Assembly (NCBI RefSeq): GCF_018987265.1
Contig: NZ_CP076855.1
Span: 1 to 64,000, forward strand
Source: Rhizobium sp. WYJ-E13
GTDB lineage: Bacteria > Pseudomonadota > Alphaproteobacteria > Rhizobiales > Rhizobiaceae
Direction of reading: 5' to 3'
DNA length: 64,000 nucleotides
Shown here one piece after another: positions 1 to 64,000 of the stretch. The notes beneath the pieces were generated by a model. The model saw nothing but the letters and a program-made list of their open reading frames with translations. It did no database searches and was not told where the DNA came from. The first letter of the stretch is position 1. The number at the start of each line of letters is the position of its first letter. Position numbers and translations under genes: made by a program.

Positions 1-100
1 TTGCTCATGTTAACTCCATCAACACCGGTGAAGATCTGATATACCCTCTATAACTACGTCTATTACACTATGGGTAGAGAAGATATCGAAGAGGAAACCC

Positions 101-520
101 ATGTCAGCACCTGATGAAGATCTGTCTACCAAACCAAAATCGTCATCTAGGCCTAGAGCGGTCTCCACCGAAGGGATCCTGGACGTCGAGAAGGCACGGC
201 CGGTGCTTGAGCAGATCGCTAACAAGTGGTCGGTTCTGATCCTGACCGTCCTGTGTACCAGGCCATCAAGGTTCAACGAGATCATGCGGCGCCTTGACGG
301 GATCACGCACAAAGCGCTTTCTGAAGCATTGAAGCGCCTGGAGCGCAATGGACTCATTCGCCGTGAGGTGCTCACGACGACGCCGGTCGGCGTCGAATAT
401 ACCATCACGACCCTCGGCCGTTCCCTTCAGCAACCGTTCGAGGCGCTCTATGGCTGGTCGATTGCGTACGGTCCCGAGCTTGAGCGGGCGCAAGAAGAAT
501 ACGATCGGGTGCGAGATTAG
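101..520 (+). CDS. HxlR-family winged-helix transcriptional regulator
   Basis: A 139-residue protein with the HxlR winged-helix domain from about residue 28 to 125. It has the family pattern of an N-terminal helix followed by NKWSVLIL, then RFNEIMRRLDGITHKALSEAL as the recognition region and an LI(R)REV wing ending in VEYTIT. Such proteins are small DNA-binding regulators that often respond to electrophiles or aldehydes. The start has an upstream AGAGGAAACCC ribosome binding site. Most HxlR proteins carry a redox-sensing Cys near the N-terminus; here that segment has no Cys, and the only one is in the helix VLCTRPS. The relic of an MDR-type oxidoreductase about 1 kb downstream is a plausible former target gene, as HxlR/oxidoreductase pairs are common. 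Confidence 0.9.
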   Translation: MSAPDEDLSTKPKSSSRPRAVSTEGILDVEKARPVLEQIANKWSVLILTVLCTRPSRFNEIMRRLDGITHKALSEALKRLERNGLIRREVLTTTPVGVEYTITTLGRSLQQPFEALYGWSIAYGPELERAQEEYDRVRD

Positions 521-1469
521 CCCGATTGACATTTCAGACCTTCTAACGCTCGCTCGACACCCTGACGACCGCAAGCCAAATTGGGTCCCCTCGTGAAGGC
601 ATATGAGCGCAGCTGGAGCATTCTCAAGCCCGTCAAAGAAGTCCTCTTTCCACTTCAACCTGCCATCGCAATTCAGGAAGCCGAGGCCCTTCTCCTGATC
701 GAAAATTTGACTGTGCCGTTCGCCACTTCGAATTCCCGGTCCAGATCAAAACGAATTCATAACCGCTCGACATCCCGCCGCACCGGTGCGCCGTCCGGCC
801 TCGTTCACATAGTCGAGGCACTGACTAGCTTAGCGGGTGATGCCACTCGATTTTCAGGAAGCGACCATTGGGGTCCGCCGGTCGCTTGCCAACTCCGAGC
901 GATCCGCCGCCTGGCGCTCAAGGCAACCCGCACATACACATCAGCGGACCATCTCGGAATTAGTACGAGGAACCTCCGCTAGCGTTTGCCGCCACGCAGC
1001 ATCTGAAGGTTTCATGTGAGGGGAGAAAAAGACGTGGTTACATGGGGTTACGCTGTGAACAGGCTGTGGGTAACATGTGGGTGACAGTTATCGGGCGGAA
1101 CGATGCGTTCCACATCCGTTCACCGGCTGCTTGTCAAACCGCACCGACTCGGCTGACATTCTTTCCAACCACTCCTTGGCCCCCGCCACAAGCATCGCTG
1201 AGATGGTTCGGCGCTCCCCATTGGGTTGAGCGCCCTTTTTTCAGGAGATGCCACGTCATAGACAAACCGCTTGCCGCCGGTGGATTCGATTTTGAAGGAG
1301 GCGGTAGGGGCGAGGGATTCAAGCTCCGACCGACGGGCTACGGCGGCCCTTACCGCGTCGTCTGGGCGAAGAATCCCCTTAACAATGATTTCCCCCTCCA
1401 GCGTTCGCGACTTTGCTCCAAATGCGACGAGTTCAAATCGTTCTTTCGCCCGAAGTCGCGCATGACGTG
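521..1469. other. Gene-poor stretch with no recognisable gene
   Basis: No ORF here reads as a known family. On the minus strand from about 1480 to 1150 there is a frame whose composition is protein-like (for example ERFELVAFGAKSRTLEGE and VRAAVARRSELESLAP) but it has no start codon and no family that I recognise, so it may be a fragment of a lost gene. Around 1030-1095 there is a cluster of GTTAC/GTAAC words. Confidence 0.4.
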
Positions 1470-1713
1470 CGCGGCGATGATCGGTGCTGGGCGGCTTCTC
1501 GATCCGTTTCGACTACCTCTTCACCATGCCGGAAGCAGCGATACGGCAGGCAGCCGAGCAGTTTCGGCCTGCGCCCCATCCGGGGCGTATGCCCCTGAAG
1601 CAGTGGCCGAAGCGCACGAGTTGCAGGAGGGCAGGAAGGCTATCGAAAAGGTTCTCATCCGATTGCAGAACTCGTGGCGCGCGCAGTGCAAGCTGCGCTT
1701 TACTGAACGGTAG
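1470..1713 (+). pseudogene. C-terminal relic of an MDR-type (quinone/zinc) oxidoreductase
   Basis: The + strand reads GFSIRFDYLFTMPEAA in one frame (from 1493), then LRPIRGVCP in a second frame, then EAVAEAHELQEGRKAIEKVL in a third (from 1597). This order and the sequence (A)EAHxLQExGxAxGKVxI match the C-terminal end of medium-chain dehydrogenase/quinone oxidoreductase proteins. Two indels are needed to join the pieces and the whole N-terminal domain is absent, so this is a relic. It lies downstream of the HxlR regulator on the same strand, a common partnership. The family assignment rests on a short motif. Confidence 0.55.
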
Positions 1714-1917
1714 AGCGATGGCGCTACTGCAAAAGCAGAGGTAGGTGTCAACCGCACCGACGTGGCCGGTGGAGCCCATCATCTCACGGGAGCTTGATCC
1801 CGCCCATATCAAAATCCCCCTCGCGGTATGGAAAGCGATAAAACCCGTGAAACTGGCTCGCCAGAAACGAACTTCGTATGAGCCTCGTCGGCTAAATCTC
1901 TAAATCGACTACCGTCG

Positions 1918-2823
1918 CTACAAATCGCTGCTTTGCCGCAGCTCCCTGATCAAGTCGACAAACCGGCGCAGCTTCGCCGGTATATTGCGTCTGCCGGGAT
2001 AGTAGAGACACAGCCCCGGATACGGCGGTGTCCAATCCGACAGAACCTGCCCCAGCTTTCCGGCGGCGACGTCGTCTGCCACCTGCCACTTGTTCAGATA
2101 GGCGAGTCCGGCTCCATCGCGGGCAGCGCGGAGCATCAAGTCACTGTCGTCGAGCATGAGCTTGCCCGGAACGTCGAGCGCGAAGCCCTCTCCTCGCCGT
2201 TCGAACTCCCAGCGGTAGACCTCGCCGCTCGCCATACGGGCGCGAATGCACACGTGGTTCGAGAGATCTGCCGGTACCTGCGGCCTTCCATGTCGTCGGA
2301 AGTATTCGGGCGAACCGACGATCGCTGGGCAGACGCTGTCGCCGATCGGGACGACCACCATGTCAGGAGGAACGGCCTCCCTAATCCTGATCCCGGCGTC
2401 GAAGCCCTTGGCGTTGACATCAACCAATGCGCCCTCCGTGACGATCTCCACTGACATCTGCGGGTTCCTGCGCATGTATTCAAGGATCAGCGGCGTCAGG
2501 ATCATCCGCGTCGCCCCCACCGACGCGTTGATCCGCATGGTCCCCGTGGCCTCCGCCCGGTGCTCGTCGACATGCTCGACGGCGCTACGGATCGCCTCCA
2601 GCGCCGGACCGACGCTCGCCACAAATTGCTCGCCGGCCGCTGAAAGCACCACGCTCCGCGTCGAGCGGTTGAACAGTCTGACCCCCATGCGCGTCTCCAG
2701 CGCGGCGATCTGTTGGCTGAGGGACGACGGCGAGATGCCCAGTTCGCGAGCCGCGGCTCGGAATCCGCCCCGGGAAGAGATGGCGAGGACCGCCTCGAGT
2801 TCGGCAAGCGAGCCACGCATCAT
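1918..2823 (-). CDS. LysR-family transcriptional regulator
   Basis: A 301-residue LysR-type regulator. Residues about 5-65 form the winged helix-turn-helix (AVLAISSRGGFRAAARELGI, then SSLSQQIAALE and LFNRSTRSVVLSAAGEQF), and the rest is the periplasmic-binding-protein-like effector domain. Two adjacent Met codons start the gene behind a GGAGATTAC ribosome binding site. It is divergent from the aldehyde dehydrogenase gene with about 95 bp between starts, the usual arrangement for a LysR protein that controls its neighbour. The effector-domain segment IRIREAVPPDMVVVPIG is typical of the AaeR/DsdC-like group that regulates small oxidoreductase genes. Confidence 0.95.
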   Translation of the reverse strand: MMRGSLAELEAVLAISSRGGFRAAARELGISPSSLSQQIAALETRMGVRLFNRSTRSVVLSAAGEQFVASVGPALEAIRSAVEHVDEHRAEATGTMRINASVGATRMILTPLILEYMRRNPQMSVEIVTEGALVDVNAKGFDAGIRIREAVPPDMVVVPIGDSVCPAIVGSPEYFRRHGRPQVPADLSNHVCIRARMASGEVYRWEFERRGEGFALDVPGKLMLDDSDLMLRAARDGAGLAYLNKWQVADDVAAGKLGQVLSDWTPPYPGLCLYYPGRRNIPAKLRRFVDLIRELRQSSDL

Positions 2824-2918
2824 TGTTCGTAATCTCCAATCAGGCTGAGCGTTTTTGACCAGCTTATCAGGACAATCTGGAAATGCCAGATATGCCTGGC
2901 CACCGAAAGGAGTTTGAA

Positions 2919-4334
2919 ATGCGCGACATCGACAAGATTTACATCGACGGCCAATTCGTCACGCCGCAGGCGACAGAGACGGCTGATCTCCACAATCCGG
3001 CCACGGAGAAGAAGATAGGCACGGTCCGACTCGGCGGCATCGAAGACGCGCGGGAAGCTGTCGCCGCTGCGAAACGCGCCTTTCCCGCGTTCTCACGCAC
3101 CTCGAAGGCCGAACGCGTCGACATTCTGAAGCGGTTGAACGCCGCCGTTGCCGCGCGAGTTTCCGACCTCACCGACGCGATGGCGCTCGAATACGGCGCT
3201 CCGCAGACATTCACGCGGTTCTCAATTCCGCACGCGGCTTCGAGCTTCCTGACAATGGCGAACGTTCTCGAGGACTACGAGTTCGAACGCAGGATCGGCC
3301 GTGCGCGAGTGGTCATGCAGCCGATCGGCGTGGCGGCCGCCATCACCCCCTGGAACAGCAACATCGGCTTCATCACCTCTAAGCTTGCAACCGCCATCGC
3401 CGCCGGTTCGACGATCGTCATGAAGCCGAGCGAGATGAGTGCGACACAGACGCAGATCCTGACCGAGTGCCTTCATGACGCCGGTTTGCCGAATGGTGTG
3501 TTCAACATCGTCAACGGGCTCGGCAATGTCGTCGGTGCGGAACTTAGCCGGCATCCGGATATCGCGAAAGTGACCTTCACGGGTTCCACCGCGGTCGGTA
3601 AAGAAATCCTGCACAGCGCGGCCGACACCTTCAAGCGCGTCACGCTGGAGCTTGGCGGCAAGGGTCCGAACATTATTCTCGACGACGCCGATCTGGACGT
3701 GGCCATCCCCTCAGTCTTGAGGATGGGCTTCATCAACAGCGGCCAGGCCTGCATTGCCGGCACCCGCATTCTGGTTCCGAACCATCTGCTCGATGACGTA
3801 CTCGCCAGGCTGAAGCAGGAGATCGAGACGTTCAAGGTGGGTGCTCCCGACGATCCTGACGCGATGATTGGGCCGATGGTCAGTCAGAAGCAGTACGATC
3901 GCGTGCAGTCCTACATCGAACTGGGGACGCGAGAAGGGGCCGGCCTCTTGACGGGCGGTCTCGGACGCCCGTCAGGATTGGATCGCGGGTGGTTTACGAA
4001 GCCGACCATATTCACTGACGTCAACAACCAGATGCGCATCGCGCGCGAAGAAATATTCGGTCCGGTCCTGTCGGTCATCGCCTACCGCGATGAAGAGGAG
4101 GCCGTTTCCATCGCGAACGATACCCCGTACGGACTACAGGCCTATCTTCATGGCACCGACGCCGCACGCATGCAGGCGCTTGCGGATCGATTGGATTGCG
4201 GTCGCGTTGTCATCAACGGCGCTCCCCATGAGCCGCTTGCGCCGTTTGGCGGGTTCAAGCAGTCTGGAATAGGTCGCGAGTACGGCGTGTTCGGTCTTGA
4301 GGCGTTTCTGGAGCCGAAGGCAATTATCGCGTAA
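2919..4334 (+). CDS. NAD(P)-dependent aldehyde dehydrogenase
   Basis: A 471-residue aldehyde dehydrogenase superfamily member that oxidises an aldehyde to its acid. The catalytic pair is visible: Glu244 in LELGGKGPN and the nucleophile Cys278 in GQACIAGTR, 34 residues apart as the family requires. The cofactor-site segment ITPWNSN and the GSTAVGKEI loop are present, and the EIFGPVLSVI and PFGGFKQSGIGRE C-terminal motifs are intact. The open frame extends 12 codons upstream to 2883, but the start at 2919 has a good AAAGGAG site at 2906, so I prefer it. It is divergent from the LysR gene, which probably regulates it. The substrate cannot be told from sequence. Confidence 0.95.
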   Translation: MRDIDKIYIDGQFVTPQATETADLHNPATEKKIGTVRLGGIEDAREAVAAAKRAFPAFSRTSKAERVDILKRLNAAVAARVSDLTDAMALEYGAPQTFTRFSIPHAASSFLTMANVLEDYEFERRIGRARVVMQPIGVAAAITPWNSNIGFITSKLATAIAAGSTIVMKPSEMSATQTQILTECLHDAGLPNGVFNIVNGLGNVVGAELSRHPDIAKVTFTGSTAVGKEILHSAADTFKRVTLELGGKGPNIILDDADLDVAIPSVLRMGFINSGQACIAGTRILVPNHLLDDVLARLKQEIETFKVGAPDDPDAMIGPMVSQKQYDRVQSYIELGTREGAGLLTGGLGRPSGLDRGWFTKPTIFTDVNNQMRIAREEIFGPVLSVIAYRDEEEAVSIANDTPYGLQAYLHGTDAARMQALADRLDCGRVVINGAPHEPLAPFGGFKQSGIGREYGVFGLEAFLEPKAIIA

Positions 4335-4517
4335 CGTGCTGCCTCAGCAGAGTTATGATCGTCACGCGTGGCGGCGGTCAGGCAGATCTCGTTGCGACCT
4401 AGTTACGTCACACTCTTAAAGTGGCAGCGGTAACACTGTGGCTTGAGGGTGAAATCAATCGGTAATCGGCAGACCTCAATTCTTCTCGCACGAGAAACAG
4501 CCAGTTGGATCGCCTCC

Positions 4518-4811
4518 ATGATTTACCGAAATCTTTCGTCCTTTTCCACCGTCACGCTCATGAGGGGACTCATTTTGCTGACACGGTGCTGGCGCCTTTT
4601 GGCTTGGCCGCAGGCGCTTGCCCGGGACTTGCGTCTGAGACAAGAAGCACAGCGGCTTGCAGGGCTTAGTGACAAAGCTCTCGCTGACATCGGGGTCGCA
4701 CGTGGTGCGATCGACCACTATGTGATGCACGGTAGAACTGTCGGCCCTTGTCATCAGCGAAGACCACGAAGCCGGAGCCGCGGGTGCGCTCCCCGTTTTA
4801 AAGGAATTTGA
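4518..4811 (+). CDS. DUF1127 small basic protein
   Basis: A 97-residue protein whose middle (about residues 40-72) matches DUF1127: RLRQEAQRLAGLSDKALADI followed by GVARGAIDHYV. DUF1127 proteins are small, Arg-rich and common in Rhizobiaceae, where some affect RNA turnover and phosphate or carbon metabolism. The N-terminus (MRGLILLTRCWRLLAWPQAL) is hydrophobic and amphipathic, as usual for the longer class. The C-terminal 25 residues are basic and unlike the family, so the true end of the domain may have been extended by a frameshift. The start at 4518 is chosen because upstream residues do not look like the family. Confidence 0.75.
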   Translation: MIYRNLSSFSTVTLMRGLILLTRCWRLLAWPQALARDLRLRQEAQRLAGLSDKALADIGVARGAIDHYVMHGRTVGPCHQRRPRSRSRGCAPRFKGI

Positions 4812-5159
4812 CTGTTGACGGCCATTTGCGGAATTCGCGTCAGCTCGCCTGGGCCCCGCAACCGCTCGACGCCACAAAGAACCGGCGATATCACCTGGGC
4901 CGGCTTTTATCGAATGCCGAATTCAAACTTCGCTCATAATGCCACCGCCCTCGGGCGTTCCGCCGGAGGTTCGAGTGTAACTACCGCCTTCGGCCATCGG
5001 CCTAGCCTTGTTCCCAGCAAAAGTTGCAGCAATGAAGGCAAAATGCCATTGTTTCAGGTTCCAAACGTTGTTGCGATTTGGCCAATTCGAAGCATTGGTT
5101 TTTGCCGGACGCGTCGGTCGCAGGTTCTGTTCCGAAAGACGCCAGCGCGCGCCCAGCTC
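4812..5159. other. Intergenic, nothing recognised
   Basis: No ORF in either direction resembles a known family. It separates the DUF1127 gene from the convergent J-domain gene. Confidence 0.5.
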
Positions 5160-5768
5160 CTAACAGAAACCGTCAAGCTTCAGGATCTTATGCGCATCGA
5201 TCGCCGCCCGAAGAGCATCCTCTGACGCGCGGTCTCCACCGTTTGCGTCGGGATGGTGCATCTTGAGCTTATGCTTGTAACGGCTTCTGATCTCGTCCGG
5301 CGTCGCGTCCGGTGAAAGCCCAAGGGTTTCGAACGCATTTGCTTCCAGCACCTTGAGTTTCCGGGATTGAAGGGCCACACGAGCCATCTGGCTCTGCGCA
5401 GCGTTCTTTCTTTCATTGATCGCCTTCGCGGTCCCGGAGCGAACCGAGGAGAGCAGGGGTGTTGCAGAAGCATGATTGACCCTCACGCCCCAGGTCGGTC
5501 GGCTGCCGCTCGCCGCTTCCCTCTGATAGCGGGCCGTGACAGGGTTCGAGAGCTTCGTCACGTAGTTGTAGCCTTCGCCGTTCTGTTTTGCGTGGCTTCG
5601 ACAAAAGAGAAGGTAAAGACCTTCGGCATCCGCTCCGACGGGCGCGCGATGCGTGCCTTGCTTGTCGCATCCATCCCATTGGCATCTCGGGCCGCTAGTA
5701 TCGCGATGTTCAGGTGGCCTGTTTCGCGTCGGTCGTAGGCCGACAAAAATCTTTGAATCAGACGTCAT
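5160..5768 (-). CDS. C-terminal J-domain (DnaJ-like) protein
   Basis: A 202-residue protein of the rhizobial group with a C-terminal J domain. The N-terminal half has a CxxxxC...CRSH pattern (CQWDGCDKQGTHRAP, then LYLLFCRSHAKQNG) that looks like a small metal-binding module. The J domain begins at about residue 140 with NAFETLGLSPDATPDEIRSR and contains the HPD tripeptide at 172-174, the element that stimulates DnaK ATPase. There is no Gly/Phe-rich region, so it is a DnaK co-chaperone of the DjlA-like class and not DnaJ itself. The start has an AAGG site four bases upstream. Confidence 0.9.
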   Translation of the reverse strand: MTSDSKIFVGLRPTRNRPPEHRDTSGPRCQWDGCDKQGTHRAPVGADAEGLYLLFCRSHAKQNGEGYNYVTKLSNPVTARYQREAASGSRPTWGVRVNHASATPLLSSVRSGTAKAINERKNAAQSQMARVALQSRKLKVLEANAFETLGLSPDATPDEIRSRYKHKLKMHHPDANGGDRASEDALRAAIDAHKILKLDGFC

Positions 5769-6202
5769 CGCGCCTTACATGGCAATGCTGCTGGCCCAGA
5801 CAAGCTTGTCCTCGGCAGATGATAAACCTCTTGCCTATCGCTGGACTCGATGGGACGGCACCCGAAACGACCGCGATCTTGGCATATATTCTTTGGAATG
5901 ATCTGTTCACGAATGCGGCGGTGCCATCGTGAGGCCTGCCTGCGCTTTTACGCGACCGAAGTGCGGATGGTTTTCTCACCACGAGATCGTGCAGAGCAAA
6001 CAGCGCTGGGACGTGAACCTCCTAGGCGCTCGCAAAACCCTATGATATCGAGACGGTACCCTTCTCTTTTCCACATCGAAACAACACAGGACCGACGCTA
6101 AGTCGTTCGCGCATGTCAGGCGAGTGACACAGAGCGGCCGGCGATTGTCAGCGACGGTTTCGTGCCGGAATCGACCCAGGACTTGTCGAACCGCGGTTTC
6201 GA
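5769..6202. other. Intergenic, nothing recognised
   Basis: Short overlapping ORFs are present on both strands but none has family features or a convincing ribosome binding site. Confidence 0.5.
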
Positions 6203-6328
6203 GCTGACGGAGCTGAGGGCATCGACTTTAAGATCGGGCTCGGTACCGCATGGGATCGGGAAGAACCGACCGCTGCGCTCAACGACATTATCGATATCGT
6301 ACGGTCGCTCGCGCGGCAGGAGAAGTGA
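6203..6328 (+). pseudogene. Relic of a LysR-type regulator C-terminus
   Basis: The frame ending at the stop codon 6326-6328 reads IDFKIGLGTAWDREEPTAAL followed by NDIIDIVRSLARQEK. The pattern (hydrophobic)-G-AWRRD/E..PA(L)xxF(L)xxVRxLA is typical of the last 35 residues of LysR effector domains. Nothing upstream continues the domain, so only the tail survives. The call is tentative because the match is short. Confidence 0.4.
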
Positions 6329-6708
6329 AGGCGGCGAATGACGACGTCGGCTAGGAGGTGGTGGGCCAGTCGGTCCGTTTGTCCTCCGGAACGCTCACGC
6401 TAGAGTCCTGCGGTTGCCCTTGCTCACACCTCGGTTTGACACGAGTTCCCGCTTTCGCGCGTGGCCCCGCGCCGCGATGCTGAAAGCTCCGATGCGCTTC
6501 ATTTCTTTGATCGAGCAGCACGCTCTGCGCCGCGTTCGGCGTCTTAACGGATGTCTTTCTTCAGCATTGAAGATTCATCGCCGGCGAAGCAAAGGGAGGC
6601 GATGACCATGCGGATGGCCTTGGACTTCCCGCGTGTTTGTTGTGTGGTTATCCCATAATTTTGCCCAGCTCTTGGGGTCGCTCACGTCGAATCTTCTCCT
6701 TTGTCGTT
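6329..6708. other. Intergenic with part of a dispersed repeat
   Basis: No gene was recognised. Positions 6438-6500 resemble 46222-46286 in the leader of the ParB-domain gene, sharing the exact 18-mer ATGCTGAAAGCTCCGAT plus flanking GC-rich sequence. Confidence 0.5.
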
Positions 6709-6874
6709 TCAAATGCGGCGTTTGATTGTCGCCAATAGCTCTTCTGCCCGGGCATTCGCGTTCAGCATCAAAGCAGGGTTATCGGCGAGCGAAATGAGTG
6801 CGACGAGCGTTTCCTGACAGCGCACGAACCTCTCTTGCTGATCCTCCGATGGTTTGGGGGGGAGCTATCTTCAT
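6709..6874 (-). pseudogene. Possible 54-residue small gene broken in a C7 tract
   Basis: On the minus strand the frame ending at 6709 reads EDQQERFVRCQETLVALISL, then ADNPALMLNANARAEELLAT and IKRRI, which looks like real helical protein. An ATG at 6874 with a CGGA site upstream would supply the start MKIAPP, but the run of seven G on the + strand (seven C in the gene) puts it out of frame by one base. With six it would give an uninterrupted 54-residue product. Either this is a relic or the tract varies in length. No family is recognised. Confidence 0.35.
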
Positions 6875-7167
6875 TGTTCCGAAGTTGAAAGAGGTTTTGG
6901 GCTCTTGGCGGACGCAATTGACTGAGTCCTCTCACATAGCCCCGCCGAAGCCCGTGATGAAGCGGGGTGCTTGCAGAGATCCGCTGCCAGCGACCTTATC
7001 CACACTTTGTGCCCGAAAGCTCGCTAACGCGGATCCTGGTGGCGAGGAAGACGACAAACCCTGTGTCAACATCAGCCGCATTGCAAAAGTTTTTCAAGTG
7101 GGAGGTGACCCGTGACGCTTACCTGAGGTGGCCCATTAATGACAGAACCCACACTGAGTATGCCGCG
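6875..7167. other. Intergenic, nothing recognised
   Basis: No recognisable gene or structured element between the possible small gene and the convergent end of the serine hydrolase gene. Confidence 0.4.
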
Positions 7168-8571
7168 TCATTGTGACGAGGCGCGCCCCAGGGTCCCGCC
7201 CAAACTGCCCAGGATCTCTTTCAGCATGTTCTGTGGCCGATAACCGATGTCGTTCGGTGTCAGTCCCATACGCACGAAGACAAGATGGGCCGATGGCACG
7301 ATCGCCACTGTTTGCCCGTCATGGCCCTCCAGCCAAAACGTGTCCTCAGGAAGCCCAAACTCCGCACTCGTCTGATCTCCCGGCCCCGCAAGCCAAGCTT
7401 GGCCCTCTGTGTACTTGCCATCAGAGCTCGTGGTAGGCGTTCGCATCTTGGCGACGAAACCTTCTGGCAAAAGTCTGTGCCCGTTCCAGGTGCCATCCTG
7501 CAGCAAGAACTGGCCGAATCTCGCCCAGTCACGCGCTGTGGCATAAAGGTAAGCTGCCCCCACGAAAGTGCCGCGCTCATCGGCTTCAAAAACCGCGCTG
7601 GTCATGCCGAGGGGGCCGAAAAGCGCCTCGCGGGGAAAGTTGAGAGCAGCGCGCCGATTACCCGTCTTGACCATCCAGATGCGTGATAAAAGCATTGCGG
7701 TGCCGCTCGAATAGTGGAACTTGGTGCCCGGGGTCGCCGCCAGGGGGGCGTCGGCAGGCAGCAAAACCATGTCGGGCTCGAGATACAACATACGCGTCAC
7801 ATCGGAGACGGCACCATATTCCTCATTAAAGGCGAGCCCACCTTCCATGGCGAGCAAATCAGACAGCATAATGCCTCGGCGGTTGTCGTTATCCCATTGC
7901 GGGAGAAGATGTGTATCGTCGAAGGAGATCTTGCCTGACAGCATCAGCCGGCCGATCAGCGCCGCGTTGACCGTCTTCGTCATCGACCACCCGATCAGCG
8001 GCGTGTCAGATGAAAAGCCAGGGCCGTAACGTTCGGCAATAATACGGCCGTCCTGCACCACGATTATCGCCCGCATCGCCGACCCCGCGAGCCTGGCATC
8101 AGAGAGCAGCCTGACGATATCGGCGCGACCGTCGGCGGGATCGACACCATCACCCTTTGGCCAAACTGCTTTGTTTTCGTTCGTTGGCGACGCCGGCGCA
8201 AACGGCACAGCCTTTGACGCGGCTTCGAAATCGCCATCCGGTACGCTCGTGCAGCCGAATGAACCACGATAGAGCGCATAGCTTGGCGCAGATAGACCCA
8301 GGAACCGCGAAGTCACCCGCTTGTGGTCGCGATCGACTTCGACACGTATCAGCCGCAAAAGCGGATTTCCTGGAGCCTGGACATCTTCATAGAGCACCGC
8401 ATCAGGATCGCGTCCGGCAATGAAGACGTTGGAGCAAACGATCTTGGCGGCATAAGCATTCCCTACCTTAAGAAGTTCGGGCGGGCTTACCAAAAGCCAA
8501 GCGAAACCAAATCCAACGGCGGCCAAACCAAGATAGGCTAAGGCGGACCGATGATTGTGAGTGTATCGCAT
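7168..8571 (-). CDS. Membrane-anchored serine hydrolase, beta-lactamase/class C fold
   Basis: A 467-residue protein with an N-terminal hydrophobic segment (ALAYLGLAAVGFGFAWLLV) that acts as signal anchor, so the enzyme faces the periplasm. The serine beta-lactamase-like domain carries the SxxK motif as Ser196-Met-Thr-Lys199, a YSS triad (YxN/S position) and an HDGQ in the KTG position. This combination is that of the beta-lactamase-related serine hydrolases (6-aminohexanoate-dimer hydrolase and EstB-type esterases) and not of a classical AmpC. The start at 8571 is chosen because it begins directly before the membrane segment; the open frame extends 19 codons upstream. Substrate unknown. Confidence 0.88.
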   Translation of the reverse strand: MRYTHNHRSALAYLGLAAVGFGFAWLLVSPPELLKVGNAYAAKIVCSNVFIAGRDPDAVLYEDVQAPGNPLLRLIRVEVDRDHKRVTSRFLGLSAPSYALYRGSFGCTSVPDGDFEAASKAVPFAPASPTNENKAVWPKGDGVDPADGRADIVRLLSDARLAGSAMRAIIVVQDGRIIAERYGPGFSSDTPLIGWSMTKTVNAALIGRLMLSGKISFDDTHLLPQWDNDNRRGIMLSDLLAMEGGLAFNEEYGAVSDVTRMLYLEPDMVLLPADAPLAATPGTKFHYSSGTAMLLSRIWMVKTGNRRAALNFPREALFGPLGMTSAVFEADERGTFVGAAYLYATARDWARFGQFLLQDGTWNGHRLLPEGFVAKMRTPTTSSDGKYTEGQAWLAGPGDQTSAEFGLPEDTFWLEGHDGQTVAIVPSAHLVFVRMGLTPNDIGYRPQNMLKEILGSLGGTLGRASSQ

Positions 8572-9419
8572 CCAGCAACCGTTTCTAATTATTGGACCGG
8601 TGGGTCGGGTCGTTGAAAGACGACCCAAATAAGGTTTGCACGAGCAGGCCTGCTGATCGGGCAGCTTTATAATCGGAAGAAACGAAATTTAGGTCCGACC
8701 GCAGTTGCGATGATGAAAAGGCGGTAAGGTCCTTTTGTTATTCAGGAGGCATGGTTCGCGTCCATCGGCTCTCATAATGACGTCTCCGTTTAACAAAGTA
8801 TCCTTATCTCTCCCATTCCTGTTACCCTGTTATTTCGTCACGCCCTTTCGTGTTTCAGATGCAAGACGGATGTGCATGCCCGATTGGCCTTGGCCTGTTT
8901 ACAGTTCAGGCGTCAGCGAACGGCAGTGGACTGAGCCCCTCCGGCGGAACGACGGGACACGGGAAGGCCTCAATTGAGGAGGCTCATGACGTCCCACCAT
9001 GGCGGCGGCACTCGACACCGTTCGAACTTCAGCTTGACCAGGAACCCGGGACGACGTCATGGGAAGACGAGATCCTCAGCGAACTTGCGGGGTGTCGGCC
9101 AACCTCACTCAGTTGTCGTGGACGCAGCTGGAGCGCAGCAAGCTCCATGATGAGAACAGACTGCCGCGTACGTCCTATGGCGCTAAATTCACTGACCGAC
9201 GAGCAAAACCGGCGGGTTTAGCGACGTCTCTGCGAAACTCCGCCCGCACGCAACGCCTGAGAAACCTGACGCTAAGGCAATTGTCTCGGCTTTGGTCGAT
9301 GACCTCGAGTGGCGTTCGCCGAAGGCAGGCGGACTTTGGTTTTCTGGCCACCTGAGCCACTCGGTCTTCGGAGGGGCGGCCGGCGACTACACGCCGACCG
9401 TGAGGTACCCGCCGGCTGA
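8572..9419. other. Long intergenic stretch, nothing recognised
   Basis: About 850 bases with only short, overlapping ORFs on the + strand. None shows a family motif or a good ribosome binding site. It probably consists of decayed sequence. Confidence 0.5.
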
Positions 9420-10184
9420 TTAGGCGTGGCGGTGTTCAGCGGACGGTTTTTGGTTGCCGCTGAACATGCCACCCCGATAGACCTCCGCCTTCGGGTCGAA
9501 TGAGAATAGGATTAGATCGGAAGTCATCAAAGCGCGTGGTCGCTGATCCCGCGATGTCGTGAACACGCTCTCACCCTCCGAAATCGTCTCGTCGCCCAGA
9601 CCGATTTTGCCGGTGAAAACATAAAGCAGGAACCCATTTTGAGAATCCGCTGCGACTGGCAATCGCAGCTGAGTTCCCTCGGTGAGCCGCGTATCGTAAA
9701 CCCAGATAGCAGACCGTACCATCAGAGGTGCCGTTCGAGGTCCAGCAATCAGTCGCCAGTTGTCAGCGCTTTCTTCATCTGCAAATTCATGAAACTGGAC
9801 CATTGGCTCAAGATTGGGAGCGTTCGGTCGAAGGAATATTTGCAATGCCCGAACGGGCGCCTGCCCGAGCATCAGCTCTTCATGTTGAAAGGTGTGCCCG
9901 GCGTTCATCATCATGAAGTGCGTCTTGTCGAGCCTCTTTGCGTTCCCAACGGTGTCGCGATGGAGCATCTCGCCGCCGCGGATATAGGTCAGGATCTCGT
10001 CGTCCTTGTGCGGGTGCATGCCGATGAGATGGCCCGGCTGGACCTGGGCTCGGTCGATCCTTCCGATCGGGCCGATCCCGCTGTCGTCTGAAGTCACCGT
10101 CAGCCCGGGATACAGGATTTCGACGCCGAAGCCGTGCCTGAAGTCACCGCGCATCCGGCCTGCGGGAATCTTGTTGATGGTCAT
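9420..10184 (-). CDS. Pirin-family bicupin
   Basis: A 254-residue pirin-like protein with an N-terminal cupin containing the metal-site signature (MHPHKDDEILTYIRGGEMLH, then RDTVG), where His-x-His, Glu and the later His are the expected metal ligands. Bacterial pirins of the YhhW type oxidise flavonols such as quercetin or sequester metals. The start at 10184 has a clear GAAGGAAG ribosome binding site; 22 upstream codons in frame are unlikely to be translated. It is about 60 bp downstream of the isochorismatase-like gene on the same strand, so the two probably form an operon controlled by the divergent LysR regulator. Confidence 0.9.
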   Translation of the reverse strand: MTINKIPAGRMRGDFRHGFGVEILYPGLTVTSDDSGIGPIGRIDRAQVQPGHLIGMHPHKDDEILTYIRGGEMLHRDTVGNAKRLDKTHFMMMNAGHTFQHEELMLGQAPVRALQIFLRPNAPNLEPMVQFHEFADEESADNWRLIAGPRTAPLMVRSAIWVYDTRLTEGTQLRLPVAADSQNGFLLYVFTGKIGLGDETISEGESVFTTSRDQRPRALMTSDLILFSFDPKAEVYRGGMFSGNQKPSAEHRHA

Positions 10185-10246
10185 TATGTCTTCCTTCAAT
10201 CCAGGCGCGGGCTGTTTTACCCGCGCCAAACACTGCGTGTTCACAT

Positions 10247-10822
10247 TCAATGGTAGTTAAGGATGCCGACAAGTTTCTGGCCGAGCGGGCTCGTCCAGTC
10301 GACGGCGAGTTCCGAGATGATCTGGTCGACGGTGGTGATGATCGCGCCAGCCTTTTCCATGCGGCGCAGGGCGATTTCATCGCCGTACTTGGTGTAGGAG
10401 GCCGAGGCGTCCGCTGAGACCTGGACTTCGTAGCCCTCGTCCAGCATCTGAAGAACCGGGAAGGTGACGCAGATCTCGGTCGTCACGCCGGCGACGAACA
10501 GCTTCTTGCGGCCGGTCGCCTTGACGGCCTTGTTGAAGCCGTCGTGATGCATTGCATTGACGATGCCGGGACGCTTGACGCGTGCTTCGAAGGCTTCGGG
10601 CAGGATCGCTTCGAGTTCCGGCAGCAGCGGTCCCTGGATCTGGTCTTCCATGCTGGACGTCAGGATCGTCGGGATGTTGGCGGCGTTCGCGATGCGGGCG
10701 AGCTTCAGCGCGTTCTGCTTGACCAGATTGATGTCGTGCGAGTGCGTCCAGGCCATCGTGCCGATCTGATGGTCGATCAGCAGCATGGCGGAATTTTCGG
10801 GAGAGAATACGTCCTTATGCAT
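10247..10822 (-). CDS. Isochorismatase-like cysteine hydrolase (YcaC type)
   Basis: A 191-residue isochorismatase-superfamily hydrolase. The Asp-Lys-Cys triad is visible as Asp17 in LLIDHQ, Lys83 in ARVKRPG and Cys118 in TTEICVTF. Length and the segment GYEVQVSADASASYTKYGDE resemble the YcaC group, whose substrate is unknown, not the siderophore isochorismatases. The ORF is open far upstream, but the ATG at 10822 has an AAGGAA site and begins the homologous region. It is first in a two-gene unit with the pirin gene and divergent from a LysR gene, with about 125 bp between the starts. Confidence 0.92.
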   Translation of the reverse strand: MHKDVFSPENSAMLLIDHQIGTMAWTHSHDINLVKQNALKLARIANAANIPTILTSSMEDQIQGPLLPELEAILPEAFEARVKRPGIVNAMHHDGFNKAVKATGRKKLFVAGVTTEICVTFPVLQMLDEGYEVQVSADASASYTKYGDEIALRRMEKAGAIITTVDQIISELAVDWTSPLGQKLVGILNYH

Positions 10823-10948
10823 TGTCGTGTTCCTTTTCCTTGTCGGCGGCGGTTGGTGAGGTTCGTTTTGATCCGCTCGACGATTGGAATTTAGTGTTGC
10901 GATTGATGGCGCGGTAGCTCTATGGTTAGCCACTCTGTAGAACGAAAA

Positions 10949-11842
10949 ATGGAACGCAAGATGATCAGCTTCGAGGACATGCAGACCTTCGTAGAGGTGG
11001 CGGACGGCGGCGGGATCACGGTGGCCGCCCGGCGTCTCGGACTGCCAAAGTCTATCGTGAGCCGCCGTCTCGTGCGCCTGGAAAGCGAGCTCGGCGTCCA
11101 GCTTCTGGCCCGCACCACGCGAGGTGCCTCGTTGACTGAGGCAGGCGCCTCCTTCCGCGAGCACGCCGCGCGCATGTGCCTGGAGATGGACGTGGCGCGC
11201 GAAGAAATGCTGCCGACCGGAGAGCTGCGGGGACGGCTGCGTGTCGCCGTTCCCTCGTCATTCGGTCCTGGACACTTCGCTCCGGCGCTGGCCGAGCTCG
11301 CCCGTCAATATCCGCTCCTGCAGCTCCATGCGCATTACAGCGACAGATACGTCGACCTCGTTGCAGAGGGCTTCGACTGCGCTATCCGCGTCGGCTACCT
11401 CCAGGATTCGAATCTCACGGCGCGTAAGATCGGCGCCTTTGCGGCCGGACTGTTCGCAAATCCCGGATACCTGAGTGTCCACGGCGTCCCACAGAAACCG
11501 TCAGACCTTCTTGAACATCAGGCTATCCTTCAGGGAACCGAAAGCTGGAAGGTGTCCGATGGCGGCAGGACGGTCGTCGTCAACGCTCAGGGACGGTTCA
11601 AGGCTGACAGCGCCGTGGGTATCGCTGAAGGGACTGCCGCTGGCCTGGGTATCGCGGCACTCCCCGTCGTGATCGCGGAAAGCTACGTCACCCAAGGGAC
11701 GCTCGTGCCGATCATGTCAGACTTCAGTCTGCCAGAAATCGGCGTTTACATCGTCCGGCCGCCGGGATCGCACGTGTCTCGAAAGGTCAGGGTATTGACT
11801 GACTTTTTCGTGGGGCGTTTCGCTACAGGCGCTTCGTCCTGA
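10949..11842 (+). CDS. LysR-family transcriptional regulator
   Basis: A LysR-type regulator of about 297 residues with the helix-turn-helix in the first 60 residues (ITVAARRLGLPKSIVSRRLV, then RLESELGVQLLARTTRGASL) followed by the effector domain, in which DLVAEGFDCAIRVGYLQDSN is the standard landmark. Possible starts are 10922, 10949 and 10961; I chose the Met before the first conserved helix. It is divergent from the isochorismatase-like/pirin pair and is the obvious candidate regulator of that unit. Confidence 0.92.
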   Translation: MERKMISFEDMQTFVEVADGGGITVAARRLGLPKSIVSRRLVRLESELGVQLLARTTRGASLTEAGASFREHAARMCLEMDVAREEMLPTGELRGRLRVAVPSSFGPGHFAPALAELARQYPLLQLHAHYSDRYVDLVAEGFDCAIRVGYLQDSNLTARKIGAFAAGLFANPGYLSVHGVPQKPSDLLEHQAILQGTESWKVSDGGRTVVVNAQGRFKADSAVGIAEGTAAGLGIAALPVVIAESYVTQGTLVPIMSDFSLPEIGVYIVRPPGSHVSRKVRVLTDFFVGRFATGASS

Positions 11843-11845
11843 TTA

Positions 11846-12187
11846 CTAGGTGGTCTGCTCACTCGTTTTTGACTGGCGACGTTTCTGGAAGGACGCTCCC
11901 CAGTCTCGCATAGCGATGAGGACGGGCGCGAGCGTGTGTCCGAATGGAGTGAGGGAATACTCGACCCGAGGGGGGACCTCTGCGAAGACCGCGCGAGCGA
12001 CGATCCCGTCTGCCTCGAGTTCGCGAAGTTGCATCGTCAGTGAGCGCTGGCTCGGGTCGCCGACCAGGCGGCGCAACTCGCCGAATCGGCGCGGGCCGTC
12101 GAGGAGACGGTAAATGATCATCGGTTTCCACTTGCCTCCGGTCACGTCGACAGTGATTTCGACCGGGCATCTTTGACCGTTGTCCAT
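11846..12187 (-). CDS. HxlR-family transcriptional regulator
   Basis: A 113-residue winged-helix protein of the HxlR group. It starts MDNGQRCPVEITVDVTGGKW, so it has the near-N-terminal Cys (Cys7) just before the first helix that acts as a redox or aldehyde sensor in characterised members. The recognition part reads RFGELRRLVGDPSQRSLTMQ and the wing ends VEYSLTPFG. A GGAGCAAG site precedes the start. It is convergent with the LysR gene, with the two stop codons only four bases apart. A palindrome at 12215-12224 lies in its own upstream region and may be its operator. Confidence 0.92.
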   Translation of the reverse strand: MDNGQRCPVEITVDVTGGKWKPMIIYRLLDGPRRFGELRRLVGDPSQRSLTMQLRELEADGIVARAVFAEVPPRVEYSLTPFGHTLAPVLIAMRDWGASFQKRRQSKTSEQTT

Positions 12188-12632
12188 TTTCTTGCTCCAA
12201 GAATGTACCTTCTATCCTATAGGAAAAACTGTGACATACCTGCAAGTCCGAGTGTGTCGCCTCTCGCTGGACGCTGGATTTCCGAGAAGATCGCTCAGCT
12301 GGACCAAACACTGGGTCTGAGGATTTGATCTCATGCGGAGCGGCTGGCGATAGAACCCAACTAGGCATTCTTCGATCTGCCTCAAAATTCCAACTCGACG
12401 AACCGAGGAATTCCCTGGGTATCGATCTAGAGCGAGCCGTCCTTCACAACGAAGCGCTTTTGGCATGGTCGCCAATCGCACGTTCGTTGTACTCGAGCAC
12501 ACCTATAATCCGTTGAAGTTTCAGATCGAGGAGAGCACGTCTCAAGAACCGATGTATCGCAACCGCTGTTTGCGTAATTTGAGGCTTTGCTTTGTCGCCC
12601 TCTCGGGCTCGGGGCGGGGCGGAGAGCAGCGG
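12188..12632. other. Intergenic, with a candidate operator and nothing else recognised
   Basis: Apart from the palindrome listed separately there is no recognisable gene. Short ORFs on both strands have no family features. Confidence 0.5.
12215..12224. promoter_or_regulatory. Palindrome TCCTATAGGA, possible HxlR operator
   Basis: A perfect 10-bp palindrome about 28 bp upstream of the HxlR start codon, in A/T-rich sequence (TATCCTATAGGAAAAA). Position and symmetry suit an autoregulatory operator; this is inference only. Confidence 0.35.
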
Positions 12633-12986
12633 TCAGGCTGTTGAGCCTGCTTTCGCCGCGTCAGGGAGCTGTCCGTAGGCACTCAGGATGGCCCTGACGA
12701 GGCCGGGGAAGCGTTCCTCCACTTCCTGGCAGCGCGAATGGTTGCGCATCTCCACGCCCTGACGTTCGCCGCGGATAAGGCCGGCTTCACGCAGCACCTT
12801 CATATGTTGCGACAGCGATGATTTGGGGATGACGCGCCCGCCGAGATTGGAAAGCGCTACGCACGTGCCGCTGGAGCCGTCGCCAACAATCTGTGCAAAG
12901 ATCTCCACACGCTCCGGATCGGAAAGCGCATAAAGAATCGCCTCCGGCTTAATGTCTTCAATGGCTGGGTGAAAAAGCGGTCTCAT
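12633..12986 (-). CDS. ArsR-family winged-helix regulator
   Basis: A 117-residue ArsR/SmtB-type regulator. After a short N-terminus it has AILYALSDPERVEIFAQIVG, a segment around GTCVALSNLGGRVIPKSSLS and QHMKVLREAGLIRGERQG, the last being the typical recognition helix and wing. The single Cys in GTC is not in a classical CVC or CxC metal box, so metal sensing cannot be claimed. The start at 12986 is chosen because it begins the conserved domain; the frame is open upstream. No clear target gene adjoins it. Confidence 0.85.
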   Translation of the reverse strand: MRPLFHPAIEDIKPEAILYALSDPERVEIFAQIVGDGSSGTCVALSNLGGRVIPKSSLSQHMKVLREAGLIRGERQGVEMRNHSRCQEVEERFPGLVRAILSAYGQLPDAAKAGSTA

Positions 12987-13323
12987 GGATTTTGATATAG
13001 GCCTCGCAGATTTGATGTTCAACCGGATACTTGAACTCGGGAACGGATCGTCCTTGGGATCGAAGGAAACCCAAGAAAGAGTCACCGTTGTGACAGGGCA
13101 ACTAAAGGCATCGGCCCCCCGATCGACAAGGATTGCCGGCACCTGTGTCCGGGGATGTTGGGCTGGAGGTTCAAAATGTCTTCCTCGCGGTGAGGGCCGC
13201 ATCAATTCTGACTGCTCCAACTTGTGGTAGAAGCTTTGGATAGCGTGGTGCTCAACGGTCTCCGGGCGAACTCCGCATCGAGATAGTCAAACGCGGGCCC
13301 CAATTCCTCCGCCAGCTGGTCAA
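12987..13323. other. Intergenic, nothing recognised
   Basis: Upstream region of the ArsR gene and of the SnoaL-like relic. No gene or notable repeat was seen. Confidence 0.4.
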
Positions 13324-13690
13324 ATGGTCCAATCCTCTCTTTCCGTCCGACCTCCCACATTGCTGAGGCTCGAGGCCGAGCGGGCGATCCGGCAGCTGGT
13401 CGTGAAATTTGTCTACCCTGCGGACGCCCGCGATTTCGCAGCTGTCGCCGACATGCTCAGATATGTGACCCTTGTCGTGCCGCCGAAACCCACGGTCGAG
13501 AGGCGACCGCAGCTTTTATCGCCAAAGGTATCCGTCGACACGAAGACGGCACGCCTAAGACCTGGCATTCCGTCTCCGATCTCCTCAATGTCGATTTGTC
13601 GAGGGGGCAGGCGACCTCGATCTTACTTCACGGTCGTCAGGCGTTCGAAGGTCTTTTTTGCAACCGATCAATACCGGACGGTACGCCGAC
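13324..13690 (+). pseudogene. Frameshifted SnoaL/NTF2-like protein
   Basis: Two frames together read as one SnoaL-like (nuclear transport factor 2 fold) protein. Frame one gives EAERAIRQLVVKFVYPADAR and DFAAVADMLRYVTLVVPPKP; from about 13497 a second frame continues with GREATAAFIAKGIRRHEDG, TPKTWHSVSDLLNVDLSRGQ and ATSILLHGRQAFEG. The N-terminal helix, the middle FIxxG segment and the H(S)VSD(L/I)xVDL strand are family landmarks. A one-base change near 13495 breaks the gene and the C-terminal end is not recognisable. Proteins of this fold are often isomerases, hydrolases or dehydratases of small molecules. Confidence 0.65.
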
Positions 13691-13708
13691 GCGGCGGCGT
13701 TCTGGTAG

Positions 13709-15634
13709 CTAGCAGGCTGTTTGGCACGAAATCAGGAACCTCTCCCGCTGATAGTCCGGTCGAAGGAGCCGCTCGCCAATCGCATCGGCCAACGCCTTTG
13801 CCGTAAGCGGTTTACGCAGCCAGGTCAGGTCGGGAGCGCTCATCAGACTGATGCCTGCCGTTTGCCCCGGCTGCGCGATAAGGATGATCGGCGCATCACC
13901 TGCCATCGCTTCGAGTTCTCGCAACGAATAACCGGCCGGAACGGAACTCACATCGATCATCACAACGTCCGGTGCCGTTGCGGCCAAGCCGTCCTGCATT
14001 CGCTGAATATCCGAAAATCCCATGGGCTCGTATCCGAGAGCCGCGATCTTTTCCTCAAGCATCGGCCGTTCGTTAGGATTGGCCTCCAACAATGCGACGA
14101 GTTGACCGCCGCCCCTCTTCACCCGGGGAGCGTCGAAGAATTCGCTGACAGGAACAGGCGGCAGGCTAGACTGGGGAAAATAGATCTCGAAGCAGGTGCC
14201 GCTTTCGGGTCGACTTGTCACATGGATGCGACCATCCGAGGCCGTAACCAGTCCGTGAACCGCCGCCAAGCCAAGGCCAGTGCCACCCACTGCACCCCGC
14301 GTGGTGAAAAAAGGCTCGAAGATGCGCGGCAATATATCGGCAGCTATTCCCTTTCCGTTGTCCGCAACGCGAAGAAGCAAATATCGTCCGGGAGACAGCA
14401 GGCCCAGGCTAAGGGCTTGGACCTGCTCGATCGACACGACACTGATCTCGATATCGACGCGGGCATAACCATGTGATGCCTCCGAAGCATTCTTGCACAG
14501 GTTCATCACGACCTGTTGAAGCTCGACCGGGTGGCCGACCATGACGCAAGCGGCGTCCGGCACCAGCTTTGCGTTGATGTCCAGATCAGGCAAGGACGCG
14601 CGAGTGAGGGGAAGCGCATCTGTGATCGCCTCGATAAGATTGAACGGTTGTCTTTCTTGCTCCCGGTCTCGGCTCAAGGTCAGGATCTGGTTGACGATAT
14701 ACTCCGCCCTCTTGGCCGTTGTCGTGATCTCCTCCAGATAATGACCAACCTCGCCGCCTTCCCTGGACAACTGGGAGGCGATCTCTCCATAGCCAAGGAT
14801 CGCTGAAAGGATGTTGTTGAATTCATGTGCGATCCCGCCAGCCAGTGTGCCAACGGCCTGCACCCGTTCTGCATGCCTTAGCCGCCTCTCGAGATCCTCC
14901 CGATTCTTTCGCTTGCAGTGGTCGACCGCGGTCTGGATGAGGCCTGACAGAGAGGCACACAACAAGGAAATCTCGTCCTCAGAGAAGGCGCGGCGCGGCG
15001 TGTCGAAAGCAAGATGCAGTATGGCGATCCGTCCAAGAGGCGTCTTTACTCCGGCGGCGACGTCCGTCGTTGAGGTGCGTATGTGAGTTGCGAAAGCGCG
15101 CATTTTGCCGGTGTCGACGAAATGCGAGGGGGCATTGTATCCCTGTTCGGCCGGCGATCCAATGCGCCTCAAAAACTCCGATTTGACTTTCGGTGTCACC
15201 CCATGCGGCGAATGTTCGCTGGCAAATTCTTCCACGATGACGCCGGTGCGCGGCTCTATGATCTCGAGTTTGAATTCGTGAGCGCCGAAATGGAGTGAAA
15301 ATTCGGTCAGCGCCCGGAGCGCTAGGGTGTGGAACTCTCCGCGCGTCAGGTCCTCCGCGAAATCCTTTTTGAACTTGTCGAGCAACCACTGACTTTGAAG
15401 CAGACCGGACAATGTACGGGCTTGCGCGCCAACCTTGAATGCGAGACCACATGCGGAGGCGAAAAGTGCGATAAAAGCAGCGATGATGATCATCCGGTAG
15501 GGATCCGTTAAGGACGGGTAATCCCCCTCGCAGGCACCAAGCGGCACCTGCACCAATGCCAGCAGGGCGCACAGCAGCGCGCCGGAGAGAGCGAGGAGAA
15601 TGCGCAAGGGCTTGTGCGTTGACGACGTGTTCAA
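13709..15634 (-). CDS. Hybrid-type sensor histidine kinase with degenerate receiver
   Basis: A 641-residue membrane sensor kinase. Two hydrophobic segments lie at about residues 9-30 and 46-66, followed by a GAF-like cytoplasmic region, a HisKA box with the phospho-accepting His270 in GGIAHEFNNILSAILGYG, and a HATPase_c domain with N (MNLCKNASEA), G1 (VADNGKGI), F (IFEPFFTT) and G2 (GTGLGLAAVHGLV) boxes. The last 120 residues resemble a receiver: PDVVMIDVSS would be the phosphorylation site, but acidic residues at the start are replaced (LVALLEANPNERP). It is related to VirA-like kinases of Rhizobiaceae. Start appears to be TTG at 15634. No response regulator gene is adjacent. Confidence 0.9.
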   Translation of the reverse strand: MNTSSTHKPLRILLALSGALLCALLALVQVPLGACEGDYPSLTDPYRMIIIAAFIALFASACGLAFKVGAQARTLSGLLQSQWLLDKFKKDFAEDLTRGEFHTLALRALTEFSLHFGAHEFKLEIIEPRTGVIVEEFASEHSPHGVTPKVKSEFLRRIGSPAEQGYNAPSHFVDTGKMRAFATHIRTSTTDVAAGVKTPLGRIAILHLAFDTPRRAFSEDEISLLCASLSGLIQTAVDHCKRKNREDLERRLRHAERVQAVGTLAGGIAHEFNNILSAILGYGEIASQLSREGGEVGHYLEEITTTAKRAEYIVNQILTLSRDREQERQPFNLIEAITDALPLTRASLPDLDINAKLVPDAACVMVGHPVELQQVVMNLCKNASEASHGYARVDIEISVVSIEQVQALSLGLLSPGRYLLLRVADNGKGIAADILPRIFEPFFTTRGAVGGTGLGLAAVHGLVTASDGRIHVTSRPESGTCFEIYFPQSSLPPVPVSEFFDAPRVKRGGGQLVALLEANPNERPMLEEKIAALGYEPMGFSDIQRMQDGLAATAPDVVMIDVSSVPAGYSLRELEAMAGDAPIILIAQPGQTAGISLMSAPDLTWLRKPLTAKALADAIGERLLRPDYQRERFLISCQTAC

Positions 15635-16126
15635 CCTCTGTCCGGCTCCGTATTTCGGCGAAAGACCGGCCGATCTAACATTTTCTCGCTGATGGAAGAT
15701 TTCAAGCTAGCCCAATTCGATTTCAAAGGTAATCAACCTGCACGCTGCTCTCCCAAGTCAAAGACTGTTGGGAGTCTTCACCCAGGACCCAAGCCATAAT
15801 TCGCACACGCCCACCGGGGCCGCTAAACGCGTCCCTGGTGAATGTCAAGAATTCTCGTTCCAACGCTGGCCTATCGCTCCATTTAAAACTTGAGCGCGAA
15901 AGTTTTCCCAGGCCGCTTTGAGAAATGTCCTCATCTGCTCACGCTTGGGAACACAGTATGTTTGGCACACGACTTTCGTTGCTGGTTGGCAACGGCATGC
16001 AAGGGCTGCAAGCGACCGCCGGCCATTGCCGAAGCTACAGCTGTAGCATGATTGCAGCGAAACGCTCATCGGGTCGGAGCCGGTGTGGGTTAACCTGATC
16101 CTCATCGCAAAGAGGAGCTCACTAAA
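15635..16126. other. Intergenic, nothing recognised
   Basis: Upstream region of the sensor kinase (minus) and of the methyltransferase relic (plus). No gene was recognised. Confidence 0.5.
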
Positions 16127-16921
16127 ATGGGATATTACTTCGGCCATTCACCACTAGAATTGGATCGTCTCAAGGCCCAGTCTACTGTCTTGAAGCCGAT
16201 AACCAAGCGTCTTCTTGATAGGGCCAGAATCCGAGAGAGTGATGTGGTGCTCGATTTGGGATGCGGAGCCGGAGATGTTTCCCTTCTGGCGGCCGAACTC
16301 GTCGGGCCGACGGGCGCAGTCATCGGTGTCGACCAGAGCGCAGCGGCAGTCGGCCTAGCGCGTGCCCGGGCGCACCAGGCGGGGTTAAAGTAAAGAACGT
16401 CGAATTCCAGGTAGCCCCGGTTGGGAACTCAAGGCGCGAGGCGAATTCGATATCGTGGTTGGCCGATATGTCTTGATGCATCAGGAGCACCCGTCTGCTT
16501 TTCTCAAGACTGTCAGCTCATATGTAAAGGATGGCGGTATCCTCGCGTTTCACGAAATCGACATGCGCACCACATTTGATATTTTGCCAAATGTCCTGGC
16601 CTACCTGGCAGTATGCGATGAAATCATGCAGGCCATTGCGGCCGGGACGCCCCATCCCGATACCGCGGCAAAGCGTCCCTTTTTCGGCAAGCCGAGCTGC
16701 CCGAGCCGAAGCTCTTCTGCGAAAGACCGGTTGGAACTCCAGAGACGTTAGAACTGCATCGTTGGGTGGCATCGGTTCTTTTGGCTGTGCGCGAGATCGA
16801 GGGTCTTGCCTCAGACGGCGATGGCGTTGAAAAGTGGGAGCGCAGGCTCGCAGGCTGGCTCGCGACGTCCAACAGTCAGGTCGTTGGGCCAGACCAATAT
16901 TGTTGCTGGGTCAGGCTTTGA
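16127..16921 (+). pseudogene. SAM-dependent methyltransferase, broken by two frameshifts
   Basis: Frame one (16127-16393) holds the SAM-binding motif I VVLDLGCGAGDVSLLAAEL and motif II GAVIGVDQSAAAV. A second frame, from about 16420, continues with EFDIVVGRYVLMHQEHP and the post-motif LKTVSSYVKDGGILAFHEID. A third frame, from about 16697 to 16921, reads ELPEPKLFCERPVGTPETLE and ends WVRL. Joined, these make one class I methyltransferase of about 264 residues. Two single-base changes, near 16394 and 16695, destroy it. A TAAAATGGG start context with GGAG upstream is intact, suggesting recent decay or sequence error. Confidence 0.85.
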
Positions 16922-17179
16922 CGAGCCGACAAGGGCTGGGTCGGATCTAATCGGCTGCCTGCGGCGCACTGGCGCCGACTAAAGATGCCGAGAAATGCAC
17001 AGGTCGGGATCGCGAGCAGTCTTGGGCGTCATCGTCGTAGGCACCCGAAAGCCCGATTGGGCAATTTCAGAACTCTAAAGACCACTAGAAATCATGAAGA
17101 TCGCGGCAAGATTGGTGGCGAGCGTGAACGTCGTATTTCTGCAAGACGCGGAGGGGCGCCGTGACGGGAAGCGATGGCC

Positions 17180-17506
17180 TCATTGCGAAGGCCTGCGAAG
17201 TCGCAACGGCATTTGCCCCGAAGGTGTCCCGTCTGGTCGAACGCGAAACCACGTTTTGTCTTCCCTCGACCATGTCAGCGTGCAATGACCAAATTTGATG
17301 GCGACGCGCATGGCGAGCCTTACGGATCTTAAATCGATCGCGGGCTCGCGCTCGTGGAGGTACTTGTAAAGCTGGCCGACTGTCGACCCGACAGCTACCT
17401 TGTCGATGAAAAACAAACGGTTCTTACGCACCGCCCCGTCGAGATTGAATTCGATGAGATAGGTTGTTGCGAAGGCGCGATCATCAGAATCACGGTGAGG
17501 CGCTTG
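17180..17506 (-). CDS. Hypothetical protein
   Basis: A 108-residue ORF (open for 14 more codons upstream) just downstream of the alpha/beta hydrolase gene on the same strand. It contains a protein-like segment, TTYLIEFNLDGAVRKNRLFF followed by IDKVAVGSTVGQLYKYLHER, but the C-terminal 30 residues are Arg-rich and unconvincing. No family is recognised. It may be the remains of a longer gene. Confidence 0.35.
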   Translation of the reverse strand, partial: QAPHRDSDDRAFATTYLIEFNLDGAVRKNRLFFIDKVAVGSTVGQLYKYLHEREPAIDLRSVRLAMRVAIKFGHCTLTWSREDKTWFRVRPDGTPSGQMPLRLRRPSQ

Positions 17507-17548
17507 CATCGGTGAACTCCAGGCCGGCCACCATTTCCCGCCGAACAA

Positions 17549-18268
17549 TCACGGTTGTAACGAGTGGATTGCTTCGACGAGCGCGTGCGGATCGGAAAGA
17601 AACGGGGAATGGTCGCAAGCAAGGGTGACAACCTGCTGGCACGGCATATTTACGAGCATGGCACGTTGGAGCTCGATCGGAATCGCCCTGTCGAGTGTGC
17701 ATTCAATGTAAGCGCGCGGTACTGTTCCAAAACGCGACGAGGTCACCTTTATCGGCGTTGCCAACGCGCTTAGCGGTTCAAGTCCCAGAGACTCATGGGC
17801 GATGACGAGCCAATCTTCTGATACCTCATTGTAAAAGAGCGCGTCTGCGCTGTCGACAGAGACGGACAACATACCGCCGCCGGCCTCACGGAAAGCAGCC
17901 GTGATAGCCGCGGCATTGCTGCCGGTGGCCGCGAGATCAAACACGCTTTTGCCGGATGGCAGGATGAACGCTGCCAGGTAGATCAGTAGCTGGACCCGTT
18001 GCGGCACACGTTCGGCCACCTCGCTTATCAGGGCGCCGCCGCGACTATGCCCGACCAGGACAACCGGTTCGTCGATATCAGCAAGGACGGCGGCAATCTG
18101 ATCTGCCCATATGGACAGAGATATTTCCGATAGTGGTGTCCCGTCGCCGCCCATTCCAAGAAGTTCCGGGGCGGTGACGCGATGGCCAGCCGTCTCCAGC
18201 AGCGGGATCAATCTGCTCCAGCATCGCCGACCATGAAAGGCCCCAGGAACAAGGACGATATGTGCCAT
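17549..18268 (-). CDS. Alpha/beta-fold hydrolase (methylesterase-like)
   Basis: A 239-residue alpha/beta hydrolase without signal peptide. It has the oxyanion segment LVPGAFHGRRCW near the N-terminus, the nucleophile elbow GHSRGG with Ser75, and a C-terminal catalytic His in CDHSPFLSDP. The cap and length resemble the plant methylesterase/hydroxynitrile lyase-like group common in soil bacteria, which usually cleaves small esters. The ATG at 18268 has a GGAG site; 12 upstream in-frame codons are ignored. Confidence 0.9.
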   Translation of the reverse strand: MAHIVLVPGAFHGRRCWSRLIPLLETAGHRVTAPELLGMGGDGTPLSEISLSIWADQIAAVLADIDEPVVLVGHSRGGALISEVAERVPQRVQLLIYLAAFILPSGKSVFDLAATGSNAAAITAAFREAGGGMLSVSVDSADALFYNEVSEDWLVIAHESLGLEPLSALATPIKVTSSRFGTVPRAYIECTLDRAIPIELQRAMLVNMPCQQVVTLACDHSPFLSDPHALVEAIHSLQP

Positions 18269-18762
18269 GCAGATCTCCGTTTCGTGTACCCGCGCTGCGC
18301 ACACATTGCACAGACCGCCTCCATGGAGTTAATTCCCGAAGGTCGAAGGCTTGTGTCAGATTGGCAGGCTTTGACTACAACTGTGATTTGGGTTCCACCA
18401 TGCTGGCACCCGACGAAGATATGGGACGAGGTTTTTCGCCGGAACCTTTCTTATTGCAAGAACGGGACTCCGGTGGTTGGGCGGGAAACGACCCATCTTC
18501 CATCGCAGCGCTGTGCTAGACGGCTTCGTTCGCCATTTGAGGATGCGCTGGATCAACAGCCGGACATGCACGTGATACTCGCTTGATGCCGGCTTTGATC
18601 GCAGGCCGATTTCGGTGCCACCATATAATCATGCGTTTTTGGAATCCGTCCGTCTTTCCTGAAAGATAAGAGATACCGCGATCTCCATGGTGAGCCTACC
18701 GTTATGTTTCAACCGGCAGAACACTTAAACGTCTCTGGCAGGACGGTTCTATCCGCCGGCGA
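18269..18762. other. Intergenic, nothing recognised
   Basis: Divergent upstream region of the hydrolase and of the membrane protein at 18763. No gene was recognised. Confidence 0.4.
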
Positions 18763-19443
18763 ATGAAGAGGACACTGAATATGCCTTTATCAGGACGCTC
18801 GGGATCTCTGGTGTATGGTTTTGTTGCTGCAGCGCTCATCGCACTCTTTCTGCTCGAGGTGTTGGGTCCATTCGATGTAATGCTGAGCGTCCTCTACATC
18901 CCCGTAATCGTATACACAGCGCGAACATCCACAAGCAGCGCTGTCATTTGCGTTGGCCTCATCTGCGCCGTGTTGTCACTCGTAAGCTTCCTGATCACGG
19001 ATATTTCCACGTTCGAGCCAGTACAATATGCGGAATTTACAGCAGTCATGGTCACAATAGCCGCCACGACGTTGCTCACGGGTACCGTTGGCGCGCCGGC
19101 GCTCTCGGCCGACAGGACGGGCAAGGCGTCGTTTACGGAGCCACGGTCTTCGATCTGGATCATTGACGACACCCGATATGCTGAAGAAATTAAGATGGCG
19201 ACCGGATTCGCTTCTGCCGTTTCCTGCGAGATCCGCCTGCCTCTGTCGGCCGCTGAGTTACATGCCCACGCGGGTCTTCGGTGGCTCAATCGCGCACATC
19301 CCGATCTGGAGCGCGCCAGGGATTCCTTTGCTCGGATTATTCAAAGCTCGAAAAAATCTATCTTCTTGATCGAGCAGTTCGACAGACAGCGCGTTACCGC
19401 AACGGGACGGCAACTCTCTGTCGGCACGGAGGCAAGAGCATGA
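18763..19443 (+). CDS. Truncated sensor-kinase-like membrane protein lacking the phospho-accepting His
   Basis: A 226-residue protein. Residues about 14-95 contain three or four hydrophobic segments (LVYGFVAAALIALFLLEVL, SVLYIPVIVYTA, VICVGLICAVLSLVSFLI and a fourth) like the MASE-type sensor module of rhizobial kinases. From about residue 150 it reads like the HisKA helix of FixL-related kinases: FASAVSCEIRLPLSAAE then AGLRWLNRAHPDLERARDSF. In working kinases this is (I)AHE(I)xQPL; here His-Glu is Cys-Glu, so the phosphorylation site is gone, and the whole ATPase domain is missing. It could be a relic or a dominant-negative dimerisation partner. Confidence 0.6.
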   Translation: MKRTLNMPLSGRSGSLVYGFVAAALIALFLLEVLGPFDVMLSVLYIPVIVYTARTSTSSAVICVGLICAVLSLVSFLITDISTFEPVQYAEFTAVMVTIAATTLLTGTVGAPALSADRTGKASFTEPRSSIWIIDDTRYAEEIKMATGFASAVSCEIRLPLSAAELHAHAGLRWLNRAHPDLERARDSFARIIQSSKKSIFLIEQFDRQRVTATGRQLSVGTEARA

Positions 19444-19592
19444 AGCCACGTTATGCGGCTGTGGCAAAAGACGCCTGAGGGGCTTGGTGAGAGGCGCTAC
19501 ACCTGCATGAGGCGACAAGAGGGCCGCCTCCGAAGAAAAGCACGCCCCGCCTCTAAGCGGATGATCTCCATACAATGACGAGTTTGAGCCAT

Positions 19593-20228
19593 ATGGGACG
19601 CAATCGCGAATTCGACACAGAGACGGCCCTGGAAGCTGTGCTGCGCGTTTTCTGGCGCAAAGGCTATGAGGGTTCCTCCTATACCGACCTGACTGAGGCG
19701 ACCGGGGTACAAAGTCCTTCGCTTTACTCGGCATTTGGCAACAAAGAGGATCTATTTCGCTGTGCGCTTGTGCGCTACAACGATCGTTACTTGGACTATG
19801 TGCCCGAAGCGCTTGCCTTGCCGAGGGCGGGGGACGTCGTGGCATATCTGCTCGATCGCGCCGTCGATCTCAATACTCGCTATCCTGACCGGCTCGGCTG
19901 TTTTGTCATCAATGGACTGCTGGCGGGATCGGATGAGGCGGAACCCATCCGATTGGCCCTGGTCGAAGCCCGCTCTGCCCAAGAAGCGGGGCTTCGACGC
20001 CGACTTGAAAGGGCAAAGGACGAGAAGGATCTTGACGCCAGGGCCGATCCGGCCGTTCTGGCCGCATTCGTGATGACGATCCAACATGGGATCGCAGTGC
20101 AGGCCAAGTCCGGCATTGGCCGCATGGTGCTGCAACCGGTCGTCCGCCAGGCGCTATCGACGTGGCCAGAAGGCGCCTGCTCCAACAGTGTCCGTTCCGA
20201 CCGGAGAGATGACGCCACGCCACGCTGA
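19593..20228 (+). CDS. TetR-family transcriptional regulator
   Basis: A 211-residue TetR-type repressor. The N-terminal helix-turn-helix reads ALEAVLRVFWRKGYEGSSYT, DLTEATGVQSPSLYSAFGNK and EDLF, typical of the AcrR/NemR-like group with a FGNKEDLF hinge. The C-terminal ligand domain has the RGCF(V)-like segment LGCFVINGLLAG. Start chosen at MGRNREF, six codons inside the longest frame. It precedes the condensation-domain gene on the same strand by about 135 bp and is the likely regulator of that gene. Confidence 0.93.
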   Translation: MGRNREFDTETALEAVLRVFWRKGYEGSSYTDLTEATGVQSPSLYSAFGNKEDLFRCALVRYNDRYLDYVPEALALPRAGDVVAYLLDRAVDLNTRYPDRLGCFVINGLLAGSDEAEPIRLALVEARSAQEAGLRRRLERAKDEKDLDARADPAVLAAFVMTIQHGIAVQAKSGIGRMVLQPVVRQALSTWPEGACSNSVRSDRRDDATPR

Positions 20229-20363
20229 TGTCGCGGCGTCCGAACCGGCGCATTCTGGATGCGACGCAATCAATTGCGATCGTAACCAGAACCTGAAACG
20301 GCGGAATGAAGGCGAAACATGGCGATTGCATCCTGTCCCGGTACCCAATGAAAGGACAGTTCC

Positions 20364-21662
20364 GTGCACAATATAGTCAATGACGAGGATCTCAGGCAGT
20401 GCGGCAACGAGAAGATAAATACAGATCCGTTACGCCCGCTCGGAGCATTTGAGAGACTTCTCTATGTCGATTCCATTGCCCACCAGCGACACTTCTGCAT
20501 CGTTGCCGAAATCGAAACTGAAAAGGGGCTAGCCGATTTTCGCCGCGCGATCGACAAGGTGCAGAAACGCCATCCGCTGCTGTGCGCTGGGATCTCGGAG
20601 GATCCCGCAGCCGGCCCGGCCTTCCACCGAAGGAGTGAGGAGATCAAGATCATCTTTGAACCTCTCACATCGATGACGGACTGGCGCCAAGCCGTGGAGC
20701 GTGAACTCGCGACGCCGTTCATCGCAGAGAAGGCGCCGTTGATGCGCGCCATAATCCTTCACAGTCCGCGGCGCTCGATCGTGATCCTGACGCTTCACCA
20801 TTCTATTGGCGACGGCCTTTCAGCCGTCTTTCTCATCCGCGACCTCATGCAGGCCCTGGAAGGTCAAGATCTGCAGGCGCTTGGCCTGCCTCCGACAATG
20901 GAGGAACTCGCAACGCGGGCCGCTGAGGCAAGCGGGACGACGATCGCAAACGGCAGGGCCCCGGAGGCAGTGCTCGAGCACATGCGCTCGCTTGCCTGCT
21001 CGCCTTTGTGGCGGCCGTTCCAGGGAGATCAACCTTCTGTCTCCAGCCTGACCTTGTCCCGCAGCTCCAGCGAGTTGCTGCGCGCGACCAGCCGCGCTCA
21101 GGGCACGACTGTCCATGGAGCACTATGTGCAGCGGTCGTTCGCAGCATTGCAAGTGAGCTCAGCCAGGAGACGGTTCTGATCGCGAACCCGATCAATCGA
21201 CGCAGCGACGTCGGTGCTGTCGATGGCGTGTGTGCGTTGATCGCAGATCTGGAAATGGTCCACTTTCCAATAAGCGTCCCTTCGAATTTCTGGGACCTCG
21301 CCAGGCACGCCACCGGGAAACTTGCCGAAGCCAGAGGCCATCAGGCGCTCTACAACCACATTTCCGGCATGCAGTCGTTGCTGCCGTCGCGCACAGATCC
21401 GGCATTGGCTTCGGGCATCTTCGCCTCTATGCGCCCGGATGTCATTCTTAGCAATCTTGGCAGCCTGCCGATCCCGTGCAAGATTGGGAACACAACGCTC
21501 AAGACCCTCTTCGGACCCTTTGTCCAAGGGCGATTCCGCGAGGAACGGGTCATCGGCGCGGCCTCGACCGATGGCAGGTTGACGGTCGTGCAAAGCAGCC
21601 CGAACTATATCCGGTCGGTCCTGCCAAGGATGAAAGAGGAACTCCTGCGGGCCTGCGGCTGA
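20364..21662 (+). CDS. Stand-alone condensation-domain acyltransferase
   Basis: A 432-residue protein of the condensation-domain superfamily (chloramphenicol acetyltransferase fold). The active-site motif HHxxxDG is present as His145-His146-Ser-Ile-Gly-Asp150-Gly151, preceded by SIVILTL. The N-terminal LGAFERLLYVDSIAHQRHFC and the later RRSDVGAVDGVC and LSNLGSLPIPCKIG segments match alcohol acyltransferase/PapA5-like members that join an acyl group to an alcohol or amine without carrier domains. It begins at GTG behind an AAAGGACAG site. No nonribosomal peptide or polyketide modules lie nearby, so it probably acts alone. Controlled perhaps by the TetR gene just upstream. Confidence 0.85.
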   Translation: MHNIVNDEDLRQCGNEKINTDPLRPLGAFERLLYVDSIAHQRHFCIVAEIETEKGLADFRRAIDKVQKRHPLLCAGISEDPAAGPAFHRRSEEIKIIFEPLTSMTDWRQAVERELATPFIAEKAPLMRAIILHSPRRSIVILTLHHSIGDGLSAVFLIRDLMQALEGQDLQALGLPPTMEELATRAAEASGTTIANGRAPEAVLEHMRSLACSPLWRPFQGDQPSVSSLTLSRSSSELLRATSRAQGTTVHGALCAAVVRSIASELSQETVLIANPINRRSDVGAVDGVCALIADLEMVHFPISVPSNFWDLARHATGKLAEARGHQALYNHISGMQSLLPSRTDPALASGIFASMRPDVILSNLGSLPIPCKIGNTTLKTLFGPFVQGRFREERVIGAASTDGRLTVVQSSPNYIRSVLPRMKEELLRACG

Positions 21663-22253
21663 TACGGTCTGTGATGTTCTGGCTTGGCGCCCGCGAGCGT
21701 CGCGAGCGTCGAAAGACCACGCCACGACTTTTCGTTTTTCGATACGGCCATAACATGGAGCCTCACAAGACATGCTCGATGCACGCGGGCTAAGCGCCTC
21801 GTCTATCCGAAGTACCCGCGGCCGTCGGATACTGGAATCTGAAGGCGGTAATGTCCTTGTGCCAGTCGATGATCGGCATTCCTCGCAAATCCCGCTATAG
21901 GCGGGGCAACCGCCCGCAATCGCTGCCACCGGTGCCCCGTCTGCCTGAAACCCTTATGTGGAAAACACCCTGCCGGGGAGCCCGGGTTGGAAACTTCGGA
22001 CCCGGATTGCTCTCATTTTGCGCAACGCAGCCTTTCTGCGATTTTATCTTCATCCGCACCGTGGTGTCCCGCAGAGTGAACACAGAGCCGGCTGACACGC
22101 GCTCTCCGAACTGTTGGTTGATCCCGTGTCGCAGCTTCGATCCCACACCGTTCAGTGAGGGATCTCACTTTGACGGCGTCTCGTACCTGCTCGCAGACGT
22201 CAAGGCCAGCGGTGCATCACGACGGCACCCGTTATAAAGCAAGGAGATAGTCG
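21663..22253. other. Intergenic, nothing recognised
   Basis: Nearly 600 bases between the condensation-domain gene and the exported hydrolase. ORFs here show no family features. Confidence 0.5.
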
Positions 22254-23027
22254 ATGAACAGGTTTTTGAAGACAACGATTCTACTGGCGCTTGCAGGCAC
22301 CTTTTCAACCGGGGCGCTTGCCGCATCGGGCAAGCCGACGGTCGTCCTCGTTCATGGCGCGTTTGCCGACGCGTCGAGCTGGAATGGCGTCATCTCGATC
22401 CTCGAGAGAGATGGTTTCAAGGTCGTTGCCGTTGCCAATCCCCTGCGCAGCGTCAAAACCGATGGCGACTATGTTGCCCGCATCGTCGAAAGTATCAAGA
22501 CGCCGGTGGTGCTCGTGGGTCATTCCTATGGCGGCTCGGTGATTAGCGCATCAGGCGCTGCAGCTAAGAACGTGAAGTCCCTCGTCTACGTGGCAGCTTT
22601 CGCACCGGAGGTGGGGGAATCGGCTGCCGATCTGTCGGATCGGTTTCCCGGAGGGACATTGAAGCCGACGCTGGCCGAACCCGTCGCCCTTGCTGGTGGC
22701 GACAAGGACATGTCCATTCGCAAGGACAGGTTTCACGAGCAGTTCGCCGCAGACATTGCCGCGCCGGTGGCAGACCTGATGGCGGCTACACAACGTCCGA
22801 TCACGTTGTCCGCACTGACGGAGCCGGCCCCGGGCGCGGCCTGGCGGACAATTCCCTCGTTCTTCATCTACGGCGAAAAAGACAAGAACATCCCTGCTCA
22901 AGCCCACGCGTTCATGGCCGACCGTGCGCACTCCAAAGACACGGTGGCCGTCAAGGATGCATCGCACGTGGTCATGATCTCGCATGCGAACAAGGTTGCG
23001 AAGGTGATCGAGGAGGCGGCCAAGTAA
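22254..23027 (+). CDS. Exported alpha/beta hydrolase
   Basis: A 257-residue alpha/beta hydrolase with a Sec signal peptide (TTILLALAGTFSTGALAAS, cleavage near residue 24). The oxyanion segment VLVHGAFADASSWNGVI, the nucleophile elbow GHSYGG (Ser91), a catalytic Asp in IYGEKDKNI and a His in KDASHVVMISH are all visible, so the enzyme should be active in the periplasm. It is of the common rhizobial group annotated as exported hydrolase. An AAGGAGATAG site precedes the ATG. Convergent with a LysR gene. Confidence 0.93.
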   Translation: MNRFLKTTILLALAGTFSTGALAASGKPTVVLVHGAFADASSWNGVISILERDGFKVVAVANPLRSVKTDGDYVARIVESIKTPVVLVGHSYGGSVISASGAAAKNVKSLVYVAAFAPEVGESAADLSDRFPGGTLKPTLAEPVALAGGDKDMSIRKDRFHEQFAADIAAPVADLMAATQRPITLSALTEPAPGAAWRTIPSFFIYGEKDKNIPAQAHAFMADRAHSKDTVAVKDASHVVMISHANKVAKVIEEAAK

Positions 23028-23338
23028 GTATCTTGCTGGTCTCAGAACCGCGAGACGCACCTGTCGGAAGTGCGTCTCCACTTCACGGGGAATGCCCGAC
23101 GCGCCACTTCGGGGTACAGGAAAAGGGGCCACCGCTTTATCTGGTCGAGCCATGCGAAGATCGCGACAGCCTGGCGCGGCTTTGCCCTTGGCGAAATCCG
23201 CTAGTCAATCACCTTGATGGCTCATGGCGATCGTCGATAAAGATGGCTGTAAGAGGCGACTGGATGTGATGAGCAGTCGGGCTAGGTCAAGCCGACACAT
23301 CGCTCGATGGAAGTGCCGCGCAAAGCGGATCGACCTGC
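23028..23338. other. Intergenic between convergent genes
   Basis: No gene recognised. Confidence 0.4.
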
Positions 23339-24235
23339 TCAGTTGAAGTGGCGATGCGCCCGAAGCCTTTCGACAGCGAACTCTATGAAGCTTCGCACTT
23401 TGGCAGAGGCGTTGCGGCCATTCGGATGGATGACATGGATCGGCAACGGATCTTCCTCATATTCCGACAACACGGTCTGCAGCTTGCCTGTTTCAAGCTG
23501 GACCGCGACCTTGTAAGACAAGACCCTGGTCAGCCCCCAGCCTCTCTCGGCCGCTGAAATGGCCGCTTCATTGGTGCTCGTCGTCAATCTCGGGCTTATC
23601 AGGATCGATGGTGCCTGGGCTCCGCTGAACCCCCATTCGAGCACGGATCCGGTGCTCGTCGCGGCGACGATGCGATGACTGTTGAGATCGGCCGGCACGA
23701 TCGGCACGCCAAACGTCGCGAAGTATTTCGGGGCTCCGCAAATCACCCGTTTGACAGAGCCAACACGAGTGGCGGTAAAGCCGGAGGCCGGCAAGTCGCC
23801 CACACGTATTGCGACATCGACCCCTTCTTCAATAATATTGACGGCCCGATCGACAAACATTCCGCGAGCTGAAACTTCAGGATAGTGATCGAGATATTCG
23901 GTAATGATGGGCAGGATAAACCTGGTGCCGAACATGGCCGATGCTGTCACGGTTAGCGACCCCTTCGGTCTCGCATTGGCGCCGGCGGCGACCGCCTCGG
24001 TCTCGGCAAGCTCAATCAGCAGCCGCTGGCAGTCGGTGACGTAGCGGGCTCCGGCTTCCGTCAGTCTGACCGATCGTGTTGTGCGCACGAGCAACCGCGT
24101 GCCTATCGTCTCTTCCAATGCTGACACGATCCGGGTGACGGCTGGCGGGCTCAGTTGCAACTGGCGGCCCGCATCTGCGAAGCTTTCAGCTTCAGCGACC
24201 TTGACGAATACCTTCATTGCTTGCCAGCGATCCAT
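23339..24235 (-). CDS. LysR-family transcriptional regulator
   Basis: A 298-residue LysR regulator. The helix-turn-helix is FADAGRQLQLSPPAVTRIVS followed by ALEETIGTRLLVRTTRSVRL; the effector domain has the landmark EGVDVAIRVGDLPASGF. A GGAGGCACC site precedes the ATG. It is convergent with the exported hydrolase gene and its promoter side faces a gene-free stretch, so no target is obvious. Confidence 0.93.
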   Translation of the reverse strand: MDRWQAMKVFVKVAEAESFADAGRQLQLSPPAVTRIVSALEETIGTRLLVRTTRSVRLTEAGARYVTDCQRLLIELAETEAVAAGANARPKGSLTVTASAMFGTRFILPIITEYLDHYPEVSARGMFVDRAVNIIEEGVDVAIRVGDLPASGFTATRVGSVKRVICGAPKYFATFGVPIVPADLNSHRIVAATSTGSVLEWGFSGAQAPSILISPRLTTSTNEAAISAAERGWGLTRVLSYKVAVQLETGKLQTVLSEYEEDPLPIHVIHPNGRNASAKVRSFIEFAVERLRAHRHFN

Positions 24236-24716
24236 GGTGCCTCCGTTTATACAGACGTTTGAAATTATTCACTCGGTTTCACAGACTTGGCTTCTCAATC
24301 GACATCACTTCAGCCCTTTCTGCGAACCCGAAATCCCAACCTCGAGCATGGCCAGCGTGGACGAAGCGACCAGCACGGTTCACGTATTTGCGGACGCGGT
24401 TTGGCATCCGGTTAACTAGAGCCATCTCGCTACCGCTTCCGTCCTGTCGATCCCTGGCATTGCGTTGGTACCTTCCGGATTGGGTTGACAGGGCCGGGCG
24501 CAGCCCCCTTGCGTTTCCCCGCGTCGATGCCAGCGTCTCCGTCGCAATTATCCTGCAGGCCGAGGCCGCTCGGGATCGTTCCCGTTTTGCGACGCTTGAG
24601 CCAGAGGCTTTGCGACGTGAGTGTATCTTCGCCCAAATCAATGGTTCGGGCTTTCATAATGAGCGTTGTGTTTTTAACAATTGCACGATTTCGACGGCGT
24701 GGTGCCGACGTGTTCG
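24236..24716. other. Intergenic, nothing recognised
   Basis: Short overlapping ORFs without family features; probable decayed DNA between the LysR and AraC genes. Confidence 0.45.
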
Positions 24717-25784
24717 CTAGTCACCCATCGTCCGGCGCCAGCGCGCTGGAGTGTCTCCCAGGATCTTGCGAAACGCTTGTGTCATGTGTGCTTGGCTGCT
24801 GAAGCCCGTGCGCAGGGCAGCTTCCACGATCGACACGTCCTGCCGCTTTAGGAGTTCCTGGGCACGCGCGACCCGGCATTGGACGATGTAGGCTGCCGGG
24901 GCATGGCCCGTGGCGGCTCGGAACTGACTTGCAAAGTGCATGCGGCTCAAACCGGCGACATCACTCAGTTCAGCGAGGTAGATCGGCCGCTCGAGATGCG
25001 CGTCGATATACTCGATAACACGTATGAGACGCCATTTTGCCAGCGGTGAGACTTTACTGGGACGGACACCGATCGCGCTATGATAGAGCCCAAGGAGGCG
25101 TGATGTCAGCGTCAGTCCCAAGGCATCCAGAAAGCTCGGACCGAGCAAAGCATCAGAGGCTTCAAAGCCACGCAACGTTCGCGCAATCTGCCCGAGGTTG
25201 TCATTCTCCAGACGCTGGCTCTCGAAAAGGCAGATCGGGCCGGCTGGCGCGCGGCCGAATGTAGCTTCATGACATTCGACCAAGAGGGACTGCGGAATGA
25301 AGATCCGAAAAACATTATAGGAGGTTCGTACAACACCACGCCAACAGCCCTGAGCCGGCCCCGTCAAGAACATCGTGTTTGGGAACCACTGACCGCTCCA
25401 GACGGAGCGACCGTCTAGGGAAATTTCTCCGGTGATCTTGTGCGACACGATGCTGAGTATATGAGAATCGTCATTCTGGTCCGAATAGACTTCGGTCACG
25501 CCAACTGGCCGCGAATCGACCCAACGCGACAACGCTATGCGCGATGCGTTTTGTCCCGGCTCCGAACCGACCGGATTGGGGCGGCGACGCCAGTGCGATT
25601 CTGATTGAACAAGTTTGGATTGCGCGGGCTGCAAGCGTGGCTCAGAAGTCGGTCTGGCCTGGAGTGCGACTTCAGGTGAAAATTCGTCATCCAATGGGTT
25701 GAAGCTCTCGCTGTCTGAAGAGATTGTTACGGAATTTGCCAGGGACCTGTCGCTCCTTTGGCTGCCGGCATCCCGACTGGTCAT
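24717..25784 (-). CDS. AraC-family transcriptional regulator
   Basis: A 355-residue regulator with a C-terminal AraC double helix-turn-helix: LAELSDVAGLSRMHFASQFR and ATGHAPAAYIVQ for the first, then VSIVEAALRTGFSSQAHMTQ and AFRKILGDTPARWRR for the second. About 60 N-terminal residues are low-complexity and probably unstructured. The middle domain is weakly cupin-like. The start at 25784 has a GAGGAGAAAG site; 15 upstream codons are ignored. No adjacent target is obvious. Confidence 0.92.
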   Translation of the reverse strand: MTSRDAGSQRSDRSLANSVTISSDSESFNPLDDEFSPEVALQARPTSEPRLQPAQSKLVQSESHWRRRPNPVGSEPGQNASRIALSRWVDSRPVGVTEVYSDQNDDSHILSIVSHKITGEISLDGRSVWSGQWFPNTMFLTGPAQGCWRGVVRTSYNVFRIFIPQSLLVECHEATFGRAPAGPICLFESQRLENDNLGQIARTLRGFEASDALLGPSFLDALGLTLTSRLLGLYHSAIGVRPSKVSPLAKWRLIRVIEYIDAHLERPIYLAELSDVAGLSRMHFASQFRAATGHAPAAYIVQCRVARAQELLKRQDVSIVEAALRTGFSSQAHMTQAFRKILGDTPARWRRTMGD

Positions 25785-26338
25785 CTCTTTCTCCTCGTGA
25801 TCTCCTTGGAACCAAAGTCTTGAGGGCAAAGACGTTGGGACACGTTTGTTATCGGCTCGACGGGACGGTGACTAGGCGTCCCAACTGTTTTTGGGGGCGC
25901 AGTCCTGAATTGCTGTCGACGATCCCAGCGAGCGTCTCCGATAGACCTATCATAGGAGAGGATTATCTCTCAATCGCGTTACGGTTGCGAGAGGATCGGC
26001 CTTGCGCCACAGGCCATCATTTGCCGTGTAGAAATGCAACCTCGCGGAGCCTTCACCAACATTTTATCTGTCGTGATGCGGATTGCCATCGAGAGGAGTG
26101 CTGCAGGCGTCAAGCCCATGTGGGCTGACACGAAAGCTGGTCGCGTTATCTCTAAAAATGGCAAGCCGATAGCCCTTCCGTGATGCGGTTCAATAAGACT
26201 TACGTATCGGCCGGGTTAAACTCGGAGGCGATTCATCTGCCGCTTCGCCCGACGTATTGTCGGCACCGATCGGCGACCGCGTCGGCGGCTCGTGCGGGCC
26301 TTTGCGCTCTAGATTTTCAGCCGGATAGGACCTGACAC
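25785..26338. other. Intergenic, nothing recognised
   Basis: Divergent upstream region of the AraC gene and the DUF992-like relic. No gene recognised. Confidence 0.45.
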
Positions 26339-26799
26339 ATGAAAAACAGACTTCGTCTCTTTGCAATTGTTATGCTTGCCGTCCCCTCCGCCACGACCGC
26401 TGCCCAGACCGAAGTCGGCAAATTGGATTGCGACGTGTCGAAGCGGATTGGAGTAATTGTCGGCTCGAAGCAGGGCATCGACTGCACGTTCACGTCTGAT
26501 GCTGGCAACCACAGCCAACACTATGTCGGCACGATCACTAACTTTGGGCTCGACATCGGGACTGTTGAGAAGGGCCGCCTTTTATGGTTGGTTTTCAACG
26601 CTACGCGCGGGCCGGTCACCTGCAGGGCGAGTATGTCGGCGCTACTGCAAATGCGAGCGTTGTGGTGGGCGGGGGCGCCAACCTCCTCGTCGGGGGCACC
26701 AATAAGACGGTCTCGCTTCAGCCGATTTCCCTCGACGGAGATGTCGGCGTCAACCTTGCCGTTGGCGTCACGGCTTTGACGCTCCAGGTTGCGAAGTAA
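26339..26799 (+). pseudogene. Frameshifted DUF992 exported protein
   Basis: Frame one starts with a signal peptide (LFAIVMLAVPSATTAAQ) followed by KLDCDVSKRIGVIVGSKQGI and TNFGLDIGTVEKGRLLW, the DUF992 N-terminal half. From about 26615 another frame continues with GHLQGEYVGATANASVVVGG, GANLLVGGTNKTVSLQPI and GVNLAVGVTALTLQVAK, the family's C-terminal half. A single-base indel near 26600-26620 separates them. Joined, the protein would be about 153 residues, the usual size. DUF992 proteins are small secreted proteins of unknown function in Rhizobiales. Confidence 0.85.
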
Positions 26800-26891
26800 C
26801 ATCTTCTGAGACGCAGCCTTGCGAGGTCGATCGCGAGATCTGCATTCGATTTTGCCGCGGCCATTTGTGGCCCTAGTTACCTGGACTGGTC

Positions 26892-27242
26892 ATGTTCGAT
26901 CAAAAAAAACACCCAGTGCCGAATATTGCAATCGCCCCGTCTGGCTCGTCCCTTGCGATCCCAGCCGAAACGACCGCAAGGTTGGCACGAAAAACTCTCA
27001 TGCTTGATATGTCGTCCCATGCGGACCGATTGGCTGAGGACGCCGGCCTGAGACAGCGGAGCGATCTGCAGATCGTCCTTTACGATATCGCCCAGTCGCT
27101 TCGGGCGCGTGCGGACGATATCGCTTCGGCACGCGCCGGCCCGTTGTTGATCGAGCGGATTAGAGGAAGCCTCGAACGGATCGAACGCGATCTCCACAAC
27201 ACGGCCGAACGTGGCAGTCTGGTCTGCATCTCGACCACATGA
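26892..27242 (+). CDS. Hypothetical protein, helical
   Basis: A 116-residue protein without recognised family. The second half is predicted helical (DLQIVLYDIAQSLRARADDI, then LLIERIRGSLERIERDL). It shows a faint resemblance in length and helix pattern to the hypothetical protein at 40436-40777, including a shared (P)xxIxRxxxxIExIExxL stretch. The ribosome binding site is weak. Minus-strand ORFs over it look like shadows. Confidence 0.5.
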   Translation: MFDQKKHPVPNIAIAPSGSSLAIPAETTARLARKTLMLDMSSHADRLAEDAGLRQRSDLQIVLYDIAQSLRARADDIASARAGPLLIERIRGSLERIERDLHNTAERGSLVCISTT

Positions 27243-27496
27243 CCAGCAAGTCTGCAAACGGCCCGTTCGGCATGGTCTCACGGGCACCGGCAACTGGCGC
27301 AAGGCGCAAACGTATCCGAACCGTCCTCGATCATTGCGGGATGGGGTTAGGCTTGCGTCGGCACTGAGGTTCCGCGAACGCTCCTGGCAATTACAAAAGC
27401 AACGCAAAAGCCCTTGCCGCGACATTCATTCGAAGGCTTCATCATCAGGATCCAGCCGTCGTGCTGGAACGTACCTATATCCGAGAAGGGGAGCTG

Positions 27497-27913
27497 ATGA
27501 CCACTGTCAAACTCGTAAGCGACGCACAAGCCGCAAACAATCCGGACATACTTGCAGTCTTCAACGATATCCGCACCACCCGGCAATCCGATTTCATCAA
27601 CAATTTCTGGCGGGCACTCGCCATCGACCCCCCGCTTCTTCAGCGCACCTGGAGCGGTTTGAAGGCCGTCATGGCGAGCGAGGGGGCACTCGACCCCCTG
27701 GTGCGAGAGATGATCTACATTGCAGTCTCCACGGCTAATGGGTGCGCCTATTGCATCCACTCCCACACGGCCGCAGCCCGCGCACGCGGCATGAGCGACG
27801 CCCAGCATGCGGAGCTCTTGGCGGTCATCGGCCTGGCGGCACAGACCAATCATCTGGTCACGGCGATGCAGGTCCCGGTCGATCTTGAGTTCGAGGTCAA
27901 TTCCGAAGACTAA
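27497..27913 (+). CDS. Carboxymuconolactone decarboxylase/AhpD-fold peroxidase-like protein
   Basis: A 138-residue protein of the AhpD-like fold. The redox motif CxxC with following His is present: Cys83-Ala-Tyr-Cys86-Ile-His, in STANGCAYCIHSHTAAARAR. Members with this motif act as alkylhydroperoxidases. The preceding segment LDPLVREMIYIAV matches the family. The ATG at 27497 has a GGGAG site; 12 more codons in frame upstream are not favoured. It is one of three proteins of this fold in the window. Confidence 0.92.
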   Translation: MTTVKLVSDAQAANNPDILAVFNDIRTTRQSDFINNFWRALAIDPPLLQRTWSGLKAVMASEGALDPLVREMIYIAVSTANGCAYCIHSHTAAARARGMSDAQHAELLAVIGLAAQTNHLVTAMQVPVDLEFEVNSED

Positions 27914-28386
27914 CTGCTTCTGCCGCCTTGATTAGCCTGTTCGCCAGCCTGTCTGGCGCTCGCGACCTGCGATCGTCGGCTTGAATGCGTCATCAGCATG
28001 CCTGGGCCGCGCAGGGAAGCCGCGCTTTCGGACCCTTTCGATTCTTGAAAGTGAGCGTGCGCCCGTCGAGGCTGTTTGAAAGACGGCATCCTGCCATCAG
28101 GGCTGCAAACGGCCGGAAGGTTTCGATCATGTCTTGTGGGCGAAAGCGAGCGGCAAGACAAAAGGAGGTCACCGCGTGATGGGGGGAGCGGTGACCTCAA
28201 GTCGAAGGTCCAGGACCTTCTGGGGAGCTTCCAGGATGGGAACCAGGAAACGTCATCATAATGACCGAAGATTCCTCGATCGCAACTACAAAAACGCCCT
28301 TAGATTGAGTAAAATACTTTCAAAAACAACCTGAGGGTTACTTTTGTAATCATCTGTTGCATTGAACGCTTTGCGGCGTGAACAGG
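27914..28386. other. Intergenic with a strong hairpin, no gene recognised
   Basis: Holds the stem-loop listed separately at 28165-28198. An adjacent 15-base palindrome, AAGGTCC-A-GGACCTT, lies at 28205-28219. No ORF is convincing. Confidence 0.5.
28165..28198. repeat. Perfect 11-bp-arm stem-loop
   Basis: GAGGTCACCGC at 28165-28175 pairs with GCGGTGACCTC at 28188-28198 around a 12-base G-rich loop. It is not followed by a T run, so it is not an ordinary intrinsic terminator. It could be a small-RNA element, an operator or an attachment-site-like palindrome. Confidence 0.7.
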
Positions 28387-29187
28387 TCAGGCTTTGAGCG
28401 CCCAGAAGCCGACGGCGCCAGATTTCTTGTAGCCGATTCTTTCATAGACCGGGGCTCCGGCCTCGGTGGCCTGCAGGACGCTGCGCGTCAGACCGGTGCC
28501 CTTCCAGGCCTCTTGAAGCGCCTTGCGGCAAGTTGCCTCCCCAAAGCCTCGACGTTGGTGATCCGGAAGTGTCGCGACGAGGGCAAGAAAGAGCCGCCCA
28601 TCATGCTCAATAACAGAAGCCGTCGATACCGGATGGTCCTGGCTAAAGCCCAGATAGGTATAGGCTCTCTCGTGCCAGATGCGCGAGCCTAGCATGCCGT
28701 CGCGGACATCCTCGGCGCCCATGCCGTATGCCGCCGCGTTTATATCGAAGGCAAGGCGTGTATCGTCTTGTGTCGCAGCTCGCCTGAAGACGAGATCCTG
28801 ATGATGTGTTTCGCCCATGGGAAGGATGTCGCCTGCCATTGCATATCCTGAAAGGGCGCGTACCAAGCCTGCTTCGTTTGCAAGGTGCTCCAAATTGTTG
28901 CGAGCATCGGCATCGAGAAGATCTTCAAATAGCCAGAGAAAACCGCTTTTCGACTGATCTGCCATGTAGTTGGCGGCTTTTAACAGCCTGTCCTGCAACA
29001 GCTGCCCGTTCGCTTCCTCGTCCGTGAGCGTGAGCGTGTTGAAGAATGCGAACGCAGTGTCAGACCAGCGGATGCTGATGCCCGGAAGATCGCGCACCTC
29101 TCCCAATCCCCGGTCCCGGATGATGTCAGCCCAAACGCCAGCCAGTTGCTGGACGGATTCCTTCGCCTCTGTCGTTTCATTAAACAT
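28387..29187 (-). CDS. GNAT-family N-acetyltransferase
   Basis: A 266-residue protein with a C-terminal GNAT domain. The acetyl-CoA-binding motif A reads ATLPDHQRRGFGEATCRKAL (Q/RxxGxG/A form), followed by TEAGAPVYERIGYKKSG, the motif B strand and loop. The N-terminal 130 residues are helical and may form a second, degenerate GNAT-like lobe. The start at 29187 has a GAGGA site; the frame is open another 26 codons upstream. Substrate unknown. Confidence 0.88.
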   Translation of the reverse strand: MFNETTEAKESVQQLAGVWADIIRDRGLGEVRDLPGISIRWSDTAFAFFNTLTLTDEEANGQLLQDRLLKAANYMADQSKSGFLWLFEDLLDADARNNLEHLANEAGLVRALSGYAMAGDILPMGETHHQDLVFRRAATQDDTRLAFDINAAAYGMGAEDVRDGMLGSRIWHERAYTYLGFSQDHPVSTASVIEHDGRLFLALVATLPDHQRRGFGEATCRKALQEAWKGTGLTRSVLQATEAGAPVYERIGYKKSGAVGFWALKA

Positions 29188-29471
29188 TGCCAGTCCTCTT
29201 TCAATATGACGGCCAATTGTGGAGAGGACCCGTTGAGTGAGAATGTCAGGGGCGACTATTGTCATTGCAAATGCAATCGTTTAGCGGCTGCGGTCGCTCC
29301 ATATCGAACGATTGCCTTGACCGGACTGTTGTGACATCGCGCAGGATTGCACGAGGTCACAACAAGTTCGGGGAATTGGTATTTGCCCCTATACGCGGGC
29401 ATGATTGAAACTATTCTTCGCGCCGCTATCGTACGCTCAAAAAGGCAGAAGCGGTATTGGAGAGAGGGCTG

Positions 29472-30512
29472 ATGCTCAACGCGGTTGACATTCAAGATCA
29501 GGAGGGTCGTGAACATGCAGCCCCGATGATCGACCCTTTCGGGCGGGCGGTGACGTATCTGCGCGTCTCCGTCACCGATCGCTGCGACTTCCGCTGCACC
29601 TATTGCATGGCGGAAAACATGACCTTCCTGCCGAAGAAGGATCTGCTGACGCTGGAAGAGCTCGACCGGCTCTGTTCCGCCTTTATCGCCAAAGGCGTGC
29701 GCAAGATAAGGCTGACTGGCGGTGAGCCGCTGGTGCGCAAGAATATCATGTATCTGGTGCGCCAACTCGGAAAGCAGATCGGCTCCGGCTTGGATGAGCT
29801 GACGATCACCACCAACGGCTCGCAGCTCGCCCGCCATGCGCAAGAGCTCTACGATTGCGGCGTGCGCCGCATCAACGTCTCGCTCGACACGCTCGATCCC
29901 GACAAGTTCCGCAGGATCACCCGCTGGGGCGATTTCGCCAAGGTGATGGAAGGCATCGATGCCGCCGAGAAGGCCGGCCTGAAGATCAAGCTCAATGCCG
30001 TGGCACTGAAGGATTTCAACGAGGCGGAAATGCCCGCCATGCTGCGTTTCGCGCATGGCCGCGGCATGGATCTCACCGTCATCGAAACCATGCCGATGGG
30101 CGAGATCGAAGAAGACCGCACCGACCAGTACCTGCCGCTCTCCAAGCTGCGCGCCGATCTCGAAGCGCAGTTCACGCTCACCGATATCGACTACCAGACC
30201 GGCGGCCCTGCCCGTTACGTTCGCGTCGCGGAAACCGGCGGCCGCCTCGGCTTCATCACGCCCCTCACCCATAATTTCTGCGAGAGCTGCAACCGCGTGC
30301 GCCTGACCTGCACCGGCACGCTCTATATGTGCCTCGGCCAGAACGACGCCGCCGACCTGCGCGCCGCATTGCGCGCCACCGAAGACGACGGTCTGTTGCA
30401 TGCGGCCATCGACGAGGCGATCACCCGCAAGCCCAAGGGCCACGATTTCATCATCGACCGCACCCATAACAGGCCCGCCGTTGCCAGGCACATGAACGTT
30501 ACGGGTGGGTGA
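29472..30512 (+). CDS. moaA: GTP 3',8-cyclase, molybdenum cofactor biosynthesis protein A
   Basis: A 346-residue radical-SAM enzyme that converts GTP to 3',8-cyclo-GTP, the first step of molybdopterin synthesis. The N-terminal iron-sulfur site is Cys38-xxx-Cys42-xx-Cys45 (CDFRCTYC), and the C-terminal second cluster is [20 protein letters not shown]. It ends with the Gly-Gly pair that MoaA needs for activity. The ATG at 29472 has a GAGAGAGG site. No other molybdopterin gene (moaB, moaC, moaD/E) is in the window, so this is a lone copy. Its sequence appears richer in G/C-ending codons than neighbouring genes, as expected of a chromosome-like or recently acquired copy. Confidence 0.96.
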
Positions 30513-30696
30513 TCGATAGGGCGGCGGCCCTGACACAGCTTGACGAGAGGGCCTCGTTCTGGATCGTGTTCGGAAACTGGTACCTTGCCAGTGTCGCAAT
30601 CAGTCAGGATTTTCGCTTTCTAGGCCAGCGGTGATATTGGTGTAATCGGCCGAGACCATTCGTCGGGACCGTTCTCCTGCAGAGTTGTTCTCTTCG

Positions 30697-30984
30697 TCAT
30701 AGGCCCCTGCGCGACCGAGAGAGCAGCGTCGATCGGCCCGTTCCCTCGTACATCCGGAAACTTTCTCGGTCATACCCCCAATTCTCGTCGTTTGCATGGG
30801 CAAGGGCGCTGTGCCGGGTCAGCTTGCCCGTCGCCTGATCCAAGGCTGCGTTGCCGTCCGGTCCGGGTATCTCGCTATCCAAGTAACGCCTGAGCGTTTC
30901 CAGGTGAGCAAATCGATCCCGGTTCTCCTCGTCGATCGATGCCGACTTGCGCAATATCTGTCTACAGGCTTTAAAGATATTCAT
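30697..30984 (-). CDS. Small hypothetical protein
   Basis: A 95-residue ORF with a GGAAGGA site upstream of its ATG. It begins MNIFKACRQILRKSASIDEE and continues HLETLRRYLDSEIPGPDG; the last 25 residues are Ser/Arg-rich. No family is recognised. It lies between moaA and the carboxymuconolactone-decarboxylase-like gene, on the minus strand. Confidence 0.45.
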   Translation of the reverse strand: MNIFKACRQILRKSASIDEENRDRFAHLETLRRYLDSEIPGPDGNAALDQATGKLTRHSALAHANDENWGYDRESFRMYEGTGRSTLLSRSRRGL

Positions 30985-31095
30985 ACCTGTCCTTCCAAGT
31001 TGAGCGGTACAAGGATTGAAAAGGGAGGTACGAGCCGGAAAACGCGGCCAGGACGTCGCCGGCCGAAATCCTTCGTGCCTGTCGCAGGGGCATCG

Positions 31096-31653
31096 TTACT
31101 CTTGCGGCTCTTGCTGCACAGCCGCGACAAAGGATGCCAGCGCTTCAGGCGGAAGCCGGTCCAGCTCGACGTCGAGAGAGACGGTAATGCAGGCCACGGT
31201 GAATGCCGCGCCGATGACACCTAACAGCTCGACAATCTGACGATCATCCAGATGTCTCTTGACCGCCAAGACAGCCTCCTCGGGCACTCGGGTTAGCCCG
31301 ACTGCGTCCACCAGTGCAAGTATACTCCGCTGTCGGTCGGAAAATACATCAGTCGGGAATTTAACGTTCTGCAGCGCCTCGATCTGGGCTTCTGTCAATC
31401 CGGCGTTGCGCGCCAGATCTTCGTGCATGCCCCACACATATTGTGCGCCGTGCTTTTGTGCCATTCTCAGAAGAACAAGCTCCCTGTCCGCCGCAGGCAG
31501 TGCCAAGTTGCACATCTGAATGCCGACGATTTTCACGAAAGCCTCGGCCCAGATAGGCGCGTTAAAGATGGCGCGCAGCAGATTGGCCTTTTGCGAGGCC
31601 TTCAGAATATCCGTGTATATACAATCGTCGACATAGCCAATTCTAGCCATCAT
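31096..31653 (-). CDS. Carboxymuconolactone decarboxylase-family protein without CxxC
   Basis: A 185-residue protein of the AhpD/CMD fold. The active region reads AQKHGAQYVWGMHEDLARNA followed by GLTEAQIEAL, with His but without the CxxC pair, like true 4-carboxymuconolactone decarboxylases and their non-peroxidase relatives. The start at 31653 (two Met codons) has a GAGGGAGC site. Function could be decarboxylation or a related reaction on an aromatic catabolite. It lies upstream of no obvious partner on its strand. Confidence 0.85.
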   Translation of the reverse strand: MMARIGYVDDCIYTDILKASQKANLLRAIFNAPIWAEAFVKIVGIQMCNLALPAADRELVLLRMAQKHGAQYVWGMHEDLARNAGLTEAQIEALQNVKFPTDVFSDRQRSILALVDAVGLTRVPEEAVLAVKRHLDDRQIVELLGVIGAAFTVACITVSLDVELDRLPPEALASFVAAVQQEPQE

Positions 31654-32030
31654 GTATGCTCCCTCGTCGCGAGGCTGAACTTTCGCTCCAGCCCATTGCC
31701 GGCAAATTCCTATGCGCGCGTAATCAGTTCCCAATGTCTCAAACGCGCATTCATGCGGTATGCAGCAGGACAGGGCAGGGCGTCACTTAGTCTCGCCGCT
31801 TTGCTCGCCGAAATTGCAGTTTAGCAACGAACCCTCCTGCGCTTACCTGCAGCTTTTCCGCGCGAGCCCGGGGCGGAGCTTGCGGTAGGCGGCAGACAGC
31901 CCGGCGGTGGTGGATCTAGTGTTCTTGCGAGCTAATCGCTCTGATCGCGAATCTCAATGTCCTGTTCATTTGGGGGCGCGGACTGTGTGTTTCCGAGCGA
32001 TACATCAACATGCAATTTCGCCCTCGCGTG
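31654..32030. other. Intergenic, nothing recognised
   Basis: No gene recognised between the CMD-family and SDR genes, both on the minus strand. Confidence 0.4.
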
Positions 32031-32819
32031 CTAGCGCGCCCATCGAGCCAGTCGCTCCCCGTAGGCACGAACAACCCAACGCCAGGCACTATCACCAAGC
32101 AGGCAGCGCAGCGGAGGTTCTCGATTGTCAACGAGCGCAAGTACGTCCGCGACCGTAGAGCTCGGGTCTCCTGGGACCTCTGATCCCAGTGATCCGTATA
32201 GTTTGCTTCTCGCCTCCTCGTAGGCCTCAATCGGAGTCGAGAAGCGGATCGCCGAGGAAAAGTCCGTGGCATACATGACGGGCTCGAGGATCGAGACCTT
32301 GATACCAAGATGCGAGACTTCCAATGCCAACGACTCCATCATCCCCTCAAGGGCCCACTTTGATGAATTGTAAAGGCCGATAGTCGGCTGGCCCAGAAGG
32401 CCACTGACGCTTGAAACTGCGATAACATGACCCGCTTTCCGGGCGCGCATCGCTGGCAGAACAGCTCTGGTTGTCCAGAGCGCACCCAGCAGATTTGTGT
32501 CGAACAACTTGCGGGCGTCTGCTTCGTCCACCTCTTCGAGTGCACCTGCGAGGCAATATCCAGCATTGTTGATCAACACATCGATCCGCCCAAAATGGTC
32601 AAGAGCGCTCTGAACCGCGTTGGCCGCTTCGGCAGCATTCGTTACGTCGAGCTTGACTGGGAGGACACGCTCGCCGTGCTTCGCTTTCAGATCTGCGACG
32701 CTTTCCAGATCGCGGACGGCTGCTACGACGCTATCTCCACGATCAAGGGCTGCCTGTGCCCAAGTTTTCCCAAGGCCGCGGGAGGCGCCGGTGATAAACC
32801 AAACTTTCAATTTACTCAT
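32031..32819 (-). CDS. Short-chain dehydrogenase/reductase
   Basis: A 262-residue classical SDR. It has the dinucleotide-binding GASRGLG at residues 11-17, the structural NNAG, the active-site Ser in VSSVSGLLG and the catalytic YxxxK as YNSSK. VVAAVRDLESV after the first strand has Arg at the position that favours NADP(H). A GGAGCG site is present. It resembles the group annotated as oxidoreductase acting on ketones or aldehydes. Confidence 0.94.
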   Translation of the reverse strand: MSKLKVWFITGASRGLGKTWAQAALDRGDSVVAAVRDLESVADLKAKHGERVLPVKLDVTNAAEAANAVQSALDHFGRIDVLINNAGYCLAGALEEVDEADARKLFDTNLLGALWTTRAVLPAMRARKAGHVIAVSSVSGLLGQPTIGLYNSSKWALEGMMESLALEVSHLGIKVSILEPVMYATDFSSAIRFSTPIEAYEEARSKLYGSLGSEVPGDPSSTVADVLALVDNREPPLRCLLGDSAWRWVVRAYGERLARWAR

Positions 32820-34899
32820 CGCTCCGCTTTCCCTTCGTTCAGGCTGAAATCTAAAGGGATTACGGCCACACCTACAAATGCTACCTTCTTACAAATGTAG
32901 CCTCGGCCCTGCTTTAGGCTTCAGATTTCATGTGTCGTTCGTATCCGGTTTGCGGCCGTTTCTGCATCGCCTCCCGCCGCGCTTCGGGTGCGCGGGAAGT
33001 ATAGGGGAGGGTGTTTCGAACATCCGCTTCGATTGGCCCCGCGATCCGATGAACTCCCGCCATAGCGACAGCTTATCGACCGTCAGCGAAAGCCGGACGA
33101 GCATTGCGGCTCGCTGATCCGAGGTTTCGTCGTTAAGCGGCATCATCGCCAAGCTGCGCAAGTGGTTGTTGCAGGCCTCCATCAGATTGGCGATCGCTCT
33201 CGGCAAATGCTGTTCGGCCGAGGCTTGCAGCTTCTCAGCCCAATTATGGTGAGCCGACAGAACTCCAGCCTCGGCAGCAATCCATGGGCTTTTGTGCCTG
33301 CCGTACGGCGAAATAGCTTCGCCTTTCGTCTGTCGACAATTGATTGCGATCCCCTCTTTGCCAATGCTTGCGTGCCGCTGGAATCGCGTGTCTGAGAAAT
33401 GTCAGGCGTGATCTCTGCTTCCCCAACCTGCTGCTGCAGCATCGCAGGCGTGTCTGCTACTGTCCAACCCTCAGCGCGCTCGCCTTGCCGGAAGGCATCG
33501 GCGGCGCGCAGATAGACGGCGAGCGTTTGCTTTCGCCGCTGCGCGATTGATGCGTCCTCGGACGTTCCTCTATCAAGCTTTGCCAAGGCCTCGCCCCTTC
33601 ATCGGACAACGACAGCAATCCGGCCGTCCGCCACAGCCGACGTCGCCGCGCCAGCTGTGACCGATGCCAGGTCGAGACCATGGGTCTTGAGGTAGGCCAG
33701 TGCACCGGCTGCCCTGCCGACGTCGGCTCCACATGCAGTGGCGAGGGCTTCAACAATCAGGGCGGCGTAGCTGAAGCGGAAAGGGTGAGCCGCCTCGGAG
33801 CGCGGAAGCGACGCGAGAATGTCTGCGATCAGCATGCTTGTTTCGGCCACTCCGGAGGTTCTGGAGCCTTGCGCCTGCTTTCGCCCCGTGCTCAGGTCGG
33901 CGAGGGGAAATGTCTCACCCCCGCTTGCCAGCTCGTCATGACGCCAGCGCCGACCACCGGCGGGTTGGCGCGGCGCGCTTGGCGCCTGGCGTTCGACAAA
34001 TCGCGCGACGGCGAATTCAGCCAGTTTTTCTTTATCCAAGGCGGCAAGGAACAGCATCACCTCGCGCCGATCCTCCTCCCTGATCTCGGCAGAGGACTTG
34101 ATCGGATTGCGGATGACGGAGGGCAACGCAACGCCGACGGTCCCTGGCTTGCCGATCCGCTCCTCGGCCACCATGCGAGCCACCTGACGCGTCTGGGACG
34201 CCGTCTGCCCGTTCAATACAGCATGTGAGGGCGTCAACCTGCATTGTTGGCCGTTAGTTGCTTCCCATTTTCGATAACCGGCAGAGTCGCCGGCAGGGCC
34301 TCCAGACGACCGGCATAGGGTGCGACGCCCTGGCTGGTGCTGATCGACCCTGCCGAATGATGCATTTCGACCATGATGATCCAGGGCGCCCTGGCCCCAC
34401 GGCCCTTGCGGTATCGACGAAAAATGTCCGCGTGGAACGCAACCAGTCTTGGATATCTGCCATTGACGCTCTCGTTTTCTGATAGCAAGGCTGAATGATC
34501 GCAATGGGAAGGGTTCGAGCCAAGCTTAGGCGGGCAACATCACCGTTTTGTGAATGAAAGCCCGCCGCCGGTACCGAAGCCGAAAGCAAAATAGTCAATT
34601 ATTTCAGCTGAAATGAATGCAGCCGCTTATCCCACCTGCAATGCAAGGTCAATCAGGCGTGAGGATTGTAGCGGTTTTTCCTCGGTCGGTTATGTTGGAG
34701 CTCGGCTGGCAGGCCGGTGATCCAGACAGCTATTCTGTTGGCCCCCAACGTCATGTTGGAAAGGTTACATAAGTGCATATCAGCGACGGCAAGACCATGC
34801 GAGCAACACATCGCGTGGAGACCGCCTGACATCGGGGACAGGCGTATCGCCGCCGGTCTCGCTGGAAAATTCTTCTGAAACCAAGCGCGGAGCAAGAGG
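32820..34899 (-). other. Two-kilobase stretch of apparently decayed minus-strand coding sequence
   Basis: No intact gene was recognised. The minus strand has several overlapping frames that each look protein-like for part of their length, for example 33206-33040 (AIANLMEACNNHLRSLAMMP, then AAMLVRLSLTVDKLSLWREF), 33586-33250 and the 301-codon ORF 33599-34504 whose C-terminal third reads FRFSYAALIVEALATACGAD. Frame changes between segments suggest one or more broken genes. I cannot name the family. Upstream of the catalase (34600-34899) is ordinary promoter-length sequence. Confidence 0.4.
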
Positions 34900-36357
34900 A
34901 TGAACGAAAAACCAAACCGACTGCTGACTTATGCCAATGGCGCGCCGGTCAGCGACAATGTCAATATTCAGACGGCGGGTCCCCACGGCCCGGCGCTGTT
35001 GCAAGATCTCTGGCTGATGGAAAAGCTGGCCCATTTTTCCCGCGAGGTGATCCCGGAACGGCGCATGCATGCGAAAGGAGCCGGCGCCCATGGGACCTTT
35101 ACGGTCACTCATGACATTTCCCATTATACCAAGGCAAAGATCTTTTCCGAGATCGGCAAGACGACGCCAATGCTCGCGCGATTTTCTACCGTTGCCGGCG
35201 AGCGGGGGGCAGCCGACGCCGAGCGCGACATCCGGGGATTTGCCCTGCGTTTTTACACCGAGGACGGCAACTGGGACGTGGTCGGCAATAACACGCCAGT
35301 CTTCTTCTTCCGTGATCCGCTGCGTTTTCCTGATCTCAACCATGCAATCAAGCGCGATCCGCGCACCGGCTTGCGGTCGGCAGACAACAACTGGGATTTC
35401 TGGACCGGACTTCCTGAGGCACTACACCAGGTGACGATCGTCATGAGTGAGCGTGGCATACCGAAGAGCTTTCGCCATATGCATGGATTCGGCAGCCACA
35501 CCTTCAGTTTTATCGACACCGATAATCAGCGCACCTGGGTCAAATTTCATTTCCGCACGCAGCAGGGTATCCAGAATCTCTCAGACGAGCAGGCAGAGGC
35601 ACTTGTCGGGCGCGACCGAGAATCCCATCAGCGCGATCTGTTCAACAGTATCGAATCGGGTGCATTCCCGAAATGGACGCTCTTCGTCCAGGTCATGAGC
35701 GAGACCGAGGCCAAAGCCTTTCCGTTTAATCCTTTCGACCTGACCAAGGTATGGTCAAAGAAGCAGTTTCCGTTAATCGAGGTCGGTGTCGTCGAGCTGA
35801 ACCGCAATCCTGACAATTTTTTCGCGGAGATCGAACAGGCAGCCTTCACACCCGCCAATCTTGTTCCGGGTATCAGCGTTTCGCCTGACAGGATGTTGCA
35901 GGCAAGGTTGTTTTCCTATGGCGATGCCGCGCGCTACCGGCTCGGCGTCAATCATCACCAGATCCCCGTAAACGCCCCCAAATGCCCGTATCACAGCTAT
36001 CATCGCGACGGCGCGATGCGTATCGACGGCAATCTGGGTGGGACTCCGAGCTATTGGCCGAACACGAAGGGTGAGTGGGTGGATCAGCCCTATCTCAACG
36101 AGCCGCCGCTTGCCGTCGACGGCCCGGCAGATCACTACGATCATCGTTTGGACGACGATCACTACCAACAGCCTGGAGACCTATTCCGCATGATGAGCGC
36201 ACAACAGCAGCAGGTGCTGTTTGACAATACCGCACGGGCGATGGGAGACGCCCGTCTCGAGGTCAAGCAGAGGCATATCGACAATTGCTCACTCGCCGAC
36301 CCGGCCTACGGCGCCGGGGTGGCGAGTGCCCTACAGCATCTTGGATCCATGCGGTAG
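34900..36357 (+). CDS. Monofunctional heme catalase
   Basis: A 485-residue small-subunit (clade 3 size) catalase that breaks down hydrogen peroxide. The catalytic His57 is in [13 protein letters not shown], the distal Asn near 130 in [14 protein letters not shown], and the proximal heme-ligand Tyr340 in [14 protein letters not shown]. All key residues are intact. The ATG is preceded by GCGGAGCAAGAGG. No regulator (OxyR) adjoins it. It fits the oxidative-stress theme of this region. Confidence 0.97.
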
Positions 36358-36493
36358 GGCATGGCCGCTTGAACGCTTCGCGCGTAAATGGACCGGGCAG
36401 GCGTTGCTGCCCGGTGTCGCGCGTCCACAAACGAAGTCCTCCTCAAAGCGTGCTGTCGAAAACACGACACGCGCCGATGGCGCGGCCACGGCT

Positions 36494-37012
36494 TCAATTG
36501 CTCCCGGCGACCCTCGTCTGCATGGCGGGGCTGTCGACGCGGTCTCCGTCGGTGATACCAAGTCGCGACACGGTTCCGCCAGCTAGTTCGACGGCATATC
36601 TGGCGGGGGCACGCGACGCGATGATGTGGTGAGAAAATGGCACGGCGTTGGTCTTGATGCTGATTATGACGCCGGAGGCGTCGAGGAACAGCATGTCGAG
36701 CGGTATGAACGTGTTTTTCATCCACATTCGTACCGTTTGCAGGTGATCGAACGCAAAGAGCATGCCGCGATCAGGTGCCAACCCGGTACGGTACATGAGA
36801 CCGCGTTGCAGTTGCGCGGGGCTGAGGGCGATTTCAACCGTGAACGAAAAACGCTCACCCCCTGCCGTCTCGATCGTCAGCGGAGCGGTTTGAAACTCGA
36901 CACGCACCGGTTTCGATCCCGCCCTGCCGATTATGACGATGAACAGGACGCCAGCAACGGCAAATGCACATGCAAGCAAGCAGCGTTTCAGTGGAGCCTG
37001 GTAAGGTCTCAT
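36494..37012 (-). CDS. DUF192 exported protein
   Basis: A 172-residue protein with an N-terminal membrane segment (LLACAFAVAGVLFIVIIG) and a DUF192 domain: LQRGLMYRTGLAPDRGMLFA, then VRMWMKNTFIPLDMLFLD. DUF192 proteins are small secreted or membrane proteins of unknown function. The start at 37012 has a GGGAA site. It lies just downstream of the coupling-protein relic on the same strand, where DUF192 genes are often found in rhizobial transfer clusters. Confidence 0.9.
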   Translation of the reverse strand: MRPYQAPLKRCLLACAFAVAGVLFIVIIGRAGSKPVRVEFQTAPLTIETAGGERFSFTVEIALSPAQLQRGLMYRTGLAPDRGMLFAFDHLQTVRMWMKNTFIPLDMLFLDASGVIISIKTNAVPFSHHIIASRAPARYAVELAGGTVSRLGITDGDRVDSPAMQTRVAGSN

Positions 37013-37085
37013 TCTGAGTTCCCGCTTCGAAAACGACAAGGAATGGGCGCAAACGTCACGCTGAATGCGCGTTGTCGCTGCGAGA

Positions 37086-38340
37086 TCAGGGAAGAGCTTT
37101 GTTGGTCCGTGGCGAGTCGGCCTGGCTGGCGGGAGCCCGGCTGAAGCGGTTGGCTGCGACCTGGCGGTCCGGTTCGGGGCGGCGGAAATAGATCGCGCGA
37201 CCGTAGCAGAGCGGCTTTGCTCCGCGAATGACGATGAAGGCCTCGTCGGTGCGGCAGTCGTTCATCAGCTCGTCCTTGCGAATGAGCGGTCTTGCCATCT
37301 CTAATATGTGTGCCGCGCGGCAGGCTGTCGAGCGAAAAGGCGTTGCCGAAGGTTGCCTTGTTGCTGCCCTCGGACAGCGGTTCCACGCCGCATTGCTCGA
37401 AACTTTCCAGTTCGCGAGCCGTGTCGAGATCCTGAACCACCGCGTAGGTGCGATGAGAGACACCGTCATACAACTCCCGCTTGCCCTCCTTTTCCCATTG
37501 TTTTTCAAGCTGTCCGACGGACTGGTAGAGACGTTGCAGGGTAATGCCATATTTGTGTCCGGCGTCACGCGCCGTCTCGATGATCTCCATTGGTCCGAGC
37601 CGGGCGACCTCATCGAGCAAATAAAGAATGGGGCCTTTGCTTCTGCCGTCCGCCTCGTAGGCAGCATTCAAAAGCGCTCCAATAACGGTGCGGCCAACTG
37701 GCGGCGTGGTTTGTAATGCCTTCAGCGAAATCTCCAGGAAAGTTGAGCATTTTCCTGACAGAATCTCCGATGAGCTAAAGCCTTTTCCGGAAACAAGCGC
37801 GGCAAAGGCGCCGTTGGCGAGCCACGCGCTCGACTCATCTGCATTGGCGTACATGCCCGAAAAGGTCTCGTCGACGTTTCCCATCAGGGGGCCGGCATAG
37901 TCACGCGCAAGAGAGCTGTGGCTTGTGGCATGGATCGCAGCCAGGATCTGGCGCATTTCCTTTTCCGGTCTGGCGAGACCGTTCCGCAACTGCCTCAGCG
38001 TCTTTTGTTCGGGCGCAAGATACCTATCCCAGAGAATATGGGCGAGGAGACAGGCTGTCATGGCCTTGCCGCGACAGGTGAAGAAGCTGCTGTGGGCGCT
38101 GGCGTTGGCCGGCGCGTCGCCCGCCATCCAGACGGCCACCGAAAAGACATTCGTGATTGCCATCGGGGCCTTGATGTCGATCCAGTCCAGCACGTTGAAA
38201 CCTGCTCCGTTGTCCAACAACAATTCATGAACCTTATGCCCCATCGCCTGCCGGACGCATGACACCATCGGACCGAGCTCGCCTGAAGGATCAAGGATCA
38301 CGGTCGATCCGGTCCATGTCAAAAAGGGTTGAGACCGCTG
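37086..38340 (-). pseudogene. Truncated and frameshifted VirD4/TraG coupling protein
   Basis: From about 38331 the minus strand reads QPFLTWTGSTVILDPSGELG followed by MVSCVRQAMGHKV, then SSFFTCRGKAMTACLLAHI, and the Walker B-like GPILYLLDEVARLGPMEIIE with GITLQRLYQSVGQLEKQW. This is the ATPase domain of a type IV coupling protein, which links relaxosome to transfer channel. The N-terminal part with membrane anchor and Walker A loop is missing. At about 37300 the frame changes; the other frame continues with MARPLIRKDELMNDCRTDEA, the conserved C-terminal end, to the stop at 37086. Non-functional as it stands. Confidence 0.88.
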
Positions 38341-38530
38341 ACGTACTTTTGAACGAACCGGATCGAACAGGATGAGGGAGCGACTGCGGTGCGCATCGGC
38401 GCGCCAAGCGATAAAATTCGTCCATCTCCAAGGGATCTGCGTTCGCCGACGCCACGCCCATGCCACCTGCAAGCGTGGCGGTAAATGCCGCAGCCTGAAC
38501 CAGGAGATCGACAAATTCCCAACGATTCAC
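38341..38530 (-). pseudogene. Possible N-terminal fragment of an exported dehydrogenase small subunit
   Basis: A GTG-started frame at 38530 reads NRWEFVDLLVQAAAFTATLA, then GGMGVASANADPLEMDEFYR LARRCAPQ. This resembles a Tat-type leader followed by the start of a gluconate/sorbitol dehydrogenase small subunit, but the twin-Arg is Asn-Arg and the frame is lost where the coupling-protein sequence begins. It may be the junction of a rearrangement that also removed the coupling protein's N-terminus. Tentative. Confidence 0.3.
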
Positions 38531-38912
38531 GAGTAATCTTCAAGTCCTTCATACGTCGAGGCGGTCGACTGTCTGTCGCGCTTGAAATCTTGCCGGAAGA
38601 TTTGGCTGCCTCGTGTTAACCGAGCATGTGCGGTCAGGCAGGTCCAGTTTCATCTGCAGTCAATTGGCATCATTGCGCCATGTTGGAGATCTCGTTGGGA
38701 CTCGACGTTCGATTCGCTGGCCGGAAAACGATGAGGGATGGGGTGACGACGGACATCCCGAGCGAGGCGCTTTCCTCGATTGGCGGCGCGCTCAAGCAAT
38801 TGCTTCAGTTTACGCAATTGTTTCTTGCGTATCTTCGAGGTTCAGAAACACCGCCAATGATCGCATCTTCTTCACGACGGCAAGATCGTCGGTCCTAACT
38901 AGGAGAAATTCG
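38531..38912. other. Intergenic, nothing recognised
   Basis: Divergent upstream region. An ORF is open on the + strand from 38613 into the next gene, but the homologous part begins at 38913. Confidence 0.4.
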
Positions 38913-39461
38913 ATGTCGTACATCAAAACGCCAGCATCCATCGAGGACGCTCCGGAGCAGTCGCGTCCGGTGCTTCAAGCTGTCGAAAAGCAGCTTGGCT
39001 CGGTTCCCAACATCTTTCGCATCATCTCCAACAGTCCAGCCGTCCTCAGTGGATTCGTCGGGTTTCAGGGGGCGCTTGGCAAGGGACAACTGACGCCCGC
39101 AACGCGCGATAGGATTGCCTTGGCGCTCGCCGAAATCAACGGCTGTGACTATTGCCTCACGGCACATACTTATTTCGCCAGCAAATTCGCCAAGCTGGAC
39201 GAGAATGAGATCATCGCCAATCGCGCTGGCACCTCGAGCGATCCGAAGGCTGCGGCAGCAGTGACTTTCGCCAAGGCCCTCGCCGAAAAGCGCGGCGACA
39301 TTGCTCCTTCTGAAATCGAAATTGTGCGCGCAGCCGGTTACAGCGATGCAGAAATTCTGGAAATCATCGCCCACGTCGCGCTCAACACGTTCACTAATTA
39401 TGTCAACCGGGCGCTCGATACCGAGATTGATTTTCCCGCGATCTTCGGAAAAGCCGCCTGA
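38913..39461 (+). CDS. AhpD-fold peroxidase-related protein
   Basis: A 182-residue protein of the AhpD-like, uncharacterised peroxidase-related group. The redox pair is Cys78-Asp-Tyr-Cys81 with His in NGCDYCLTAHTYFASK. VPNIFRIISNSPAVLSGF and LTPATRDRIALALAEI are family landmarks. The start at 38913 has AGGAG eight bases upstream; the frame is open 100 codons further but without homology. It is followed by a DUF417 membrane protein, a pairing suggesting joint response to reactive species. Confidence 0.93.
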   Translation: MSYIKTPASIEDAPEQSRPVLQAVEKQLGSVPNIFRIISNSPAVLSGFVGFQGALGKGQLTPATRDRIALALAEINGCDYCLTAHTYFASKFAKLDENEIIANRAGTSSDPKAAAAVTFAKALAEKRGDIAPSEIEIVRAAGYSDAEILEIIAHVALNTFTNYVNRALDTEIDFPAIFGKAA

Positions 39462-39612
39462 GCCGTGGAGAAGGGCGCGAAAGAAAGGCGCCCTTCTCGG
39501 CCCACATCAGTGGTGGCAAACGCGTTGCTGCACAACGCACAGTCCGGCGAGATCGCCACAACCCATCCAAAAGCACTTCCGCTGCGCGCCAGCACAACAA
39601 GAGGATGCGTCC

Positions 39613-40248
39613 GTGAACACGCTTATCTACAATGCCCTGCACATTCTGGCCGACGACCGTTCCAACAGGCTGGGCATCGGGGCGATGAGAGTTGCAATCG
39701 CCATTATCTTCATCTGGATCGGCCTTCTGAAGTTCGTTCCCTACGAGGCCGACAGTATCACGCCTTTCGTCGCCAACAGCCCGATCATGTCTTTCTTTTA
39801 TGCCGACCCCCAAGATTACAAGGGTCACCTTACAAAAGAAGGAGAACTTGTCCAGGCACAGCGCAATTGGCAGTTGGCGAACCGGACCTATGCTTTTTCC
39901 ACGGGGCTGGGGATCGTTGAACTTATCATCGGCTTTACGACGCTTTCCGGGTTTTTCACTCGGTGGGGAGGCCTGATCGGTGCGCTTTTAGCGTTTGCAA
40001 CGCCATTCGTGACTTTGTCATTCCTCGTCACCACCCCAGAAGCCTGGGTACCTGCGCTGGGCGATGCAGAACATGGTTTCCCCTACCTATCGGGTCCCGG
40101 TCGACTGGTGCTTAAGGACATCGCCATCCTTGCAGGCGCTTGGCTGATCATCGCGGATACGGCAAGAGGAATCCTGTTGAAGACAACAGCGCCGGCGAAA
40201 AAAGAAGCGCCACAACCCGTCGCGCCGCATCCGCTGTCGCGCCGCTGA
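39613..40248 (+). CDS. DUF417 (YkgB-type) inner-membrane protein
   Basis: A 211-residue membrane protein starting at GTG 39613. It has about four hydrophobic segments (AIAIIFIWIGLLKFVPYEAD, LGIVELIIGFTTLSGFF, LIGALLAFATPFVTLSFLV and IAILAGAWLIIADTA), with the DUF417 landmark KFVPYEADSITPFVANSPIM. Relatives in enterobacteria (YkgB/RclC) belong to reactive-chlorine-response loci. It follows the AhpD-fold gene by about 150 bp on the same strand. Confidence 0.9.
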   Translation: MNTLIYNALHILADDRSNRLGIGAMRVAIAIIFIWIGLLKFVPYEADSITPFVANSPIMSFFYADPQDYKGHLTKEGELVQAQRNWQLANRTYAFSTGLGIVELIIGFTTLSGFFTRWGGLIGALLAFATPFVTLSFLVTTPEAWVPALGDAEHGFPYLSGPGRLVLKDIAILAGAWLIIADTARGILLKTTAPAKKEAPQPVAPHPLSRR

Positions 40249-40435
40249 TACCCGATACATGACAGCGATTTGCGAGCCTGACAAAGACCCGTGTCAGGCT
40301 CTCGCCGTCATCAACTCTCCGCCGGTCGAAGGACCGTAGCTTCGTGGGCACAGGAGACTGACCATACGGGCTTAACGATCTCGCTGCCCGTTCGTTATGA
40401 ACAAGATCACTCGCTCAGTATCTAACGAGGCAGGT

Positions 40436-40777
40436 TCAGTGGGAAGCGGGTCGGGGTATGAGTGATCCGTCGGCGTCAAGGCCGATCTCAATATTCTCGA
40501 TTGCCTGAGCTAGCCGGTGAATAAATACGGGAGCGTTGGTGGCGACGGCAATCTTTCCGGAGGAGGTCAGAATCTCCGCGGCACTACTGATGAGAGCCGC
40601 CTCGAGGCCACGGTTATTTTCTCGGTGAGCTTTGTCAGCAAGGATTGTCAGCCGCGCTGACAACACTAGAAGCGCCTTCAGCCGGTCCGTCGATGTCATC
40701 AGGCAACTAATCGCCGGATGATGTCGCGTCGCAAACAAAGGCGACAGTCCCGGCGCACCGGTGAGAAGATTCAGCAT
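40436..40777 (-). CDS. Hypothetical protein, helical
   Basis: A 113-residue protein with a CGGAGG site upstream of the ATG. From residue 30 it is predicted helical (RLKALLVLSARLTILADKAH, then GLEAALISSAAEILTSSGKI). No family recognised. It may be distantly related to the protein at 26892-27242. Confidence 0.6.
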   Translation of the reverse strand: MLNLLTGAPGLSPLFATRHHPAISCLMTSTDRLKALLVLSARLTILADKAHRENNRGLEAALISSAAEILTSSGKIAVATNAPVFIHRLAQAIENIEIGLDADGSLIPRPASH

Positions 40778-41080
40778 GGTTGACCTCCGTCAGATTGATG
40801 AAGCCAAGGTATCAGGCTCGCAGGAAAGTCAAATTGTACCGGAGTATAGGGGTCTAGATCGGACGTTTGAAATTGTGAGCTTAAGCTCGGCCCTAAAGGC
40901 ATCCTGTTTGCGAGATCAGGGCCGTCCGACGACGCCACATCATCGCCCTCGCAAGCAAGTGATTTCATTTGTAGCTGATTACCCATCGTCGAAATCGTAC
41001 GAAAGCAGCAACGTGTTATTACGCGGTCGGCCTGAGGCTGGTGAAAACTGGGGGCACGTTATCCCCGCAAGGAGACAGGC
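40778..41080. other. Intergenic upstream of the flavoprotein gene
   Basis: Divergent promoter region. No operator was recognised. Confidence 0.4.
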
Positions 41081-42262
41081 ATGAATATCCAGAGCAAGTC
41101 CATAGACCTCGAGTTCGAGATGCCAAGCGTTGACGAGCTGAGAGTCAAGTTCGGACCCCACCTGGCAGAGATGGAATCCCTGCGCCGGTTGCCGAACGCA
41201 CTCGTTCAACAACTTGAAACCATTGGCGTGTTCCGCATGCTTGCACCCAGGCAGTTTGGGGGGCTGGAACTGGCATTTCCCACCGCGTTGGAGCTGATCA
41301 GGCGCATTTCCATCGTCGACGGTTCGATCGGCTGGATTGCCGCGATCAATAGTGGCGCTTGCCTGGTACTGCCCCGGCTGCCAAGATCCGCCCTCGGTGA
41401 GATATACAGCAATGGCGCAGACCAAATAGTCGCCGGCTCGGCTCAAGCATTAGGGATTGCGAGGCGCGTGCCGGGTGGTTGGCATGTCAGCGGCCGGTGG
41501 CCTTTTGCAAGCGGATGTACTGCGGCAAACTGGATCATCGCCGGCTTCAAAGACGCCGAGCCGGGGGCCGACGAAAAGCCGACCACGAAGCAAATGCTTC
41601 TTCGATCCGACCGGTATACCATTGAGGACACTTGGAAGGTTTTGGGCCTGCGCGGGACCGGAAGCCATCATGTCTCCATCACCGACGCTTTCGTGGCCGA
41701 CGCTTTCGTGATGACGCTCGGACCCGGCGAGCTTTCCGTTGATGCACCATTGTATCGTCACCCTGCACATCTGATTGCCCTGGGGCATGGGGCCGTTCAT
41801 CTCGGAATCGCACAGGCAGCGGTCGCAGACGTTGTTGCACTTCAGCGTGAGCGGTCGAGCGACGCACCGGGCCGACGAGACCTCATCGACTATGAACTCG
41901 GAAAGTGCCATGGTCGATTGAAAGCGGCGCAAGCTGTTTTCAACCTGCAAGTAAACTCGAACTGGTCGGACGCCACTAACAATATTCCGGCAAAGCCGGT
42001 GACGCTTGGAAATACCGTACAGACACTCGTGCAAATTGCTGCCGAGACGCTTGACATTGTTCGAACTTGTTTCGAGATCGCTGGAAGCGCGGCGATTTAT
42101 GATGAAAGCCCCCTCCAGAGACGGCTGCGCGATATTCAGGTTGCCACGCAGCACGGTCTCGTTCAAAGGGCAAATTGGGTGGCGGGTGGCAAAGCCCTTC
42201 TGGAGGAGGACGGCAGTGCCAGCCTGAACAACTCGTTTTTCTCTGCCTTAGCCACGGGTTAG
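41081..42262 (+). CDS. Acyl-CoA dehydrogenase-fold flavin-dependent monooxygenase
   Basis: A 393-residue protein of the acyl-CoA dehydrogenase fold. IGVFRMLAPRQFGGLELAFP near the N-terminus, ISIVDGSIGWIAAINSG, GWHVSGRWPFASGC and WKVLGLRGTGSHHVSITDAF match the two-component monooxygenase branch (HpaH-, DszC- or HsaA-like), which uses reduced flavin to hydroxylate aromatic or sulfur compounds. The catalytic Glu of true acyl-CoA dehydrogenases is not evident. An AAGGAGACAGG site precedes the ATG. No flavin reductase gene is adjacent; the reductase could be elsewhere. Confidence 0.9.
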   Translation: MNIQSKSIDLEFEMPSVDELRVKFGPHLAEMESLRRLPNALVQQLETIGVFRMLAPRQFGGLELAFPTALELIRRISIVDGSIGWIAAINSGACLVLPRLPRSALGEIYSNGADQIVAGSAQALGIARRVPGGWHVSGRWPFASGCTAANWIIAGFKDAEPGADEKPTTKQMLLRSDRYTIEDTWKVLGLRGTGSHHVSITDAFVADAFVMTLGPGELSVDAPLYRHPAHLIALGHGAVHLGIAQAAVADVVALQRERSSDAPGRRDLIDYELGKCHGRLKAAQAVFNLQVNSNWSDATNNIPAKPVTLGNTVQTLVQIAAETLDIVRTCFEIAGSAAIYDESPLQRRLRDIQVATQHGLVQRANWVAGGKALLEEDGSASLNNSFFSALATG

Positions 42263-43082
42263 CCGAATCGTCCCGGAGATTTAGGCACTGCTTGCGTTAC
42301 GCGACGGCTGCGCCTGTCGCGAGACACCTATTTGGGTTTGTATCAGATCGAAAACTTGCCCACGTGTCCGCCAAGCGAACCGCCGCTGGTTCACCAAAAT
42401 CGACGGGCATTGTGACGGTACGCGGAAGCCTGTTTGTGCTCCTCGGCGCGAGGCTATTGCATGACAGCGATAGCGCCAATGATCAGCACCTGCGGATGTC
42501 TCGTTGCCCCATCTTTGACGTTCGACCAAGTCGTTCCTTCGCTCCGGTCGAGTGCTGGACCGGGACCGTTCACAACTTGGTGGAAAAGTCCTGCCGCGTT
42601 CGAACGTCTCCATCGGTGGACAAGGCCTCTACTGCCATCGCAGTTATCGGCCCTATCCCTGGCATTGTCTGAAAGCGACGCTTCACCCCATGCCAGGCCT
42701 CGCTATGAAGCACATTCTCAAGATCTGCGATCTTCGGCCCAGTTGCTCGATTAGCTTCGGCAGGCCAATGAGATACTGCGCAAAGCTTCTGCTTGTTTCG
42801 CGATGGCGGAGCTCGACTTTTCTATGACGGTCGGATCCGGTCAAAGGCTTTCGCGCGTCGCCTGATGCTCGGGCTGTCGGCGATGCTGAAGCCCGGCTGC
42901 GCCGGTCTTCCCCCGGGCGGGCGTTCCTGCCGCGGGTTGCGCTTGCGACCGGGCGGCCGCAAGGGAAGCTTTGCCGCGACCATGATCCGAGTTTTGTTTC
43001 CGATCGCGCCCTTGCACCCGCCGGCCTTCGCGCCGGCGGGATGGAAGACCTCTTGGTGTGAGAGGGGCAGAGGAGCAGCGAT
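42263..43082. other. Intergenic with a transposase scrap and a GC-rich leader
   Basis: Contains the IS3 OrfA remnant at 42755-42822. From about 42870 it is the GC-rich leader of the TOPRIM gene, with a perfect hairpin CCCGCCGGC/GCCGGCGGG (43017-43025 with 43032-43040) shortly before the gene. Confidence 0.6.
42755..42822 (+). mobile_element. Remnant of an IS3-family OrfA transposase
   Basis: The + strand reads LRQANEILRKASACFAMAEL followed by DF. The (L)RxANEILRKASAxFAxAELD pattern is the end of OrfA in IS3-family elements, including its leucine-zipper tail. No OrfB, terminal inverted repeats or target duplication was found, so only a scrap is left. It marks the boundary between the catabolic patchwork and the conserved plasmid block. 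Confidence 0.75.
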
Positions 43083-44039
43083 ATGGACAGACAGAAGGTA
43101 GAAGAGGTCCGCAGTAAGGTCTCGTGCGTGGAAGTGCTCGTGGAGGCCGGTTTTCATTTCGACAAGCGGGAGAGCAGTCGCCGTGCCCTGAAATTCCGCC
43201 GTGGCGGTGAGATCATCATCGTCACTCATGGCGGCATCGGCTGGTTCGATCCGTTATCGGAAGAGAAGGGCGACGTCTTTGCGCTCGCAAGCCTTCTGAA
43301 GAAGATCCCGTTCAGCGCCTCGGTCGAGCTCGTGGCTAGTCTGGCCGGGCTGCAGCTTTGGCAGCAACCGGATCGAAGGGCACAGCGACTTTACACGCCG
43401 GTGGTCACTGAGCGATGGGCGCGGCGGCCGGCAATGGAACTGGCGTCAATGACCTATCGCTATCTGCATGACGTGCGGATGCTGCCGTCGACGCTTCTCA
43501 CGCATGTTGCCAGATCTGACATTGTCCGGCAGGGACCTGGCGGCAGCGCCTGGTTTGCCCATCGCGATACCGCAGGCTGTCTTTCTGGCTGGGAGGAGCG
43601 CGGGCCGCAATGGCGTGGTTTTTCCACGGCCGGTGCCAAGACACTGTTCCGTTTCGGACCCCATCAGTTCTCGCGCATCTGCATCACGGAAGCAGCCATC
43701 GATGCCCTCAGCCTAGCGGCGATCGAAAAGATCAGGCCTGACACGCTTTATAGCAGCACCGGGGGTGGATGGTCGGCGGCAACAGACGAGGCGATCCGCG
43801 CAGCCGCGGCCGGCGCAATGCTGGTGGCTGCCACCGACGCCGATCCGCAGGGAGAAGTCTATGCCGATCGTTTGCGCCGGATCGCGGATCTCGCAGCAAG
43901 CGATTTTCTGCGGCTGAGACCACGCGCGATCGACTGGAACGAGGTCCTGAAGGAGCAAAGAAGAGAGGAAGAAGAACTGCCGCATGCGCGGGCGACCGCG
44001 TCAAGGGTGAAGCTTCGCCCGCCGGACGGCGGCCCCTGA
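43083..44039 (+). CDS. DUF3991 and TOPRIM domain protein
   Basis: A 318-residue plasmid protein with an N-terminal DUF3991-type region (residues about 1-110, VLVEAGFHFDKRESSRRALK, FDPLSEEKGDVFALASLL) and a C-terminal TOPRIM domain (about 195-290: ICITEAAIDALSLAAIEKI, then GAMLVAATDADPQGEVYADR). The acidic Glu and DxD residues of TOPRIM are present. Such proteins resemble the primase half of plasmid Mob/primase systems and usually accompany conjugative elements. An AGGAG site precedes the ATG. First gene of the conserved block. Confidence 0.9.
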   Translation: MDRQKVEEVRSKVSCVEVLVEAGFHFDKRESSRRALKFRRGGEIIIVTHGGIGWFDPLSEEKGDVFALASLLKKIPFSASVELVASLAGLQLWQQPDRRAQRLYTPVVTERWARRPAMELASMTYRYLHDVRMLPSTLLTHVARSDIVRQGPGGSAWFAHRDTAGCLSGWEERGPQWRGFSTAGAKTLFRFGPHQFSRICITEAAIDALSLAAIEKIRPDTLYSSTGGGWSAATDEAIRAAAAGAMLVAATDADPQGEVYADRLRRIADLAASDFLRLRPRAIDWNEVLKEQRREEEELPHARATASRVKLRPPDGGP

Positions 44040-44138
44040 CACGGTTCCCGCGAGGCGGCCGTGGGGGAGGGGTGATCAAAGGGCTGACAGGAAGGCGATC
44101 GGCATCCCTGCCGCCATCATCCGCGAAAGGAACCGTCC

Positions 44139-44808
44139 ATGTCCGAGCTTTCCGTCTTTCATCCGCCCTTCCGCAAGGTCCTCGAAGGCGTCGCCAGCCG
44201 CCAGCAGATGTATGCGTTATTCAACCGCCATTCCCAGGCTCCCTTCGACGAGAACAGGATAGCCGGCGCTTACTATGCCGGCGAGTGGTTCGAGGTTGCC
44301 GAGCGCGACCACGACCGGATGTTCGCGATCCTGCCGCCACTCTTCTGGCGTGGTGACATGTTCGCCATGCGCGAATTCATCGGTGAGAGCATCACCAGCG
44401 TTTTCTTCACCCTGTGGATCGGCGGCCGTCAACGGTGGTTTCACGGCTATTGCGATCTTGCGGAGCGTCATCCATGGGCAAAACAGTCTGCCGGCCGCCG
44501 GCCGCCGGCCGCCGGTCGCCGGTCGCCCGAGGGCATGCGTGCCGCGATCCTGGAGCGTGAGAGCCGGGCCGATCGCGCGATGACCCGTCAAGAAAAGCTC
44601 GACCATATCTGGAGCGCGACAGGGCCGGATTTCCGGGCCTACGGCGATACCCGGTTTCCGGACTGGTTCCGCGGCCGGCAGATGGTCATGGTCTTTTCCA
44701 CCTCCGGCGCCAAGGCCTGGAAAACTGTTCGATGGCCTGACCGATCCGGAGATGGCCGTCAAGCTGCCGGTGCAGCTGCGTTGCCTGCCAGCCGCAAAAG
44801 CCGACTGA
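44139..44808 (+). pseudogene. DUF1419 protein with a frameshift near its C-terminus
   Basis: The frame from 44139 begins SELSVFHPPFRKVLEGVASR and contains RHSQAPFDENRIAGAYYAGE and FEVAERDHDRMFAILPPLFW, matching rhizobial DUF1419 proteins. At about 44720 the frame shifts: the expected C-terminus LFDGLTDPEMAVKLPVQLRC ends at the stop 44806-44808 in another frame. Removing one A from the AAAA run at 44721-44724 restores it. As it stands the reading frame continues to 44909 with unrelated residues. A Gly/Arg/Pro-rich insert (44491-44535, direct repeats of CCGGCCGCCGG type) lies in the middle. Confidence 0.85.
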
Positions 44809-44898
44809 GGTTCACCACACCCCTCCATCTCACTTTTCGCGCGCGGACGCCCACACGCCGGGTCGTTTGCGCGCGCCTTCCAACAGGGAGCCTCTCTC

Positions 44899-45452
44899 AT
44901 GGCGCATGACGATCCCTTCACGCTTGACCTCTTTGGAAACACCGCGCTTTCGTCGACATTCGATATTGCCGGCGACATCGCCGCATCAAGCGTTTCTCAC
45001 ACCCGCAGCGACTATGATGCGCATCGCCCGGCGGCAGCGACAGTGCCCGCCGGTCCTGTTTCGGCGGCCCGCGAAAATAGACCCGCTCAGCGGCGCAAGA
45101 GCGACCTCCGCCTGACCGGCGCGCGCCGGCTGGCCAACACCTGGCGGGCGTGCGCCCGCGACAATGTCGCCGCGATCCTGCTGGCAAAGGAGATCGAACG
45201 ATCTGGTCTGCCGGCGCGGCGCGACCAGCAGGAAAGGCTGATCCGCTTTGCCGGCTTCGGCGCCTCCGAGCTTGCCAACGGCATGTTCCGGCGTCCCGGT
45301 GCCGACGGCTTCCGCGCCGGCTGGGAGGAGCCCTCGGAGACATCTTTCCCTTCGAGGCCGAGCTTGCGCTGAAAGTCGGTAAGCTGGAGGACATCGAAAA
45401 AGACCTCGCCGCCACCGACGAGGTCGGCGAGACCGCGCACGCGGCGGCGTGA
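44899..45452 (+). pseudogene. Internally deleted helicase/methylase (strawberry-notch-like) gene
   Basis: The first 155 codons read like the N-terminus of the very large (about 1,500 residue) rhizobial plasmid helicase/N6-DNA methylase: HDDPFTLDLFGNTALSSTF, ARDNVAAILLAKEIE and LIRFAGFGASELANGMFRRP. After GWEEPS the frame ends at 45372. Another frame continues LGDIFPFEAELALKVGKLED and EVGETAHAAA to 45452, which looks like the C-terminus of the same protein. The intervening core appears deleted, leaving the two ends fused. The second-half assignment is less certain. Confidence 0.65.
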
Positions 45453-45677
45453 CTAGCGGGCCGCGTCCATGACGCCGCGCAGGGCAGCATTGATGCGGTC
45501 CTGCCAGCCCGGGCCGTCCTCCTGGAAAAAGGCGAGAACGTCCGAATCGATGCGGATCGAAACCGTTTCCCTTCCCGCCGGCACGGCCGGGCGCTCCGGT
45601 GCCGGCGGAGCCGCCTTCTTTGTCGGCTTGAACAGGGCTTCAGCCGCATCGAGCGGGTTTTGTGGTCTTCGCGCCAT
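45453..45677 (-). CDS. BrnA-type antitoxin
   Basis: A 74-residue protein whose C-terminal half reads RETVSIRIDSDVLAFFQEDG followed by PGWQDRINAALRGVM, the BrnA antitoxin ribbon-helix-helix signature. BrnA normally neutralises the RNase BrnT and represses its own operon. The usual BrnT gene is missing: the gene immediately upstream encodes a different protein. The start at 45677 has AAGGAG. It overlaps convergently with the end of the helicase/methylase relic. Confidence 0.85.
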   Translation of the reverse strand: MARRPQNPLDAAEALFKPTKKAAPPAPERPAVPAGRETVSIRIDSDVLAFFQEDGPGWQDRINAALRGVMDAAR

Positions 45678-45688
45678 CGTCTTCTCCT

Positions 45689-46012
45689 TCAATCCGTTTC
45701 CAGCGGGGGTGCAAACCCTGCCGGCGGTTCCTCATGCATCCGTTGCAAACTCTCGTCCGGTCCATCAGGCCCGGCCCGAAGCTCATGACCGCTCGATGAA
45801 GGCTGTAGTCCCGGCGCAAGCACGCGCCCCGCGCGTTCGTCACCCCGCAGCCGCAGGAGCCGCGCATAGCGCTCTCGCATCTCGGCGCCGCCAATCTCGC
45901 CTGCGATCCAAAGCTCTACGATCTGCATATAATGCGGGTCGGCATCCAATGCGAAGCCACGCTCCTTCCACCGCGCGATGACGCGGTCGGCAATCTCTTT
46001 CCTCCGGTCCAT
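45689..46012 (-). CDS. Conserved hypothetical protein upstream of BrnA
   Basis: A 107-residue protein, MDRRKEIADRVIARWKERGF, then DPHYMQIVELWIAGEIGGAE, MRERYARLLRLRGDERAGRV. The first 65 residues are helical; the rest is Pro/Gly-rich. It resembles small proteins found at this place in other rhizobial plasmids, where it has no known function. GGGGGAGA precedes the ATG. Its stop is 11 bases upstream of the BrnA start, so the two are probably co-translated. Confidence 0.7.
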   Translation of the reverse strand: MDRRKEIADRVIARWKERGFALDADPHYMQIVELWIAGEIGGAEMRERYARLLRLRGDERAGRVLAPGLQPSSSGHELRAGPDGPDESLQRMHEEPPAGFAPPLETD

Positions 46013-46790
46013 TCTCCCCCGCATGTCTCAAACCGTGACACTCACCACTTAACAGGCAGACAGCCTACCGGCCAGCAAAAGCGGGAGTGCCGCCCGTGCA
46101 TTCAAGATCAATTCCGGCGAGGCCCTGGATGGAGCGGCTCTGGCCCGGGCAGTCGGTCCCGTTTCTCCTTCGGACCGCTCTGCTGAAGCTCCTGCGGCTG
46201 CCCCCGCTGCGCCAGACCCGCGACGCGAATTCCCGCTTTCCCGCGCCGGTGGGCGCGGCGCTATGCTGAAAGCTCCGATACGCTCCTTTTTTGGGGCGCT
46301 CGCATACGCCGCCCTAAAGGCAAGGCAAGGCTCCACGATGACGCGAGGCAGTTGCAGCACCATGCAGAGGTCGGTGCTCCTTGTGTTTGCTTGTGCCATT
46401 GCGCCCGCTTGCCTTGGCGGTGCCGGCGATACTGCGCGGCGACAACGCGCTGACATGCTTCCTTCCCATGTGATTAGGCGGCGGCGCCATGTCAGCGTGG
46501 CGATGTCTTCGGCCGCATCCCGTGCGGCGCGATGGTGCTCAAGAGATGAAAGGGAGGAAGAGAAGAACAGGTCGCAGACGGCTGTCCCACCCGCCGGTTT
46601 CCTCAATCGCGACCGTCGCAATGCCGGCCCGCGCCATCACGCAGGCCGAACGACCCGCTGGGGCGCAAACCGGCACCGCTCGTTCGCAATTGCGGGTGCG
46701 CCATCCGCCTGCGGCCGGGGAGGGGTCTTCGGGATGAAGACGAGAAGGCACGGCAGGAGGCCGTTCCCGAAACCCTTAAAGGATACTTCC
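46013..46790. other. Long GC-rich leader of the ParB-domain gene
   Basis: No gene recognised. The frame of the ParB gene is open through much of this stretch, but its residues are unlike any family, so it is more likely an untranslated leader. Positions 46222-46286 resemble 6438-6500. Confidence 0.55.
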
Positions 46791-48482
46791 ATGCATCTGA
46801 TTTCCATCGATCCGCGCGCCCTGCAGGAAAACCCGAACAAGGCCCGTCGCTCGAAATCCTCGCCGCAGGCCGATGCCGTGCTGCTCGCCTCGATCAGGGC
46901 GGTCGGCATCGTGCAGCCGCCTGTTGTCTCTGTGGCACCTAACGGGGGCAACGGCTTCGTGATCGAGGCCGGCCACCGTCGTGTCGCCCAGGCGATCGAA
47001 GCGGAACTCCCGGAGATCCTCGTTCTCGTTGATGACGCGGGCCAGGCCGACGGCGCCATTCGCTCGGTTGTCGAAAACATCGCCCGCGAACCGCTGAACC
47101 CGGTCGACCAGTGGCGCGCCATCGAGCGTCTGGTCGCGCTCGGCTGGACCGAGGAATCGATCGCCCTGGCGCTGGCGCTCGCCGTGCGCCAGATCCGCAA
47201 GCTGCGCCTGCTCGCCAATATCCTGCCGGCGATGCTCGATCAGATGGCGCGTGGCGATATGCCGAACGAACAGCAATTGCGCACGATCGCAGCCGCCAGC
47301 CAGGACGAACAGACTGAGATCTGGAAGAAGTACAAGCCGAAGAAGCAGGACCCGCAGGCGTCCTGGTGGGATATAGCCCGGGCCCTGACCAAGACCCGAA
47401 TGCTCGCCAAGGATGCGAGCTTTGGCGACGAGCTTGCAGCCGCCTATGGTATCGTCTGGCAGGAAGACCTCTTCGCCCCGGCCGATCAGGATGGCCGCTA
47501 TACGACGGACGTCGAAGCCTTCCTCGGTGCCCAGCAGGAATGGCTTGCCAACAACCTGCCGAAACGCGGATCGGTGATCGAGGTCAACGACTGGGGCCAG
47601 CCGAAGCTTCCGGCCAAGGCAAACCAAGTCTACGGGAAGCCAGGCAAGGGCGACAATACCGGCTGGTACATCAATCCACGCGACGGGTCGGTGCAGTCGG
47701 TGGCCTATCGATTGCCCGAGAAGAAGACCAAGACGGTCAAGGGCGAGGACGGCGAAGAGACCGTGGTGGACGACGTCGATGTCCCAAAGGTCCGCCCCGA
47801 CGTCACCCACAAGGGTCTCGACATAATCGGCGACCTGCGCACCGACGCGCTGCATGAGGCGCTCGCCAAGGCACCGATCGAGGACGACACGCTGATGGCA
47901 CTCCTGATTCTTGCCTTCGCCGGCACGAACGTGTCGATCGCCAGCGGCTCGTCTGACAACCCCTACGGCCATGCCAACTGCCGCAGGCACGCCGCCCGCC
48001 TCATCGGTGAAGACGGCAGGCTGGCCTTCGATCGCGATCTTTTGCAGCAGGTCGCCCGCTCGCTCCTCGTCGACGTCATGTCTTGCCGGCGTAATCGGTC
48101 CGACAGCGGCATTGCCGCCCGTATTGCTGGCGATGCGATCGGCGCCGATCAGTTTCTGGTCAATACCGCGACAGAGGAGTTTCTGTCCTGCCTGTCGCGC
48201 GGTGCGCTGGAGGCAGCAGCCGGTGAGGCCGGCGTTGCGATCGGCAGCAAACTCAAGGAAACGCGTGCGGCCTTCGTTGCGCATTTTTCCGAAAACCGTT
48301 TTGTGCATCCGGCAGCTCTGATCGCCCCAGCTGTCGATGACGTCCAGGCCTTTGCCGCCGCCTTTGCAGAACCCGATGCCGCATTGGTGGAGGAGGGCGA
48401 AGATGATGACGATCATGCCGATCCGGACGTTGGTCGGACCGAGTTCGCCAACGACAGCGACTTTCGAGAGGCCACTGAATAG
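46791..48482 (+). CDS. ParB/Srx-domain nuclease-like plasmid protein
   Basis: A 563-residue protein with an N-terminal ParB-like domain (residues about 8-110): PQADAVLLASIRAVGIVQPP, GHRRVAQAIEAELPEILVLV and IARE PLNPVDQWRAIERL, with GHRR the ParB box II. A helix-turn-helix-like segment follows (GWTEESIALALALAVRQIRK). The remaining 380 residues are a conserved rhizobial extension (DITHKGLDIIGDLR region) of unknown function, ending in an acidic tail. It is not accompanied by ParA, so partition is doubtful; related proteins are thought to bind or cut DNA and nucleotides. The start at 46791 has AAAGGA. Confidence 0.9.
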   Translation: MHLISIDPRALQENPNKARRSKSSPQADAVLLASIRAVGIVQPPVVSVAPNGGNGFVIEAGHRRVAQAIEAELPEILVLVDDAGQADGAIRSVVENIAREPLNPVDQWRAIERLVALGWTEESIALALALAVRQIRKLRLLANILPAMLDQMARGDMPNEQQLRTIAAASQDEQTEIWKKYKPKKQDPQASWWDIARALTKTRMLAKDASFGDELAAAYGIVWQEDLFAPADQDGRYTTDVEAFLGAQQEWLANNLPKRGSVIEVNDWGQPKLPAKANQVYGKPGKGDNTGWYINPRDGSVQSVAYRLPEKKTKTVKGEDGEETVVDDVDVPKVRPDVTHKGLDIIGDLRTDALHEALAKAPIEDDTLMALLILAFAGTNVSIASGSSDNPYGHANCRRHAARLIGEDGRLAFDRDLLQQVARSLLVDVMSCRRNRSDSGIAARIAGDAIGADQFLVNTATEEFLSCLSRGALEAAAGEAGVAIGSKLKETRAAFVAHFSENRFVHPAALIAPAVDDVQAFAAAFAEPDAALVEEGEDDDDHADPDVGRTEFANDSDFREATE

Positions 48483-48568
48483 CAGCACCCAATCTTGTCT
48501 CGCCTCAGCGCCGCCCGACACCCGTCCGGCGGCGCTCTGTTTTCTTTTTGCATGGACGGGAGCAAACA

Positions 48569-49429
48569 ATGTCCATTTTTTCTTCTGCACGATACGGCCG
48601 CACCCGCGACGGGTGGTTGGCTGCGCGGGTCGGCGAACAGGCCTTCGCCATGGTCCCGCACGAGACCGGCTATCACCTGGTAAAAGCCTGGGGGCTTCCT
48701 GGCCCGATCGAAGACTGGTGTAGTGCCGATTTTCATGATGGCAGGAATGCGCCTGTCGATGAGCAGAGGTTTCGGGCGCTCGTCGAGGAGTGGGCAACCC
48801 ATTGCCGGCAGCTGGCAGGTCTCGGCCGGCGATCGATCCAGCCGCGGGTTGTCACACCTTGGGGTCCCTCGCACATTGCCGTCGCCTATGGCGTCGGGAT
48901 CGTCTCTCATCAGACGGCGAGCCACGGTGGCTTTGCCCTCTCGGCGGAGCGCAATGCCGCAATCCCGGCGTCGTTGCGGACCAAGGACGGGTTTTACGAG
49001 GAAGATTGTGCCTGGGCGGCTGTCGCTATCACCTTTCCGGATCTCTTCACAGACCTAGAGAGGCGCCGGGCAGACGAGGTGCTCCGTCACATCTACCCCG
49101 ACGCCTGGGAAGCGCTCCACAACACGTCCCTTCAGCCAGGCCAGTCCCGTGCCAGGGACCGTCAACGGTTCGATGCCGACAATGGCGATCGGTGGGTGGT
49201 CATATCGGCGATCCTGTCGAACCAGCACCCCGGATACATCGAGTGTATCGCAACCCTTGGCGGCCGGCGGCCCAGCAACCCTGGCGCCAATGCCGGGCAG
49301 GGGCCGGTCGAGCGCCGCTTCCTGGTCGCAGAAGAGCGTTACGACATGAGGCTGCACGGCTTCGTGATCGACGAAGACGAAGACCTGCCGTACGACGGTC
49401 CGTCGAGCTTTGTTGGCTGGAGCGAGTGA
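48569..49429 (+). CDS. DUF7007 protein
   Basis: A 286-residue conserved plasmid protein. IAVAYGVGIVSHQTASHGGF, AERNAAIPASLRTKDGFYEE and DCAWAAVAITFPDLF match the DUF7007 domain. Function unknown; it occurs with ParB-domain and ArdC genes on rhizobial plasmids. It begins at ATG 48569 after an 86-base gap from the ParB-domain gene, and is likely in its operon. Confidence 0.88.
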   Translation: MSIFSSARYGRTRDGWLAARVGEQAFAMVPHETGYHLVKAWGLPGPIEDWCSADFHDGRNAPVDEQRFRALVEEWATHCRQLAGLGRRSIQPRVVTPWGPSHIAVAYGVGIVSHQTASHGGFALSAERNAAIPASLRTKDGFYEEDCAWAAVAITFPDLFTDLERRRADEVLRHIYPDAWEALHNTSLQPGQSRARDRQRFDADNGDRWVVISAILSNQHPGYIECIATLGGRRPSNPGANAGQGPVERRFLVAEERYDMRLHGFVIDEDEDLPYDGPSSFVGWSE

Positions 49430-49841
49430 CAGTCGGGCGCTAACCGGTCACCCGTCATCGCGCAACGATGGCGGGATCGCTTTTCGGTCGGCGACCGTCA
49501 GGCCATGATCGGGGTCGTTTTCGGTTCGGCCGAGCACTATCCATGCGCTTCATCGCGCGCCGTCCCTCGGTTTTGCTGCGGTCTGAACCGGTCGCAGCCC
49601 GGTCAAAGGCCGCGTTCCGCGCCGTAGGGCGGCAGTCCCGACGCGTGCTGCGCAAGGCGTGGCCGCGTTTTCCGCAGACCGCGTTGCGGTCCGCGGCCCC
49701 CGCAACCCCACCTCGCTTGTCCGCATCGTCCTGGCCTTGGGCCGGGCCGCTTGCCCGGTTCGTGTCGACCGCACCCGAGGGACAGCACCGGATGAACGGA
49801 CCCTCGGGCTTTGCTCAACCGAACCAAAAAGGACACCGATC
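49430..49841. other. GC-rich leader with hairpins
   Basis: No gene recognised. CCCGAGGG at 49774-49781 pairs with CCCTCGGG at 49801-49808, about 35 bases ahead of the next start codon; the second arm is followed by CTTT, weakly terminator-like. Confidence 0.5.
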
Positions 49842-50426
49842 ATGGCATCGCTCAACCGTTCCGCCCCGAAAGCCCGTCCCGCCGCCCAGCGCGCCACCAC
49901 TCTGGAAATGGTCCGCCACGCCTGCCCCGACAGCGCCCAGGCGCTGCGCATCTCTGAAAGCTTCGGCCTTCCGGTCATCGACAGCGACGGCATTCGCGAG
50001 CTCCATTACAGCCAACTGATCGATAGCGCCGAGGCGCTGAAGGACGGACTCGGCGAAAAGGCCATGCAGATCCACATGCAGCGCATGGTCGGCTCGTTTA
50101 TCGGCTCCGCCTATGGCGCTGGGCAGTTCTACAGCCGATCGGTCACCGAGGCACGCGACCTCACCACCAAGCTTGCCAGCGAGTTCCGCGACGAGGACCT
50201 CGAAGGGCCGGTCGGCTTCGATAGCCGCGCTCAGCGCAAGCGCGAGTTCGCCGCCGACATGGGGCTGCAAGCCCATGTGTTGCGAATGGCAGCCGAGGGT
50301 GCGGTCCGCGCCTACGAGGAGATCACCGGCGAGGCCTGGAAACCCTACGAGCGGACGGGTGCACCAGCACCGTCAAGCTCGATCGACCAGAAGGCGGCCA
50401 CGCTACAAATGTCCGCCTTCGATTGA
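49842..50426 (+). CDS. Conserved rhizobial plasmid protein
   Basis: A 194-residue protein of unknown function that is characteristic of this plasmid block. TTLEMVRHACPDSAQALRIS, LKDGLGEKAMQIHMQRMVGS and FIGSAYGAGQFYSRSVTEAR, LTTKLASEFRDEDLEGPV are its recognisable stretches. The middle is Gly-rich and then strongly charged helical. AAAAAGGACA precedes the ATG. It is followed at once by an intrinsic terminator. Confidence 0.8.
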   Translation: MASLNRSAPKARPAAQRATTLEMVRHACPDSAQALRISESFGLPVIDSDGIRELHYSQLIDSAEALKDGLGEKAMQIHMQRMVGSFIGSAYGAGQFYSRSVTEARDLTTKLASEFRDEDLEGPVGFDSRAQRKREFAADMGLQAHVLRMAAEGAVRAYEEITGEAWKPYERTGAPAPSSSIDQKAATLQMSAFD

Positions 50427-50451
50427 GACGGCAGACCCTCCCTTGAGATCG

Positions 50452-50478
50452 AAAGCCCGGCGCGTACCGGGCTTTTTT
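50452..50478 (+). terminator. Intrinsic terminator
   Basis: AAAGCCCGG at 50452-50460 pairs with CCGGGCTTT at 50467-50475 around CGCGTA, and the second arm runs into six T. It ends the transcript of the 194-residue protein. Confidence 0.9.
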
Positions 50479-50713
50479 CGTGTCGCTGGCAAGCCGTCAC
50501 ACCGATCACGGTCCTTCCCGGGTCGCGGTCTAGCGCGGGACGGAGAAGTGTCAGCGCAACGGGCAAGCCGTCCTCCACTGCCGTTCCGGCCCGGCAACGA
50601 CCCACGATGACAGGCACGGATTTCAGCCGGGTGCGCCGCCTCCGCCCCGCGCTGGTCGACCGCCGTGACGGACCGCGATCGGCGCGGTCTGCGAAAATCG
50701 GAAGGACAGGACA
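50479..50713. other. Leader of the ArdC gene with hairpin
   Basis: GC-rich. GACCGCG (50671-50677) pairs with CGCGGTC (50683-50689) just before the ribosome binding site; almost the same hairpin stands before the DUF736 gene at 53561-53579. Confidence 0.6.
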
Positions 50714-51646
50714 ATGAAGAAGGCAAGTCAGAAGAACGAGAACCGCCCGGATGTCTATGCGCGCATCACGGACATTCTGATCGGCGAACTTGAACGCGGC
50801 GTGCGCCCCTGGATTCAGCCATGGGGATCCGGCCATCTCGGCAATCACGTGTCTCGCCCGCTGCGCTTCAACGGCGAACCCTATTCCGGCGTCAACGTTC
50901 TCCTCCTGTGGTCGGAGGCGGCGAGACGCGGTTATGGCTCGGCGATGTGGATGACCTTTCGCCAGGCGCTTGAGCTCGGCGGCAATGTCCGCAAGGGCGA
51001 GACCGGCTCTATGGTCGTCTACGCCAACCGCATCACCAAGACCGAAACCGACGGCAATGGCGAAGACATCGAGCGCAACATCCCGTTTCTCAAGGCCTAC
51101 ACTGTTTTCAATCTGGAGCAGATCGATGGTCTTCCCGAAGGCTACGGCGCCCGGTCCGATCTAGCACCGTTAGAGCCTGTCGAGCGCCTTGACCATGCCG
51201 ACGCTTTTTTCCGGGCAACCGGCGCCGTCATCCGTCACGGCGGAAGCAAGGCCTTCTATGCACCAGGACCCGACATTATCCAGATGCCGCCGATCGAAGC
51301 CTTTAGAGATGTCGAGAGTTATTATGCCACCCTTGCCCATGAGCAAATCCATTGGGCTGGCGCCGCTCATCGGCTCAATCGCGATCTGTCCCGTTATGCC
51401 AAGGATCGGTCGGAGCGGGCCCGCGAAGAACTGATCGCCGAGCTTGGTGCCGTTTTCCTTGCGGCCGATCTCGGTATTGTTCCTGAATTGGAACCAAGGG
51501 CAGATCATGCGAGCTATCTCGCGTCGTGGCTCACGGTGCTACAGAACGACAAGCGATTTATCGTCCAGGCAGCGGCGCAGGCGCAACGGGCCGTCAGCTT
51601 CCTGCATTCGCTGCAGCCGGAAGCGGATGTGAAGGCTGCAGCCTAA
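50714..51646 (+). CDS. ArdC-type antirestriction protein with zincin domain
   Basis: A 310-residue protein with an N-terminal ArdC single-stranded-DNA-binding domain (residues about 10-135; ITDILIGELERGVRPWIQPW, YSGVNVLLLWSEA, RKGETGSMVVYANRITKTET) and a C-terminal zincin-like metallopeptidase domain with His209-Glu210-Gln-Ile-His213 (HEQIH). ArdC proteins coat incoming plasmid single strands and protect them from restriction during conjugation. Length matches the family. GGAAGGACAGG precedes the ATG. A key member of a leading-region-like cluster. Confidence 0.95.
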   Translation: MKKASQKNENRPDVYARITDILIGELERGVRPWIQPWGSGHLGNHVSRPLRFNGEPYSGVNVLLLWSEAARRGYGSAMWMTFRQALELGGNVRKGETGSMVVYANRITKTETDGNGEDIERNIPFLKAYTVFNLEQIDGLPEGYGARSDLAPLEPVERLDHADAFFRATGAVIRHGGSKAFYAPGPDIIQMPPIEAFRDVESYYATLAHEQIHWAGAAHRLNRDLSRYAKDRSERAREELIAELGAVFLAADLGIVPELEPRADHASYLASWLTVLQNDKRFIVQAAAQAQRAVSFLHSLQPEADVKAAA

Positions 51647-51763
51647 GCTCAAAGCGGCCGCCACCGCCGGTCGCGGCAGCTCGGTCCATATGCCGTTGAA
51701 CCTTGGTGCGGTCGGCTTCACTTCACCCAATCTTGCTGCCGGCCCCGTGCCAGCCCCAAGCCC

Positions 51764-51856
51764 GTTTCGATCAAGCTCAATGATCCGTCCTTCCCGTCCC
51801 GAAATGGACGCGAAGGCCGTCTGCAGCTCATCTGGCTGCGCCCGAACCGGGATTGA
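51764..51856 (+). pseudogene. C-terminal relic of a DUF736 gene
   Basis: The + strand reads VSIKLNDPSFPSRNGREGRL followed by QLIWLRPNRD and a stop. The intact DUF736 protein at 53605-53916 ends [20 protein letters not shown] followed by [13 protein letters not shown], so this is the tail of another copy with a short deletion. The N-terminal two thirds are not present. Confidence 0.8.
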
Positions 51857-51914
51857 TGAAGGGCAAGGGCTCCGCCAGCGGGGCGCTTTCCCCCATCGGA
51901 ATGACCGCGCGCGG

Positions 51915-52526
51915 TTAGCGCACCTCGAATCTGGCGAGCATCTTGCGCAACTGCGCGTTCTGCGTGATGAGCTTCTTTGCAAGCTGCCGCCGCAACGCAT
52001 CGACTTCCGCGTCAAGATCGGCCATCTCATCCATGAAGGATTTCGGGGCAGTAACGACGGCAGGAGCGACCTGGCCGGTTGGATCGGCAGAAACCACAGG
52101 CTTAACAATCGCGTCAACCTTCTTCCGGCGTGTCGGCGATGTCTTCAAGCTTGTTTCGACAGCAGGGATCCGCGTGGGGGAAGCCGATTTGTCCTCAAGC
52201 TGGTGCGGGGCGGAGATATTTGTGGGCTCCTGGATATCAACTAGGGCCGCAGGAGTTTCCACTGCAACTGGTGCCGCCGTTTCGGTGTCCGTGGAGCCAG
52301 CATCTGGTTCGAGCAGGCTTGCCTCGACTTGCGCCTCAGAGCCGGACTCAGCGGAGCGGTCGACTGCAGTCTCGTCAAGGGCAGGTTGTTCCTCTTCGGG
52401 AACAGGCTTGTATTCGAGAGCAATGGTCTTCTGTGCGAGTGCTGGACTCTCGTCATGACCATGTGGTTTCGGTTTACGCGACACCAGGTCAGCCACAAAT
52501 CTCCATGGTGTTCTCATCACATACAA
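51915..52526 (-). CDS. SyrB-like protein (coiled-coil tail)
   Basis: A 203-residue protein with a long Pro/Ala/Glu/Thr-rich low-complexity N-terminus and a C-terminal coiled coil: DEMADLDAEVDALRRQLAKK followed by LITQNAQLRKMLARFEV. The tail resembles that of the shorter SyrB-like protein next to it, (E)LADLI..EE(N)..LRK.LAEKLRAENA(D/Q)LRKxL. In S. meliloti SyrB represses exopolysaccharide genes through SyrA. Whether this copy acts as a regulator is unknown. Confidence 0.65.
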   Translation of the reverse strand: MYVMRTPWRFVADLVSRKPKPHGHDESPALAQKTIALEYKPVPEEEQPALDETAVDRSAESGSEAQVEASLLEPDAGSTDTETAAPVAVETPAALVDIQEPTNISAPHQLEDKSASPTRIPAVETSLKTSPTRRKKVDAIVKPVVSADPTGQVAPAVVTAPKSFMDEMADLDAEVDALRRQLAKKLITQNAQLRKMLARFEVR

Positions 52527-52659
52527 CCTTCAAAGCAAGGCGGCAGGACATTGCCGCAGTCATTTCTATTTGCTGGGTCCGCCGTGGTCCCGGCACTATC
52601 AAATGAAGATTGGCGGCGCCATCGCATGTGGGCATGTGGCGCCGCTTAAAATCCAGACC

Positions 52660-53073
52660 TCAGGCCTTGCCAAGGCGCTTGCGCAAATCCGCGTTCTCGG
52701 CGCGCAGCTTTTCGGAGAGCTCCTTGCGAAGCTGCTTGTTCTCTTCCTCAAGCTTGATCAGGTCGGCGATATCGTCAATGACGTCAACAGGGGTGGCGAC
52801 CGGAGCGGAGGCCGCAGCTTTGACGGGGGGCTTGCGAGTGACGGCCGCCTTCGGTGCGGTAACCGCCTTTTCAGCCTTGACCGGAGCCGGCTTGGAGGCG
52901 CGCTTCGCACGCGTCTTCTTGGCCGGCTTTTCAACGGGTGCAGCAGTAGCATCGACGGTGTTAGCTTCAGCCAAAGCCTTCGGTGCCCGAGGCTTGCGGG
53001 TCTTCTTATCGGCGGGCGCTGCCGCTGGCGCTTCGGTGGTCGCAGTTGTTTCAATCGTGGTTTCGTCGGCCAT
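52660..53073 (-). CDS. SyrB-like regulator
   Basis: A 137-residue protein of the rhizobial SyrB-like group: Ala/Lys/Pro-rich basic N-terminal two thirds (AAPADKKTRKPRAPKALAEA, KKTRAKRASKPAPVKAEKAV) and a leucine-zipper C-terminus IDDIADLIKLEEENKQLRKE followed by LSEKLRAENADLRKRLGKA. The basic part could bind DNA in the manner of histone H1-like proteins. Same strand as the longer relative at 51915-52526, with about 130 bp between, so likely a duplicated pair. Confidence 0.85.
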   Translation of the reverse strand: MADETTIETTATTEAPAAAPADKKTRKPRAPKALAEANTVDATAAPVEKPAKKTRAKRASKPAPVKAEKAVTAPKAAVTRKPPVKAAASAPVATPVDVIDDIADLIKLEEENKQLRKELSEKLRAENADLRKRLGKA

Positions 53074-53604
53074 CAGTGTTCTCCTCTGTCAGGCGGGCAA
53101 GCATTTGATTCGCCGCGACTTAATGTCAATGCCGGCGAGCCGTGTTTTCCCGCGCAATTGCTGCTTGAGAGGTCGCTACGCTCTGATTCAGTGGCCAGAG
53201 CGCTACACGGCTCCGGTTATCTACTGGCTTGCAGCCACGCTACGACAGGCAGCAATTCAGGGTGAACGTCGTGCAGACCTGCGTCTCGAGATCGCGTCGT
53301 CTCTGCCGCCAATGCCAGTGTCGCGCCTTCTCAAAGCAGCGGCTCGCCCATTGCGGTCTCGATGCGGCTTGTCTGACCAAAAACCGCCTCGCAAGCTCGG
53401 CTCGATCGTCTTCCCGCAACGGCCTGCTCGTTTTCTTCCCCTGGTCGCTGCGCGCCCATTCCTCGCGAGACAAGAAAGCCTCGGCCAAAGGCCGTCCTTC
53501 ACTTCGTTACGGCCCGATGGGTGCGGTCCGATCGTTTCCGGTCTCATCGACAGCCATCGAGACCGCGATGGGCGCGGCCCGAGCAACCGAAAAGGATCAA
53601 GACA
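53074..53604. other. Long leader of the DUF736 gene
   Basis: No gene recognised in 530 bases. The end carries the GACCGCG/CGCGGCC hairpin at 53561-53579 and an AAAAGGA site. Confidence 0.55.
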
Positions 53605-53916
53605 ATGGCAACCATCGGCTCTTTCACCGCTTCCGAAAACGGCTTTTCCGGCACCATCAAGACGCTCAACCTCAACGTCAAAGCCAAGATCGTCCGGGTC
53701 GAACGCTCATCCGACGACGCACCGGATTTCAGGGTGCTGGCCGGCAATGTCGAATTCGGCGCCGGTTGGCAGAAGCAGGCCCGTGAGAGCGAGCGCGATT
53801 ACATCTCCATCAAGCTCGACGATCCGAGCTTCGCTGCGCCGATCTACGCGACGCTGACGGAAGTTCAGGGCCAGGACGGCCTGCAGCTCATCTGGTCGCG
53901 CAACACGCGCCGCTGA
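53605..53916 (+). CDS. DUF736 protein
   Basis: A 103-residue protein that matches DUF736 over its full length: [38 protein letters not shown] and [23 protein letters not shown]736 proteins are small, widespread on alphaproteobacterial conjugative plasmids, and of unknown function; their position beside ArdC suggests a role in plasmid establishment. AAAAGGATCAAG precedes the ATG. Ends at a bidirectional terminator shared with the HU gene. Confidence 0.95.
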
Positions 53917-53925
53917 CGGTCCGAC

Positions 53926-53958
53926 CGAAAGCCCCGCTCGACACGAGCGGGGCTTTCG
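53926..53958. terminator. Bidirectional terminator between DUF736 and HU genes
   Basis: CGAAAGCCCCGCTCG (53926-53940) is followed by ACA and the exact reverse complement (53944-53958). Runs of A on the left side and T on the right are short (3), but placement between convergent stop codons is clear. Confidence 0.9.
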
Positions 53959-53963
53959 TCATG

Positions 53964-54242
53964 TCACTTGTTGAGCGCGTCTTTGAGCGCCTTGGCCGGC
54001 TGGAAGCTCAGCTTCTTAGCCGCGGCGACCTTGATGGTCGCGCCGGTCGCTGGGTTGCGTGCCTCGCGCTCCGGCGTGGCTTTCACTTTAAACTTGCCGA
54101 AGCCGGGCAGGGACGTCTCATTACCGGCAACCGCGGCTTCGGTAATAGAAGCGATTACCGCCTCGACGATGGCCTTGCCCTGCACCTTGGTCAGGCCATG
54201 TTCGCTTGCTATCTTGTCGGCGATTTCATTGGTCGTAGTCAT
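53964..54242 (-). CDS. HU-family DNA-binding protein
   Basis: A 92-residue HU/IHF-type protein. It has the helical start NEIADKIASEHGLTKVQGKA, the GFGKF motif in SLPGFGKFKVKATPERE and the beta-arm signature REARNPATGATIKVAAAKKL. It binds and bends DNA as a dimer, and on plasmids may organise DNA or assist replication and transfer. It begins at ATG 54242 with GGAGAATAA upstream. Confidence 0.97.
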   Translation of the reverse strand: MTTTNEIADKIASEHGLTKVQGKAIVEAVIASITEAAVAGNETSLPGFGKFKVKATPEREARNPATGATIKVAAAKKLSFQPAKALKDALNK

Positions 54243-54638
54243 TTTATTCTCCGCATCGTGTCAGACGCAGAATCCCTGCCATCGCCATCAGGAACTGTCA
54301 TCGACACGCTGCTGCAAATAGAGCGGAAAGCCCCGATCTCCACAGTTATTCACGTGGTCGGGTCTTAGTTTAGCCCGAAGACGGGCATCGAGCCCGTCCT
54401 CGCGTTCGGGTGCGATACGGAGAGGGAATGTCTGCTCAGTCCGTCCGAGGATGTCATGGCAACATGCCGGCCTCAAGGACGAGTGGTTCCCCCAATTTTG
54501 CCTCCGCTCCGGTTCCCTGCGCTTCGACAAAATCGGCTCCCCCACCCGCCGCCGCTGGCGGTCGCGTTCCGCGATCCTTGACTCCGCCACGCCCCATGAC
54601 CGCCCGCGCCGTCTTTCACAAACGTCAAGGAGACGACG
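54243..54638. other. Divergent region with a repeated leader element
   Basis: From about 54500 to 54590 the sequence is closely repeated at 55525-55620, both upstream of a small gene. It includes the hairpin-forming CCGCCGCTGGCGG. Confidence 0.6.
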
Positions 54639-54803
54639 ATGCTTCTGGAACAACACATCGAAGAGCTTCACCTCGAACTGCGCGAAGCAATCGACCTGGC
54701 CGAACGCCGCGAGATCGAAATCGAACTGGAGCTGGCGCGCGCCGAGCTGGCGGTGATCATCGCGGAGCAGGAGGGCACAATCGACGCCGAGCCACCCTTC
54801 TGA
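54639..54803 (+). CDS. Small acidic helical protein
   Basis: A 54-residue protein made almost entirely of a charged helix: LEQHIEELHLELREAIDLAE, RREIEIELELARAELAVII, with a possible coiled-coil heptad. AAGGAG lies at 54627-54632, seven bases ahead of the ATG, which supports translation. No family recognised. It shares a leader element with the gene at 55671. Confidence 0.65.
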   Translation: MLLEQHIEELHLELREAIDLAERREIEIELELARAELAVIIAEQEGTIDAEPPF

Positions 54804-54911
54804 GAGTGGCTTTCGCCATGTCAGCTGGCCTGATGCGCCGGATCGACCGCCACCTCAGGCTCGAAGCTTCGCTTCGCCAGGCCTCCTTCCGCTACCGATC
54901 AGACAATCGTC

Positions 54912-55166
54912 TCATCGAGGATGCGGTTTCGGGCCGTAGCCGCGCTTCCGCTTCTGCCGCAGAAGTTCGAGGAAGAGTCCAACGGCTTCCTCCTCCCGCT
55001 CAAAATGGTGCACCAGCCTTTGGCCTCGAGAACCGATCCGTCCCCAGCGCCGTGTCAGGCAGGCCTGCCCGAACAGGGTTGGCTCGATCGACATCGCATA
55101 GTAGCGTGCCATGTTTTTCGAGGCGTCCTTGCGTTCGACATAGAGCTGGTAGGGCTGCGCGATCAT
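54912..55166 (-). CDS. WGR-domain protein
   Basis: An 84-residue protein consisting of a WGR domain: MIAQPYQLYVERKDASKNMA, RYYAMSIEPTLFGQACLTRR, WGRIGSRGQ with the Trp-Gly-Arg signature, and a Lys/Arg-rich end. WGR domains bind nucleic acid and are best known from PARPs; rhizobial plasmids carry several stand-alone copies. The start at 55166 begins the domain; the frame is open 15 more codons. No clear ribosome binding site was seen. Confidence 0.88.
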   Translation of the reverse strand: MIAQPYQLYVERKDASKNMARYYAMSIEPTLFGQACLTRRWGRIGSRGQRLVHHFEREEEAVGLFLELLRQKRKRGYGPKPHPR

Positions 55167-55670
55167 GACAGGCAGAATCGGACAAGGCAGACTCTGCGTC
55201 CAACGAGACATTTGAATCGGTCGGCGGTGATCGATTCATGGCGATGATGGATTGCCGGCGGGATGATCCGGACGAGCCGCCTGCGGCGGACGGTGCTATG
55301 AGCTGCGCTCACCGAACCCCTGGCGGGTTTCGTCCCATTCGGTTAACGCCCCTCTCGCGACTGCCGCATTGGCGGCGCGACTACTCCACGACAATGGTCG
55401 AACATAGACAGGATAGCCGGCTGGACGCCGGATACGGACACGGCGCTGGCGGCGCCGTGGTCTATCTCTCTCTGACGTCGCATTTTGCACCCGCCACTCC
55501 GGCGTCAAGGACCGCGCGGCCCCTCCAATTTTCGGCCGCCGCCCCTTCGGGCCATGGCCAGAAAATCGGCTCCTCCGCTTGCCGCCGCTGGCGGTCGCGT
55601 TCCGCGATCCCTGACCCCTCGCGGCTACAGTGCGGCCTCCTTCCGTCAGAGACGGAAAGGAGACACTGAT
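55167..55670. other. Leader of the 55671 gene, with repeated element
   Basis: No gene recognised. Positions 55525-55620 repeat the element at 54500-54590. Confidence 0.55.
55561..55619. repeat. Copy of a dispersed leader repeat (other copy 54529-54585)
   Basis: Aligned from AAAATCGGCTCC through CCGCCGCTGGCGGTCGCG to CGCGATCC, the copies differ at about six of 57 positions, and weaker similarity continues some 35 bases to the left around CCAATTTT. Each copy includes the hairpin CCGCC-GCT-GGCGG. Confidence 0.8.
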
Positions 55671-56156
55671 ATGTCCGATGAGTGGTACAACGTTCATCAG
55701 CTCGCAGCGCTTGCGGGCTTTAGGCTCATCGTGTTCGCAAATCGCATCGGTTGCGAGGACGAATTCTTGCTGGAACTGCATGACGAGCTTGCCGAAGGGC
55801 TGGCAGCGGCAATTGCGCGGCTGCGATCCATCATGGCGCTGGAGCGCCAGCTCGTCAATGACACGGACGAAGAAGGCTTCGCCACCTTTCAGCTTCATGG
55901 CGAAGAGGAATGCTTCGCGCGTTTCCGGATCACGCTGCTCGACGACCTTGAAATCGACGTCGACACCTACGAATACCGGGTGAACGGCGGCGAGTGGCAC
56001 AACGCACTGTCGGCAGACTGCGACGGCATCGAGATCAGCTATCCGAGGCTTGTCGCCCTCACGGATGACGAGTTGGGCACCCTCGCGCCGATCGTCCGCT
56101 CCATCCGCAATGAGGCGAGCATCGCCATCAGCATCGCACGCGTCGTCTACGATTGA
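55671..56156 (+). CDS. Conserved hypothetical acidic protein
   Basis: A 161-residue acidic protein (CEDEFLLELHDELAEGLAAA, DDLEIDVDTYEYRVNGGEW). No family recognised. GGAAAGGAGAC precedes the ATG. Last gene of the conserved plasmid block before the hairpin-rich segment. Confidence 0.75.
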   Translation: MSDEWYNVHQLAALAGFRLIVFANRIGCEDEFLLELHDELAEGLAAAIARLRSIMALERQLVNDTDEEGFATFQLHGEEECFARFRITLLDDLEIDVDTYEYRVNGGEWHNALSADCDGIEISYPRLVALTDDELGTLAPIVRSIRNEASIAISIARVVYD

Positions 56157-56241
56157 TGCGGGAAGAGAGGCGGCTCTGGCCGTCTTTCGTCTCTTCTGCA
56201 GGCATGACCGCTTGCCGCCATCGAGCCTGCACGTGGTCTTG

Positions 56242-56268
56242 AGGGGAGAGACTTGCCGCCTCTCCCCT
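56242..56268. repeat. Stem-loop, 9-bp arms
   Basis: AGGGGAGAG (56242-56250) pairs with CTCTCCCCT (56260-56268) around a 9-base loop. Confidence 0.75.
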
Positions 56269-56358
56269 TAAGCTCCCCTCTCCCTGTGGTGCGGGTCGAG
56301 ACCCGCCCGGCCTTTCGGGCCGGTAGGCGGACGCTGCCGCGACTTCCCCAAGCAAGAC

Positions 56359-56426
56359 GGAGATGGGGATCACCTTATGCTGCGCCCTCATGCTTCGGGC
56401 ATTCGCGTCAGATGATCCCCATCTCC
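56359..56426. repeat. Inverted repeat with 14-bp perfect arms
   Basis: GGAGATGGGGATCA (56359-56372) is exactly complementary to 56413-56426. The 40-base interior contains a smaller GCCC/GGGC pair. Confidence 0.85.
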
Positions 56427-56522
56427 TGCGGTGCGCTCGCCGTCTCATCGTTCGCCGGCCATCGATGCCCGTTCCCTGCGGTCACGGCCATCCCGGCAGC
56501 TCACGACGACGGTTCGCTTCAG

Positions 56523-56669
56523 CATCTCTCACCAAAACGGTCTTGCCGTCGTGCTATTCCTTCGGCGTGGATCACAGGCCTGAGCCTGTGATAGCTGTTG
56601 CTTTGTCTGATGACTCGCAACAGCATGAGCGCCTCGGGCACCACGGCAAGACCGTTTTGGTGAGAGATG
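56523..56669. repeat. Long inverted repeat, 32-bp arms enclosing two hairpins
   Basis: Positions 56523-56554 pair with 56638-56669 with a single mismatch (C at 56550 and C at 56642). Between the arms are two perfect stem-loops: 56571-56579 with 56584-56592 (ATCACAGGC, loop CTGA) and 56594-56601 with 56617-56624 (GCTGTTGC, loop 15). The whole can fold into one branched structure. No reverse transcriptase or recombinase gene is near. Confidence 0.9.
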
Positions 56670-56677
56670 GCAGGATA

Positions 56678-56699
56678 GGCTATTGGTATACCAATAGCC
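56678..56699. repeat. Perfect 22-bp palindrome
   Basis: GGCTATTGGTA is followed directly by its reverse complement. Nine bases further, TCGCCC-GAG-GGGCGA (56703-56717) forms another small stem. The lack of a loop suits a protein-binding site (operator, partition or origin site) better than an RNA hairpin. Confidence 0.9.
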
Positions 56700-56868
56700 G
56701 TTTCGCCCGAGGGGCGATTATCTGATTGAGCCCAACCGCAGCCGCGTTAGGTCGGGTGCCCGGCCGAGAATGATGTTCGGCGGCAAAGCTCATGGAGCCG
56801 GAAAGGGGAGGCGGAGAGGAGGGCGGGCCGCCCGGTCGGAAGGGCGCTGATCAGCGAATATGCGTCTG

Positions 56869-57090
56869 AGCGCTTCCGCGATCAGGTGAATAGCCGGTTT
56901 GCTCGCTACGCGCATCGGCGAATGCGCGAACAGGTGAATGAGCGGATCTGCGAGTGCGCGCAGTGCGCGATCAGTGAATCGCTCGACGCGCAAATAGGCG
57001 GATCGGCGATCTCGCGATCCGGCAACTCGGCGCATCGGCGAATCGGTGAATGGGCTAACCGGTCATTGTGCGAATGCTGATGTGTGCGAA
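56869..57090. repeat. Degenerate short-word repeat tract
   Basis: About 220 bases made of variants of the words CGCATCGGCGAAT, CAGGTGAATG, CGGTGAATG and GCGATC. CGCATCGGCGAAT occurs exactly at 56911-56923 and 57031-57043; CAGGTGAAT at 56883-56891 and 56931-56939. Spacing is irregular, so it is not a clean tandem array. Confidence 0.75.
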
Positions 57091-57404
57091 TCCGCGAACG
57101 AGCTCTTTCGTGATTATCTCAGACGCACTCTCGGTGAATAGGGGAATGCCCGAATGAGAGAATAGGTGCCATGACTAACGGGAGATATAGCGCATCGGCA
57201 GACTGGTTGTTGGCGAGTTTTTAAGTCGATCACGTTCGAAAGGTGACACGTTCGGTTTCGCAAATGGGTCCGCTCTGGAAAACAATGTCTGCCGTTGTTT
57301 TGGATAGCAGCATCATCCCCTTGTTCGCGGAGATTTCGATAAGCGAGATCGCCAGACATTCTTCCTTCATTTACACTGCCGCCTTCAACCACGAGGGCCT
57401 CTTA

Positions 57405-57736
57405 ATGAAATCCTTCAGCTTTGCGGTGGCGCCAGGGAAGCTTTGGCAAGCCATCAATCCGTGGACGTTCTACCAGCAGGGAGCGCAGTCCGGGTTCATC
57501 AACATCGATCTCGGATCGACGCCCGCGCCTCAGACAGAGCAGACCATTCTAGACGAGGTCGGCAGCTATGGCAGGCAGATCGGGCGGCTTGGCGATGCGC
57601 TGGAGGTGCTACTCCGCCATGTTCCTTTGGAGAATTTGTCGAAAGACGAGATGCGCTCGATGTCCTCAAGGGCCAGCTCGCCGAGATACGTCAGATCAAG
57701 GAGAGAGAGGGACGCAAGCAGTCCCCGCATCCTTGA
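57405..57736 (+). pseudogene. Conserved rhizobial protein with C-terminal frameshift
   Basis: From ATG 57405 the frame reads MKSFSFAVAPGKLWQAINPW, YQQGAQSGFINIDLGSTPAP, TILDEVGSYGRQIGRLGDAL and EVLLRHVPLENLSKDE. At about 57652 a one-base change moves the rest to another frame, which gives RDALDVLKGQLAEIRQIKER and a stop at 57734-57736. Joined, this is a 110-residue conserved protein of rhizobia, function unknown. Without the correction it runs on with unrelated residues to 57776. GAGGG precedes the start. Confidence 0.75.
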
Positions 57737-57864
57737 CCATCAACTCTATGATTCATCCCCAAGACGATCGATGTAAAGCATCCGAAATTCTGTAACGACC
57801 CACGCTCCAACGAGCTCCGCATGTTTCAATTTTCCCGCTTGAGCGAAACGTGAGGCGCTGATAC

Positions 57865-57880
57865 TTATACTGAAGTATAA
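57865..57880. promoter_or_regulatory. Palindromic operator TTATAC-N4-GTATAA overlapping a TATAAT box
   Basis: TTATACTGAAGTATAA, followed by T, creates a -10-like TATAAT at 57876-57881 about 60 bases before the start of the 260-residue gene. The same arms occur before virB1. Confidence 0.65.
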
Positions 57881-57939
57881 TTTTCTTCTTCGAGCACTGC
57901 GGTCGGTCGGGCGATAGACCATTAAATCAAGAAGCGGGT

Positions 57940-58722
57940 TTGACTCTGATACACGTTCGATCCCTCCTGACGAAAGAATGGTACAGCGTGCCATTCTCTG
58001 CAGACTGCCCCGGCTGTGGTGCGCAGACAAGGTCCGCCGCTATCGTCGTTGGCCCTTCGAGCCTGGTCGGGGACCCAGGGTCCGCATCAGGAACCGATAT
58101 ACTCGCGAAGCCTCGCAAAACGCTTGATGCGTTCGCTTTCGTCGAGGCGCTAGGAGGCGAGACAGAACATATTGAGCGATTCATCGTCAACCGCTTCCAC
58201 AGCACCTTTGCCTTTCTCGATGGCCAACTGACATCGATCTGCGAACACTGTGCTGAAAACCTTCCGCCCGCAGCAATCCGCTCCGCTGTCATGAACGGCT
58301 TTGTTCGGCTTGGCCAGAAGCGCCTTTTGGTGAACGAGCGCTTGCTCTTATTTGCCTCTGACGTGGTGCTGACGGAATTTCGTGGGGAGACGTCGATAGA
58401 GGAGAGCGCGATGTGCGATCCGGATTACGCACTCCTGCTCATCTGCGACACCGAGAACGCAATCGGCGAAACCGGCACGATCGAGCTCTGGCATAGCATT
58501 GCACGAGACGACTACGCCATCGTGGTCAAAGGGCACGATGGTCGCGAGATGTTGCGGGACGCCTTGAACGATGACTTGAAGGACGTGGTGACAACCATTT
58601 TCGATCTTGGACTGGTGCTTACCCAGCTTCACCTAGCTCGGGCATCCTCACCCTATTGTGGGCTTGCCCGCGATCTTTTTCTCGAAGCCCTCGAACATGC
58701 CGGTTATCGGCAGGCAAGCTAG
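57940..58722 (+). CDS. Unknown 260-residue protein with possible zinc site
   Basis: No family recognised. Two Cys pairs, CPGC (in [13 protein letters not shown]) and CEHC (in [13 protein letters not shown]), could bind zinc. The rest is mixed helix and strand ([20 protein letters not shown]). The start is uncertain: the frame opens with TTG at 57940 and the first in-frame GTG is at 57988. It ends 11 bases ahead of the lipoprotein gene and is probably the first gene of the transfer operon. Confidence 0.75.
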
Positions 58723-58733
58723 AAAGCAACACC

Positions 58734-59183
58734 ATGCGGATTTTCACGAAGCTCTTCGGATCTCTGGCCACGATGATGGTGCTGGCCGGATGTGGTCATC
58801 AGAATGAGCGACCACAGCCGCCAGCGCCGTTCGTGTATCTCAGCCTCCCAGCTTGCAAAGCCTATCGGGACAACATCGCCGAGTGCCAGCTGGAGTATGG
58901 CACCGAATTCGGACGCCAGCGGCTTGGTCCCGTCCAGGAGAGAGGCCTGTCGATTGCCGGCGGCGGCCAACCCTACCAAGTCGAGTCCTGCTATCAGGTG
59001 ACGAGGATACAACCGGAATTGCCCAATTTCGTTTGCCGAATCTCGGTTGGCCGCTCGGGCGCTGATGCAGGTTCGGTATTGGTTAAGGGCGGTACCGCCG
59101 TGCAGCTCGCACGCATTTTAGGTGACCACGAACAGCTCCGGTATCGCTGGACTTCAGACAAGTGGTCGCGCCTACGCGATTGA
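58734..59183 (+). CDS. Lipoprotein of the transfer operon
   Basis: A 149-residue protein with a lipoprotein signal (FGSLATMMVLAGC) and the modified Cys20. After the lipobox comes a Pro-rich linker (NERPQPPAPF) and a domain with four Cys that may form disulfides (LSLPACKAYRDNIAECQLEY, ESCYQV and PNFVCRI). No family recognised. It sits between the unknown gene and virB1; small lipoproteins often serve as VirB7-like or entry-exclusion proteins, but neither can be shown. Confidence 0.8.
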   Translation: MRIFTKLFGSLATMMVLAGCGHQNERPQPPAPFVYLSLPACKAYRDNIAECQLEYGTEFGRQRLGPVQERGLSIAGGGQPYQVESCYQVTRIQPELPNFVCRISVGRSGADAGSVLVKGGTAVQLARILGDHEQLRYRWTSDKWSRLRD

Positions 59184-59230
59184 TTTTTAACGCGAAACGA
59201 TCCGCCTTAAGTTCTGCTGCGAGCGCATAA

Positions 59231-59246
59231 TTATACTAAAGCTAAA
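59231..59246. promoter_or_regulatory. Half-conserved copy of the TTATAC operator
   Basis: TTATAC-TAAA-GCTAAA: the left arm is exact and the right arm is degenerate. It lies about 56 bases upstream of the perfect copy at 59287. Confidence 0.4.
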
Positions 59247-59286
59247 GTTTTGGGTTGATTTCCGTAAAGGAATGCAGTTCAAATTC

Positions 59287-59302
59287 TTATACCGCAGTAT
59301 AA
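59287..59302. promoter_or_regulatory. Palindromic operator TTATAC-N4-GTATAA before virB1
   Basis: TTATACCGCAGTATAA, again overlapping TATAAT (59298-59303). It falls inside the longest virB1 frame but before the ATG at 59320, which supports the later start. Confidence 0.65.
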
Positions 59303-59319
59303 TTTGCACTGGTTCAGCC

Positions 59320-60468
59320 ATGGATCGCGTCCCGCTTTCGCCTGAAAACAGACAGCACAACACATGGTCGCGAAGCGCATTGTGGATCGCCGGATCGTCC
59401 GCCTTATTGCTCACGGGTTTTGCTTCCGGACCAGACGGCGGCGGCGGTGACCTCACTTCGGAAATACCGGCACAGGTCGATCATCGTTCCAGCGGCCTTG
59501 AGCCGAAGGCAAACAAAGTTGCGCTCGTACCGCGGGCAAATCCGGCGCCATCTGGCTTCGTTCCTTCGACGCACGATGTGCCGACGATCGATTCCGCCAA
59601 CTTCGACGAGCGGTTTGGCGGATCAATCGCTGAAGATCCGCTCCGCGCTAGCTCCTCCTCGTTAGATGCGATCAAGAGGTGGGAGAGGGCTGGACGTTCA
59701 TCCGGAGATGCGGCTGACAACACGAATGCACGGCGCGACAGCGCGGTGCATTCGCTTATCAGCGTATACTCGCATGATCAGAAGTCTGGTCTTCCGGCCA
59801 GCGTTTCGGCAACCCAGCCTCATATCGATGTCAGCGCGCCGCCTACCTTGGCCCGTCCTAGTCTTCTATCCGGAATTCCCGAAGCCTATTCCAAGCTCGC
59901 ATTGGTGATCGCCGGCGACGAGAAGGTTGACCCGAATTGGGTGCTGTCGGTCATGCGAGCTGAGAATGCCAGTTTCGATCCACGCCTCGTTAGTCCCGCT
60001 GGCGCCGTCGGCCTGATGCAGGTTATGCCGCGGATTGGTGATGCTTTCGGTGCGAACGATCTGACCGATCCCGAACAGAACATCCGCGCTGGCACGCGTT
60101 TTCTTCGCATTCTGATCGCCAAGTACAGAAATCCTGTGCTGGTCGCCGCCGCCTATAATGCGGGTGAGCCCAACGTGGACCTTCGCCATTCTCTGCCGTT
60201 GATCCGCGAAACCGCAGACTACGTCACTCGTGTCGTCGGATACTACACTGGCACGGCGGCCGGTCCGACCGTCCCAATAGCCGGCTCTTCGTCAGTGTTC
60301 GCGCCCAGTTCCAGGCGCCACACCGGACCTGCAGAGCGGGCCAAATCCCCCATGCTTGTTTTCTCAGTCGCAGCGCCGATCCCGCCAGACGTTCGTCCTC
60401 AGAATGAGGAGAAGCGGAAGAACACCGGCGGGCCGCTCAAAATTGTGAAGGAAGAGGTGTCTCAATGA
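59320..60468 (+). CDS. virB1: VirB1-like lytic transglycosylase
   Basis: A 382-residue protein with a signal segment (SALWIAGSSALLLTGFASG), about 160 residues of linker, and a C-terminal lytic transglycosylase (SLT) domain at about residues 196-310: NWVLSVMRAENASFDPRLVS with catalytic Glu215, PAGAVGLMQVMP, and VAAAYNAGEP. It opens the peptidoglycan for the type IV channel. A longer frame starts at 59272, but the operator and -10 box at 59287-59303 make 59320 more likely. Its stop overlaps the virB2 start (ATGA). Confidence 0.9.
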   Translation: MDRVPLSPENRQHNTWSRSALWIAGSSALLLTGFASGPDGGGGDLTSEIPAQVDHRSSGLEPKANKVALVPRANPAPSGFVPSTHDVPTIDSANFDERFGGSIAEDPLRASSSSLDAIKRWERAGRSSGDAADNTNARRDSAVHSLISVYSHDQKSGLPASVSATQPHIDVSAPPTLARPSLLSGIPEAYSKLALVIAGDEKVDPNWVLSVMRAENASFDPRLVSPAGAVGLMQVMPRIGDAFGANDLTDPEQNIRAGTRFLRILIAKYRNPVLVAAAYNAGEPNVDLRHSLPLIRETADYVTRVVGYYTGTAAGPTVPIAGSSSVFAPSSRRHTGPAERAKSPMLVFSVAAPIPPDVRPQNEEKRKNTGGPLKIVKEEVSQ

Positions 60469-60836
60469 ATCCGATCGCTTTGGCACTCCACACGGCCATT
60501 CTCTATAGCAGCGTTGCATGGTCCTCGATGGCCCGTCGAAAATGGCTTGGTAACGCGGCTATCGTGCTTGCCGCGAGCCTGATCTTGCTCGTCAGTCAAT
60601 ATGAGCCGGCGGCCGCCCAAAACCTGGATCGTCTCCAGCAGGCCGCTGATCGCCTCGTGCAATTCTTTACTGGGCCCTTCGGTCGATCTGTCGGAGCCAT
60701 CGCATTCATCGGCATGTTCCTGGCTGCTGCTTTCGGATACTGGTCCTGGGGCGCTCTCCTGCGCGTCGCCGGTTGCCTAGCCGGCATGTTCGCGGCAGCC
60801 GAGCTCGTCGACTTCCTCGCCGGTGGGGGAGCGTGA
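60465..60836 (+). CDS. virB2: VirB2/TrbC-type pilin subunit
   Basis: A 123-residue precursor with a long N-terminal signal (NAAIVLAASLILLVSQYEPA, cleavage near AAAQ at about residue 51) and two hydrophobic helices (SVGAIAFIGMFLAAAFGYWS and LRVAGCLAGMFAAAELVDFL) separated by a short loop, as in VirB2 pilins. It overlaps the end of virB1 by four bases, so translation is coupled. Confidence 0.9.
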   Translation: MNPIALALHTAILYSSVAWSSMARRKWLGNAAIVLAASLILLVSQYEPAAAQNLDRLQQAADRLVQFFTGPFGRSVGAIAFIGMFLAAAFGYWSWGALLRVAGCLAGMFAAAELVDFLAGGGA

Positions 60837-60838
60837 CC

Positions 60839-61162
60839 ATGGCGGTAGGCAACGACGCTGACGGTGGCGACGACTATATCGAATCCTATCCAGTCATCCT
60901 CGCGTTGACCCGTCCGCCTACGGTCATGGGGATTCCCTATACCTATTTCCTGGCCGAGTGCTTCGTCTCGCTGATGGCCTTCATGATTCTTGGGTCCATC
61001 CTCTGGTTCCCGGTCTCGTTCGTCGTCCTGCACGGCATTCTCTACGTTCTGACTGTCAAGCTCGACCTCTGGTTCTTCGAGATTGTGGGACGCCTTAGCA
61101 TGTGCGGCGTCAACCCTCTTGGTCGCAAGCTCGGTGGCGGCGTCAGAACCTACGGAGTGTAA
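60839..61162 (+). CDS. virB3: VirB3-like inner-membrane protein
   Basis: A 107-residue protein with the VirB3/TrbD pattern: LALTRPPTVMGIPYTYFLAE near the N-terminus, then two hydrophobic segments (CFVSLMAFMILGSILWFPVS and VLHGILYVLTV) and the conserved end. It helps assemble the type IV channel together with VirB4. Two bases separate it from the virB2 stop. Confidence 0.9.
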   Translation: MAVGNDADGGDDYIESYPVILALTRPPTVMGIPYTYFLAECFVSLMAFMILGSILWFPVSFVVLHGILYVLTVKLDLWFFEIVGRLSMCGVNPLGRKLGGGVRTYGV

Positions 61163-61165
61163 GCG

Positions 61166-63685
61166 ATGAACACGATGGCGAGATCGCTGAAGGGAAGTCT
61201 CACGAAGGGATGGGAAATTTTCGCCGATCGCCGCGTCGCAACGCACGTCCCTTTCTATGTTCCAATCGAAAACGGCATCATCCGCCTGAAGAACGACTGC
61301 CTCGTCTCGACGCTGAAGCTCACCGGCTTTTCCTTCGAGACGGCCGATATCGAAACGATCAATATGCTTCAGCGGCAGCGCAACGCCGCCTTCCGTGCGA
61401 TCTCCTCGATCGGTAGCTTCGCACTCTATTCCCATGTGATCAGACGTAAGGTTGCGCCATCGTTGCCGTCAGTCTTCGCCGATCCCTTCATGGAGCGCCT
61501 CGATCACGTCTACCAGTCAAGCATCTCGAAGAACGAGATGTTCGTGAACGACACTTATGTTTCTCTCGTCGTGCGCCCCATGTTCCGAAAGGGATCGGCG
61601 CTGTCCCGCCTCATGGGCGCAGGCGGTACGATCGTGCGCAAGGAGCAGTTCCGCGCGATGCGCGACAAGCTGGTCGAGGCAACACGAGCACTTGAGAAAT
61701 CGCTTTCTGTCTATGGGCCGAAGGTCCTCCGCGACGTCCAACGCGTTCAAGCTGGCCTCGGCGACAACAGAAAAGTCTTCCGCGATGTCTCTGAAGATAT
61801 GGCCGTCGACGAAGCCGCGCGGAAAATTTGGTTCTCCGAACAATGCGAGTTCTTCTACACACTGCTGAATGGCGGACGCGTCCGGCCGATCCGTCTTGGT
61901 AACATTCCGATTGACGAGATGCTGCCGGCGCGCCGAACGTCGATCGGCAACCGTATCATTCACCTGCAGGGCGATAGATCGGACGATGATCGCTACGCAG
62001 CGATGGTCTCCTTGAAGGAATATCCGCCAGAGACCGGGGCGGGCATGTTCGACTATATCCTCAAACTGCCATTTGAGCTGGTGCTGACACAGTCGATGTC
62101 CTTTGTCGACGATATGGCGGCGCGCAGTCGGATCGAACGGCTGGACCGACAGATGTCGAAGGCCGACGAAGGCGGATCGAGTGTCCAGGCCAATCTCGAT
62201 ATCGCTCGGGACGAACTCGCCCGCAAACGGGTAGCCTTCACCGAGCATCATCTCACGGTGATGCCGGTTGCGAAAACCACTGCCCAGCTTGACGATGCGG
62301 TGGCGCTGATCGGCAATGAACTTGGCGCACTCGGCGCCTCCTATGTCCGCGAGGACCTGAATGCGGAGCCTGCTTATTGGGCGCAACTGCCGGGCAACCA
62401 GGCTTATATCGCACGCCGCGCACTAATCTCGACACTCAACTGCGCCGGTTTGAGCAGCTTTCACGCCTATCCCTACGGCAAACCTGACGGCAACCACTGG
62501 GGGCCGGCGATCACGATCTTCGAAACGACCTCAGGCACGCCCTTCTTCTTCAACTTCCACCAAGGTGACGTCGGGCATACGACCGTCTTCGGTCCCACCG
62601 GGTCCGGCAAGACTGTGATCATGGCCTTCCTGATCCTGCAAGCCTATCGCGTCAGTCCGCGCCTGAAGACGATCGTCTTCGACAAGGACCGTGGTCTCGA
62701 TATCATGGTACGAGCGGCGGGCGGAACCTACATGTCGCTGGAGCCCGGCCAGCCGTCAGGATGGAATCCACTGCTGCTCGACGACAATGAGGAGAACCGA
62801 GTCTTCCTCTACGGGCTCCTGAGCTTCATGCTAAAGCCTGCGAAGGAAGGCGAAAGCCTGACGCCGCAGGAAGAGACGATCATCCGCAATGCGATCAAAT
62901 CCGTTCTCAAAACGAAGGACAGGTCGTATCGCCGCCTCTCGTCGCTCAGGGCACTGCTCGCGGGGAGCGAGCGGACCGAGGGCAGCCTGATCGCCCGGCT
63001 CGACAAATGGGTCGACAAGGGACCGTACGCCTGGCTGTTCGATAACGCGGATGACAATCTCGACATCTCCAGGCCGATGATCGGCTTCGACATGACGTCG
63101 ATCCTGGATGATCCTACGGTGCGCACCGCAGCCCTTCTCTACATGTTTCACCGGCTGGACGCGATCTACGACGGCAAGGCGCCAATCATCAACCTGATGG
63201 ACGAAGCCTGGAAGCTGCTCGACGACGACGAATTCAAGCGCACCATGAAGGACTATTTTAAGACCATCCGAAAAAGGAACGGTCTGGTTATCTTCGGCAC
63301 GCAGTCAGCCGACGATGTAGTGCGATCGAACGTCAGCCGCACGATTATCGAACAGACGTCAACGAACATCTTCTTCGCAAATCCAAAGGCTGACGAAAGC
63401 TCCTACATGGAGCATTTCGGCCTATCGCGAGCGGAGTTCGAATGGGTCAAGAACGGCGATCCAAGCTCCCGTTTCATGCTGATCAAACAGGCAAAGAACA
63501 GCGTGATTGCTCGCGTCGACATGTCCCACATGCCGGAGTTCATCAAGGTGCTTTCTGGCCGCGAGGAGACTGTGCGCGAAGTCGAGATGTTGCTCGACGA
63601 GTATGGCGAGGATCCAAAGAACTGGCTCTCGAAATTCTGCGACTGGGATGGGGTGACGGTCGATGAAAAACGCAAAGCGTCTTGA
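61166..63685 (+). CDS. virB4: VirB4 ATPase of the type IV secretion system
   Basis: An 839-residue VirB4-family ATPase. Walker A is GPTGSGKT at residues 476-483 (Lys482), and Walker B ends in Asp679-Glu680 (NLMDEAWKLLDDDEF). FHQGDVGHTTVFGPTGSGKT and TQSADDVVRSNVSRTIIEQT are conserved. It powers pilus assembly and substrate transfer. It is slightly longer than the common 790 residues. It starts three bases after virB3 and overlaps the next gene by 23 bases. Confidence 0.95.
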   Translation: MNTMARSLKGSLTKGWEIFADRRVATHVPFYVPIENGIIRLKNDCLVSTLKLTGFSFETADIETINMLQRQRNAAFRAISSIGSFALYSHVIRRKVAPSLPSVFADPFMERLDHVYQSSISKNEMFVNDTYVSLVVRPMFRKGSALSRLMGAGGTIVRKEQFRAMRDKLVEATRALEKSLSVYGPKVLRDVQRVQAGLGDNRKVFRDVSEDMAVDEAARKIWFSEQCEFFYTLLNGGRVRPIRLGNIPIDEMLPARRTSIGNRIIHLQGDRSDDDRYAAMVSLKEYPPETGAGMFDYILKLPFELVLTQSMSFVDDMAARSRIERLDRQMSKADEGGSSVQANLDIARDELARKRVAFTEHHLTVMPVAKTTAQLDDAVALIGNELGALGASYVREDLNAEPAYWAQLPGNQAYIARRALISTLNCAGLSSFHAYPYGKPDGNHWGPAITIFETTSGTPFFFNFHQGDVGHTTVFGPTGSGKTVIMAFLILQAYRVSPRLKTIVFDKDRGLDIMVRAAGGTYMSLEPGQPSGWNPLLLDDNEENRVFLYGLLSFMLKPAKEGESLTPQEETIIRNAIKSVLKTKDRSYRRLSSLRALLAGSERTEGSLIARLDKWVDKGPYAWLFDNADDNLDISRPMIGFDMTSILDDPTVRTAALLYMFHRLDAIYDGKAPIINLMDEAWKLLDDDEFKRTMKDYFKTIRKRNGLVIFGTQSADDVVRSNVSRTIIEQTSTNIFFANPKADESSYMEHFGLSRAEFEWVKNGDPSSRFMLIKQAKNSVIARVDMSHMPEFIKVLSGREETVREVEMLLDEYGEDPKNWLSKFCDWDGVTVDEKRKAS

Positions 63686-64000
63686 GAAAACCGCAGCCGG
63701 CGTCTTGGCCCTCGCTCTCGTCTTCCCCGTCGGCACAAGCCATGCCCAGGTCCCGGTCATTGACCAGGCGCGCCAGAAGATCCAGCAGGAGACCCAGAAC
63801 TGGCATCAGTCCTATCAGGCCGATACTCGGAAGGTCAAAGGCGCTTCGGGCGGAACGACCGATAGCGTTGCGCCCGGTGGGGGTTCGGGCTCGCCGGCCG
63901 ATTGCTCCGCCGATGGCATGGGAGGAGGAACCGCGCCGGCAGCGCCATCGTCTCGGACGCCAAGCCAGCAGGAAATTGCCAGCATGGTCCAACAGGAGGC
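63663..64000 (+). CDS. Exported protein in the virB5 position (partial)
   Basis: The gene starts at ATG 63663 inside the end of virB4 and runs off the window after about 112 codons. It has a signal peptide (AAGVLALALVFPVGTSHAQ) and a Gln-rich helical segment (IDQARQKIQQETQNWHQSYQ), then a Gly/Ser/Pro-rich linker (SVAPGGGSGSPADCSADGMG). Position, export signal and size suggest the minor pilin VirB5, but the visible part does not show its standard motifs, so an unrelated exported protein is possible. Confidence 0.6.
   Translation, partial: MKNAKRLEKTAAGVLALALVFPVGTSHAQVPVIDQARQKIQQETQNWHQSYQADTRKVKGASGGTTDSVAPGGGSGSPADCSADGMGGGTAPAAPSSRTPSQQEIASMVQQE

Follow-up and report, generated by a model that had tools for sequence, protein, structure and literature searches.

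Contig C3 of Rhizobium sp. WYJ-E13 (406,180 bases) would, judging by its relatives, be a large rhizobial plasmid, a class of replicon that carries symbiosis genes and many accessory genes. We analysed its first 64,000 bases (the window), in which a stem-rich segment at 56240–56720 lies between two groups of genes. To its left, in what would be a leading region, are genes for an ArdC-like anti-restriction protein (50714–51646, plus strand; Pfam ArdcN, 135.9 bits, and MPTase-PolyVal, 162.2 bits), a DUF736 protein (53521–53916, plus; PF05284, 113.9 bits), an HU-family DNA-binding protein (53964–54242, minus; PF00216, 92.5 bits) and a WGR-domain protein (54912–55211, minus; PF05406, 95.4 bits). 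To its right, on the lagging side, a virB-type operon starts on the plus strand (59272–63685) with genes that Pfam assigns to an SLT transglycosylase (59272–60468), VirB2/TrbC (60465–60836) and VirB4/TrbE (61166–63685), in the order annotated in pRetMIM1e. Two minus-strand frames between the ArdC and DUF736 genes (51915–52526 and 52660–53073; 203 and 137 amino acids) gave no Pfam match; Ala, Pro and Lys are abundant in the second. Farther to the left, a 501-residue minus-strand frame (37009–38514) matches the VirD4/TraG coupling protein over profile positions 67–378 of 468 (145.9 bits) and is perhaps the remnant of another transfer system.

The original prediction had singled out the segment as a dense array of inverted repeats, and all the stems that it named were recovered within a few bases. 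At the outer end lie three GC-rich hairpins (56238–56323): S1 (56238–56250/56260–56272; 13 pairs, one of them G-T), S2 (56291–56297/56300–56306) and S3 (56307–56312/56318–56323). They are followed by S4, with 14-bp arms (56359–56372/56413–56426), and by the long fold-back stem S6 on the minus strand (56523–56554/56638–56669), the 32-nt arms of which are paired at 31 of 32 positions and stand 83 nt apart. The head of S6 holds two hairpins, S6a (56571–56579/56584–56592; a 9-bp stem with a 4-nt loop) and the sequence-conserved S6b (56594–56601/56617–56624; GCTGTTGC/GCAACAGC). Beyond S6 lie S7, a perfect 22-bp palindrome (56678–56699), and, on its lagging side, the short hairpin S8 (56703–56708/56712–56717; CGCCC..GGGCG). 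The predicted right-hand end of the block at 56720 had to be moved, because an 8-bp-periodic array runs on to about 57200.

This density of stems had been called far beyond chance, and the comparison with shuffled sequence confirmed it. Within the 481 bases of 56240–56720 we counted 13 perfect stems of at least 7 bp (mean 3.4 and maximum 11 in 300 dinucleotide shuffles) and 5 of at least 9 bp (mean 0.22, maximum 2), and the longest perfect stem measured 27, compared with 12 in the shuffles. Folded as single-stranded DNA, the minus strand of 56230–56720 reached −156.4 kcal/mol, against a mean of −93.4 (sd 4.1) for 100 shuffles (z −15.3); the minus strand of 56520–56720 alone gave a z of −15.2 against 200 shuffles. 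Of 72,556 plasmid records searched with blastn, 55 match the segment (Rhizobium 42, Agrobacterium 11, Neorhizobium 1 and Mesorhizobium 1), 13 of which were fetched. Two of the 55, pAt8 and pr2, share only the core around the predicted nick site described below, which leaves 53; H91–H93 match only part of the segment. In agreement with the claim that the segment is non-coding, 50 of the 55 records carry no annotated feature under the match; one lists a hypothetical protein (NZ_CP064189) and four have no annotation at all. Mechanical open reading frames of 106–120 amino acids are present within 56240–56720.

A predicted nick site and a co-occurring relaxase

According to an extract of PMC3772185, the MOBP nick consensus is (C/T)ATCCTG(C/T), and in RP4 and tfs4 an inverted repeat lies directly 5′ of it. 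The octamer TATCCTGC at 56677–56670 of the minus strand fits this consensus (YATCCTGY) and fills exactly the 8-base gap between the S7 palindrome and the long stem, so that the palindrome at 56678–56699 stands directly 5′ of it on the minus strand, as the inverted repeat of a MOBP oriT does. By the MOBP consensus rule, the nick is predicted between 56671, on the 3′-OH side, and 56670, the 5′ end of a T-strand that would run towards lower coordinates; S6 begins 1 nt past this point on the T-strand. The exact 13-mer ATGGCAGGATAGG is present in all 37 loci fetched by similarity to the element, as well as in L089 and L090. In R. rhododendri (L146), fetched as a doubtful case, the octamer is kept, the 13-mer is changed and both palindrome and stem are damaged. 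At the corresponding position, Mesorhizobium (L042) and Phyllobacterium (L088) have a palindrome of different sequence. S7 is probably a binding site for the relaxase or an accessory protein, and a terminating hairpin. The IncP (RP4-type) MOBP oriTs resemble the element in the TATCCTGC octamer, in the inverted repeat just 5′ of the nick and in having a MOBP-type relaxase, and 11 bases, CCTATCCTGCC, are common to the element and two IncP oriTs. The element differs from IncP in that its relaxase is encoded away from the oriT and in having an 8-bp array and a VirC1-like ParA protein.

The relaxase, of 674 amino acids, is encoded at 96199–98223 of the same contig, 40 kb from the element, a distance unlike that at most textbook oriTs. 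Searches of the genome with PF03432 and PF03389 gave no match at E 0.001, and the protein surfaced only when the A. leguminum relaxase was used as query, with a single match (96520–98220, 75% identical). It scores 27.7 bits against PF03432 (cut-off 24.6), and the HPHxH motif is conserved in it and in three aligned relatives; a sequence search of the PDB, with the Mesorhizobium relaxase as query, found nothing relevant (best E 0.13). Upstream of the relaxase are a ParA-family ATPase, which matches the VirC1 model PF07015 (30.1 bits, cut-off 24) and scores higher with the general ParA/AAA_31 models (49.3), and two small proteins. One of the two gives a weak hit to RHH that stays below the cut-off (E 0.024). 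In 29 of the 46 plasmid records with a near-full-length match, the relaxase carries no name other than hypothetical protein.

Relaxase and element occur together. Among 200 genomes, our own included, 32 match the element, 31 of them over a long stretch and one (G131) over about 46 bases only. A strong relaxase match (E < 1e-200) was found in 24 of the 200, again including our own; all 24 carry the element and all belong to the 31 with a long match. Another 20 genomes gave only weak partial relaxase matches (27–39% identity). Relaxase and element share a contig in 21 of the 24 genomes (the others being G014, G059 and G075), and for 14 tabulated genomes the distance between them is 25–27 kb in 12 and 37 kb in one. 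Likewise, of the 46 plasmid records in which at least 80% of the relaxase is matched, 45 contain the element; of seven other records with a relaxase match, six are distant (25–30% identity) and the last, from A. rubi, is a fragment of 16%. The element is present without this relaxase in 7 of the 31 genomes and 8 of the 53 plasmid records, pRL7 among them. The 46th record, Phyllobacterium zundukense, has a relaxase of 52% identity and an element unseen by blastn, and it therefore served as a test: as expected, a nick core, a palindrome of other sequence and S8 lie between DUF736 and ParA, and the long stem is missing. The order ParA, two small genes, relaxase follows the nick core in Mesorhizobium, A. 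leguminum and Phyllobacterium. MOB-suite assigns MOBP to four of the relatives fetched, a label that need not refer to this relaxase, types several others as non-mobilizable and gives MOBQ for pRL7. This co-occurrence points to the relaxase acting on the element as its cognate enzyme.

Gene order also fits transfer. With a T-strand that runs to the left, the ArdC block would be transferred first, as a leading region, and the virB genes and relaxase would be lagging and enter last; leading-region genes on one side, with the relaxase and type IV secretion system (T4SS) on the other, is the arrangement of MOBP oriTs. In pRetMIM1e, 12 of the 14 genes from 2801 to 18379 are oriented towards the nick. 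We compared nine annotated neighbourhoods, including those of pRetMIM1e, pRL7 and Phyllobacterium. In seven of them, Phyllobacterium not included, the element is preceded by HU and WGR genes; eight name a DUF736 gene, and four, Phyllobacterium among them, list an ArdC-type metallopeptidase within the stretch. After the element, virB follows in five and ParA, two small genes and the relaxase in three; in pRL7, IS elements and other genes lie within 20 kb. These counts tie the element to the ArdC/DUF736 side rather than to virB. In the Phyllobacterium record, a PLSDB resistance prediction (dfr) falls on a gene annotated as a helix-turn-helix regulator (L088:14775–15077) and is probably a mislabel.

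Of four candidate roles, namely an origin of transfer (oriT), a promoter or initiation site on single-stranded DNA, a replication origin and a structured RNA, the original prediction had favoured the first, and the MOBP octamer, the palindrome directly 5′ of it, the co-occurring relaxase, the gene order and the conserved pairing described below all support that choice. From these sequence features we interpret 56240–56720, extended to about 57200, as the oriT of a large rhizobial plasmid, with a probability of about 0.92. In this model, the MOBP-type relaxase would cut the minus strand at the predicted site between 56671 and 56670 (TATCCTG^C) and take the 5′ end of the T-strand out of the cell. 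An oriT defined in this way would allow the mobility of these plasmids to be predicted from their sequence; in PLSDB, 15 of the 55 matching records are typed as non-mobilizable. The AB2/73 records NZ_CP072175 and NZ_CP067074 match both element and relaxase. Judged by their size, the 605-kb AB2/73 records would be the mega-Ti plasmid, the description of which names, in the extract available, a T4SS, a coupling protein and a putative relaxase and no oriT.

Among rhizobial plasmids, the oriT of pSmeLPU88b was reportedly placed by Giusti et al. in 2012 between parA and mobC, with MobZ said to be of class MOBP0. An extract of PMC13274422 names that study and the parA–mobZ arrangement for the type IV Dtr of pSmeLPU88b. 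By these descriptions, that system resembles ours in having a parA-like gene near the oriT and a mob relaxase in rhizobia.

Pairing is conserved while the long stem varies

Loss of compensatory changes in related plasmids had been named as the outcome that would speak against the stems; the check gave the opposite, with pairing upheld by compensatory changes. In an alignment of 33 distinct rows (without L036, L037, L041 and L042, and without the duplicates L014, L034 and L035), which underlies the values for single stems in this paragraph, standard pairs fill 91.1% of cells, compared with 34.8–44.2% when partners are slid by 1–3 columns. Changes on both sides were seen in 55 of 105 pairs, against a shuffle mean of 25.2 and 25–32 in slid controls, and none of 500 shuffles reached the observed values; these counts ignore kinship. 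The long stem S6 has both-side change in 24 of 31 pairs, and S4 is a second covarying stem (10 of 14 pairs; 93.5% of cells paired). The remaining stems are S6a (89.6% of cells paired; both-side change in 4 of 9 pairs), S6b (96.4%, few changes), the S7 palindrome (96.7%; 2 of 11 pairs) and S8 (97.5%), just past which conservation drops. At the outer end, pairing fills 81% of cells in S1, plus one pair at 85%, 92% for the outer and 71% for the inner pairs of S2, and 92% in S3. Because S1 is not formed in some divergent rows of the inspected alignment (for example, L026, L032 and L038–L040), it is probably accessory.

Covarying stems are also what a structured RNA transcribed from the region would leave. 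We consider this very unlikely: no Rfam family matched at the gathering threshold within the 64,000-base window, an RNA does not explain why a covarying stem abuts the nick octamer and tracks the relaxase, and pAt8 and pr2 carry the nick core but not the stems. Mismatch types offered a test of whether the structure acts as RNA or on one strand. In realigned S6, G.T mismatches on the T-strand outnumbered A.C by 36 to 13 distinct events (p 0.0014), a preference for the T-strand; across all stems in the plain alignment, distinct events showed no significant strand preference (52 to 40, p 0.25), though cells did (137 to 57). The skew is a hint only, as deamination of cytosines in a single-stranded T-strand would produce it too.

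When the arms of S6 were realigned against each other, 34 of 38 rows scored higher than any of 200 shuffles of the same row (L040 by a narrow margin). Of these 34, 30 have a stem that starts at nick+2; the exceptions are L036, L041, L042 and L088. Mesorhizobium (L042) has instead a perfect hairpin of unrelated sequence in the first 44 nt. The proximal arm, compared across 46 rows that have a long stem, is near-fixed for about 6 bases, after which the frequency of the commonest base falls to as little as 0.37. These rows come from a partly pre-selected set of 50, so that 46 of 50 is no occurrence rate; the set took 27 of the 32 loci kept from a genome scan (see below) and left out four without a fold-back and L091. 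Phyllobacterium, R. rhododendri, pAt8, pr2 and 4 of 31 assessable oriT-like scan loci have a weak long stem or none, and the stem is therefore not indispensable everywhere. In most relatives examined, it is the pairing of the long stem and not its sequence that appears to be kept. Nor is the stem a general MOBP feature, because the two IncP oriTs compared have no fold-back at the nick (scores of 7 and 10.5 against null maxima of 10 and 11.5), whereas the element scores 30 against a null maximum of 12.

A strong fold on the transferred strand could instead be a single-strand DNA promoter of the Frpo type, in which RNA polymerase reads the folded T-strand duplex to make early leading-region transcripts or a primer. 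An extract of PMC11541004 describes for Frpo of the F plasmid a strong single-strand fold in the leading region, and the very strong fold here, its site in the presumed leading region near an anti-restriction gene and the lean of the fold-back mismatches to G.T on the T-strand all fit such a promoter. In contrast to Frpo, however, the arms here differ freely in sequence and sit at the extreme 5′ end of the T-strand. Fixed −35/−10 hexamers would forbid the hypervariability of the long-stem arms (commonest base down to 0.37), which disfavours a sequence-specific promoter in the stem. Moreover, a promoter at the T-strand 5′ end would transcribe off the end, away from the plus-strand leading genes. 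A promoter scan of sigma-70 type only found no sites where 0.4 were expected by chance, and hence weighs little. We regard an Frpo-type promoter as unlikely; priming after recircularisation may, alternatively, proceed through the conserved S6b hairpin.

If the segment is an oriT, the octamer would be an unpaired stretch of T-strand between two hairpins, the 22-bp palindrome lying 5′ of it and the long fold-back stem 3′ of it. The hairpin pair would present the octamer single-stranded to the relaxase, at initiation and again at rejoining, and the long stem would keep the released 5′ end from re-pairing. This role of the long stem is put forward tentatively, at a little below even odds. The conserved S6b hairpin in the head of the stem may serve as a landing or priming site. 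With its stem at the nick, the element lends itself to testing how structure at the 5′ end of a transferred strand acts.

An 8-bp-periodic array on the lagging side

On the lagging side of the nick, 56850–57200 holds a degenerate array of about 44 units with a period of 8 bp and a GYGAATNG-like octamer. Among periods 5–13, period 8 was the best in 47 of 53 distinct stretches downstream of the nick core (a set that includes the studied copy and counts L137 in both orientations) and in only 2 of 52 upstream stretches, and 49 of the 53 downstream stretches exceeded the upstream maximum. Period 8 was not the best in L010, L036, L116, L130, L133 and one orientation of L137. In L010, L116, L130 and L133 the best period was 12, the double of which is 24, and the array is probably still present in L116 and L130, where the 8-score is high too. 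The octamer is GYGAATNG-like in most relatives, ACTCTCAG-like in Phyllobacterium and GAACAGGA-like in A. pusense pr2 (L041), which has the strongest 8-bp array of all rows; the copy at 56850–57200 had no blastn match among plasmids.

An extract of PMC4285021 places the overdrive of T-DNA on the non-transferred side of the nick. The position of the array relative to the predicted nick corresponds to that of overdrive. We therefore propose, by analogy, that the array could be an overdrive-like enhancer, which would bind the VirC1-like ParA protein and/or the RHH-like small protein as overdrive binds VirC1. The Ti right border with its overdrive and VirC1/VirC2/VirD2 resembles the element in the nick core, in a VirC1-like ATPase and in a repeat array on the non-transferred side, and it differs in that the element has covarying hairpins on the transferred side, a perfect palindrome and a single site. 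We know of no resemblance between the array itself and overdrive, and its octamer differs between relatives. Together, the array and the VirC1-like gene would join plasmid conjugation and the overdrive system of T-DNA in a single comparable design, a link drawn here by analogy.

The same likeness could mean that the segment is a T-DNA-like border with overdrive, a substrate for a VirD2/VirC system instead of an oriT belonging to the plasmid itself. Besides the VirC1-like protein in the cassette, the sequence TGGCAGGATA, about the first 10 bases, agrees with what we take to be the start of the T-DNA border repeat. However, all 30 of the 200 genomes that contain the core pattern have it at one site, without a border pair, the cassette encodes its own 674-residue relaxase and, to our knowledge, palindrome and stem are not features of T-DNA borders; a border is thus highly improbable, even with the array placed where overdrive sits relative to the nick (extract of PMC4285021).

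Inverted repeats and iteron-like arrays also occur at replication origins, and the stems together with the iteron-like 8-bp array could suggest a vegetative replication origin or a partition site. Yet in pRL7 a repC lies about 19 kb upstream of the element and a second repA/repC 11–14 kb downstream, in Phyllobacterium repABC lies beyond the relaxase on the far side, and the nick octamer and the link to the relaxase would go unexplained. We give this explanation scarcely any weight.

As an oriT, the element is known chemistry in an unusual architecture, of which we found no description in the open-licence PMC literature. It is possible, if rather doubtful, that this architecture is new, with both flanks of the nick set by geometry and not by sequence: the arms of the stem drift yet stay complementary, and the octamer of the array varies between lineages.

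Distribution and divergent loci

This type of oriT was found in Rhizobium, Agrobacterium, Neorhizobium, Phyllobacterium and Mesorhizobium. Each of the 30 genomes (of 200) noted above has a single copy of the core pattern, and the pattern read backwards is present in none of the 200. Scanning 84,980 species genomes for the core together with S8 returned 53 loci, 32 with a palindrome after the core; the other 21, with no such palindrome, were set aside as chance. The 32 kept loci are filed under Rhizobium, Agrobacterium, Neorhizobium, Aliirhizobium, Mesorhizobium and ‘Rhizobiales bacterium’, with the exception of L106. L091 is too short for the stem test, which leaves 31 assessable loci; by inspection of the fold strings, 27 of these fold back at or near the nick and L106, L109, L110 and L133 do not. 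Several scan loci are the same contigs as loci of the other set, so that the two sets are not independent. Viral contigs gave no match.

Two plasmids carry the core without the stems: pAt8 of A. tumefaciens cl001 (4,002 bp; L036:866), with an interrupted palindrome, and pr2 of A. pusense (L041:10001), with half a palindrome. No relaxase is among the four listed genes of pAt8, which may be mobilised in trans, and both plasmids may be oriT mimics used in trans. A helper was identified for neither; the two similar walnut plasmids checked are both from other strains.

L106 (position 4473), filed as Pseudomonas putida KH-21-134, has the core, a perfect palindrome and S8 near a VirD4-like coupling protein, and lacks a fold-back; it may represent a wider host range or a mislabelled assembly. 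On the chromosome of Mesorhizobium sp. M1B.F.Ca.ET.045.04.1.1 (L137:1640–1815), the 50-nt fold-back arms (92% complementary) extend over the nick core and a part of the palindrome, so that two inverted nick cores lie about 150 bp apart. The adjoining VirC1-like gene suggests that this locus is an integrated element. Arm-to-arm copying during single-strand transfer may be what maintains the complementarity of the long-stem arms, and the 50-nt arms of L137, with their second, inverted nick site, are what snap-back copying would leave.
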